From contig JACQBK010000059.1 of NCBI GenBank assembly GCA_016194505.1, positions 1 through 40,516 on the forward strand: 40,516 nt of DNA, given 5' to 3'. Made by a program: the position numbers and the translations under genes. The first letter of the stretch is position 1. Each line of letters begins with the position of its first letter. Origin of the DNA: Ignavibacteriales bacterium. Lineage in GTDB: Bacteria > Bacteroidota > Ignavibacteria > UBA10030. A model generated the notes under the pieces. The model was not told the DNA's origin, searched no databases, and saw nothing but the letters and a program-made list of their open reading frames with translations. Below are positions 1 through 40,516 of this stretch, piece after piece.

Positions 1-2
1 CC

Positions 3-59
3 GCGCTCATTCGCGCATCGCTTAAGTACATTCTTGGTAGAGAGAAAAAGAAGGCTTGA
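3..59 (+). CDS. C-terminal tail of an unidentified protein (cut by window edge)
   Basis: Reading from base 3, an open frame gives 18 residues ending REKKKA before a TGA at 57-59. The other two forward frames give no better tail. The composition (basic, helical) looks like a real C-terminus, but the fragment is too short to assign a family. It lies 59 bases upstream of the GHL10 gene on the same strand. Confidence 0.35.
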   Translation, partial: ALIRASLKYILGREKKKA

Positions 60-118
60 TGAGATGCATTCGGTTAAGCAAAGAACATGATGTTGTTACG
101 ATAAAGGTGTAATGTTAG

Positions 119-2140
119 ATGAGATATTGGTATAAAGTTTTCTTCCAAATTATCAAAAAAAAAATAACCACCCCCGTCTTGACTCGTCCCCTGAAACAGG
201 ACGAGTCAAGACGACCCCTCCTTAAAAAGGAGGGGAAAGTACTTTGTCCCCCTTACCAAGGGGGACGTTCCGATACCGTTGAACGGTATCGGAACAGGGG
301 GTCGTCCTTCTACGCGAACAAACACTATTATCTTTTAGAAATAGCAATAGTATTGTTTTTTTGTATTAGCTTTTCGTTCGGACAAATTCCTCCCAAGCGA
401 GAGCTTCGCGGTGCGTGGATTGCTACCGTCACTAATATAGATTGGCCACTGAGGAATTCCAATGGCACAGCAAAAACACCCGGGGAGCAGCAAACAGACT
501 TGCTGACACTGCTCGATTCGTTGAAACGAGTTGGGATCAATGCAGTGATGTTTCAAATCCGACCGTCGTGCGATGCGTTTTATAAATCATCCATCGAGCC
601 GTGGTCCGAGTGGCTTACCGGCACTCAGGGACAGGCTCCTTCAGATCCAAATTATGATCCCCTTCAGCTTGCTATTGATGCCTGCCGCGCAAGAGGAATG
701 GAGCTTCACGCGTGGTTTAATCCATATAGAGCGGTTGTTAATGCTAATACATCTACCATTGCTGACAATCATGTTACGAAGACAAAGCCTCAACTTATAC
801 GGGACTATATGTCCGGCAGTACGCCTATTAAAGTGCTCGATCCCGGCGAGCCGGAGACGAGAACCTATGTTACTTCCGTTATTATGGATGTCGTACGGCG
901 ATATGACATTGATGCCGTGCATTTTGATGATTATTTCTATCCGTATCCTGTAAGCGGACTTTCTTTTCCTGATGCCGCCACCTACAATACATACGGTGGG
1001 GGACTCCCGCTGGGAGATTGGCGCAGAGACAACGTCAACAAGCTTATTAAAATGATTTCGGATAGCATCAAAGCCGTAAAGCCACGTGTGAAATTTGGCA
1101 TAAGCCCATTTGGCATTTGGAGAAATAAGGTGAATGATCAATCAGGCTCTGCTACCGCCGGGCTTGAATCATACAGCGATATTTATGCGGATTCAAGAAA
1201 ATGGCTTCAAGATGCGTTGATTGATTACATCGCCCCCCAGATTTATTGGCGATTTGGATACGCTCCTGCCGCGTATGACGTCCTTGCTCCATGGTGGAAT
1301 GCAAACAGTTATTCGCGACAGGTGTTTGTCGGTCACGCCGTGCACCAAGTTGATCCGAACGGGCAAAAATGGCCTATCCAAGAAATTGTGAATCAAATTA
1401 TTTTAAATCGCACGCTTACCAACATCAAAGGGAGCATTCATTTTAGCGCGAAGTATTTTCGTGCAAATGCAAAATCCTTGAACGATTCCCTTCTTAGCAC
1501 AGTCTATACGACGCGCACGCTTGTGCCGCGCATGACATGGAAAGATACGATTCCACCGAACACGCCGGATAGTCTTCAAATACAGCGGTGGCCTTCGTAT
1601 GCTTCAATTTCCTGGAAAACTCCACCGCCCGCTTCAGATGGAGAGATCCCCCAGCAATATATTTTGTACCGATCTACTTCTCCCTCGATTGATTTCAACG
1701 ATATGCGCAATGTCCGTACGATGGGAACAGCAAGAGGCTTTATCGAATTTCCTTTACCTCCACCCGGCACTGCATACTACTATGCTGTAACCTCGCTTGA
1801 TAAGAACCAGAATGAAAGCGCTCCTACTTCCATTTTGGGTCCGGTGGTGAGTGTTGAGCGCGAGATTCTCCCGCCCGCTTCGTTCATCTTGTATCAAAAT
1901 TATCCGAATCCGTTCAATCCTTCTACGATTATTTCGTTCAAGGTTCCCTCCGAGCAAAAAATTTCCTTGCGTGTGTATGATGTGCTTGGGCGAGAAGTAA
2001 AGGTTCTGGTGGATGGCGTCGTCGGTGCAGGGGAACACTTTACGCAGTTCGATGGAGCAGGGCTATCTACGGGAGTGTATTTTTATCGCTTTGTTGCGGG
2101 CGCGTTTGTGGAAAGTAAAAAAATGATGCTGGTGCGGTAG
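119..2140 (+). CDS. GHL10-type (DUF187/YngK-like) glycoside hydrolase-like protein with T9SS sorting domain
   Basis: This is a putative exported glycosidase of the glycosyl-hydrolase-like 10 family. The domain starts near residue 94 with ELRGAWIATVTNIDWP and continues through FQIRPSCDAFY, LHAWFNPYRA and AVHFDDYFYPYP, an order typical of the family. A fibronectin-III-like segment follows (about 490-585), then a T9SS type A sorting domain (about 595-673) with NYPNPFNPSTI and a terminal KKMMLVR. Export across the outer membrane is therefore expected. The hydrophobic signal core (about residues 72-89) sits unusually far from the ATG at 119. An array of hairpins at 170-302 is translated in frame between the two, and no ATG or GTG occurs in frame between the array and the core. 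The element may weaken or abolish export. The family is clear; the substrate is unknown. Confidence 0.85.
   Translation: MRYWYKVFFQIIKKKITTPVLTRPLKQDESRRPLLKKEGKVLCPPYQGGRSDTVERYRNRGSSFYANKHYYLLEIAIVLFFCISFSFGQIPPKRELRGAWIATVTNIDWPLRNSNGTAKTPGEQQTDLLTLLDSLKRVGINAVMFQIRPSCDAFYKSSIEPWSEWLTGTQGQAPSDPNYDPLQLAIDACRARGMELHAWFNPYRAVVNANTSTIADNHVTKTKPQLIRDYMSGSTPIKVLDPGEPETRTYVTSVIMDVVRRYDIDAVHFDDYFYPYPVSGLSFPDAATYNTYGGGLPLGDWRRDNVNKLIKMISDSIKAVKPRVKFGISPFGIWRNKVNDQSGSATAGLESYSDIYADSRKWLQDALIDYIAPQIYWRFGYAPAAYDVLAPWWNANSYSRQVFVGHAVHQVDPNGQKWPIQEIVNQIILNRTLTNIKGSIHFSAKYFRANAKSLNDSLLSTVYTTRTLVPRMTWKDTIPPNTPDSLQIQRWPSYASISWKTPPPASDGEIPQQYILYRSTSPSIDFNDMRNVRTMGTARGFIEFPLPPPGTAYYYAVTSLDKNQNESAPTSILGPVVSVEREILPPASFILYQNYPNPFNPSTIISFKVPSEQKISLRVYDVLGREVKVLVDGVVGAGEHFTQFDGAGLSTGVYFYRFVAGAFVESKKMMLVR
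170..302. repeat. Four-hairpin repeat array inserted in the GHL10 coding sequence
   Basis: Four consecutive perfect inverted repeats lie here: 176-189 with 199-212 (14 bp), 215-223 with 227-235 (9 bp, AAA loop), 246-254 with 258-266 (9 bp, ACC loop), and 267-280 with 282-295 (14 bp). ACCCCC at 170-175 and GGGGGT at 297-302 can close the whole array. The layout resembles mobile palindromic intergenic repeats, yet it lies inside an open frame. Confidence 0.85.
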
Positions 2141-2242
2141 AGCTCAGAATGCAGACGGCAGATTGCAGATAGCAGAAAAAAGAGCGGAGTATATGAGTAG
2201 TTGAGTAAAAGCAAAAAGTTTAACCTTCAACATATAACCGTA

Positions 2243-4546
2243 CTACCAGCTAATTTTGCTTGGATTTTCTTTTCGCTGTTGCCAAAACGGGCTGGTATGC
2301 ACATCACATGAGCCGATGGGGTATTTGGCATTGAAGATTTCCGTGGTTTTATTCGGGCAGAATTCCCTCGCCTTTTTCTTCGTATCAACACAGATCGTAT
2401 CCGTAACGATTCCTTCGGGCTGTTTAAAATACTCAAGTGTTAAGCCGATATCGGGATCGTCGTAGGTATATTGCATAAACCTGCCGAACATAGGCGCTGC
2501 TGCTCTGCCGCCTTGTCCGTCCGAGCTGCCGAATTTGATGCGGTTATCGTCAAACCCGACCCACACTCCTGCGGCAAGCTGAGGCGTAAATCCGACGAAC
2601 CACGCATCGCCGTAATCATTTGTCGTGCCGGTTTTGCCTGCGGCGGGAAGCGCGAAAAACGAGCGCACTGCCCTGCCTGTTCCGCCTTCTTCATTGATGC
2701 CGCCTTCCATCAAATTCGTCATGAGATAGGCAGTTTCTTTGCTCAACACTTCTTGTTTCTCGGGCAAGTTTTTTTCGATGATGTTGCCGTCTTTATCTTC
2801 GATGCGGAGAATGGAAACCGGCTCAACCAACACGCCCTCGTTGGAAAACACCCCGTATGCCGAAGTTAATTCGAGCGGAGAAACCTCCGCGCTGCCAAGC
2901 GCAATGGACTCGTACGGTGGAATGGGCGATTTTATCCCCATGCGTTTAGCATACTCGGCGACTTGTTTCGGCGGGGAAAGCTCCATAATCGCGCGTACCG
3001 CAATTAAATTGATGGAGCGTTTAATTGCCTCGCGGATGGTATATTTTCCCCCGAATGTGCCGTCGAAATTTTGCGGCGCCCACCGCGTTCCATCGGACAT
3101 GATCATTGTTATCGGCTGGTTAGGTAGCTCGTAGCACACCGGTGTTCCATTATCAATGGCAACGGTGAAGACGAATGCTTTGAATGCGGAGCCGGGCTGC
3201 CTGCGAATTTGTGTAACATGGTTTAAGCCGTATCGGAAGTTCCGGAAATTTCTTCCGCCCACCATCGCTTTAATTTGTCCCGTATGTGGGTCCAGAACGA
3301 CGAAGCCGACTTCGATTGTACGCGCCGCTACTTTGACGGAATCTACAAACTGGGCATTGGTCCTCAATGCGGTCAAAATACTATCGCGAATTTCAGGAGT
3401 CTTTCCTTTCTTGTACACATCCAAATCGTGAATCATTTTGTCAACGTTGCCGCGGAGAATCTCCGGATATTTTTTCCAATCCCAGTTTTTATCGAACCGT
3501 GCTTGGAAATCCGCAAGATGTTCCTCAACGGCTCTGTTGGCATTCCGCTGCATGCGGCTATCGAGTGTCGTGTACACGCGAAGTCCATCCCGGTAAATAT
3601 CGAATCCGTATTTTTCAGCTTTTTCTGTCAGTTGTTGGCGGATCCATTCCGAGAAGTGCGGGGCGATACCTGTGTGGGACTCAGCCTCCGGCGTTTTGAA
3701 GACGAGGCTATCTGTGCGAATTTTTTCGACTTCTGCCGGCGTTAACTTCTTGTCCCGAAGCATTTGGTTGATGACGATATCGCGTCGGCGTAATGCCCGC
3801 TCGGTATTGCGGATCGGGTCGTAGTAACTTGGTCCTTGAAACATTCCGACGAACAACGTATACTCGGCGGCGGTTAAATCTGCCGCAGATTTTCCGAAGT
3901 ATTTTTGCGCGGCGGACTCAATGCCGTACGCGCCTCGCCCAAGTCCCGATACAGTCAGATAAAGCTCTAAAATTTCATTTTTTGTGAAGTTTCGTTCGAT
4001 TTGAACGGAGGTGATGAACTCCCGAACCTTGCGCGTGATTTTATCGAAGACAGATTCATTGCGGCTCTGCAAGTTGTAAAGATTTTTTGCAAGCTGCTGG
4101 GTGATAGTGCTGGCTCCCGCTGCGCGGAATGTGGCAAGATTGATAACCATTTGCCGGATGAAGCGTGAAGCATTGACTCCCCAATGGCTGTAGAAGCTCT
4201 TATCCTCGGTCGCTATGAGCGCATCAATCAATCCTTGGGGAAGTTTATCCAGCGAAATGCGGGTGCGGTCTTTGGTGGAAATTTGGTCGAACACAACTCC
4301 ATCAACGGAGTATATTTTTGTCGCAAGCTCCGGCGTTGGATTTTCGAGTTTTTCGAGAGAGGGCAAGCCCTGGGCGATATAGAATCCGTACCACACCAAT
4401 AACCCAACGAAGATGACTCCCAATCCGATAAACTGTTTCCGATGACGGCGTATGAATCCTCTGCCTCGTTTCAGCAGCGAGCGGCGGTACGAGGGATCGT
4501 TAAAATAACGATTCATTTCTTCTGAGCTATAATTTCGCTTTGCCAT
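2243..4546 (-). CDS. Penicillin-binding protein 1A (bifunctional transglycosylase/transpeptidase)
   Basis: This class A PBP polymerises and cross-links peptidoglycan at the outer face of the inner membrane. It has 767 residues. A basic cytoplasmic tail is followed by one membrane anchor (about 38-58). The GT51 domain carries ATEDKSFYSHWG with catalytic Glu114, then GASTITQQLAKN (143-154) and GRGAYGIESAAQKYFGKSA (203-221). The transpeptidase domain has all three motifs: SAFK with nucleophile Ser453, SIN at 511-513, and KTGTT at 638-642. The length matches the usual range for the family. The gene lies downstream of the LpxH-like gene on the same strand, separated by 57 bases that hold a 27-bp palindrome, so both may belong to one envelope transcription unit. 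Confidence 0.96.
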   Translation of the reverse strand: MAKRNYSSEEMNRYFNDPSYRRSLLKRGRGFIRRHRKQFIGLGVIFVGLLVWYGFYIAQGLPSLEKLENPTPELATKIYSVDGVVFDQISTKDRTRISLDKLPQGLIDALIATEDKSFYSHWGVNASRFIRQMVINLATFRAAGASTITQQLAKNLYNLQSRNESVFDKITRKVREFITSVQIERNFTKNEILELYLTVSGLGRGAYGIESAAQKYFGKSAADLTAAEYTLFVGMFQGPSYYDPIRNTERALRRRDIVINQMLRDKKLTPAEVEKIRTDSLVFKTPEAESHTGIAPHFSEWIRQQLTEKAEKYGFDIYRDGLRVYTTLDSRMQRNANRAVEEHLADFQARFDKNWDWKKYPEILRGNVDKMIHDLDVYKKGKTPEIRDSILTALRTNAQFVDSVKVAARTIEVGFVVLDPHTGQIKAMVGGRNFRNFRYGLNHVTQIRRQPGSAFKAFVFTVAIDNGTPVCYELPNQPITMIMSDGTRWAPQNFDGTFGGKYTIREAIKRSINLIAVRAIMELSPPKQVAEYAKRMGIKSPIPPYESIALGSAEVSPLELTSAYGVFSNEGVLVEPVSILRIEDKDGNIIEKNLPEKQEVLSKETAYLMTNLMEGGINEEGGTGRAVRSFFALPAAGKTGTTNDYGDAWFVGFTPQLAAGVWVGFDDNRIKFGSSDGQGGRAAAPMFGRFMQYTYDDPDIGLTLEYFKQPEGIVTDTICVDTKKKAREFCPNKTTEIFNAKYPIGSCDVHTSPFWQQRKENPSKISW

Positions 4547-4564
4547 ATATGTTTAGGACGGATT

Positions 4565-4591
4565 GTAGGGGTCAGGTGACCTGACCCCTAC
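4565..4591. repeat. Palindrome with GTAGGGG...CCCCTAC ends
   Basis: A 12-bp perfect stem (GTAGGGGTCAGG and its complement) encloses TGA. It occupies most of the gap between the LpxH-like gene and the PBP1A gene. Its ends are identical to those of the palindrome at 5435-5462, while the inner stem differs but stays fully paired. No T-run follows on either strand, so a simple terminator is not the obvious reading. Confidence 0.8.
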
Positions 4592-4603
4592 TCCCTCATT
4601 CTC

Positions 4604-5323
4604 TTATGTCCACTTTTTTAATTCTAACGTTGTGCCGTCAAAGACGGCATACGTGTTTGAGCTTATCCAATCACCTAGATTAACATAAACGCCGCTTGCA
4701 ATGTTCCGAATTAACGGGGAGTGGTTATGTCCCATGATGACGTAATCGAACCCCTCGCGGATTTTCTTCTCGGCGAATGTTTCCATGTCGTTTCCTTCAT
4801 ACGTCCGGTTGGAGGTATGTTTGCGGCTCCTTGTGGATGACCAGCGAGCGATGCGTCCCGTCCAATCCGGGTGAAGAAGCGAGTACAGAAAAATGTTCAC
4901 CTTGTTGCGAAGAATGCGCTTTAAAATTCTGTAGCCCGTGTCTTTTTTGAGCAAGCCATCTCCATGATGAATCAAAAAGCGTTTGCCGTGTATCGTTCGC
5001 TCGATGGGATTAAGAAATATCTGCATACCGAATTCATCCCTGAAGTAACTCCGCAGCCATGCATCATGATTGCCGGCAAGGTAGGTAATTTGAATCCCGG
5101 CTTCGGCAACTTCTGCAAGCTTTGAAAACAGCCGAAAATAGCCCTTTGGCACAACTGTTTCGTACTCGAACCAATAGTCGAAAAGATCGCCGACGATATA
5201 AAGCTGCTCGCCATCCTTTTTGACGCACTCGAGGAATTCCACAAGCCGCCGTTCTTTCTTGCGGTCTTCTTCCTTTGTGCCTAAACCAAGGTGAGCATCG
5301 GAAAAGAAATAGGTTTTGTGCAT
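4604..5323 (-). CDS. lpxH: UDP-2,3-diacylglucosamine diphosphatase-like metallophosphoesterase
   Basis: This is a calcineurin-like phosphoesterase, probably the lipid A enzyme that hydrolyses UDP-2,3-diacylglucosamine to lipid X at the inner face of the inner membrane. The metal-binding series is complete and in order: SDAHLG, GDLFDYWFEYE, GNHDAWL, HHGDG and GHNHSPL. From the ATG at 5323 the protein has 239 residues, close to the roughly 240 of E. coli LpxH. The frame can be extended to a TTG at 5356, but those 11 residues precede the conserved beta-strand and the codon lies at the edge of a repeat element, so the ATG was preferred. A related LpxH2/LpxG-like or generic phosphoesterase role is possible. 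The adjacent PBP1A gene fits an envelope function. Confidence 0.8.
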   Translation of the reverse strand: MHKTYFFSDAHLGLGTKEEDRKKERRLVEFLECVKKDGEQLYIVGDLFDYWFEYETVVPKGYFRLFSKLAEVAEAGIQITYLAGNHDAWLRSYFRDEFGMQIFLNPIERTIHGKRFLIHHGDGLLKKDTGYRILKRILRNKVNIFLYSLLHPDWTGRIARWSSTRSRKHTSNRTYEGNDMETFAEKKIREGFDYVIMGHNHSPLIRNIASGVYVNLGDWISSNTYAVFDGTTLELKKWT

Positions 5324-5349
5324 GTATTGCTGAGTGGTAATTTTCAAAA

Positions 5350-5502
5350 AATTCAACCGCAGAGATCGCCGAGGTCGCGGAGAAAAAACAAGGTTTAGAA
5401 CCGCGTGGAAGATAAAGTCACAAAAACATTAAAAGTAGGGGCGTATTGCGATACGCCCCTACAAAAACCTTATTCGTTTTCTGCGAACTCTGCGGTGAAA
5501 TT
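5350..5502. repeat. MITE-like element with imperfect terminal inverted repeats
   Basis: The left end (5350-5389, containing CAACCGCAGAG and GCGGAGAAAAAAC) and the right end (5474-5502, containing GTTTTCTGCGAACTCTGCGG) are imperfect inverted repeats of about 30 bp. Between them lies the 28-bp palindrome at 5435-5462. There is no coding capacity. The arrangement resembles a small non-autonomous mobile or REP-like element just upstream of the LpxH-like gene. Confidence 0.6.
5435..5462. repeat. Perfect palindrome with GTAGGGG...CCCCTAC ends
   Basis: A 12-bp perfect stem (GTAGGGGCGTAT and its complement) has a TGCG loop. It shares the outer seven bases with the palindrome at 4565-4591, but the inner five base pairs are different and still complementary. 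It sits inside the 5350-5502 element. Confidence 0.85.
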
Positions 5503-5556
5503 ATTCAATTAGATAGCGAAAAAAAGGGGGAAAATCAAGGTAAAGACAAATAACCA

Positions 5557-5693
5557 CAGCCTTCAGGCTGGGGATGAGGAACATAACTCTTCACGGGCTT
5601 TAGCCCATGCTTGCTTAAAATATCTAAATCAAGATCAGGGCTAAAGCCTGATTATGTTTGGTCGGAAGTAACTCCGGCATAAATGCCGGAGTT
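5557..5693. repeat. Cluster of four short palindromes
   Basis: Four palindromes lie here: 5557-5570 (CAGCCT TC AGGCTG), 5595-5606 (GGGCT TT AGCCC), 5636-5650 (imperfect, GGGCTAAAGCC core), and 5670-5693 (AACTCCGGCAT, AA, then its complement; 11-bp perfect stem). The second and third carry related GGGCT(T/A)(T/A)AGCC cores. The stretch 5324-5811 has no gene; together with the element at 5350-5502, these palindromes are its content. They look like REP-type repeats. Confidence 0.7.
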
Positions 5694-5811
5694 ATGGTCT
5701 GTCACTTTGCCTCGGACTTAGGTGACGCTTTAAGTTTTAACCTTGCAAGTACAATTAAAATATCGTTTTTGAGATTGCTTGTCGAGATTTATGAGGGGTG
5801 TGAATAAGATA

Positions 5812-7278
5812 TTACGAAAGAGGCAATGTAACGGTAAACGTGCTTCCTTTGCGCGGTTGGCTTTGCACTTGAATTGTTCCGTGATGCGCTTCTGCAATCC
5901 ACTGGGCGATAGCGAGTCCTAAACCGCTTCCGTCGACAGCACCAGTTCCTTCGCGCTTGACGCGATAGAAGCGATTAAAGATTTTCGGCAAATCTTTCCG
6001 CGCAATGCCGATGCCTGTATCTTGCACATCGACCACCGCGTTGCCATTCACCCGCGAGAGCGACAGTGTGATCTTGCCCCGCGGGGGAGTGTACTTCACG
6101 GCGTTTTCCGCAAGATTCAAAAAGAGTTGACGCAGCCGAACGGCATCTCCGTGAATATTTACCGTCCCAAGAGATTTAACTTCGACCTTAATTTTCTTTT
6201 TCTCGCCAAGGACTTGCGTATCTTCTGCTATTTCTTGAATCATTGTATCTAATGACACGTTATCAAATTGAAAGACCAACCGTCCGGTTTCCGATTTGAT
6301 GAGCGTCATTAAGCTTTCCACAATCGAAGAGAGACGGACCAGCTCGTCATGAACGCTCATCAGAAGCTCCCTTGTTGGATTCGGGAGGCGCTTGTTGCGG
6401 AGCGCCACTTCGATTTCACCGCGCATAATCGTTAACGGCGTACGAAGCTCGTGAGAAGCATCGGCTGAAAACCGTTGGATTTGAGCGAACGATTCATTCA
6501 ATCGCGTGATCATGGCATTGAACGTTGCGGTAAGGCGTCCAAGCTCATCGTCCACATTGTGGGCAGGCAATTGCTGGGTGAGATTTTTTGCGCTGATCTC
6601 GCGGGCGGTTTTGGTAATCGTATCGACAGGCTTTAATGATTTATGGGCAAGGAACCACCCTCCGATAATTGAAACCAACAGCGCTATCGGGGCGAGAATA
6701 CGAAAGTTTGAAAACATGTCGTCGAGTACATCATTCAGCTCCTGCAAGGGGTATGCGACAAAGATTTTCACATAGTCGTTTTGCGTAATGGCTAAACGAA
6801 ACGGCCTGCCTTCGGTGTTTTCGATGTTTACAATTTTGATGGTTCTGTAAGGAATATCGTTAAACTGAAGAGTTTGCTTGCCAAGGCTTGGAGAGCGATA
6901 GAGCAAATCTCCATTCCGGTCGAGAATCTGGATATATTGTCTGCGGGGACTTAAGAGCGTATGCTGGTAAATCTGATTCCAAATTTCATCAATGGCGGCT
7001 TCCTGGTCGTCGGGATTTTCAGTTTCTGCAGGTGTAACGGATTGTTTGAGTTGTTGGAGCTCTTGAATGGCGCCGCGCTTTAATCGTATCTTCTTTGCCT
7101 GCGGCTCGATGAATTCATTAACCCACTTTACTTCATTGTGGAGCGAGCGGTCGAGGTTTTCCGAGAGCGTTGTGCGGGTAAACAGATATGCCGTGCCGCC
7201 GAATCCAAGCAGAGTTATGCCCAGCATGGCGGTGTACCACAGTGTAAGCTTTGTCCGGATGGAGTGGAAGAATTGCAT
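5812..7278 (-). CDS. Sensor histidine kinase (HAMP-HisKA-HATPase)
   Basis: This is a transmembrane sensor kinase that autophosphorylates and passes phosphate to the regulator encoded just upstream. There are two membrane segments (about 11-33 and 193-212) flanking a periplasmic sensor region of about 160 residues. A HAMP linker follows (about 211-263), then the H-box SADASHELRTPLT with phospho-acceptor His276. The ATP-binding domain has N-box NLAENAVKYTPP, G1 DTGIGIARKDLPKIFNRFYR and G2 GSGLGLAI. The length (488) is normal for a CusS/QseC-like kinase. The ATG at 7278 shares one base with the TAA of the regulator gene (TAATG), indicating translational coupling. The signal sensed is not apparent. 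Confidence 0.95.
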   Translation of the reverse strand: MQFFHSIRTKLTLWYTAMLGITLLGFGGTAYLFTRTTLSENLDRSLHNEVKWVNEFIEPQAKKIRLKRGAIQELQQLKQSVTPAETENPDDQEAAIDEIWNQIYQHTLLSPRRQYIQILDRNGDLLYRSPSLGKQTLQFNDIPYRTIKIVNIENTEGRPFRLAITQNDYVKIFVAYPLQELNDVLDDMFSNFRILAPIALLVSIIGGWFLAHKSLKPVDTITKTAREISAKNLTQQLPAHNVDDELGRLTATFNAMITRLNESFAQIQRFSADASHELRTPLTIMRGEIEVALRNKRLPNPTRELLMSVHDELVRLSSIVESLMTLIKSETGRLVFQFDNVSLDTMIQEIAEDTQVLGEKKKIKVEVKSLGTVNIHGDAVRLRQLFLNLAENAVKYTPPRGKITLSLSRVNGNAVVDVQDTGIGIARKDLPKIFNRFYRVKREGTGAVDGSGLGLAIAQWIAEAHHGTIQVQSQPRKGSTFTVTLPLS

Positions 7279-7964
7279 TACATATTTTTAAAAACTTCTT
7301 TGTCCGAGATATAGTATCCTCTGCCGCGCACAGTGTGGAGAAGCTTTTTCTCGGACTTCTGGTCAATTTTTTTCCGCAGATGGTTGACGTATACGTCAAC
7401 GATATTCGTTCCCGGATCGAAATCGAATCCCCAAACTTCTTTCGCAAGTTGTTGGCGTGTGATCAGCCTTCCACCGTTGCGCATCAGGAATTCCAGCATC
7501 GCGTATTCGCGGGAGGTAAGGTCTATAGTCGCTCCATTGCGTGTAGCTTTATGTGTGACCGTATTAAGCTGAAGGTCGCTTACCTTGAGCACAGTCTTGC
7601 TTCTCGTTTCACGCCGCATAAGTGATCGCACGCGGGCTAACAGCTCGTTGAAAGCAAACGGCTTTGTGAGGTAATCATCCGCCCCGAGGTCAAGGCCCTG
7701 CACAATATCTTCCGTTCCGCTCCGGGCGGTTAACACCAGAATAGGTGTTTTATTCCCTCCCTTACGCAAGGATTGGAGCACCTCAAACCCGTTCTTCTTG
7801 GGAAGAAGAATATCGAGGATGATGAAATCATACTCGGCAGATTTAGCTTTCTTTTCTCCTGTTTTGCCATCCGAAGCGGTTTCGACTTCGTATCCCTCCG
7901 CCACCAATCCCTTTTGAATGAAGCGGGCGACTTTCGCCTCGTCCTCTATTAAGAGTATGCGCAT
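7278..7964 (-). CDS. OmpR/PhoB-family response regulator
   Basis: This is a DNA-binding response regulator and the partner of the adjacent kinase. The receiver domain (1-115) has the acidic pocket IEDE, phospho-acceptor Asp51 in ILDILLPKKNGF, Thr79 in VLTARSG and Lys101 in LTKPF. The C-terminal winged helix (about 125-225) has TSREYAMLEFLMRNGG, VWGFDFDPGTNIVDVYVNHL and a terminal RGRGYYI. All key residues are present. The gene is divergent from the TatT/TRAP operon. A 13-bp palindrome lies 7 bases upstream of its ATG, a place where an autoregulatory site could act. No Shine-Dalgarno sequence is visible. Confidence 0.96.
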   Translation of the reverse strand: MRILLIEDEAKVARFIQKGLVAEGYEVETASDGKTGEKKAKSAEYDFIILDILLPKKNGFEVLQSLRKGGNKTPILVLTARSGTEDIVQGLDLGADDYLTKPFAFNELLARVRSLMRRETRSKTVLKVSDLQLNTVTHKATRNGATIDLTSREYAMLEFLMRNGGRLITRQQLAKEVWGFDFDPGTNIVDVYVNHLRKKIDQKSEKKLLHTVRGRGYYISDKEVFKNM

Positions 7965-7970
7965 GGTTTT

Positions 7971-7983
7971 TTGTCAATGACAA
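7971..7983. promoter_or_regulatory. Palindrome upstream of the response-regulator start
   Basis: TTGTCA-A-TGACAA is a perfect 13-bp palindrome just upstream of the regulator ATG, in the divergent gap shared with the TatT/TRAP operon. It could be an operator. This is inferred from position and symmetry only. Confidence 0.3.
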
Positions 7984-8097
7984 TGTTTGCGTGCAAAAAG
8001 TAAGGGGAATTTGTACTTGTAAAAGTTAGTTTATATTCAGAACATTTTCAAATCAAAATAACAACATTGTAGGGCAAGAAAAGCCTCACTTTCCGGT

Positions 8098-8125
8098 TTG
8101 AAACTCTGTTTTTTTTCTGTATATT
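8098..8125 (+). promoter_or_regulatory. Candidate promoter of the TatT/TRAP operon
   Basis: TTGAAA at 8098-8103 is followed after 16 bases by TATATT at 8120-8125, about 58 bases upstream of the lipoprotein ATG. The fit to a sigma-70-like promoter is reasonable, but the region is T-rich and chance matches are easy. Confidence 0.35.
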
Positions 8126-8183
8126 TTTCATATACAAGATAGAAATTTCTTGCGAACAATCAGTGAGATTAAGCACAACGCCA

Positions 8184-9041
8184 ATGAAAAAACACCTTCT
8201 TCCTCTTATTGCCCTCGTTTTGTTGCAAGGGTGCGTCCAAACCATTGCGATCCGCACCGTTGGCGGCATTCTGGATTACGGTTTTGAGGCTTTCAACGAG
8301 GAAAGCGACATTCAATTAGCCCACGAGGCTCTCGGCTCTAATTTGAAACTGTTAGAAGCCCTTTTAAAAGGCGATCCGGATAACAAGAAACTCCTTGTCC
8401 TTGCATCGCAAGGCTATACCGCGTATGCGTTCGCCTTTGCCGAAGACGATAGTGTAGAACGAGCACGAATATTCTATTTGCGTGGAAGGGACTATGCGCT
8501 GAGGATGCTCCATGCCAATGCAGTGTTTCAATCTTCACTCAATAAGGATATTGCCACGTTCACAAAATCCTTGCAATCGTTTTCGAAAGAAGATGTGCCC
8601 GCGCTATTTTGGGCCGCGTTTAACTGGGGGAGCTACGTCAATATCACCCGAACGGATCTCGATGCCATTGCCGACCTGCCGAAAGTCCTTGCCATGATAC
8701 AGTTTGTTGCCGATAATGACCCAACATATTATTACGGTGGAGCGTACTTATTTCTCGGAGCGATGGAAGCGACCACGCCAAAAATGCTCGGAGGAAATCC
8801 GGAGAAAGCCAAAGGGTATTTTGAGAAATGTCTTTCCATCAATGGCGGAAAGTTTTTGATACCGTATATCTATTACGCTAAAACATACGCTGTGGGCCAG
8901 CAGAACCAAGAATTATTCGAATCATTGTTGAAGAAAGTTGATGAGGCTTCGCTGAATGTGTTGCCCGAAGCGCGCTTTGCCAACGCCGTTGCAAAGAAAA
9001 AAGCGCTGTTGTTGCGAGAAAAAATGAACGAGCTTTTCTAA
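8184..9041 (+). CDS. TatT-like periplasmic lipoprotein of a TRAP transporter
   Basis: This TPR-like helical lipoprotein is the fourth component of some TRAP transporters, characterised in Treponema pallidum as TatT (Tp0956), which pairs with the solute-binding protein. Starting at the ATG at 8184, MKKHLLPLIALVLLQGC is a lipoprotein signal with lipobox LQGC. A GTG at 8163 would add seven residues without improving the signal. The 285-residue protein is mostly helical, with family-like segments such as AAFNWGSYVNITRTD, YYYGGAYLFLGAMEATTPKMLGGNPEKA and YAKTYAVGQQNQELF. It lies 31 bases before dctP, which strongly supports the assignment. It probably helps deliver a hydrophobic or organic-acid ligand. 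Confidence 0.88.
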   Translation: MKKHLLPLIALVLLQGCVQTIAIRTVGGILDYGFEAFNEESDIQLAHEALGSNLKLLEALLKGDPDNKKLLVLASQGYTAYAFAFAEDDSVERARIFYLRGRDYALRMLHANAVFQSSLNKDIATFTKSLQSFSKEDVPALFWAAFNWGSYVNITRTDLDAIADLPKVLAMIQFVADNDPTYYYGGAYLFLGAMEATTPKMLGGNPEKAKGYFEKCLSINGGKFLIPYIYYAKTYAVGQQNQELFESLLKKVDEASLNVLPEARFANAVAKKKALLLREKMNELF

Positions 9042-9072
9042 ATTGTAACCAGTCAATAATGCAGGAGATGGT

Positions 9073-10077
9073 GTGAAGAAAATTTTATCAGCTATACTTT
9101 TGAGTTATTTGCTGTTCAGTACGTGCCTTTCCCAGCAGTACACCATTAAGTTTGGAACCGTCGCCCCCGACGGCAGCACGTGGATGAACGTTATGAGAGA
9201 ATACGATGCCGCCATACGAAAAGAAAGCGGCGGACGCGCAGGGTTCAAATTTTTCGCTGGCGGAGTCCAGGGCGATGAAAAAGCCGTACTGAGAAAAATC
9301 CGGTTCGGGCAACTCAGCAGTGCGGGATTTTCCGGCGTAGGTATGGGGGAAATTGCGCCGCTTGTGCGTATTCTGGACACTCCCTTCCTCGTCCGCAATT
9401 ACGCTGAAATGGATTACATTTATCAAAAATTTTCCAACGATTTTGAGAAAGCATTCGAAGATGGCGGATATATCCTGTTGGGATGGGCGGAAGTCGGGTT
9501 TGTCCATGTGTTCACGAATACAATCGTGCAGAAACCCGAAGACCTGAAATCCGTAAAAATGTGGGCGTGGGAAGGTGATCCCATTGCCGAGGTTGCTTTT
9601 TCCGAGCTTGGCATCACTCCAATCCCCCTGCCGCTTGAGAATGTTCTTACTTCCCTGCAGACAGGTCTTGTTGATGCTTTTTACACTTCTCCGTACGCGG
9701 CTGTTACCCTGCAATGGTACACGAAGGTCAAATATATGATTGATGCGCCCCTTGCCGATGCGGCAGGCTCCGTGCTTATTTCAAAAAAATATTACGATAC
9801 CATGCCAAAGGATCTTCAAGAGATTCTCGTCCGCAACGGTCGTCTTTATATGGCGAAATTGACGAAGCTTAGCCGCAAAGACAACCAAGATGCGATAGAA
9901 CAATTTAAAAAGCGCGGCGTGCAAATTCTGAAAGTTGATCCGAAAGATTTGCCAAAGTACATAGATATGGGCGCTCGTGTTCGAAAGAAACTTGTCGGTA
10001 GAACAATGTTTACCGATGAATTCGTCCAGCGGGTCGAGAAAGAGCTTGATGAATTCCGAAAGCATCCTGCAAAATAG
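9073..10077 (+). CDS. dctP: TRAP transporter solute-binding protein DctP
   Basis: This periplasmic substrate-binding subunit belongs to a tripartite ATP-independent transporter. The GTG start at 9073 has a good ribosome site (GGAGA at 9064-9068). A signal peptide (about 1-20, ending LSQQ) is followed by YTIKFGTVAPDGSTWMNVM, a typical DctP opening. Family features further on include GVQGDEKAVLRKIRFGQL, WAEVGFVHVFTN, and the segment KMWAWEGDPIAEVAFSELG, where the binding-site residues usually lie. There are 334 residues, normal for the family. The substrate cannot be read from the sequence. The membrane subunits follow immediately, nine bases downstream. Confidence 0.93.
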   Translation: MKKILSAILLSYLLFSTCLSQQYTIKFGTVAPDGSTWMNVMREYDAAIRKESGGRAGFKFFAGGVQGDEKAVLRKIRFGQLSSAGFSGVGMGEIAPLVRILDTPFLVRNYAEMDYIYQKFSNDFEKAFEDGGYILLGWAEVGFVHVFTNTIVQKPEDLKSVKMWAWEGDPIAEVAFSELGITPIPLPLENVLTSLQTGLVDAFYTSPYAAVTLQWYTKVKYMIDAPLADAAGSVLISKKYYDTMPKDLQEILVRNGRLYMAKLTKLSRKDNQDAIEQFKKRGVQILKVDPKDLPKYIDMGARVRKKLVGRTMFTDEFVQRVEKELDEFRKHPAK

Positions 10078-10086
10078 GGAGATCGT

Positions 10087-10584
10087 GTGAAACTGATTCA
10101 GAAAATTGATCAGTGGATTAACCGGCTCGAAGGAGGGTTGCTGATCTTCCTGTTGAGCATCATGGTTATTCTTGCCTTCCTCCAAGTTGCTCTCCGCAAT
10201 TTATTTTCAACAGGCATCCCCTGGGGCGATATTTTGCTTCGGCAAATAGTTCTGTGGCTCGGTTTCTTAGGCGGAACATTAGCCACAAGCCAAGAACGGC
10301 ATATCCACATTGATGCATTCGCTCACTTTATGTCCCCACGGGTGAGAGCAGCAGTGAGGATTTTCACCAATCTCTTTGGGGCTGTCGTTTGCCTTCTCCT
10401 CTTCCAGGCTGCGGTACGCTTCGTGCAATCCGAAATTGAAGCGAACACCATGATTTTTAAACAGATTCCGGTCTGGTATGCGGAAGTCATTATACCATTC
10501 GGCTTCGGACTGCATGCGATTCATTTTCTTATTCGTTCTTCTTTGAGCGCAAGTGAAGCGTTGCAGAAGGAGAGCGCAGAGTGA
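10087..10584 (+). CDS. dctQ: TRAP transporter small membrane subunit DctQ
   Basis: This is the small four-helix integral membrane subunit of the TRAP transporter. It has 165 residues from a GTG at 10087, preceded by AGGGAGA. Four hydrophobic segments fit the family. The motifs VALRNLFSTGIPWGDILLRQ and LGGTLATSQERHIHID match the conserved DctQ core. Its TGA overlaps the GTG of dctM by four bases (GTGA), so translation is coupled and equal subunit production is likely. Confidence 0.94.
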   Translation: MKLIQKIDQWINRLEGGLLIFLLSIMVILAFLQVALRNLFSTGIPWGDILLRQIVLWLGFLGGTLATSQERHIHIDAFAHFMSPRVRAAVRIFTNLFGAVVCLLLFQAAVRFVQSEIEANTMIFKQIPVWYAEVIIPFGFGLHAIHFLIRSSLSASEALQKESAE

Positions 10585-11861
10585 ATTTCTGGCTTCTCGT
10601 TTTTGTCATTGTTCTCCTTGCTCTCTTAAGCGCCCCGCTCTTTACGGTCTTTGCCGCTTTTGTGATTTTTGCTTTTTCAGCGGTAGGGACCGACCCCTCT
10701 GTTATTATCATCGAGCTGTACCGGATTGCCGAGACCCCGATGCTCGTTGCAATCCCATTGTTCGTTTTTGCGGGATACCTCCTTGCGGAAAGTAAGGCTC
10801 CACGACGCCTCGTCAATTTTGCTCAGGCGCTCTTTGGGTGGAGCACCGGCGGGCTTGCCATTGTTACCATCGTAACGTGCGCGTTTTTCACAGCCTTTAC
10901 GGGCGCTTCGGGTGTCACGATTATTGCTCTGGGCGGCATGCTCTTTCCCATTTTGCTGAAGGAGCAATATCCCGAAAAGTTTTCTCTCGGCTTAGTGACT
11001 GCATCGGGGAATATCGGTCTCCTGTTTCCGCCAAGTCTTCCGGTTATTCTTTACGGAATCATTGCCAACGTCAGCATTGATAAGTTGTTCATTGCCGGCT
11101 TAATTCCAGGCATCATCCTTATCCTCTTTCTTGCGGGATACAGCGTTTATACCGGTGCGAAGTTCAAAGTCCCGAAAATACGGTTTTCATGGGCGAATGT
11201 CTTTTCCACGGCGCGGGCGGCGGCATGGGAAATTCCGCTCCCTATTCTTATTATCGGAGGAATTTACGGCGGCGTGTTTACCGCAACGGAAGCGGCCGCA
11301 GTTACCGCGTTCTACGTCTTTATTGTTGAAGTCTTCGTGTATCGCGACTTGCATATTTTTAAAGATGTTCCCCGCGTGATGAAAGAAAGCATGATGCTCG
11401 TGGGCGCCACGCTTTCGATCTTGGGCATCGCCTTCGCACTGACAAACTATTTTGTGGACCAGCAGGTTCCGCAAAAGCTCCTGGGCCTTATTCAAAATGA
11501 AATCACGAGCCAGATGACGTTTCTGTTGATTCTGAATGTCTTCCTGCTGGTTGTTGGCATGATGCTGGAGATGTTTCCGGCTATTATTGTTGTTGTGCCG
11601 TTGATCTTGCCTATTGCGCAGGAGTTTAACGTTAACCCGCTCCATCTCGGCATTATCTTCCTTACGAACCTCGAAGTGGCATATCTTGTGCCGCCGTTCG
11701 GGTTAAATCTGTTCCTCTCAAGCCTGCGATTCCGCAAACCGGTGTTCGGCGTCGCGCGCGCGGTATTTATGTTCCTTTTGCTCGAGCTTATTGCATTACT
11801 GTTTATTACTTACGTTCCGCAATTCAGCTTGTGGCTGGTAGAAACGATGGGAACAAAATAA
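10581..11861 (+). CDS. dctM: TRAP transporter large permease subunit DctM
   Basis: This is the large, roughly 12-helix transport subunit, which moves substrate with a sodium gradient in characterised members. It has 426 residues, as usual. Conserved stretches include ETPMLVAIPLFVFAGYLLAES, FFTAFTGASGVTIIALGGML, GNIGLLFPPSLPVILYG and GIYGGVFTATEAAAVTAFY near the middle, and HLGIIFLTNLEVAYLVPPFG near the end. The start is the GTG at 10581, inside the dctQ stop. The operon tatT-dctP-dctQ-dctM ends here; no strong terminator hairpin with a T-run was seen downstream. Confidence 0.95.
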   Translation: MNFWLLVFVIVLLALLSAPLFTVFAAFVIFAFSAVGTDPSVIIIELYRIAETPMLVAIPLFVFAGYLLAESKAPRRLVNFAQALFGWSTGGLAIVTIVTCAFFTAFTGASGVTIIALGGMLFPILLKEQYPEKFSLGLVTASGNIGLLFPPSLPVILYGIIANVSIDKLFIAGLIPGIILILFLAGYSVYTGAKFKVPKIRFSWANVFSTARAAAWEIPLPILIIGGIYGGVFTATEAAAVTAFYVFIVEVFVYRDLHIFKDVPRVMKESMMLVGATLSILGIAFALTNYFVDQQVPQKLLGLIQNEITSQMTFLLILNVFLLVVGMMLEMFPAIIVVVPLILPIAQEFNVNPLHLGIIFLTNLEVAYLVPPFGLNLFLSSLRFRKPVFGVARAVFMFLLLELIALLFITYVPQFSLWLVETMGTK

Positions 11862-12725
11862 ACCTCAAAAAATGAAATCACGTAGATAGTTAACGTGTAG
11901 CGTATTCGCAAGGCGACAAAGCCACTCGAAAGCTTTTTAATCAGCGAATTCTTCGCTGAATTCCTTTTGGTAGATTATCTTGAATTGCCCAGAAGAATGC
12001 ATCAAGTTGTGTTTGATGCAAGCGGATTGGCATCCTGGATTTACCTCGTGCTTCGTGGTCTTTACCGCCTTAGCCCTTAAACAATCGTAGAATAGATTCA
12101 GCACTCCGGTCAGATACTAACCTAAAATCCAATGGTTATCTCCGATGTTTCTCAGGAACATGTCATGTAATATCGCAAATGACAATTGACTGGTTTGCCC
12201 CTTCTTGACTAATTTCCCTTGTCTCAAGAAATACCAAGTACTTGGGATTGCGCCTCATCGATGGGTGGGGTATATTTTTATCAGTGTTTTGTAGTTGAAC
12301 ATGTGGTAGCGTAGGATTACCGGAAGTACGTCATCCTTTTTGAGGGTGAATTTAAAATTCAGCATATTTGTTTTTATGCTCGTTTACTCTCACGTTGACA
12401 TGTTGAACAGTAAGCATCCTCTAGACCGCCCTTTCTCCGAATATATAGTTTTTACTCCATCTAGTTTGCGAGGATTAAGCAGATAATCTGAACCGTTTGT
12501 TTCTATTTTTAGGTTTGTTGCAAGTAGAGAAAATATCTGCGTACGTCTTATAAATTGTCATTCTGGGTAGGTCTATTGCCGCATAACCAACCCTCCGGGT
12601 CTGATTTTTACCGATCGAACTAGTATCGAAGCCGGGCATGACAAATTAGGCACCAATCAAATAAAAATAGTAGTGCCTCATTCAAAATCATCAACAATCC
12701 AAAAAAGGAAAGGAGAGGATCCACC
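11862..12725. other. Gene-poor stretch after the TRAP operon
   Basis: No convincing gene is found in these 864 bases. Small palindromes occur, including CAGCGAA TTC TTCGCTG near 11942-11958 and AATACCAAG TA CTTGGGATT at 12230-12249. A plus-strand frame stays open from about 11901 to 12080, but it lacks a good start and matches no family I recognise. An imperfect inverted repeat bounds 12552-12647. The last bases carry the ribosome site of the next gene (AAAGGAGAGG). It could be decayed mobile DNA. Confidence 0.6.
12552..12647. repeat. Imperfect inverted repeat pair around 96 bp
   Basis: AAATTGTCATTCTGGGTA at 12552-12569 and the complement of 12630-12647 (AATTTGTCATGCCCGGCT) agree at 12 of 18 positions. 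The TTGTCATNC(C/T) ends resemble a common class of dispersed intergenic repeat. No coding sequence lies between them. Confidence 0.4.
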
Positions 12726-15032
12726 ATGCGCGTTCTCATGATTGTCGCACTGGCTGCGTTTGTCTTTGCAGCCCCAGAGGTGCTCGCTCAACGATGGCTT
12801 CGTCAGCTACCACAAAAGCCGGAAAGCGAGCTGACATTTAGAGATTACCAGCAGGCGTTTGAGCGTCATTACAAAGAACACCCGATAGATTTGAAATTAG
12901 ATAAGCTAAGACCAACGTTTAAATTTCAAGCTGGTCAGGAAGAGCGAGAGCGAGTGGAGATAGAAGAGCATAAGATGTTTAAGCGCTGGGAATGGTTCAC
13001 CGAACCAAGGGTATATCCAAGTGGCAAGTGGGATTTTGAAAAAATAGACGCCATACGAACCAGATTGGAAAAGGATGATAATGAACTTGTAATGAGGCAA
13101 GCTAAAATAAGTTCATTGAATGTCAGAATCGTGGAGGGAAGGATTATTTGGCCTTTCCGGAATATCTGGACGCCTTTAGGTCCTTCTGATGCTGTAGGTG
13201 GCACGAACATGGGACGAGTGAATTGCATTAAATTTGATCCGAAGAATTCTAAAATTGTCTATCTTGGTGCACCTGATGGTGGTGTTTGGAAAAGTACTGA
13301 TGGAGGAACAACCTGGGCGCCCAAGTTCGATACACAGCCCACATTGAGTGTGGGGGATATTGCTATTGACCCCGCAAACACAAATATCATTTATGTATCT
13401 ACAAGTGACGCTTTTGGATACGGTTCTCCGTTTTGGGGCGGTACCTACAGCGTCGGAGTGATGAAAAGTACAGATGGCGGCAATACGTGGGCAGCAACTG
13501 GTCTTAGCTGGACAGTTGGTCAAAACCGTACTATTCGACGCCTCGTCATCCATCCTTCTGATAGTAAAATATTGCTTGCGGCGACAAGCAATGGTCTCTA
13601 CCGTACGGCGGATGCTGGCGCAACGTGGACGCAAATCTGGGCTACGAGTACTTTTGATGTCGAATTTCAGCAGGACAACGGTAAGATTGTATACGCGACC
13701 ACTACTCAAGTATTCAAGAGCACCGATGCAGGGGCAACATTTAGCTCATTGACGGCAACTTGCGCCGGTTCTCGATATAATATAGAGATAGCCCGCAGTA
13801 ATCCGAAAGTACTCTATACGTTGTGCACAAGCGGAACCGTACAGAAAAGCACCGATGCAGGGTCTACTTGGACGACAACGACTTCGCCAGGTGTTACGCT
13901 GTATGGATACTATGACAATGTATTGGCTGTTTCGCCTGTTGACGAAAAAATTGTGTACGTCGCCGGCTTCAATATAAAACGCAGCACTGATGGAGGCACT
14001 ACATGGAGCAGCGTCAACACTGCAGGACATGTTGATAATCATTGTATTACGTTTTTGTCCGGAAGCAGCTCTACAATTTTATGTGGGAACGATGGCGGGA
14101 TTTTCAAAACTACCAACAGTGGTAACACCTGGAGCAGTCTCAACAAAACCTTGTCCATTACCCAATTTTATCGGTTGGGTATTAGCAAGACAGATGCGAA
14201 CATTATGGTCTGCGGCGCTCAGGATAACGGCAATATGAAGTATAATGCAGGAACCTTCACCAACGTTACTAATGCAGACGGGATGAAAGGTTTCATAGAC
14301 TGGAGTAACTCCAACGTCATTTATGCAGGCATCCAATACGGTGGTTTTTACCGCAGCATTAACGGAGGGACTTCTTTCACTGGCGTCAGCACGCCAAGCG
14401 GTGGTGCGTGGGTTGCGCCCTGGTGTCAAGATCCGACAGTGGCGAATACAATTTATGCCGGTACCAACAAGGTGTATAAAAGCACGAACCAAGGGACCGC
14501 GTGGACAGCTATCAGTGGCTCATTGTCCGGCATAGGGTCATTTACGGTGCTTAAGGTTGCCCCAAGCAACGCCAAATATATCTACGCGGGCAACGGCAAC
14601 AAGCTTTATCGTACAAAGGATGGCGGTACGAACTGGACGGATATAACTGCCGGACTTCCTGTTGCTGGAAACTACCTTATGGACGTGGCAATTCATGATT
14701 ATGATCCCAACATCGCCTACGTAACCTTCAGTGGTTATACGGCAGGTGAAAAGGTGTACAGAACATGCAACGGCGGTGGTGCATGGAGCAATATGAGCGG
14801 CACATTGCCCAATATGCCGGTCAACTGTATTGTGCATCAAAATACTAACAATGCTTTATATGTTGGCACAGATGCAGGAGTGTACTATATTAATGACGAC
14901 CTCAGCGACTGGATCCCTTACAAATGGGGTTTACCCAATGTTATAGTGGATGAGTTGGAGATACACTATGGCAAGAACATAATACGAGCTGCTACCTACG
15001 GACGTGGAGTGTGGCAGGCTCCCTTGAAATAG
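12726..15032 (+). CDS. Secreted BNR/Asp-box repeat (sortilin/VPS10-like beta-propeller) protein
   Basis: This is an exported beta-propeller protein of the sialidase/sortilin-like type, enzyme activity unknown. The signal peptide MRVLMIVALAAFVFAAPEV ends at LAQ. A charged linker (about 25-140) with FKRWEWFTEPRVYPSG precedes GRVNCIKFDPKNSKIVYLG and then a long series of Asp-box repeats: KSTDGGTTW, KSTDGGNTW, RTADAGATW, KSTDAGATF, KSTDAGSTW, RSTDGGTTW, KTTNSGNTW, RSINGGTSF, KSTNQGTAW and RTKDGGTNW. Similar proteins in T9SS bacteria usually end with a sorting domain. This one stops at YGRGVWQAPLK, so it may stay periplasmic or have lost its tail. The ATG at 12726 is preceded by AAAGGAGAGG. There are 768 residues. 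Confidence 0.85.
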   Translation: MRVLMIVALAAFVFAAPEVLAQRWLRQLPQKPESELTFRDYQQAFERHYKEHPIDLKLDKLRPTFKFQAGQEERERVEIEEHKMFKRWEWFTEPRVYPSGKWDFEKIDAIRTRLEKDDNELVMRQAKISSLNVRIVEGRIIWPFRNIWTPLGPSDAVGGTNMGRVNCIKFDPKNSKIVYLGAPDGGVWKSTDGGTTWAPKFDTQPTLSVGDIAIDPANTNIIYVSTSDAFGYGSPFWGGTYSVGVMKSTDGGNTWAATGLSWTVGQNRTIRRLVIHPSDSKILLAATSNGLYRTADAGATWTQIWATSTFDVEFQQDNGKIVYATTTQVFKSTDAGATFSSLTATCAGSRYNIEIARSNPKVLYTLCTSGTVQKSTDAGSTWTTTTSPGVTLYGYYDNVLAVSPVDEKIVYVAGFNIKRSTDGGTTWSSVNTAGHVDNHCITFLSGSSSTILCGNDGGIFKTTNSGNTWSSLNKTLSITQFYRLGISKTDANIMVCGAQDNGNMKYNAGTFTNVTNADGMKGFIDWSNSNVIYAGIQYGGFYRSINGGTSFTGVSTPSGGAWVAPWCQDPTVANTIYAGTNKVYKSTNQGTAWTAISGSLSGIGSFTVLKVAPSNAKYIYAGNGNKLYRTKDGGTNWTDITAGLPVAGNYLMDVAIHDYDPNIAYVTFSGYTAGEKVYRTCNGGGAWSNMSGTLPNMPVNCIVHQNTNNALYVGTDAGVYYINDDLSDWIPYKWGLPNVIVDELEIHYGKNIIRAATYGRGVWQAPLK

Positions 15033-15053
15033 TGCATTACAACGTTGCTTAGG

Positions 15054-15557
15054 CTACATGCCAAAGGCGGGGTGGAGGGTTTTGATTTTTCTGACCGAGC
15101 CATACCAAATTGATTGACCCGCTTCAAGAAAAACCACCACCTCATTACTTTGCATCAGTTTTTTCTCGGCGTCATCTTTCGGTGTCCAGCTTTTCTCTTC
15201 TTTCAACTCCACTTGATATACGGAGCCGGAAGTTTTGCCTACGAGTGTATCTTTTTTTCCGGTGGGAACAGCCACATCACGATCAACCAATACCGGAGAA
15301 TTCACTTTTCGCAGGGTAGCATCATAGTATTTCCCTTGCACCCAGGCGGTTCTGATAGAGAGCGCGGCATCTTTTTTTACAACTATATATATGAAGTAGG
15401 AGGTAAGAAGGGGTTTTTGAGTAACTCCCCGCACGCTGTCTCCTTCGGGTATGCCGGAAGTTGTTTGGCGGCTGTAGGCAAATGTTTTCTTCACTGGCGA
15501 CTGCGCCACGAGTCCTTCAGTGATTACCATAAGGATACACAAGAATATCAGTTTCAT
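15054..15557 (-). CDS. Small exported protein of unknown function
   Basis: This protein has 167 residues and belongs to no family I recognise. The ATG at 15557 follows GGAGGGATGGATT, a good ribosome site; a TTG at 15572 overlaps that site and is unlikely to be the start. A signal peptide (about 1-18, KLIFLCILMVITEGLVAQ) points to the periplasm or beyond. The mature part is rich in beta-strand and charge (YFIYIVVKKDAALSIRTAWV, LVGKTSGSVYQVELKEEKSW), without cysteines or clear catalytic motifs. It converges with the BNR-repeat gene with only 21 bases between their stops. A terminal IWYGSVRKIKTLHPAFGM could be a membrane- or partner-facing tail. Confidence 0.7.
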   Translation of the reverse strand: MKLIFLCILMVITEGLVAQSPVKKTFAYSRQTTSGIPEGDSVRGVTQKPLLTSYFIYIVVKKDAALSIRTAWVQGKYYDATLRKVNSPVLVDRDVAVPTGKKDTLVGKTSGSVYQVELKEEKSWTPKDDAEKKLMQSNEVVVFLEAGQSIWYGSVRKIKTLHPAFGM

Positions 15558-15777
15558 AATCCATCCCTCCAATAATAGTTATATGTTAAACAATCGGCTT
15601 CAAACATGCAAATATGATATAGATGGTCATGCTTCGAACGGAGGCTTTACGAAAGCAAAAGGTAACCGGCGCTGATGGAAAGTTTTCCATAGCGACTATA
15701 GTCAAACCAGTCGCATGGTAAGAGGTTACACTATAGAACAACATACTGCTGGTTACTCGCTATTGAGAGTACCTCTA

Positions 15778-15801
15778 GCAATACCAAATTCTTGGTATTG
15801 C
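15778..15801. repeat. Perfect palindrome, 10-bp stem
   Basis: GCAATACCAA, loop ATTC, then TTGGTATTGC. The AATACCAA arm recurs in the palindrome at 12230-12249, so the two non-coding stretches share a related small hairpin. Its function is unknown. Confidence 0.55.
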
Positions 15802-15837
15802 ACAATGGATCGGTTAGTTCTATATTCTGCGGTTGTG

Positions 15838-16241
15838 AATCCTTCCAAGCAAGATTTCATTCGCGCCGAGGTTCTGAATCCCAACTTCTCCAAAAAAAGA
15901 ACCGATTCCTGCCGCCGGAGCAAGTGACGCCCGATGATGTACCCGTCTTTACGCCACCGCAGATTCGTTGATGGGACACCGGCTGGAGATATAACTATGA
16001 GGTCAACGACTACTTTGATAACGGAGACATACTTATTCCAAGCTCAAAGGACGAGCCTATCGTTTTGGAGATTCCCTTGCGTGAGCTATTTATTATTGGA
16101 CATCGTGGGGCTCCGCATCACTTCCCGGAAAATACAATCGCGTCGTTTAAAAAAGCGCTTGATCTCGGAGCAAACGGTTTAGAGAAGGAGAAACGAAGAT
16201 GGGAATGTCAAAAAGCTGTCTTCCGACTCACTCTTTGTTGA
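15838..16241 (+). pseudogene. Decayed gene joined to the start of a glycerophosphodiester phosphodiesterase
   Basis: A coding-like segment (KQDFIRAEVLNPNFSKK) meets a run of seven A (15892-15898). After a frame change it continues as NRFLPPEQVTPDDVPVF. It is then broken by a TGA at 15969-15971 and continues as WDTGWRYNYEVNDYFDNG up to LRE. The same frame then reads FIIGHRGAPHHFPENT and ASFKKALDLGANGLE (16089-16184), the N-terminal catalytic signature of GDPD-family phosphodiesterases (HRG, PENT, then GAxxxE). The rest of that domain is missing and the frame ends at 16241. One frameshift, one stop and the truncation mark a pseudogene. The identity of the upstream part is unknown; it may have been a separate gene. 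Confidence 0.65.
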
Positions 16242-16345
16242 AAAAGTACGCGATATCGTCGAGCGTATCTCCTCCATCCGGCAACGCAGTTATTCTCTGC
16301 GTGGATGAAAAAAGCCAAATTCAGGCTCTCGATCGTACGCACCAA
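16216..16345 (+). mobile_element. IS630-family transposase remnant
   Basis: In one frame 16234-16260 reads FVEKVRDIV. After a one-base shift, 16267 onward reads PPSGNAVILCVDEKSQIQAL followed by DRT. This is the conserved centre of IS630-family DDE transposases, including the first catalytic Asp in VDEKSQ. Both ends of the gene and the other catalytic residues are absent, so it is a dead fragment. It lies directly after the GDPD relic and about 100 bases upstream of the promoter of the sugar locus. Confidence 0.75.
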
Positions 16346-16443
16346 GGGTGCGTACTTAGCACAAACGATGTTTTATTTTGAATATTTAGATTATTCCCCA
16401 AAGCCAGTACCTATAACTATTTTGAAAAATAGTGTAAAAAAGC

Positions 16444-16472
16444 TTGACTTTGAGTACTTGAAAAACTATTTT
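16444..16472 (+). promoter_or_regulatory. Candidate promoter of the galactose/glycan operon
   Basis: TTGACT at 16444-16449, a 17-base spacer, and TATTTT at 16467-16472. The predicted start point falls near the first LacI-type operator (16483-16498), a classic position for repression. The distance to the M24 gene ATG is about 150 bases. Confidence 0.5.
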
Positions 16473-16482
16473 ATACAACATT

Positions 16483-16498
16483 ATGTTAGCGATAACAT
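16483..16498. promoter_or_regulatory. LacI-type operator 1
   Basis: ATGTTAGCGATAACAT is a 16-bp palindrome with one mismatched pair. It shares all but one base with the centre of the operator at 16534-16561. It directly follows the candidate -10 box. The central CG and the TGTTA arms fit LacI-family sites. Confidence 0.65.
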
Positions 16499-16533
16499 TT
16501 TTGACGTTTTTTTGGTGTGTGCTCTTTTTTTTC

Positions 16534-16561
16534 CCACGTATGTTAGCGCTAACATACGTGG
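16534..16561. promoter_or_regulatory. LacI-type operator 2 (28-bp perfect palindrome)
   Basis: The half site CCACGTATGTTAGC is followed directly by its exact complement. The core ATGTTAGCGCTAACAT has the LacI-family pattern with central CG. Its centre lies 57 bp from that of operator 1. The LacI-family gene at 38205 is the obvious candidate ligand; this is inferred from their placement at opposite ends of one locus. Confidence 0.75.
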
Positions 16562-16623
16562 AACTCTGACACATTTCGAGAATCAATTAATTGCAAACCT
16601 CTAAAACACCTTTAGGACGTAAT

Positions 16624-17868
16624 ATGAAAGATCTCACCAGAATAGTTTTTGTGGGAATAGTATTCCTTGCCGGTTGTGCGAAGACTAACTCGCCGCAGGA
16701 TCATCACGTCGTATGGAAAGACAACCCTCCGATACTTTTTTCAGATGAGGAAGTGAAGTCTGAGATCTCTCAAAAAATGATCCAGGTCCAAATTTTTTTG
16801 AAAGCGCATCACCTTGACGGTATCCTTCTCACCCAAGTTCGAAATGTACATTGGATCACCGCTGGTTTAGCAAACAGTCAGATCGTATTAAACAAGGACG
16901 TTGGTGCGGCATCTCTTCTTATTATGAACGATGGATCGAAGTATGTCATCTGCAATGGGAGTGAGGCTGGTCGTCTGATGGATGAAGTGCTTGGGAAGTT
17001 GGGCTATGTATTGAAACAGTACAACTGGTTTGAAGCAAATAAGGAAAAGGATGTGCGCGGTGAACTGATAAAAGAGATTTCACATAACGGTAGGATAGGA
17101 AGTGATATTGATTATCCAGCTACCGTATTCATAGGTGACAATTTTCGAAAGCTGCGCTACAGCCTAACGGAAACAGAGATAAAACGTTATCGTTGGCTAG
17201 GCAGACAAACCACTGAAGCTGTAGAAGAAGTGTGCAGAAATGTAAAGCAGGGGATGAATGAATATCAAATCGAAGCAATAACGGCCTCGTCACTTCGGTC
17301 GAGAGGAATCATGCCGACAGTACTGCTCATTGCGGTCGATGACCGTATTTTCAAATACCGGCATGCGTTGGCGGGCGGTGCAACGCTACAACACTATGCA
17401 ATGATCAATGTTGTTGCTGAAAAGTGGGGGATGCCAATTGCTGTAACGAGGTTCGTTCACTTCGGCCCGCTGCCGGCAGAATTAGAGACGAAGCTTCAAA
17501 AAACTGCAAGGGTTAATGCGCAGTTTGAGTTGGCCACCGTACCTGGAACTGCGTGTGCCGACATTTTTGAACGGTGTAAAGTATGGTACGCGGAAGCAGG
17601 TTATCCCGATGAATGGAAAAAACACCATCAAGGCGGTGCAATTGGGTATGATGACCGGGAATTTGTCATTTACCCTGGAATTCAAGAAACGGTGCAGGAG
17701 AACCAAGCCTTTGCCTGGAATCCAACTATTACAGGCGCAAAGGTTGAAGATACAATTATCGCGTTTAAGGATCGCATTGAAGTTGTTACAAGATCGGATG
17801 GCTGGCCAATGATCAAAATAGAGATCAACGGAAAAATCTACGAGCAGCCTGGAATTCTCATACGATAA
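16624..17868 (+). CDS. M24-like (creatinase/aminopeptidase P fold) lipoprotein lacking the metal ligands
   Basis: This protein has the pita-bread fold seen in prolidases and creatinase, with 414 residues from the ATG at 16624. MKDLTRIVFVGIVFLAGC is a lipoprotein signal. The N-terminal creatinase domain (about 40-170) is followed by the M24 domain. The five metal ligands of aminopeptidase P appear replaced: INVVAEKWGMPIAVTRF has Asn and Ala where the two Asp lie, HHQGGAIGY has Gly at the ligand His, AFAWNPTITG has Asn at the first Glu, and FKDRIEVVT has Asp at the second. The upstream His in DDRIFKYRHALAGG is kept. Metal-independent chemistry, as in creatinase, or a non-catalytic role is likely. 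It heads the sugar locus, just behind the operators. The substrate is unknown. Confidence 0.8.
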   Translation: MKDLTRIVFVGIVFLAGCAKTNSPQDHHVVWKDNPPILFSDEEVKSEISQKMIQVQIFLKAHHLDGILLTQVRNVHWITAGLANSQIVLNKDVGAASLLIMNDGSKYVICNGSEAGRLMDEVLGKLGYVLKQYNWFEANKEKDVRGELIKEISHNGRIGSDIDYPATVFIGDNFRKLRYSLTETEIKRYRWLGRQTTEAVEEVCRNVKQGMNEYQIEAITASSLRSRGIMPTVLLIAVDDRIFKYRHALAGGATLQHYAMINVVAEKWGMPIAVTRFVHFGPLPAELETKLQKTARVNAQFELATVPGTACADIFERCKVWYAEAGYPDEWKKHHQGGAIGYDDREFVIYPGIQETVQENQAFAWNPTITGAKVEDTIIAFKDRIEVVTRSDGWPMIKIEINGKIYEQPGILIR

Positions 17869-17957
17869 TTTGTTTACCGGTCTCTCACAATGAATGAGAT
17901 TTATAATATATTGGAGGCGCTCTGACTTCCATCTATAATAGAGGGGGGTTGACATGT

Positions 17958-18947
17958 GTGGTGATTGAGAATAAAATTCTGAAGGCCGAGTTTCTTCCTG
18001 AAATTGGCGGAAAGATGATCACATTGACAAACGTGGAAACAGGCCATCAATTTCTGTTAGAATCTCAGCTTCCGGGAAAGCACTATAAGCGAGCAGAATA
18101 CGGCACACGCTTTGAGGAGTATGATGCAAGCGGTTTTGACGAATGCTTCCCAACCATTGAAGCTTCTGTTTATCGGCCGGGGAATACTAGTGGTCGTCAA
18201 CGCACTTTTGATTTCCCCGATCATGGGGAATTATGGTCAAGACCGTGGGAGTTTCGTGTCGAAGATAATGCGTTGGACTTCTCTATTCAGGGAGTGAATG
18301 CTCATTATCAACTACAAAAGAAAATCACGATAGAAGACAATCGGCTTATAATTCACTATATCCTGACCAATTTTATGGACGACCCTTTTTTGCATCTCTG
18401 GTCAGCGCACCCATTGTTAAAAGTGTCTCCGGCTTCCAAAATAATCCTTCCTGAAGATATTGACCATGTAATTCTAAACTGGGCCTCGGATGAAAAAATT
18501 GGAAAGCTTGAAGAGAAAGTGCCTTGGCCATTTCTCTCTGCGACTCATGAAGTAAGAGATTATTCCGTTGTTCAGGAACGGAGCTTGGGAATAGCGGTAA
18601 AGTGCTTCGCAGATATACTACAAGATGGTTTTGCCGGCTTGTATGACATAAAAACAGGTCAATCACTCTTGTTTGAATTCGACCCTAAGGAGATTCCGTA
18701 TCTTGGCATTTGGCTGTGTTATGGTGGTTGGCCAGCGGGTGCACAAGAAAAACATCTAACGGTCGCATTAGAGCCATGTACCGGCCGGTCTGATTCTTTA
18801 CGCAAAGCCACTGAGAAGCACAAATGTGCCATAGTGGAGCCAAAAAGCGTGAAAGAGTGGAGCTTGGAAATTAGTTTTTGGCAAGGCCTCCCGCCTTTGA
18901 GACGAACTTCCGCACGTTTCAATCAATCATCTTTCTCTGTAACGTAG
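17958..18947 (+). CDS. Aldose 1-epimerase-like (galactose mutarotase superfamily) protein
   Basis: This is a predicted cytoplasmic sugar-binding beta-sandwich of the mutarotase superfamily. In this setting it probably interconverts alpha and beta forms of galactose or a related sugar. The first strands (LKAEFLPEIGGKMITLTN) match the family start, where the GG pair is typical. FDECFPTIEAS and FPDHGELWSRPWEF follow, the latter carrying the conserved active-site-region His. A second His lies in LHLWSAHPLLKV, and the acidic region near LGIWLCYGGWP and VALEPCTGRSDS follows. GTG at 17958 was chosen because GAGGGGGG at 17941-17948 gives good spacing; a TTG at 17949 abuts that site and GTG 17961 is also possible. 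GalK follows 87 bases downstream. Confidence 0.78.
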   Translation: MVIENKILKAEFLPEIGGKMITLTNVETGHQFLLESQLPGKHYKRAEYGTRFEEYDASGFDECFPTIEASVYRPGNTSGRQRTFDFPDHGELWSRPWEFRVEDNALDFSIQGVNAHYQLQKKITIEDNRLIIHYILTNFMDDPFLHLWSAHPLLKVSPASKIILPEDIDHVILNWASDEKIGKLEEKVPWPFLSATHEVRDYSVVQERSLGIAVKCFADILQDGFAGLYDIKTGQSLLFEFDPKEIPYLGIWLCYGGWPAGAQEKHLTVALEPCTGRSDSLRKATEKHKCAIVEPKSVKEWSLEISFWQGLPPLRRTSARFNQSSFSVT

Positions 18948-19034
18948 TTGACAGCGGGTCAGAATAAAATCTATTTTTTTCGTTTTTACTGATGAGCATA
19001 TGCGCTTAAGTGAATAAGGTAATTAAACAACATT

Positions 19035-20216
19035 GTGAATAAAGAAACGCAGTGGGTTAAAAAAGTTTTTGCTGAAAAGTTTGGCTACAACAAAGATTGG
19101 ATTGTTATCCGCTCGCCCGGCAGGGTTAACTTAATCGGAGAGCATACGGACTATAATGAAGGATTTGTTCTCCCTGCCGCGATTGACAAGGCAATCGTTT
19201 TTGTAATCGCGCCGCGCGTTGATGGCTGTTGCCGTTTTTATGCCGCGGACATTGATGAAAACTATGAGTGTCATAGAGGACTACTTCAAAAGTCCGCACA
19301 AGGCTGGCCCAATTATCTGTTGGGAGTTATTGATCAATTCCAAAAGGCAGGTCACGAGATTGGTGGATGCGATCTTGTGTTTGGAGGGGATATTCCCATT
19401 GGAGCCGGGCTTTCTTCCTCGGCAGCGATTGAAGCGGGCTTCGCATTTGGTTTGAATGAATTGTTTGATTTTAAAATAGACAGAGTAAGGCTTGTCAAGC
19501 TTGCGCAAAAAGCGGAAAACGAATTCGTCGGTGTGCAATGCGGCATTATGGATCAGTTCATCAGCATATTTGGAGAAGAAAGAAAAGTGCTCAGGCTGGA
19601 CTGCCGCTCATTAGAATATGAATATGTTCCGTTTGAGCGCGACGACATTCGTACTGTTCTATGCGATACGCAAGTGCGGAGAGCGTTAGCATCATCTGAA
19701 TATAACGTGCGACGTCGCGAATGTGAATTAGCTATCAACACCCTGCGGCGTTTTGACAATAACCTCAAGAGCTTGCGAGATGTGAGCTTGGATTTTCTTA
19801 TGAATCACAAAAAGGATTTAGAACCGGTGCTCTATAATAGATGCGAGTATGTGATCCGCGAAAATGCACGTGTGCTTCAAGCCTGTGAAGATCTTAAGCA
19901 AAACGACTTTCGTTCTTTTGGCGAACGAATGTATGAATCACACCAAGGTCTTCGAGATGGCTATGAGGTCAGTAGTCCGGAGCTTGACTTGCTTGTTGAA
20001 CTTGCGTCCGCTACCGGAGGCGTGTTAGGTGCGAGAATGATGGGCGCGGGCTTTGGTGGCTGTACTATCAATCTTGTTGAGGAATCTCACGTCGAACGGT
20101 TTTCAGAGACCATTCAAAGACAGTATCGTGAAAAAACCGGTCAAGATATCAAAGTATATATAACGAGCATACAATCGGGGACAAAAAAAGTTGTAGAAGA
20201 ACAAATTCATGTGTAA
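19035..20216 (+). CDS. galK: Galactokinase
   Basis: This enzyme phosphorylates alpha-D-galactose with ATP to galactose 1-phosphate, the first committed step of the Leloir pathway, in the cytoplasm. It is a GHMP kinase of 393 residues. The galactokinase signature GRVNLIGEHTDYNEGFVLP spans 29-47. The ATP-binding motif PIGAGLSSSAAIE lies near 121-133, the catalytic base Asp173 in CGIMDQFIS, and motif 3 MGAGFGGCTINLV near the end. All key residues are present. The start is a GTG at 19035. It is the third gene behind the LacI-type operators. GalT is encoded 12.6 kb further on, in the same orientation. Confidence 0.97.
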   Translation: MNKETQWVKKVFAEKFGYNKDWIVIRSPGRVNLIGEHTDYNEGFVLPAAIDKAIVFVIAPRVDGCCRFYAADIDENYECHRGLLQKSAQGWPNYLLGVIDQFQKAGHEIGGCDLVFGGDIPIGAGLSSSAAIEAGFAFGLNELFDFKIDRVRLVKLAQKAENEFVGVQCGIMDQFISIFGEERKVLRLDCRSLEYEYVPFERDDIRTVLCDTQVRRALASSEYNVRRRECELAINTLRRFDNNLKSLRDVSLDFLMNHKKDLEPVLYNRCEYVIRENARVLQACEDLKQNDFRSFGERMYESHQGLRDGYEVSSPELDLLVELASATGGVLGARMMGAGFGGCTINLVEESHVERFSETIQRQYREKTGQDIKVYITSIQSGTKKVVEEQIHV

Positions 20217-20252
20217 CGATTTACGGATGAAAGGAGATGTGTGCACGAGGGG

Positions 20253-20264
20253 TAAGAATTCTTA
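20253..20264. promoter_or_regulatory. TAAGAATTCTTA palindrome between galK and the LamG gene
   Basis: This perfect 12-bp palindrome lies in the 154-base gap before the LamG gene. It differs from the LacI-type operators. It may be an operator or chance; no clear promoter boxes were seen beside it. Confidence 0.25.
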
Positions 20265-20370
20265 AGCGCAATTTGCAGGGGTGAGGGGAGGGAGTTCAAG
20301 AGGAAGACATTGTAGATATAAATAATTCACGCGATGCAATACATAACACACTTTATTAGGAGGCAAATCT

Positions 20371-22533
20371 ATGAGATATTTGATTTTCCTTGTCACGGTC
20401 GCTTTGATGGCGACCTTTTGTGCGGAGAGCCTCTTTGCACAAATACTCGAACCCATTGGTGGTCCTTACACAGCGGATACAAATACTGTGCTGCTTCTGC
20501 ACTTCGATGGGAACTTGACGAACGCTGCCGCTGCTGTAGGGAAAACGGCAGCAAACGCTGTGGCACGCACTACAAATCCAGCGAAGATATACTTCCTTAA
20601 CAATAGTGGTGTTGCTGGCATGGGGCAATGTGTCCGGATTGACAACTCATCGAGCAGTGATTCATCCTATATTACTGTTGATGATACTGCTGCTTTGGAT
20701 TTGACGGGCAATTGGACAATAGAGGCATGGGCAAACATTTTTACCTTCGGGCAAACGTCGAACGATTACCGTTGGGTACCTCGGGTCGTGATGAAACCCG
20801 GAGACGATGTGTTCTATATGCCTAATTACTGGCTTGAAATGTGGGGTGACAATCGGCTCTTCCATGCAGGCTACTACACAACCAACGGTGACTGGATCAG
20901 TGTTACATCCCCCAACAACATGTTTGTTCCTGGTGAATGGGTGCACCTTACATTTATTCGGGATACAACACGTGCATTTATCGCTTGCATGGTGCACGAT
21001 GCAAACAGGAATCTTAAAGGATTCCTCACGAAAGGCTTCGATAAAGCGAAAGACATTCCCCAAATCAATAGACAAAAACTTCACATTGGTTGGGCTGGTG
21101 CAGTTGGCATTTCTACAGCGAGCACTGATTCATGGCTGGACGGGTTTGTAGATGAAATCCGCGTCAGCAAAGTTGTGCGTAATTTTGCTGGACCTCCTGT
21201 TATTCAGGATATAACTGTTCTACCAAACCAGCCATCTACGATCCCTTCGTACGATGTCTCAGTGACAGTGTTCCCGTTGAATGCGAACGGAAGAATCACT
21301 AATGCAGTTTTGTACTTTAGGACGGACACTGTAGGAGCGTTCACTGGATATAATATGACACCGGCCGGCACTAATAAATTTACCGCCTCAATTCCGGGTC
21401 AGGCTTTTGGCAAAAGGGTTCAATACTATGTGAAGTGCACGGACGACAATGGGTATTCCTCCCTCTCGCCGGTAGATGCCGAGGCGACAACGAGCCCAAC
21501 GCGCTATGCGTTCTGGGTGTTTCAGCCGAATGCCAAGACACTCGATGTAACATTTGAAGAAGGGTTGAGCGGAAAGCCGGTTGACCACTCTACGAACAAC
21601 GCTAAGATTATCACTCACAAATATCTTGAGTATTCAACTGATCGTCCTACGGTGAGCGGTGGACAATATTCATTGTTTCTGCAATCACATGCTGGTGTAG
21701 TGGTTGACTCGAACTGGGTCGAAGCGGAATCACCATTCTTAGCGGCTGAAGAGTTCACGCTTGATGCTTGGATCAAAGCGGATTCGGCGGACTTGCACGC
21801 AACGCGGATCATTATTAACCCAACAAAAGAGGATGATTGGAATAACGCCAATTTTGAGCTTAGCTTCCGAAATGGTGCTGCAGGGAAGCCTGTATTTACC
21901 GGACGTTACTGGCATTCCTCAGGGGCAGTTGTATTACAAGATACTGCCGTAGCTGCGACGGCTCATGTCGGCAAGTGGCGTCACATTATTCTCGAGCGAA
22001 GCAAGTCTAACGGTGTTTTTGGGATGGCGATTCGAAACGAGAACGATCAATTGATGTATAAGACGTTCAAGACAGAGAGCCGAGCGCCTCTTATGGCTGG
22101 TGCACCACTTCGCATCGGTAGGTCATGGTTCCTCACGACTGATAATTGGTACGTAGCGCCATTCAGAGGGAGGATAGACAATGTCAAAGTCTATAACTAT
22201 CCTGCTGTCGGTCTTGTAACAGATGTTTCAGATGGAAGCACGGATGGAATTCCATGGGTATTCGATCTGCAGCAAAATTACCCCAACCCCTTCAATCCGT
22301 CAACGGAAATCCAGTTCACTGTTCCCAAGTTTGGGCAGGTCTCTCTTGTAATCTTTGATCTCCTCGGCCGAAAAGTCAAAACACTTATCAACGAGGAACG
22401 TCATGCAGGTCAACATAAGGTGACTTGGACTGGTACCAATAATGAGGGTGTTGCCGTAGCTACCGGTGTCTATTTCTATGAGCTGAGAGCGGGTGATTTA
22501 AGGAAGACTCAAAAGATGCTCTTAATACGTTGA
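20371..22533 (+). CDS. Surface protein with two LamG (concanavalin A-like) domains and a T9SS sorting domain
   Basis: This is a predicted cell-surface carbohydrate-binding protein of 720 residues. The ATG at 20371 has an excellent ribosome site (AGGAGG at 20358-20363). The signal peptide is about 1-26, ending LFAQ. LamG-type domain 1 (about 40-275) has TNTVLLLHFDGNLTN, WTIEAWANIF and WLDGFVDEIRVSK. An Ig-like segment (about 280-380) follows, and LamG domain 2 (about 390-615) has FTLDAWIKADS and FRGRIDNVKVYNY. The sorting domain starts near 630 with DLQQNYPNPFNPSTEIQFTV and ends KTQKMLLIR. No catalytic residues can be assigned, so glycan capture rather than hydrolysis is the simpler reading. 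It opens the export and uptake half of the locus. Confidence 0.9.
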   Translation: MRYLIFLVTVALMATFCAESLFAQILEPIGGPYTADTNTVLLLHFDGNLTNAAAAVGKTAANAVARTTNPAKIYFLNNSGVAGMGQCVRIDNSSSSDSSYITVDDTAALDLTGNWTIEAWANIFTFGQTSNDYRWVPRVVMKPGDDVFYMPNYWLEMWGDNRLFHAGYYTTNGDWISVTSPNNMFVPGEWVHLTFIRDTTRAFIACMVHDANRNLKGFLTKGFDKAKDIPQINRQKLHIGWAGAVGISTASTDSWLDGFVDEIRVSKVVRNFAGPPVIQDITVLPNQPSTIPSYDVSVTVFPLNANGRITNAVLYFRTDTVGAFTGYNMTPAGTNKFTASIPGQAFGKRVQYYVKCTDDNGYSSLSPVDAEATTSPTRYAFWVFQPNAKTLDVTFEEGLSGKPVDHSTNNAKIITHKYLEYSTDRPTVSGGQYSLFLQSHAGVVVDSNWVEAESPFLAAEEFTLDAWIKADSADLHATRIIINPTKEDDWNNANFELSFRNGAAGKPVFTGRYWHSSGAVVLQDTAVAATAHVGKWRHIILERSKSNGVFGMAIRNENDQLMYKTFKTESRAPLMAGAPLRIGRSWFLTTDNWYVAPFRGRIDNVKVYNYPAVGLVTDVSDGSTDGIPWVFDLQQNYPNPFNPSTEIQFTVPKFGQVSLVIFDLLGRKVKTLINEERHAGQHKVTWTGTNNEGVAVATGVYFYELRAGDLRKTQKMLLIR

Positions 22534-22545
22534 TGTATAAACTTT

Positions 22546-22577
22546 CACGGAGGCTGGTTTGATATCCAGCCTCTGTG
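22546..22577 (+). terminator. Stem-loop after the LamG gene
   Basis: CACGGAGGCTGG pairs with CCAGCCTCTGTG (12-bp stem with one G-T pair) around an 8-base loop, 13 bases after the LamG stop. No T-run follows, so it may be an RNA processing or stability hairpin that lets the abundant surface protein be made in excess rather than a true terminator. Confidence 0.45.
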
Positions 22578-22615
22578 GAAGGCTTGAAACGAATAGCGGA
22601 TAACAAAGATTGATT

Positions 22616-23275
22616 ATGCAAAAGCGTTCACTATATGGGGTGCTGTGTTGTGTCGTGCTGTATTTATACTTCAGTGGTTGTCAAACGGGAGTTGAGCCTT
22701 CGCCGAATCCAGGCATCTTGAGGATAACACTGAAGGCTGATGAGGCAGATACGACAATTATCATCCAGAGTGATACCTCGCGCTTTTCAAGGTGGGATGA
22801 GTTTTATTTCTTCATCTCGCAGGGAAGGCTCTATCGTGGCAGGAATTATGCGTTGTTGTACGCAGACCTCACTATTGAGCGAACTCCGGGCACCATTCTT
22901 AACATCCTTCAACGAGAATGGCTTAACGGTGCTCCAATCAAGCCAACCGATGTAACAGAAATCAACACGAAAAATAGCAGGTATAGCAAGAGCGTGATCT
23001 TCGAATCGTATGTTCCGCCTGGGGATTACGATTCACTTTCATTTGCCCTTATAGCCTATGAAATTCTCACGTTTGTGCCGAAGGTTTATCAGAATCCCGT
23101 TCAACTGCCGATGGGAACAGCTCCGCAAATTCAATTCCCGGCACACATCACAGTGCATGAAGATCGTGTCACACAAATTGATATTGAAATCTCTCCGTTC
23201 CGATCGCTTAGCCGCTATCGGGATTCTTTTTTGTTTGACAGGAAGATCAAAATTATCGGTGTTCAAAATCTGTGA
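22616..23275 (+). CDS. Predicted lipoprotein of unknown function
   Basis: This 219-residue protein has a lipoprotein signal ending YLYFSGC at Cys23. The ATG at 22616 is preferred over a TTG two codons earlier. The mature part is beta-rich: GILRITLKADEADTTIIIQS near the start, ESYVPPGDYDSLSFALI in the middle and RVTQIDIEISPF towards the end. The fold may resemble DUF4382-like or transthyretin-like domains found in lipoproteins of this phylum, where a PPGDYDxL-like turn is common, but no family can be named with confidence. It lies between the LamG protein and the GATase-like lipoprotein in one run of same-strand genes that ends in the TonB receptor, so a role in glycan binding at the outer membrane is plausible. 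Confidence 0.75.
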   Translation: MQKRSLYGVLCCVVLYLYFSGCQTGVEPSPNPGILRITLKADEADTTIIIQSDTSRFSRWDEFYFFISQGRLYRGRNYALLYADLTIERTPGTILNILQREWLNGAPIKPTDVTEINTKNSRYSKSVIFESYVPPGDYDSLSFALIAYEILTFVPKVYQNPVQLPMGTAPQIQFPAHITVHEDRVTQIDIEISPFRSLSRYRDSFLFDRKIKIIGVQNL

Positions 23276-23398
23276 TTCATAGTATATGTGGTGAGTGCTT
23301 ATAGGCGAACTTGCTATTTCAGTGCATGGTAAGTCGGGAAAACGATATACCATATCATGAAGAATTTAGGGAAGGGATTTTTTTGTAACAGGATTGCT

Positions 23399-24883
23399 AT
23401 GAAACGAATAATTGACATTGCACAAGTTGTGCTGATTATAAGTTGTGCCTTATTGCTTATGACTTGTGAAAGGCCCACTTCGCCACCTCGCCCTAACAAT
23501 CCTCCAGACACACGACTAACGAATATCCCTAAGGATAATGATACTGTCTTTGCTCTGGTAACAATGAATTGGAGTGGTGGAGATAATGATGGTTTTATCG
23601 CTCGGTATCAACATCGCTATTTCACATATCATCTTGCCCCCGGTACGAACAATACCTGGACGCTGTTCGACTCAACGAACTGGGCTGATACAACTGGAAT
23701 GAGCGTTACCATTGCATTCAATTCAACAGAGAGCATAAATCGCCAGCGATTCTTAGTAAGAGCGGTTGATAATGATGGGGATGCTGATCTCATCCCTGCA
23801 GAGAAGATACTCTATACTACCAGAACCACGCCGCCCATAACAAAAATTGTGAGTCCGGCGCGAAATGGCGTTGTTCTTGCGGTTGATCATGTGACCGATT
23901 GGTGGTCCGGAGTGCTGCTGACTTTCAAGGCAACCGATCCTACAACGGGGGGCAAAGTGGTGGAGTACGCATGGTCGGTGGATGGCAACCCGTGGAATTG
24001 GGGCGAAGATACAGTTGTGCATATTCCGCCTAATAAATTTAAGCAACCATTGAACGGGGTACATTTCATTAAGGTAACATCTCGCAACAACACCAATCTT
24101 GTGGATCCGGTGGGTGATTCCATCTCTGTTCAGTTGATGATACCGCCCTTTGATAAGAAGATATTGATTATTGATGAGACGGATGAGTTCAATAATCCCT
24201 TTATCACATTGGGCATTCAAGATTCCACGGTAGATCGATTTTACGCGGAAGTATTTCCCGGCTCAGATTCATGGGATTTTAAGAAAAACGGGATGCCGCC
24301 TCGGGATGTGCTTGGACACTATAAACTGGTTGTGTGGCACGCCGATGATGTTCCTGCTGCAACGCCGCACAAAATCTCAGATCCCAACAACATTGCGGTT
24401 TTTACGGACTATCTAAAAGTGGGTGGGAAGTTTCTTATGAGCGGCTGGAGAATTTTGAAATCATTTGCTTACTACGATAACTTCCCATTTACATTTCAAC
24501 GAGGGACATTCGTGTACGATTACCTGCATATTTACACGGTTGATGAGACGCAAATCATAGGGGATTGTCTTGGCGGGCAGGGTTCACCAGGAGCCTTCAG
24601 TGATTTTCGCGCCGATTCCGCTCGGCTTGCCTTTTTCCCTTATGATGGGAAGCTTGCGCAAGTAAATCTCATTACAAAGATGGCGGGGTTTACGGATGTT
24701 CTCTATTCGTATGTGAACTCGAGCAACAGTCCGTTTGTAAAGTACCGCGGCCGAGCAATTGCTCTTCGCTACTATGGCACTGTGTTCGATGCGGTGGTGC
24801 TGGGATTCCCGATGTATTTTATTAGGAAAGATGATGCAAAAGTGATGGCCGGAGAGATTCTTCAAAGCCTCCATATCAATTGA
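23399..24883 (+). CDS. Lipoprotein with FN3/Ig-like domains and a C-terminal GATase/ThuA-like fold
   Basis: This protein has 494 residues from the ATG at 23399, which places the lipobox LLMTC at Cys25. An upstream in-frame ATG at 23357 would add 14 residues ahead of the signal and is less likely. The N-terminal half has fibronectin-like pieces: NNPPDTRLTNIPKDND, a DNDGFIARYQ strand, RQRFLVRAVDNDGDAD, and a second module near VEYAWSVDGNPWNWG. From about 245 the sequence turns alpha/beta: DKKILIIDETDEFNN, YKLVVWHADD and FTDYLKVGGKFLMSGW, the pattern of a glutamine-amidotransferase-like or ThuA-like Rossmann fold. The nucleophile Cys expected of true amidotransferases is not evident. Its TGA overlaps the next ATG (ATGA), linking it to the TonB receptor. 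Confidence 0.75.
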   Translation: MKRIIDIAQVVLIISCALLLMTCERPTSPPRPNNPPDTRLTNIPKDNDTVFALVTMNWSGGDNDGFIARYQHRYFTYHLAPGTNNTWTLFDSTNWADTTGMSVTIAFNSTESINRQRFLVRAVDNDGDADLIPAEKILYTTRTTPPITKIVSPARNGVVLAVDHVTDWWSGVLLTFKATDPTTGGKVVEYAWSVDGNPWNWGEDTVVHIPPNKFKQPLNGVHFIKVTSRNNTNLVDPVGDSISVQLMIPPFDKKILIIDETDEFNNPFITLGIQDSTVDRFYAEVFPGSDSWDFKKNGMPPRDVLGHYKLVVWHADDVPAATPHKISDPNNIAVFTDYLKVGGKFLMSGWRILKSFAYYDNFPFTFQRGTFVYDYLHIYTVDETQIIGDCLGGQGSPGAFSDFRADSARLAFFPYDGKLAQVNLITKMAGFTDVLYSYVNSSNSPFVKYRGRAIALRYYGTVFDAVVLGFPMYFIRKDDAKVMAGEILQSLHIN

Positions 24884-27675
24884 TGAGTGTTTTTATGTCT
24901 AAGGGTATGCTTATGGTAAATTGCAGAGCGCTCGCTTTTACACTGGTACTCTGCCTTGTCAGTACGATGTCATTGTTGGCGCAAAGTATCGGTAAGATTG
25001 CCGGAACTGTTCGCGATAAACAAACAGGGGAAGTTTTGCTTGGTGTCAATGTGGCAGTGAAGGGGACGACACTTGGCGCGGCGACCAATGAAGATGGTTT
25101 TTATTACATTCTTCGCGTTCCTCCAGGGATGCATCAACTTCAGGTTTCTATGATTGGTTACAGAACTGTTACGATCCGAGAGGTGCACGTACAAATTGAT
25201 TTGACGACAGAAATTAATGTGCAGCTCGAGCAATCGTCCGTTGAGATGGGCGAGGTCGTTATCACGGCAGAGCAGAAATTAGTACAAAAGGATGTTACCT
25301 CGACTCGCCGGACGGTTTCGCGGGAGACTATGCGAGAAACGCCCGGTCTTGAGTCGGCAGGCGATATTTTCAAATTGCAGGCAGGCACCGTTCTCTCGAG
25401 TGTACCGCAAACGTTGAGATTAGCAGATGGTTCTCAACTCCAAGTGCGGGATGAAAGCTTGAAGGATATTCACATCCGCGGCGGGCGTGGCGGTGAGATT
25501 CTTTATATGGTTGATGGCATGCCCGTTACCCATCCGATCTATGGCGGACGGGATGTATTGGATCTCAATGTGGTAGATGTTGAGAACGTTGAGCTTCTCA
25601 CCGGAGCGTTCAATGCTGAATATGGTCAAGCACAATCAGGGGTGGTCAATATCACAACGCGCAGCGGCGGAGAGCACTACAAAGGGGGTATTGAATACAA
25701 AACCGATGAGTGGAAAGTTTTCGGAGAATCCTATAGTACTCATTACGGCTCATTCTATCTTGGCGGACCCGAACCGATGACGCAGAAATTACTTCCTGCG
25801 TTGGGAATTAAGGTGCCAGGGGAGATAAGTTTTTTTGTCTCCGGCAATGGGAGCCTGACGAATACTCCCTACAATAACAACCGTTCAAGGGATAAGTTTT
25901 CATTATTTGGTTTTCAGATCACGGAAAAACAAGATAATGCACAAAACCTGAACGCAAAGATCAACTATGATATTACCTCTGCGTATAGGTTAGCGCTCAG
26001 TTATCATGGTTCTTGGAAACAATGGAGCAGCTTTGATTGGGCGTGGAGGGATTATCATAACAAGACCGCCGCCTATAAACGCAATAACCACGCCGCGAAT
26101 TTGATGTTTAGTCATGTGCTTTCTAAATCAACCTACTATAGTTTGAATTTCGGTTACCTTGGGGTGACATATAACGGCTCATGGAATGGCAAGAGACCTG
26201 TTGATTTTTGGATAAAAGATAGCACCGGCAGATTGATATCAACCATTGCTTCACCACAAATAGACCCGCGCACGGGTTTTTATGATAACCGGGGATTTGA
26301 AAACATCTGGAGAGATGATCGCACCGCTACGTACACGTTTAAGGGAGATATAACCTCTCAGGTTCATCCCGCACATTTGATGAAAACAGGCCTTGAGGTT
26401 CGTTATAACGATATCAGCTACATTGATATTCAAGATGGAGGGGTAAAACTTTCGCGTTATGGGCAGGGGATTGATTCCCTTCCTCCGCCAGGTCCTTTTC
26501 CGGAGTTTGGCCAGAACCGTTGGGTGTTTAACGTTAAACCCATTATTGGTGGCGCATATCTTCAAGACAAATTCGAATTGGAATATCTTATCATCAATGC
26601 CGGAGTCCGTGTGGATTGGCTTACGCTGGGGCAGGCCATTATGGAAGACGGTTGGAAGAGAACGTGGGAACGAGCCACAGGACTTAAAGCTGACTGGGGA
26701 CAAACAATGTACAAAGTAAGCCCACGCTTCGGTATCTCGTTCCCGATTTCTGAAAACACAGTCGTCTTTTTCTCCTACGGTCACTTCAATCAATTACCTG
26801 AATTACAATTCTTTTACCGCGATCCCTACAGCGGAGGGTTCACAGGAAATCCGAAGCTCGATTATGAGCAGACGATTTTATATGAATTCGGCTTTACCCA
26901 TCAGTTATCGGATGCTTGGGCTTTTGATATCAAGAGCTACGCGAAGGATATCTCGAAACAGATTGGAACCACGCTTGTCTATGGAAAGGAGGGCATACCA
27001 GTGGAGTTGTATGATAATAAGGGGTATGCACGTGCACGGGGGTTGGAATTTGAAGTGACAAGGAGTCGTTCTGAAATTCTATCGGGTAAAGCAACGTACA
27101 CAATTCAATGGACAAGCGGCTACTCATCTTCCGCATTTGACGATTACATCCGGTCCACGACAAATTTTCCCTATCCGATCCGTGAGCGTCCCTTAGGGTG
27201 GGATGTACGTCATCAGGTTATTTTTCAAGGAACATTAGCGGCGAGCCAGAATCAACATCCATCGCTGTTTGGACTTGAGTTGCCCGATAACTGGAATCTT
27301 ACACTGCTCTATAGGTTTTCTACAGGGTCTCCGTACACGCCCGGAGAGGCAAGTCTGAACCCTGTGGAGGCACAAAAAAGAGAAAATACTGCAACAGGCC
27401 CTTCTTTTTCTTCTACTGATTTGAAATTTGAGAAAGGGTTTAATCTCTGGGGAGTTCGAGTCGCCTTTACCGCAGATATATTTAATCTTTTTGATCAAAA
27501 GAATATTCAGATGAGTTACGGGTTCAATACGTGGACAGGAAAACCATTTCGCTATGGTGATATACAAAGCCCTCAACTTAATTTTAATGATTACTATATT
27601 ATGCTCAGCATCATGGATCCTCGCCAGTTCTCAACAGGGCGGACAGCGAAGCTTGGCGTTCGGATAGATTTTTAA
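24883..27675 (+). CDS. TonB-dependent outer-membrane receptor with carboxypeptidase-regulatory N-domain
   Basis: This outer-membrane channel takes up ligand with energy from TonB/ExbBD. It has 930 residues from the ATG at 24883, which overlaps the preceding stop. A signal peptide ends MSLLAQ near residue 35. The CarboxypepD_reg-like domain (about 38-120) has GKIAGTVRDKQTGEVLLGVN. The plug domain has DIHIRGGRGGEILYMVDGMP and NVVDVENVELLTGAFNAEYG, ending GVVNITTRSGG. The remaining 650 or so residues are the beta-barrel, with an aromatic terminal strand (KLGVRIDF). It is SusC-like in layout, but no SusD gene follows; the next gene encodes a T9SS-type protein instead. Import of galactose-containing oligosaccharides is inferred from the neighbours. 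Confidence 0.93.
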   Translation: MSVFMSKGMLMVNCRALAFTLVLCLVSTMSLLAQSIGKIAGTVRDKQTGEVLLGVNVAVKGTTLGAATNEDGFYYILRVPPGMHQLQVSMIGYRTVTIREVHVQIDLTTEINVQLEQSSVEMGEVVITAEQKLVQKDVTSTRRTVSRETMRETPGLESAGDIFKLQAGTVLSSVPQTLRLADGSQLQVRDESLKDIHIRGGRGGEILYMVDGMPVTHPIYGGRDVLDLNVVDVENVELLTGAFNAEYGQAQSGVVNITTRSGGEHYKGGIEYKTDEWKVFGESYSTHYGSFYLGGPEPMTQKLLPALGIKVPGEISFFVSGNGSLTNTPYNNNRSRDKFSLFGFQITEKQDNAQNLNAKINYDITSAYRLALSYHGSWKQWSSFDWAWRDYHNKTAAYKRNNHAANLMFSHVLSKSTYYSLNFGYLGVTYNGSWNGKRPVDFWIKDSTGRLISTIASPQIDPRTGFYDNRGFENIWRDDRTATYTFKGDITSQVHPAHLMKTGLEVRYNDISYIDIQDGGVKLSRYGQGIDSLPPPGPFPEFGQNRWVFNVKPIIGGAYLQDKFELEYLIINAGVRVDWLTLGQAIMEDGWKRTWERATGLKADWGQTMYKVSPRFGISFPISENTVVFFSYGHFNQLPELQFFYRDPYSGGFTGNPKLDYEQTILYEFGFTHQLSDAWAFDIKSYAKDISKQIGTTLVYGKEGIPVELYDNKGYARARGLEFEVTRSRSEILSGKATYTIQWTSGYSSSAFDDYIRSTTNFPYPIRERPLGWDVRHQVIFQGTLAASQNQHPSLFGLELPDNWNLTLLYRFSTGSPYTPGEASLNPVEAQKRENTATGPSFSSTDLKFEKGFNLWGVRVAFTADIFNLFDQKNIQMSYGFNTWTGKPFRYGDIQSPQLNFNDYYIMLSIMDPRQFSTGRTAKLGVRIDF

Positions 27676-27689
27676 TCGGGAGAGTGAAA

Positions 27690-29468
27690 GTGAACTTTAT
27701 GTCTCAACGATACGCAAATTACGTTATTCTTTGCCTTGTTCTTTTTTGTAGCACAAGTGCAATGTTTGCTCAATTTACGAAGCTCGACTGGAAAGTCCAC
27801 AACGTCGGCAAAGTGCGTCAAGTTGTAACGAATATGGGCACACTCAATAAGGCGTTAACAAGATTTCCCGGTTTGATCAACTCTGAGTTCCCGCCGGGGA
27901 GCGACGAGGAGCACCTCTATCAAGGAGGGCTATGGGTTGGCGCAATTACGCCTACGGGAGATACGCTGGTATCAACCACGCAAGCGCATTTTACCCCCAA
28001 TGAATTCTTTCCCACAGCCGCTCCATGGGATACGATTTGGGTTGCTTCAAAGGGAGACACACTCCAGATTCCATACTGGCCGAACTATGCCGGTATGTCG
28101 GATCAAGATTTTATCTGCCGGTATAGCGATTACAATGTATTGAACATTGATAATCACGTGCCACTGTATCTCGATGTCATTCAAACGAGCTACGCATGGG
28201 GCTCACCTCCGGTTGATGAGTTCATCATTTACAAATATTATATCGTACCGAAGAAATTTCCGCTGAAGAACGTCTATGTAGGATTTTGGATGCACAGTTC
28301 TGTTGGCAGCATTAACGCGGGCGATAACTTTATTGATGAGCTTACTCATTATTTCCCCGAGTACCGCATGGCCGTTGCCGAGGACGACCGCTATGGAAAT
28401 GACGGACTGGCTATTAGTCCGATTGGATTCAGGGTTCTCAATCCCACCGATGGCGGACTCTCGTGGGCTTTTAAATACTACGAGCACGAAGACCTCCCTA
28501 ATAGAGACCCTGCTGTATATAAAGGAATGGCGAGCGGCACAATTATGCCGGACCGGCTTGATCCTGCACGTGCCCATATCGTTCTTGCATTTGGTCCGTT
28601 TCAAGCAAACGTGAATGATACTATCAAGGTAGAAATGGCTGAAGTTTTTGGCTATGGGATGAAAGGTCTCTTAAAAAACGCCGAGTATCTGAACTTCTTG
28701 AAGACGAAGGGCTTCAAAGTTCCTTCACCGCCGCCCAAGCCCGTTTTCCGGGTTACAACTGGCAGCCACGAAGTCCGTATTGACTGGCATCCCTTGGATA
28801 ATAAAACAAACCCGGAATTGTACGAAGACCCATCGCGAGGCGATACGATCAGAAAACCTTTTGAGGGTTACCGCCTCTACAAAAGCACGAAAGGACTTGA
28901 CGGTCCTTGGTCCTTGTTGGCAGAGTATGATCGTATTGATGATATTGGGTTCAACACCGGTTTACAGTATGACTATAGAGACGTTGGGCTTTTGAATAAT
29001 GTAGAATACTATTATACCCTAACAACGTATTCCAAGCCGGATCATACCATTAACTTTCCTTCTCAGGAAACAAGCCTAAGGGTAAATGCGCGGACAGTAG
29101 TTCCCGGAGTACCGCCTCCACAAACCGTTGGTGAAGTTGCAGTGGTTCCCAATCCGTATCGGGGAGACATCGCCTATAGTTCGTATAATCCTTCATGGGA
29201 AAAACCTCAGGGAAGTCGGCCGTGGTGGATGGAACAGGATCGGCGTATTCAATTTATCAACTTGCCCGAACGATGTGAAATACGAATTTATACGTTAGCG
29301 GGGGATTTGGTGAACACGATCCGCCACGAAAATTCGATTAAAGGCTTTGAAGATTGGAATCTTACATCGTCGGTCGGACAAGCAATTGCCAGCGGCATCT
29401 ATTTATTCACAGTTGAAGATTTAAACAATGGAACGGCGCAAGTGGGGAAGTTTGTCGTTATTAAGTAG
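27690..29468 (+). CDS. Large exported protein with FN3 module and T9SS-type C-terminal domain
   Basis: This protein has 592 residues. GTG at 27690 has good spacing to GGGAGAG (27678-27684); ATG 27699 is the alternative, and both keep a signal peptide ending SAMFAQ. The main part (about 30-360) belongs to no named family I can recall. It contains FPGLINSEFPPGSDEEHLYQ, GGLWVGAITPTGDTLVST, and FICRYSDYNVLNIDNHVP. A fibronectin-like module (about 350-470) with FEGYRLYKSTKGLDGPWSLL follows. The C-terminus has VVPNPYRGDI, ERCEIRIYTLAGDLVNTIRH, ASGIYLFTVED and KFVVIK, a divergent sorting domain. It sits directly after the TonB receptor, where SusD would be in a classical locus, and before a PorV-like gene. 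Confidence 0.75.
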   Translation: MNFMSQRYANYVILCLVLFCSTSAMFAQFTKLDWKVHNVGKVRQVVTNMGTLNKALTRFPGLINSEFPPGSDEEHLYQGGLWVGAITPTGDTLVSTTQAHFTPNEFFPTAAPWDTIWVASKGDTLQIPYWPNYAGMSDQDFICRYSDYNVLNIDNHVPLYLDVIQTSYAWGSPPVDEFIIYKYYIVPKKFPLKNVYVGFWMHSSVGSINAGDNFIDELTHYFPEYRMAVAEDDRYGNDGLAISPIGFRVLNPTDGGLSWAFKYYEHEDLPNRDPAVYKGMASGTIMPDRLDPARAHIVLAFGPFQANVNDTIKVEMAEVFGYGMKGLLKNAEYLNFLKTKGFKVPSPPPKPVFRVTTGSHEVRIDWHPLDNKTNPELYEDPSRGDTIRKPFEGYRLYKSTKGLDGPWSLLAEYDRIDDIGFNTGLQYDYRDVGLLNNVEYYYTLTTYSKPDHTINFPSQETSLRVNARTVVPGVPPPQTVGEVAVVPNPYRGDIAYSSYNPSWEKPQGSRPWWMEQDRRIQFINLPERCEIRIYTLAGDLVNTIRHENSIKGFEDWNLTSSVGQAIASGIYLFTVEDLNNGTAQVGKFVVIK

Positions 29469-29520
29469 CAGGCTCGTTTGTTATGGGATCGTTGAATCAA
29501 TATGGAGGCGAAGAACGGCA

Positions 29521-30441
29521 ATGATTGGTAAGCTCATCAGTTTTGTCTTATTGATGCCGGTACTCCTTTTTTCTCAATACAACCGCCCCGGAAGCACGGA
29601 TGCACAATTTTTGAAAATCGGCATCAGTCCGCGCGGAACGGCAATGAGCGATGCCTACATCGCTGCTGTCAATGGAGCCGAAGCGACATACTATAACTCT
29701 GCCGCTCTCCCTTTGATTAAAGGGACGGATGTTGTGTTCAACCACACGATGTGGTTTGCAGGCATTAATCATGAGTTTTTCGCGGTTGCACATAACTTTG
29801 GAGAGCTTGGTGCAGTTGGAGTGTCACTGACGGGATTGTACACGGACGAAATGAAAGTTCGGACGCCGCTTCAGCCTGAAGGAACGGGTGAAACATTTTA
29901 CGCAGGCAATTACCGCGCAGGTCTCAGCTATGCTCGATATTTAACGGATCGTGTAACGTTTGGTGCGACAGTAAGTTACATTTCAATGTCGCTCTATTCG
30001 GGATTTTCAGCAAACGCCTTTTCGATTGACATAGCAACACTCTACGTCTCGGATTATCGCGGCTTTCGCTTTGGCATGCAAATAGGAAATTTCGGATCCG
30101 ATATTCAATATGTCAACGAGTCGTATCCCTTGCCAACAAACTTTACCTTTGGGCTTGCCATCAACGCGATTGATGCCGAGACCCAAAAGTTATTGGTTAG
30201 CGGTTCCGCTGTGAAACCAAATGAAGGTGAGCCGATGGCGCAGGTTGGCACCGAGTGGAATTATCAGAATACCTTCTTTGTGCGTGCCGGGTATCGGCTC
30301 AATCATACCGTTGCGACCTATTCGTTCGGCGGGGGAATGCAATTCGGCGTTGGAGAGTATCACCTGCGGGCTGATTATTCGTACAGCAATTATCTTTTGC
30401 TGGGAGGTGCGCATCGTTTTGGCATTGGGGTTTTTTACTAA
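29521..30441 (+). CDS. PorV/PorQ-family outer-membrane beta-barrel protein
   Basis: This is a predicted FadL-like barrel of the PorV/PorQ group, whose members assist T9SS by passing or anchoring sorting-domain proteins. It has 306 residues from the ATG at 29521, preceded at 12 bases by GGAGG. The signal peptide (about 1-18) ends LLFSQ. The family opening is clear: FLKIGISPRGTAMSDAYIA, then GAEATYYNSAALPLIKGTDV. Alternating strands run to the aromatic end HRFGIGVFY. True PorV is longer (about 390 residues), so this is likelier a locus-specific paralogue. Its place behind the T9SS-type protein suggests it serves that protein or the TonB receptor. Confidence 0.85.
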   Translation: MIGKLISFVLLMPVLLFSQYNRPGSTDAQFLKIGISPRGTAMSDAYIAAVNGAEATYYNSAALPLIKGTDVVFNHTMWFAGINHEFFAVAHNFGELGAVGVSLTGLYTDEMKVRTPLQPEGTGETFYAGNYRAGLSYARYLTDRVTFGATVSYISMSLYSGFSANAFSIDIATLYVSDYRGFRFGMQIGNFGSDIQYVNESYPLPTNFTFGLAINAIDAETQKLLVSGSAVKPNEGEPMAQVGTEWNYQNTFFVRAGYRLNHTVATYSFGGGMQFGVGEYHLRADYSYSNYLLLGGAHRFGIGVFY

Positions 30442-30555
30442 CATCCCATCAAATGTTTCTTAACGAATTATTTTCCCACCTGCTTTTTTCGTTAATAAGT
30501 GTACGTCGCGCGATTATGTTGACAATTTTGATTACATGAGGAGTCTAAGACTATT

Positions 30556-32604
30556 ATGAAATATTTCTACTTACTTTTTTTCCAAATCATCCTTTCTTTC
30601 TTCTTGCAAGCACAAGAGGGGAAACAGTTTCTCTCCGATCTTTCTGTTACAAAAAATTTACCTCTTTACACCACGTACGCGGCAGCAATGGAGCGCTCGG
30701 AATTTACATTGGACGAGGGGTACCATTTCCTGTTTTATGACTCGACACGAGGAGCAGATTTTATTACGGACAACGCGGGAGATTGGCACTTGACGTTTCA
30801 GAGAGGATCGAAACATGTCTATATGCTCAAAGATATGTTTAAGGAGCCGGTGATCACCGCATCATATTCTGACATTGTGAAGTATACCTATCTTCCATTC
30901 GAGGATATCAAAATTGATGTCACGTTTCTGGTGTACAGCTCGCGCATTGCCATTCAAGAAATTGCGGTCACCAACCTTGGTTCCGAGAAAACTTCACTCG
31001 AGGCGATAGTTTCCCTGCAAAACATGAAACGTGCGTTTCATGATATCGCCTTTGACAAAGGGAAAAATACAATTGTGTTTTCACACGAAGAACCTCCCGA
31101 TAGCTGGGTGACGAGCCATAACATTCCACATGTTACGCAAGTACACGACTTATTGTTGTTTTCCCACCCTCCGGATCGTATGTCAAGTCAGTCTGAAATC
31201 GGGAAGGGACCAGAGGTCGAAGGCAGCATAGCGAGTCTCGCAAAGGTCATTTCTTGTGTAACAAAACTTGAAGTAGCTCCCAAGTCAACAAAGCGCCTTC
31301 GAGTTATCAGAGCAGTTCGCCGCTCTGAGGAAGAGCAGGAAAAGCTGGTTGCGACTGCGCAGAAGCTGATGAGAGAAGACCTTGATAAGTATGTTAAGGA
31401 GGATGAAAAACTTTACAGCAGTATTCCACTTCCTCAATTTGATGATTCCGAAAAGAAGGCGTTGTACTGGAGTGCATTTACATTGATGCGGCAAGTGATG
31501 TTGCCTCCCGAAGGCAAAAGTAGCTACAACTATTATGTATTTTCCCGCGAGCCACAGTGGGGATGGGGGCACGGCGGGCAGGTGTTTCATGAAAGCCTGA
31601 CCATGCTCGCGTACGCCGCTATGGATCCACTCAGTGCTATGAATTCTCAACGCGTATTTCGTGAGAGACAGCTTGCCGATGGTTACATCAATTATCGCAC
31701 CGGCCCTTATCTGGATGAAACAATCCCCTATGAAGGTCAGTTAACGACCTCGGCACCGTGGTATGCGTGGCAGAATTGGGAGGTATATAAAATCAGCAAG
31801 GATAAGAAATTCTTGCGAGAAATGTACGAGTCGAGCGTATTATTCTACAACTACTATGTTAAAAATAGGGATAGCGATGGCGATGGCTTATGCGAATGGG
31901 GAGCGCATGCGGTTTTAGAATGTGTACGTGATGGGCTTGTTGCGGTATGGGATAAAGTCGGTTGGCCAAGCAATTTCGAGGCGCTTGATTTGAATTGCAT
32001 GCTCGTACAGGAAGAAAAAGCCCTTTCTGCAATGGCATTGGAATTGGGGCTTTCCAGTGAGGCGAAAGAATGGGAACAAAAGGCAAGCGAGCGAACAAAA
32101 AAAATCAATGACACGATGTGGGATGAAGAGACCGGCTTCTATTACCATGTTGATAAAAAGAATCACTCATTCACATTTAAAGAGAAAAACGATTTAAAAA
32201 GGGAAGAGATCATCGGTTTTCTGCCGTTATGGGCGGGGATAGCTGACCAACAGCGAGCACAGAAACTGGTGCAAAAGCTTACTGATCCAAAAAAGTTTTG
32301 GAGAACGTATGGCGTTCCTTCGCTTGCCGCAGACGACCCATACTATAACCCAAAAGGATATTGGAATGGACCTGTATGGGTAGAATGGAATTACCTGATC
32401 CTTCGGGGATTACTTGATTATGGATACACCACGGAGGCGAAGGAACTGGTTCAGCGGGTCTCTTCAAACATGATTGCCCATTTGAAAAAAGACCATACAT
32501 TTTGGGAGCTGTACAGCCCGGATGAACAATGGGCAGGGCATAATAAGACGTACATTTGGGCTGGCCTGATCAGTCGGATGCTGATGGATGTTGCTGAACA
32601 CTGA
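30556..32604 (+). CDS. Exported (alpha/alpha)6 glycoside hydrolase (MGH1/GH63-like)
   Basis: This glycosidase of the clan GH-G type has 682 residues. A signal peptide (about 1-19, ending LQAQ) and a ribosome site AGGAG precede it. The N-terminal beta-sandwich (about 20-270) is followed by helical repeats. Diagnostic pieces are FSREPQWGWGHGGQVFHES, the segment around GYINYRTGPYLDET, RDSDGDGLCEWG, WPSNFEALDLNC, and near the end NPKGYWNGPVWVEWNYL and DEQWAGHNKTYIWAG. These resemble mannosylglycerate hydrolase, trehalase and GH63 enzymes, which use an Asp acid and a Glu base. There is no sorting domain, so it probably works in the periplasm on imported oligosaccharides. The exact sugar is not evident; alpha-linked glucose, mannose or galactose are all possible. 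Confidence 0.8.
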   Translation: MKYFYLLFFQIILSFFLQAQEGKQFLSDLSVTKNLPLYTTYAAAMERSEFTLDEGYHFLFYDSTRGADFITDNAGDWHLTFQRGSKHVYMLKDMFKEPVITASYSDIVKYTYLPFEDIKIDVTFLVYSSRIAIQEIAVTNLGSEKTSLEAIVSLQNMKRAFHDIAFDKGKNTIVFSHEEPPDSWVTSHNIPHVTQVHDLLLFSHPPDRMSSQSEIGKGPEVEGSIASLAKVISCVTKLEVAPKSTKRLRVIRAVRRSEEEQEKLVATAQKLMREDLDKYVKEDEKLYSSIPLPQFDDSEKKALYWSAFTLMRQVMLPPEGKSSYNYYVFSREPQWGWGHGGQVFHESLTMLAYAAMDPLSAMNSQRVFRERQLADGYINYRTGPYLDETIPYEGQLTTSAPWYAWQNWEVYKISKDKKFLREMYESSVLFYNYYVKNRDSDGDGLCEWGAHAVLECVRDGLVAVWDKVGWPSNFEALDLNCMLVQEEKALSAMALELGLSSEAKEWEQKASERTKKINDTMWDEETGFYYHVDKKNHSFTFKEKNDLKREEIIGFLPLWAGIADQQRAQKLVQKLTDPKKFWRTYGVPSLAADDPYYNPKGYWNGPVWVEWNYLILRGLLDYGYTTEAKELVQRVSSNMIAHLKKDHTFWELYSPDEQWAGHNKTYIWAGLISRMLMDVAEH

Positions 32605-32639
32605 CAGGCTCCTAAAAAACCAAATTGGGAAAAATATTG

Positions 32640-32672
32640 TTCTTCGACAGTTTAACTGTCGAAGAAATTTTT
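32640..32672 (+). terminator. Intrinsic terminator after the glycosidase gene
   Basis: TTCTTCGACAGTT at 32640-32652 pairs exactly with 32654-32666, giving a hairpin with TTTAA at the tip, followed at once by ATTTTT. It lies 36 bases after the stop at 32604 and probably ends the transcript that contains the TonB receptor and PorV-like genes. Confidence 0.75.
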
Positions 32673-32696
32673 GTCCGGGAGTTTAACTCTCAGACA
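32672..32696. repeat. Second hairpin with the same AGTTTAACT tip
   Basis: TGTCCGGGAG and CTCTCAGACA pair with one mismatch and one G-T pair around TTTAA. The tip matches that of the preceding terminator hairpin although the stems differ. It could be a back-up attenuator or a paired palindromic repeat. Confidence 0.5.
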
Positions 32697-32799
32697 ACAG
32701 GGGAATGACAGAGATCAGTTGCCGAAGGCATCTCTTCAGGACCTTGCCATGAATTTTCCTCAAAAAGAGAAATGGATTATTGAATAACAAAACGGCTTT

Positions 32800-33855
32800 A
32801 TGTCTGCCCTCAACTTAGCTGTGCACCCTCATAGACGATTAAACATTTTAACTGGTGAGTGGATTTTAGTTTCACCGCATCGGGCTAAACGACCATGGCA
32901 AGGGCGAGTTGAGCCTATTATGGAGGAGAGGATCGCGGCATACGATCCAACATGTTACCTTTGTCCGGGCAATGAACGCGCTGGTGGAATCAGAAATCCT
33001 AAGTATGATAAGACATTCGTTTTTACGAATGACTTCAGCGCATTGTTACCAGAAACACCAATTGCCGAGGAGAGGATCAATGATTTGCTTATGGCGAAAG
33101 GAGAGCATGGTATTTGCCGTGTTGTCTGTTTCTCGCCAAGGCATGATCTGACGCTTGCAGAAATAGAGGCGAGTGAGATTCGGACCGTGGTAGATATGTG
33201 GACTGAAGAATACAAGGTTCTTGGCTCTTCACCGAACATTAACTATGTCCAGATATTTGAGAATAAGGGGCAGCTTATGGGGTGCAGTAACCCCCATCCG
33301 CATGGACAAATTTGGGCACAAAGCTCAATCCCGACAGAGCCTGCAAAGGAATTAACTCAGATGAGTCAATATTTTAAAACTCATCAATCGTGTATGCTTT
33401 GTCATTACCTTGAACTTGAACTCAAAGACAGCGAGCGAATCGTGTGTGATAATCAAAGTTTCGTAGCGTTAGTTCCTTTCTGGGCTATGTGGCCGTTTGA
33501 AACTATCATTCTTAGTAAACAACATTGGGGGGATCTGTTAGAAATGAACGGAGCTGAAAAGGAGGCATTGGCAGACATCATAAAGCGAATGACGGCTCGA
33601 TACGATAATCTGTTCCAAGTTTCTTTTCCGTACTCTGCTGGGTTGCACCAGGCGCCGACTGATGGAAAAAAACACCCTGAGTGGCATTTTCACATGCACT
33701 TCTACCCGCCGCTGTTGAGATCAGCCACAATCAAGAAGTTTATGGTTGGTTATGAAATGCTTGCTAATCCGCAACGAGATATTACCGCAGAGTCGAGCGC
33801 TGAGCGGCTGCGGGCACTTTCAGAGCTTCATTATAAAAAGACGAAGAAGCAATAA
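32800..33855 (+). CDS. galT: Galactose-1-phosphate uridylyltransferase
   Basis: This enzyme exchanges UMP between UDP-glucose and galactose 1-phosphate to give UDP-galactose and glucose 1-phosphate, in the cytoplasm. It has 351 residues, matching E. coli GalT. Zinc-type ligands Cys52 and Cys55 lie in [13 protein letters not shown], and His115 lies in FSPRHDL. The nucleophile motif HPHGQIWA has His166 and His168, the latter being the residue uridylylated. The C-terminal GalT domain contains [20 protein letters not shown]. The ATG at 32800 has only a weak upstream ribosome site. It follows a terminator, so it may start a second transcript with the GH127-type gene. No galE is in the window, so UDP-galactose 4-epimerase must be encoded elsewhere. 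Confidence 0.96.
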
Positions 33856-33901
33856 GCGCTTGCCTGTTGAGAACTATTTATAGATTGAAAGGCTTATCAC
33901 T

Positions 33902-35908
33902 ATGCACAATCAAAAAGGTATTTTGGCGTTTCTTTTCATTACCTGCTACCTGTTGTCGGTCATGGATGTTTTCTCACAACCTTCTGTTGGGAGAAATTCA
34001 AACTATGTCTCAAACCGTGAGCCGTTGGTTCCCAATCCCTATGTTCAATTACCATTTGATGCTATCACGCCGAAAGGTTGGTTGCATCAGCAATTAAAAC
34101 TTTCTGCTGATGGAATGACGGGTCATCTTGATGAAATCTGGAAAGATGTCGGTCCAAACAATGGGTGGTTGGGAGGAAAAGGGGATAGCTGGGAACGCGG
34201 ACCATACTGGCTGGATGGCTTGATTCCGCTCGCCTACATTTTAAAGGATAAGGCTCTTATCCAAAAAGCACAACGGTGGATTGAATGGAGCTTGACGCAC
34301 CAGCGCGAGGATGGATACTTTGGACCTGAACTTGACCCCACGAGAATCTTTACCCCTGAAGAGCGTGTGCTGGCGTGGCAAGAAAAGAACAAGGAAGATT
34401 GGTGGCCTCACATGGTAATGTTGAAAGTAATGGAGCAATATTATGATGCTACGCAGGATAAGCGCGTGCTTAATTTTATGACAAAGTATTTTAAGTATCA
34501 GCAAAAGCATCTTCCAACGAAGCCCCTTGCACATTGGACACATTGGGCAAAGAGTCGTGGGGGCGAAAATTTGGCAAGTATTTACTGGCTCTATAATCGC
34601 ACAGGTGAGCCGTTCCTTCTCGAATTGGCGCAGCTAATTTTTCAGCAGACAGAAGAATGGACGAAATTGTTTGAGGATGGAGATCCGCGTTATTGGCATG
34701 GTGTCAACACGGGGATGGGGATCAAACAGCCGGCAGTATGGTACCAACAGTCAAAAGACGAGAGATTCCTCAAAGCAGTCAAGAAAGGAATCAATGATTT
34801 AATGAAATATCATGGACAAGTTCAAGGAATGTTTTCTGGAGACGAACTGCTCCATGGTACCGATCCAACGCAGGGGACAGAATTCTGCACGGTGGTCGAG
34901 TATATGTTTAGCCTCGAATCGCTCATCAAAATTACCGGCGATCTTGAGTATGCAGACAAACTGGAGCGGCTTGCGTTCAATGCGCTGCCCACGCAAGCCA
35001 CGCCTCATTTTACTAGTCGGCAGTATTTTCAATTACCCAATCAAATCTCGTGCGATACTCGTTACCACAATTTCAATGTCAACTATTCCGATGCTATTCT
35101 TTTTGGGTTGGAGACAGGGTACGGCTGCTGCACTGCGAATTACCATCAAGGCTGGCCTAAATTTGCCGCTCACCTGTGGCTTGCGACACAAGACAACGGC
35201 TTGGCGGCACTTGAGTATGCTCCCTCCGAAGTAACTGCGAAAGTGGCGAACAATATCGAGGTAACGTTTATCGAAGAAACAAATTATCCGTTTGACGAAA
35301 CTATTACATTCACGTTTGCGAGCAGTCATGATGTTCAGTTCCCATTGCATGTGCGTATTCCAGCTTGGTGCAATTCGGCTAAAGTGTTAGTCAATGGTAA
35401 AGAGTTCAGCACACCTAAAGCTGGCTCGATTGAAAGAATTGCCCGTGTCTGGAAAAAAAGGGATAAAGTTGAGTTACATCTTCCGATGGAGGTACAACTC
35501 TCGAAGTGGCACGAGGAAGCAATTGGTGTGGAGAGAGGTCCTTTGGTTTATGCGTTGAGAATGAAAGAAGAGTGGAAGAAAGTCAAAGGCAACGAGCCGT
35601 ATGCGACGTACGAGGTAACTTCAAATGATTCGTGGAATTACGGTCTTCTTATTCAAGACTTGAAAAATCCCTCAACAAGTTTTCAGGTCATCAAAGGTGA
35701 AATGAGCTTGCAGCCGTGGAAGATTGATTCAGCGCCGATCCAGCTCAAAGTGAAGGCAAAGCGCATTCCAGAGTGGCAGCAATATGGAGGTATTGCAGGC
35801 CCACTTCCATGGAGTCCGGTAAAGTCCAAAGAATCAATTGAAGACATTACTCTTATCCCTTATGGATGTACGAAGCTACGAATTTCTGAGTTTCCAAGCG
35901 TAGAATAA
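33902..35908 (+). CDS. GH127-type (DUF1680) beta-L-arabinofuranosidase-like protein
   Basis: This is a predicted exported glycosidase of the (alpha/alpha)6-barrel family that includes Bifidobacterium HypBA1, which removes beta-L-arabinofuranose. It has 668 residues with a signal peptide ending DVFSQ (about 26). The zinc site typical of the family is present: Glu327 and Cys329 in GTEFCTVVEY, and Cys409-Cys410 in GYGCCTANYHQGWPKF. Cys410 or its neighbour would be the nucleophile. A candidate acid/base is Glu315 in FSGDELLHG, 12 residues before Glu327. The C-terminal beta-sandwich has PLHVRIPAWC, MEVQLSKWHEEAI and ERGPLVYALR. It lacks a sorting domain, so it is probably periplasmic. The family also contains other activities, so arabinose specificity is an inference. 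Confidence 0.88.
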   Translation: MHNQKGILAFLFITCYLLSVMDVFSQPSVGRNSNYVSNREPLVPNPYVQLPFDAITPKGWLHQQLKLSADGMTGHLDEIWKDVGPNNGWLGGKGDSWERGPYWLDGLIPLAYILKDKALIQKAQRWIEWSLTHQREDGYFGPELDPTRIFTPEERVLAWQEKNKEDWWPHMVMLKVMEQYYDATQDKRVLNFMTKYFKYQQKHLPTKPLAHWTHWAKSRGGENLASIYWLYNRTGEPFLLELAQLIFQQTEEWTKLFEDGDPRYWHGVNTGMGIKQPAVWYQQSKDERFLKAVKKGINDLMKYHGQVQGMFSGDELLHGTDPTQGTEFCTVVEYMFSLESLIKITGDLEYADKLERLAFNALPTQATPHFTSRQYFQLPNQISCDTRYHNFNVNYSDAILFGLETGYGCCTANYHQGWPKFAAHLWLATQDNGLAALEYAPSEVTAKVANNIEVTFIEETNYPFDETITFTFASSHDVQFPLHVRIPAWCNSAKVLVNGKEFSTPKAGSIERIARVWKKRDKVELHLPMEVQLSKWHEEAIGVERGPLVYALRMKEEWKKVKGNEPYATYEVTSNDSWNYGLLIQDLKNPSTSFQVIKGEMSLQPWKIDSAPIQLKVKAKRIPEWQQYGGIAGPLPWSPVKSKESIEDITLIPYGCTKLRISEFPSVE

Positions 35909-35976
35909 AGCCTCGAACAAATTCATGATGTGATGCAATATTTTTTCAGCATTATTCACACCGAGAGGGTGGAAGG

Positions 35977-38076
35977 ATGAAAACCAGTCAAAGCTTATTG
36001 GTGAAACGGGGAGTGCCGCTTGTAGTATTGCTGGTGCTCGCATACTCAGGGCTATGGGCACAAGTCACCCAATTGCGACCGGTAGATGTAAACAAGGGGA
36101 TTAAAAATGGAGCTATTCATATCACGATTGCTCCCTCATTTCACGGCGATACGCTGAAGCCATTTGATGGCGATCGTTTCAACGCTATGGAAATTTTGAA
36201 GAGTGATAGCCTTGTCATAACATTGCAATCCGATTCACTTGTGCAGATCGAAAAAAGCAAAGTGTTTTTCTGGAATAGTGGCAGTTGGACACTCGAAGCG
36301 GCGAACTCTCTTTCCGATCTCGACTTGAAAACAGGCTCTTATATAAAGCTTGTGGATAGCAGGACATTCTCGTCCTTTGCATGGGATTCCGTCAGTTTTT
36401 CACAACGGCAAGCAAAGTGCATACGCCTGAAGGCACGGAACCCAGTTGATTCAACTATTCTTCTTGGTGAATGGACGCTTGAGGGAACCGTTACATTTAC
36501 CAAGCTTCTTATCTTACCTAAGCCTGTACGCCTCTTGCCAATCACATCACTGCAGCTTAGCGTGAATATTGTTGATGAACAGAATATTTTATACCCCTAT
36601 TTTCTCACCGAGCCTATTCTTTGGTCATCAGCGAATTCATCTATAGCGATGGTGGATGAAAACGGAAAGCTGACAGGCGTTGCTGTGGGAACGACTGCCG
36701 TTACAGCGGCGACATCGTCAAGAAAACTCTCCGGCACAACGACTGTGAGCGTTGAGCAGGATTTTCGACCGCAAAAAGTAGCACCTATGACGATTAAAGT
36801 TGCACTTGTGTTGCAGGACCCGGCGATTGCAAGCCAGGGGTATCAAAGGCTTCATGAATTGTTCACAGGATGGAAGGACCCTCAGCTTCTTTCCAATAAA
36901 CTGGTTTTTCATTTTAAGGAAGCAACGGATAGTGTTGTGAACTTTCAGTTCGTCGAAACGGTCAACGATGGTCGGTTGTTCACGCGTTACTATGGTAATT
37001 TCTTGACCGTTTCACAATACTACAATCTCTTAAAGGAGCCAGGCTGGAAATCACTTAGAGCGGCGGAGGACTCGGGGCAAATTCGGTTCGACTATCGTGA
37101 GTTTGTTAAGTTCTATCATTACGATGAAAAGCGCAACAGCGGCCAGATTGATGAGGTATGGGTGTTCGCTGCTCCTTTTCTTGGAATGTACGAATCACAG
37201 CTTTTGGGGCCAAATGCTTTCTGGTGGAATTCTCCTCCTATCAAAGATGGAACGGCATTGACAAAGCTTCTCTCGGTGATGGGGTTAAATTACGAGAGAG
37301 GGGTTGATCAGGCTTTTCATAGTTTCGGTCATCGAACGGAAAGCGCTCTTGTGCAAGCGTATTACCAAGCACAAGGACGTAATTGGAATCCCAAATCTTC
37401 TAATCCTACACCTTGGGACCTCTTCACGCGGATTGAGAAAGATATGCCGGGACAAGCTCACGTTGGTAACGTTCACTTTCCTCCGAATGGTGTGCGCGAT
37501 TACGATTATGGCAACACTACCATTGTAAAATCGTATGCCCAAAACTGGTTTCGCTATCCCTATTTGTTTGATCAAAGCGCTCAGGTCAATATCGCAACGT
37601 GGTATTACAATGCGGGTGACCCGCTTGCCGAAGGCCAAGATCATTTGGGATATTTGCGGTGGTGGTATAATCACTTGCCACGTTACGTCGGGGTGACAGA
37701 TGGAGTGCTGAACAACTGGTGGCATTATGTGGTTGACTACGAGGCCGCAGTTGAGCTTGCAAAAAAGACGCCTGTTGTCGGAGTGTACAAAGAAGCCACG
37801 AATTCTTTGCCGAAATCATTTCGGCTTGAACAAAATTTTCCGAATCCGTTTAATCCATCAACGACCATTCAATTTTCGATTTCAGAGCTTTCTATTGTCA
37901 CCTTGAGGGTTTTCGACATCCTTGGCAGAGAGGTTGCGATGTTAATTAATCAAACTCTGGGTACGGGAAGGTATTCGATGCTCTGGGATGCTCGCAATGT
38001 TGCAAGTGGAATCTACTTTTACCGACTGCAGGCTAATCAATATACTGAGACAAAAAAACTGGTGCTGATTCAATAA
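35977..38076 (+). CDS. T9SS surface protein with Ig-like (Big_2) domain and an unrecognised central domain
   Basis: This protein has 699 residues. The ATG at 35977 has GGAAGG close upstream, and the signal peptide ends SGLWAQ near residue 29. Residues about 35-165 form a beta-rich domain that may be discoidin-like. A Big_2-like domain (about 175-262) has LTSLQ-type strands, SSIAMVDENGKLTGVAVGTT and a closing TTTVSV. The central 350 residues are not recognised: they start MTIKVALVLQDPAIASQGYQ and contain VWVFAAPFLGMYES, QAFHSFGHRTESALVQAYYQ, VGNVHFPPNGVRDYDYGN and WWYNHLPRYVGV. The His/Glu cluster in HSFGHRTES could bind a metal. The sorting domain (about 612-699) has EQNFPNPFNPSTTIQFSI and ends KKLVLIQ. 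Its function may be glycan binding or hydrolysis. Confidence 0.82.
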   Translation: MKTSQSLLVKRGVPLVVLLVLAYSGLWAQVTQLRPVDVNKGIKNGAIHITIAPSFHGDTLKPFDGDRFNAMEILKSDSLVITLQSDSLVQIEKSKVFFWNSGSWTLEAANSLSDLDLKTGSYIKLVDSRTFSSFAWDSVSFSQRQAKCIRLKARNPVDSTILLGEWTLEGTVTFTKLLILPKPVRLLPITSLQLSVNIVDEQNILYPYFLTEPILWSSANSSIAMVDENGKLTGVAVGTTAVTAATSSRKLSGTTTVSVEQDFRPQKVAPMTIKVALVLQDPAIASQGYQRLHELFTGWKDPQLLSNKLVFHFKEATDSVVNFQFVETVNDGRLFTRYYGNFLTVSQYYNLLKEPGWKSLRAAEDSGQIRFDYREFVKFYHYDEKRNSGQIDEVWVFAAPFLGMYESQLLGPNAFWWNSPPIKDGTALTKLLSVMGLNYERGVDQAFHSFGHRTESALVQAYYQAQGRNWNPKSSNPTPWDLFTRIEKDMPGQAHVGNVHFPPNGVRDYDYGNTTIVKSYAQNWFRYPYLFDQSAQVNIATWYYNAGDPLAEGQDHLGYLRWWYNHLPRYVGVTDGVLNNWWHYVVDYEAAVELAKKTPVVGVYKEATNSLPKSFRLEQNFPNPFNPSTTIQFSISELSIVTLRVFDILGREVAMLINQTLGTGRYSMLWDARNVASGIYFYRLQANQYTETKKLVLIQ

Positions 38077-38204
38077 GATTGCGGGATAATGCAGGGATGT
38101 TCTATAAGAATAATCTTTCGAGTAAAAAATAATTTTCTTATATTTCCTATTGGTAAAATCATTCGTTAAAAGAAATTTGAACGGTATAAAATATTAGGAA
38201 GTAT

Positions 38205-39287
38205 ATGAGAAAGAGTTCAAATGAAGCAAAACAAATTGGACGAAGGGTTTCCAGGCGCATAACGGCAAAAGAAGTTGCCCAAAAGCTTGGAATCTCGACC
38301 ATGACTGTTTCCAGAGCTTTGAATAAGCGTCCGAATGTAGATGAGAAAACACGCAAAAAAGTTGTTGAAACAGCAAAGAGATTAGGGTACAGCCCCGATC
38401 ATATAGCAAAGAGCTTAGTGTTGCGAAAAACTCATACAATCGGCGTCGTGGTGCCCGAAATAACACACTCGTTCTTTCCGGAAGCCATTCGTGGCATCGA
38501 GGAAGCAACGTATAGAGCCGGGTATCATCTTATTCTTACTCATTCTGCAGAGGATGGAGAGCGAGAAAAGGTTGCAATTCGCACACTTGAGTCAAAACGG
38601 GTGGATGGAATTCTTATCTCGACGGCACAGAGAGTCGAGGACTACAAGCTGTACAAACAGGTCATTCGGTTAAGGATGCCAATCGTTTTTTTTGACCGAT
38701 GCGTGCAGGGCATTGGCGCAAGCTGTGTGAGCATTGATGATGAAGAGAGCGCCAAGCGGATTACTGAGCATCTAATCAACCATGGCTATCGTCGGATAGC
38801 TCACCTCAGTGGTCCTCAAAAGGTATCAATAGGCAGGGCTCGTTTGAACGGTTTCAAAAAAGCATTGAGCGAAAGAAACGTTCCTTGCTTCGATGAGCTC
38901 ATTGTGGAATCCGGGTTGCAGGAGTCTGACGGGTACAATGCTATGAACAAGCTTCTAAGCTTACCAAAATCCCTGCAACCGCGTGCAGTTGTAGCAGTCA
39001 ATGACCCAGCGGCGTTCGGAGCCATGCAGGCAATTCAAGAACATGGGCTGAGAATCCCTGAAGACATTGCCATTGTAGGATTCTCAGATGACATCAGAGC
39101 TCCGCTGATGCCGTCACCGTTGACGACTGTACGCCAACACGCGTATGAAGTAGGGAAAAGAGCTGCACAAAAACTTATTGCATTTATCGAGGGAAAATCT
39201 CCAACCGTAGAAGAGATTATTGTAAAGACTGAACAGGTTATTCGACATTCTTGTGGCTGTAACGCACAGTCAGCGCTGGTTGATTGA
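38205..39287 (+). CDS. LacI-family transcriptional regulator
   Basis: This sugar-responsive DNA-binding regulator has 360 residues. The N-terminal helix-turn-helix ITAKEVAQKLGISTMTVSRA spans 19-38, followed by the hinge helix near YSPDHIAKSLVLRKT. The periplasmic-binding-protein-like core has HTIGVVVPEITHSFFPEA, LESKRVDGILIST, INHGYRRIAHLSGP and AIVGFSDD. The C-terminus carries VIRHSCGC, a common LacI-family ending. It lies at the distal end of the sugar locus, and the window contains two clear LacI-type operators at its proximal end, so control of the whole locus is the natural hypothesis. The effector is probably galactose, arabinose or a short oligosaccharide. No copy of the operator was found directly upstream of this gene. 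Confidence 0.95.
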   Translation: MRKSSNEAKQIGRRVSRRITAKEVAQKLGISTMTVSRALNKRPNVDEKTRKKVVETAKRLGYSPDHIAKSLVLRKTHTIGVVVPEITHSFFPEAIRGIEEATYRAGYHLILTHSAEDGEREKVAIRTLESKRVDGILISTAQRVEDYKLYKQVIRLRMPIVFFDRCVQGIGASCVSIDDEESAKRITEHLINHGYRRIAHLSGPQKVSIGRARLNGFKKALSERNVPCFDELIVESGLQESDGYNAMNKLLSLPKSLQPRAVVAVNDPAAFGAMQAIQEHGLRIPEDIAIVGFSDDIRAPLMPSPLTTVRQHAYEVGKRAAQKLIAFIEGKSPTVEEIIVKTEQVIRHSCGCNAQSALVD

Positions 39288-39304
39288 AGTCTATCCGCCG
39301 CTTT

Positions 39305-39320
39305 TTGGTATGGGTACCAA
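39305..39320 (+). other. Short hairpin after the LacI-family gene
   Basis: TTGGTA, loop TGGG, TACCAA, 18 bases after the stop. Only a 6-bp stem and a weak, interrupted T-run follow, so it is at best a poor terminator. Confidence 0.3.
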
Positions 39321-39532
39321 GTGTTTGGGGATTTTGTAGGATTTTCAATAGTTTTGCGGTGGTAAGAGCGATACTGCAAAATGGCAACGCAACCCGATGT
39401 TATCCCTCGTCGTACACGCGTAAAGATTCTGAGATCTGAGATAAACAATTCGGCATTCTCGTCTTGTCTTGATTTATCTTCCCAGTTTGAGTATCTTTGA
39501 GGTATATGGTTGAAAGAGAGGAGAAAAAATTT

Positions 39533-40108
39533 ATGGCAAGAAAATCTGAGGCGGTTCTTGTTATTGATATGCTAAATGATTTTATCACGGGAAAATTGCG
39601 CTGCGAACGGGCAGATCGGATTATTCCCAATCTCATAAGATTTCTAGCAGAAGCTCGGGAGAAAGATGTTCCTGTGATTTATGCCGGCGATGCACATCTA
39701 AAGGAGGATTTTGAACTTCGTGTCTGGGGTGAGCATGCTATGAAGGGAACCGGAGGTGCGGAGGTGATTCCAGAGTTAAGACCAGAGAGTTCTGATTATC
39801 TGTTTGAAAAGCGTACCTATTCAGCATTTTTTGAAACTGGCCTCGACCAGTTCTTGCGAAGCCTTGGCGTGACAAGGTTGTATATCACGGGCTTACACAC
39901 AAACATCTGTGACCGTCATACTTCTGCTGATGCCTTCTTTAGAGGATACGATTTGGTCATTCTGGAGGATGGCGTTGAAGCGTTCGACCAAAAAGCTCAC
40001 GATGAAGGGCTTGAATATTTGAAAACAAATTATGGCGCTGAGATTAAGACAACGGAAGAAGTGATCAAAACATGGCAACGGAAGCAGGCCGAAGTGCCGC
40101 GCAATTAA
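39533..40108 (+). CDS. Isochorismatase-family cysteine hydrolase
   Basis: This is a cytoplasmic amidohydrolase-like enzyme of the isochorismatase/nicotinamidase superfamily. It has 191 residues from the ATG at 39533, with AGAGGAG 11 bases upstream; in-frame ATG and TTG codons further upstream overlap or precede that site. The catalytic triad is complete: Asp12 in VLVIDMLNDF, Lys in YLFEKRTYSAF, and Cys in TGLHTNICDRHTSADAF. The metal-side pattern YAGDAHLKEDFE replaces the nicotinamidase DxHxxxH motif only partly, so nicotinamidase activity is not assured. The substrate is unknown. It is separated from the LacI gene by 245 bases and probably does not belong to the sugar locus. Confidence 0.9.
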   Translation: MARKSEAVLVIDMLNDFITGKLRCERADRIIPNLIRFLAEAREKDVPVIYAGDAHLKEDFELRVWGEHAMKGTGGAEVIPELRPESSDYLFEKRTYSAFFETGLDQFLRSLGVTRLYITGLHTNICDRHTSADAFFRGYDLVILEDGVEAFDQKAHDEGLEYLKTNYGAEIKTTEEVIKTWQRKQAEVPRN

Positions 40109-40172
40109 GTTTCGTTCTGATCCTAAGGCCGTTATCAAGCGAATGTGTTCTTCTGCCGTTCGTCTTTTCGGG

Positions 40173-40516
40173 TTAAGTTTGCGTATTCAAGAAGTTATGC
40201 ACCTTCTTGAGCACCGTATAAAAGGATCTGCCCTCGTTTCTCTCTATATATCTACTCAATGTCGCCAGTCAACCCCTATCCGCCTTGCTAATTCCTTTTG
40301 AGTTATTCCGTGTGATTTCCTATATTGGAGCACCTTTTCACCCAGAGTTTTGGCCTCGCTGGTCTTAGGGTCATAGCCAAGCAAATCAATGATTTTCGCT
40401 AACAAGTGGAGCATAGGGCTTGAATGATTTTTCTCCCAGTTGCATACCGTCATTTCATCCACTCCAAGTTTGCTTGCTACCTCTTTTTGAAGTAATCTCA
40501 GTTCAAGCCGCTTCGC
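40173..40516 (-). pseudogene. Double helix-turn-helix (XRE-type) regulator, frameshifted and cut by the window edge
   Basis: On the minus strand from the window edge the frame reads AKRLELRLLQKEVASKLGVD and then EMTVCNWEKNHSSP, a standard XRE helix-turn-helix. A second one begins LGEKVLQYRKSHGITQKELA and runs to RRIGVD. That frame stops at 40256 after WRH. A one-base shift at about 40264-40270 restores ATLSRYIERNEGRSFYTVLK and then KVHNFLNTQT, ending at a TAA at 40173-40175, which completes the recognition helix and tail expected after GVD. So a single-base indel has broken the second DNA-binding domain; either the gene is decaying or there is a sequencing error. The N-terminus lies outside the window. 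Confidence 0.75.

Follow-up and report, generated by a model that had tools for sequence, protein, structure and literature searches.

The window, the whole stretch of DNA that was analysed, is a complete contig (C57) of 40,516 nucleotides from the draft genome of an Ignavibacteriales bacterium, a genome of 2.28 Mb in 137 contigs. The genes of the locus described here all share one reading direction and are as follows.

20371..22533, forward strand: LamG surface protein of 720 aa, with two LamG stretches (PF13385, 5.7e-19) and a T9SS type A sorting domain (TIGR04183, 36.5 against a cut-off of 23)
22610..23275, forward strand: lipoS, a small lipoprotein of ~221 aa with a lipobox-like FSGC and no known family
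23357..24883, forward strand: lipoL, a large lipoprotein of 508 aa with predicted Ig/Fn3-like domains and a predicted alpha/beta C-terminal domain (model pLDDT 92)
24883..27675, forward strand: TonB-dependent receptor of 930 aa, with CarboxypepD_reg, Plug and TonB barrel domains (PF13715, PF07715, PF00593)
27690..29468, forward strand: MID, an exported protein of 592 aa with a predicted beta-sandwich N-domain, Fn3 domain and T9SS-type CTD (structure model, Foldseek, PorZ-type C-terminus, CTD residues and alignment)
29521..30441, forward strand: outer-membrane barrel of 306 aa, of the PorV/PorQ family by NF033709 and not canonical PorV
30556..32604, forward strand: GH63/MGH1-like glycoside hydrolase (PF22422, 4.9e-50)
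32640..32666, no strand assigned: terminator-like hairpin of 12 perfect pairs with T-runs on both strands (consensus match only)

A sequence-only reading of the same DNA had named the genes from the LamG protein to the barrel, and every open reading frame was found where that reading placed it. It had set two lipoproteins and a LamG surface protein upstream of the receptor, with one lipoprotein gene overlapping the receptor gene, and both features are seen. The overlap is between the stop of lipoL and the receptor start, which is either 24880 (TTG) or 24883 (ATG). MID is 594 aa long if read from 27684 and 592 aa if read from 27690, the gap from the receptor gene being 8-14 bases, and it stands in the gene order where SusD would be expected. 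Comparison of neighbourhoods showed an orthologue of the LamG cargo at the identical position in close relatives, in which related glycosidases also come after the PorV-like gene, and lipoS precedes lipoL in an order that is kept throughout the window-type arrangement. The hairpin has by far the longest stem of the 19 found and, as it lies with its T-run 3' of the GH63-like gene, the end of the unit was placed at 32604. On the basis of this consensus match only, the unit probably extends from 20371 to 32604 and the GH63/MGH1-like gene is probably its final member. Elsewhere the window holds a full TRAP transporter operon, which includes a TAtT (T-component) lipoprotein and adjoins a two-component system (8163-11861), and a Sortilin/Vps10 (BNR) repeat protein of 768 aa (12726-15032).

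The receptor and the place of SusD

The receptor had been described as a SusC-like TonB receptor. Its CarboxypepD_reg, Plug and barrel domains confirm that it is TonB-dependent, but by the curated SusC/RagA model TIGR04056 it is not a true SusC, scoring 94.8 bits where the cut-off is 368 (89.8 in a second scan) with its best stretch confined to residues 39-274 and not spanning the full length; the label is therefore right in a loose sense only. A true SusC does exist in the same genome, on contig C51, where it scores 716 bits with the same model and stands beside a true SusD.

The absence of SusD from the locus was borne out, as Pfam scans of 26 window ORFs gave no match to the SusD models. 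MID and lipoL gave no Pfam match at all, SusD included, their structure models are beta-rich and no SusD fold was among the 50 best PDB matches listed. The suggestion that MID might turn out to be a known SusD-type protein can thus be set aside, and its CTD keeps T9SS signature residues. Other candidates for the role of SusD were also considered and rejected. A hidden SusD under another Pfam family is contradicted by the window ORFs scanned, none of which matched a SusD model, and by the near-absence of PF07980 and PF14322 in the order; the LamG cargo lies outside the core in distant loci; and lipoL is predicted to have Ig/Fn3-like domains and an alpha/beta domain. MID was found in 28 of 29 genomes from the same order (G032-G060), PF07980 in one and PF14322 in none. 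The module thus occurs where SusD is nearly absent, which is counted in favour of the explanation preferred below.

Comparison with SusCD systems (TIGR04056 with PF07980/PF14322) shows that in both a TonB receptor with a CarboxypepD_reg N-domain adjoins the gene of an exported partner, and that sugar genes surround the window copy and the copy on contig C111. The differences are that the receptor of the module falls far below the SusC cut-off, that its partner is a beta-rich T9SS-type protein whereas SusD is an alpha-helical lipoprotein, and that the module adds a PorV-family barrel while the genome keeps its true SusCD pair elsewhere.

MID and the PorV/PorQ-family barrel

In the fold that AlphaFold predicts for MID (mean pLDDT 86), an N-terminal beta-rich domain is followed by an Fn3-like one and by a CTD. 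With Foldseek the N-terminal part proved weakly similar to GH94, GH116 and related enzymes (TM ~0.3, rmsd mostly 6-10 A), in what we take to be the non-catalytic beta-sandwich domains of those enzymes, together with matches to Fn3 modules and to PorU/PorZ. The C-terminal ~70 residues match the C-terminus of PorZ (E 1.4e-6), at a score of 27.1 bits that covers the C-terminus only and lies far below the PorZ equivalog cut-off of 260; the ends of two paralogues match it as well. No match to TIGR04183 or PF18962 was found on MID at E 0.01. The CTD carries the motifs of type A in most cases, with the near-C-terminal Lys in 72/75, PNPY in 70/75 and GxY in 74/75, in a register inferred by way of a type A tail from the window against the solved CTD 8glj chain D, a comparison with a chance-level E-value. 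The role of the near-invariant Lys in type A CTDs has been described (PMC10994853). The PorZ match and the type A signature residues agree with the sorting-type C-terminus that had been claimed for the 592-residue protein. Searches of MID and the barrel against PDB sequences returned chance-level matches only.

A short PorV/PorQ-family barrel had been expected after MID, and the gene product there scores 174 bits with NF033709 against a cut-off of 90 (its paralogues 219 and 181). By the equivalog models it falls well outside PorV (66, cut-off 250), PorQ (62, cut-off 220) and PorV2 (60, cut-off 325). The barrels of the three complete triads in the genome are closer to each other than to other PorV paralogues. 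Two more PorV-family genes, one of them in tandem with a second, stand directly after T9SS-type CTD genes with no TonB receptor (L035:4548-8226 and L038:2-1918), and this genome may make general use of dedicated PorV-like partners. Its canonical T9SS block lies on one strand at L031:3707-12936, where PorU (994 bits) and canonical PorV (279 bits) are encoded together with a protein of 224 aa and an inactivated M6-like metalloprotease cargo.

Conservation and context of the module

The order receptor-MID-barrel is repeated on contigs C111 and C80, and on C102 up to the contig end, where it is incomplete. Since the same order is found at three full places in the genome and in most relatives, the association of the three genes is above chance. 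Conserved adjacency had been proposed as a check and was found across several phyla: among the matches listed, 36 of 37 well-flanked loci, the window included, have both a receptor gene and a PorV-like gene no more than six genes from MID. The order is MID-x-x-receptor-PorV in 24 of these, receptor-MID(n)-PorV in 11 and receptor-PorV-x-MID in one. Taking all complete-MID loci among the matches listed, 75/109 have both genes on the same strand within the stretch fetched, some of the remainder being cut by contig ends. A caveat that applies to these counts is that many loci are related and do not represent independent events, so that weight is placed on the three orders and the several phyla; the loci were picked by similarity to MID and not by their neighbours. 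The large lipoprotein lipoL is present in each of the three gene orders and is the fourth core member of the module.

Homologues of MID were found in 136 of 150 genomes of relatives and, in a sample spread evenly over the phylum, in 129 of 297 at E <= 1e-20. Among the matches listed, with MAG binning and taxon labels as deposited, MID loci occur in Ignavibacteria, KSB1, Calditrichota, Neomarinimicrobiota, Fermentibacteria, WOR-3, Gemmatimonadetes, Zixibacteria and Rhodothermales. Variants were also seen. Two or three tandem MID genes share a single PorV-like gene at L072:8903-12505, L123 and L124. MID paralogues stand alone at L088, L089, L100 and L101, those at L100:6770-13568 and L101:7587-10379 forming tandem arrays with neither a receptor nor a PorV-like gene nearby and those of L101 being without a CTD. 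The loci L135:18630-19712 and L136:8063-8992, which belong to the other two arrangements, have the gene of an NHL six-bladed-propeller lipoprotein immediately after that of the PorV-like protein.

Tree correlations were highest between receptor and MID (r 0.974), followed by receptor and barrel (0.927) and by barrel and CTD (0.863), values that include shared species history and in which longer proteins give less noisy distances. With the barrel controlled for, the receptor-MID correlation remained high (partial r 0.87). Direct co-evolution of barrel and CTD was considered and rejected, there being no signal beyond that of the receptor (partial r 0.07 with the receptor controlled for). The trees support the inheritance of these genes as a single unit in which receptor and MID form the tightest pair, and do not prove contacts. 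That the module is conserved we regard as practically certain.

The ligand can be approached through the neighbouring genes. Galactokinase is encoded upstream of the window copy and a GH63-like enzyme, GalT, a GH127-like enzyme and a LacI regulator downstream, while the neighbours of the C111 copy are a GH94/GDE-like enzyme and an ABC importer whose binding protein is of sugar type. The ligand of the window copy is thus probably a galactose-containing, perhaps an arabinose-containing, oligosaccharide. Galactose is a reasonable proposal; arabinose is a weaker one because the GH127 family is broad, clear as its Pfam domain is in the window, and the GH127-like protein stays far below the one close equivalog model, aceric acid hydrolase, at 93 against 950 bits. 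A search for LacI operators near the locus gave three matches against 2.1 expected, and no match lay upstream of the locus. Among the neighbours checked in the second arrangement there were no carbohydrate enzymes; they were an NHL lipoprotein and a type A cargo of the ordinary kind, whose match to CBM56 is weak and sub-threshold, so that the module is not evidently tied to glycans. The description of the region as a glycan-uptake locus therefore fits the sugar genes around the window copy but not the module as a whole, which is not evidently glycan-specific, the glycan context being that of this copy and one paralogue only.

A candidate mechanism and its rivals

The explanation preferred here, whose whole chain we consider evenly balanced between right and wrong, is a TonB-dependent outer-membrane importer with a surface partner delivered by type IX secretion, and not a SusD lipoprotein. 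MID would leave through the SprA translocon by way of its CTD; the adjacent PorV/PorQ-like barrel would collect it and keep it held at the surface with the CTD uncleaved, as PorQ does with PorZ; MID, aided by lipoL, would lie over or beside the receptor and capture a ligand; and the receptor would draw the ligand in with TonB energy. We infer the surface location of MID, the retention of its CTD by the barrel, and both the capture and the nature of the ligand. In favour of the chain are the conservation of the unit and its repetition in this genome, the type A residues and PorZ-like end of the MID CTD, the correlation of the receptor and MID trees, the sugar genes around two copies, and the SprA, PorU and canonical PorV encoded elsewhere in the genome. 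A SusD-independent complex of receptor, exported protein and barrel had been put forward in the sequence-only reading and is plausible, given that the adjacency is conserved, that MID is not of SusD type and that its CTD has T9SS signature residues; what does not stand is the receptor as a SusC. Counted against the chain are the tandem MID copies with one barrel (L072 and L123), which show that the pairing is not strictly 1:1, the other genes between MID and barrel in the second arrangement, the lone MID paralogues and the missing barrel-CTD co-evolution beyond the receptor.

The barrel may serve as anchor or shuttle for MID by analogy with two known pairings. In Porphyromonas PorZ is held by PorQ, and PorU by PorV, at the surface with the CTD retained (PMC5562754, PMC10202324). 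There too a PorV/PorQ-family barrel is paired with a CTD-bearing surface protein, and the C-terminus of MID matches that of PorZ; however, the module barrel does not reach the equivalog cut-offs of PorV or PorQ, MID is without predicted PorZ propellers and the module is linked to a TonB receptor. In Flavobacterium the gene of a type B cargo is often followed by that of its cognate PorP/SprF barrel (PMC12618676). The position of a shuttle-like barrel gene directly after the cargo gene is the same (PMC12618676, PMC9143113), whereas the CTD of MID carries type A signature residues and the module barrel is of the PorV/PorQ family, with a single sub-threshold PorP match in a paralogue.

A third likeness, to BamG-BamH of the Bacteroidota BAM complex, in which a FadL/PorV-like barrel holds a surface protein beside another barrel (PMC12611786, PMC12578637), leads to the rival that survives best. 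Here MID would be ordinary T9SS cargo of the housekeeping PorV/PorU and the barrel a FadL-type channel or a holder of a surface lipoprotein, as in BamG-BamH, that does not bind the CTD. We consider this unlikely. In its favour, PorU and canonical PorV are encoded in the genome (canonical PorV on contig C69), the CTD of MID keeps residues suited to PorV, control for the receptor leaves the barrel tree following the receptor and not the CTD, both PorV and BamG are relatives of FadL (PMC12611786, PMC12578637), and lipoL, as a core member, could be held by such a barrel. However, in the window-type arrangement the barrel gene lies directly 3' of the CTD gene, as is true of 5 of 12 PorV-family places in the genome, which suggests service to the CTD. 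With the BamG model two paralogues reach 35 and 23 bits, against 250, and the window barrel gives no match. The module differs from BamG-BamH also in its neighbour gene, which encodes a TonB receptor and not BamA.

Less probable still is that the genes are merely co-regulated in nutrient-scavenging loci, MID being released or covalently attached and acting away from the receptor with no complex formed. In favour of this, PorU usually cleaves CTDs that are type A-like, and MID paralogues exist with no receptor or barrel, but it is opposed by close linkage across three gene orders and several phyla and by the best tree agreement being that of MID with the receptor. Least probable, by a little, is a general nutrient or envelope system with sugar genes local to this copy, which would fit the second arrangement (an NHL-propeller lipoprotein with type A cargo) across Ignavibacteria and the C80 copy, near peptidase S41 and TPR genes, but not the sugar genes around the window and C111 copies, and which in any case bears on the ligand and can hold together with the mechanism preferred here.

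The preferred importer would belong to what looks like a real but apparently undescribed nutrient-import module, no description of it having been found in the open full-text literature (subscription papers and preprints were outside the scope of the search). We would propose, tentatively and as a possibility with the balance against it, that it represents a second, SusD-independent class of two-part TonB importer in FCB bacteria and some phyla beyond, with a T9SS capture protein that is kept uncleaved at the surface by a dedicated PorV-family barrel, itself a member of the complex. If true, this would join TonB import and type IX secretion, which are now treated apart. Current work has PorV serving every type A CTD (PMC12618676), and it would then be shown that type A-like CTD proteins can have dedicated PorV-family partners. 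It has been suggested that cognate PorV-like barrels shield the CTD from cleavage (PMC10202324), and the module would provide a test of such protection. It could also explain the import of large nutrients in bacteria that are almost without SusD, such as most of this order.
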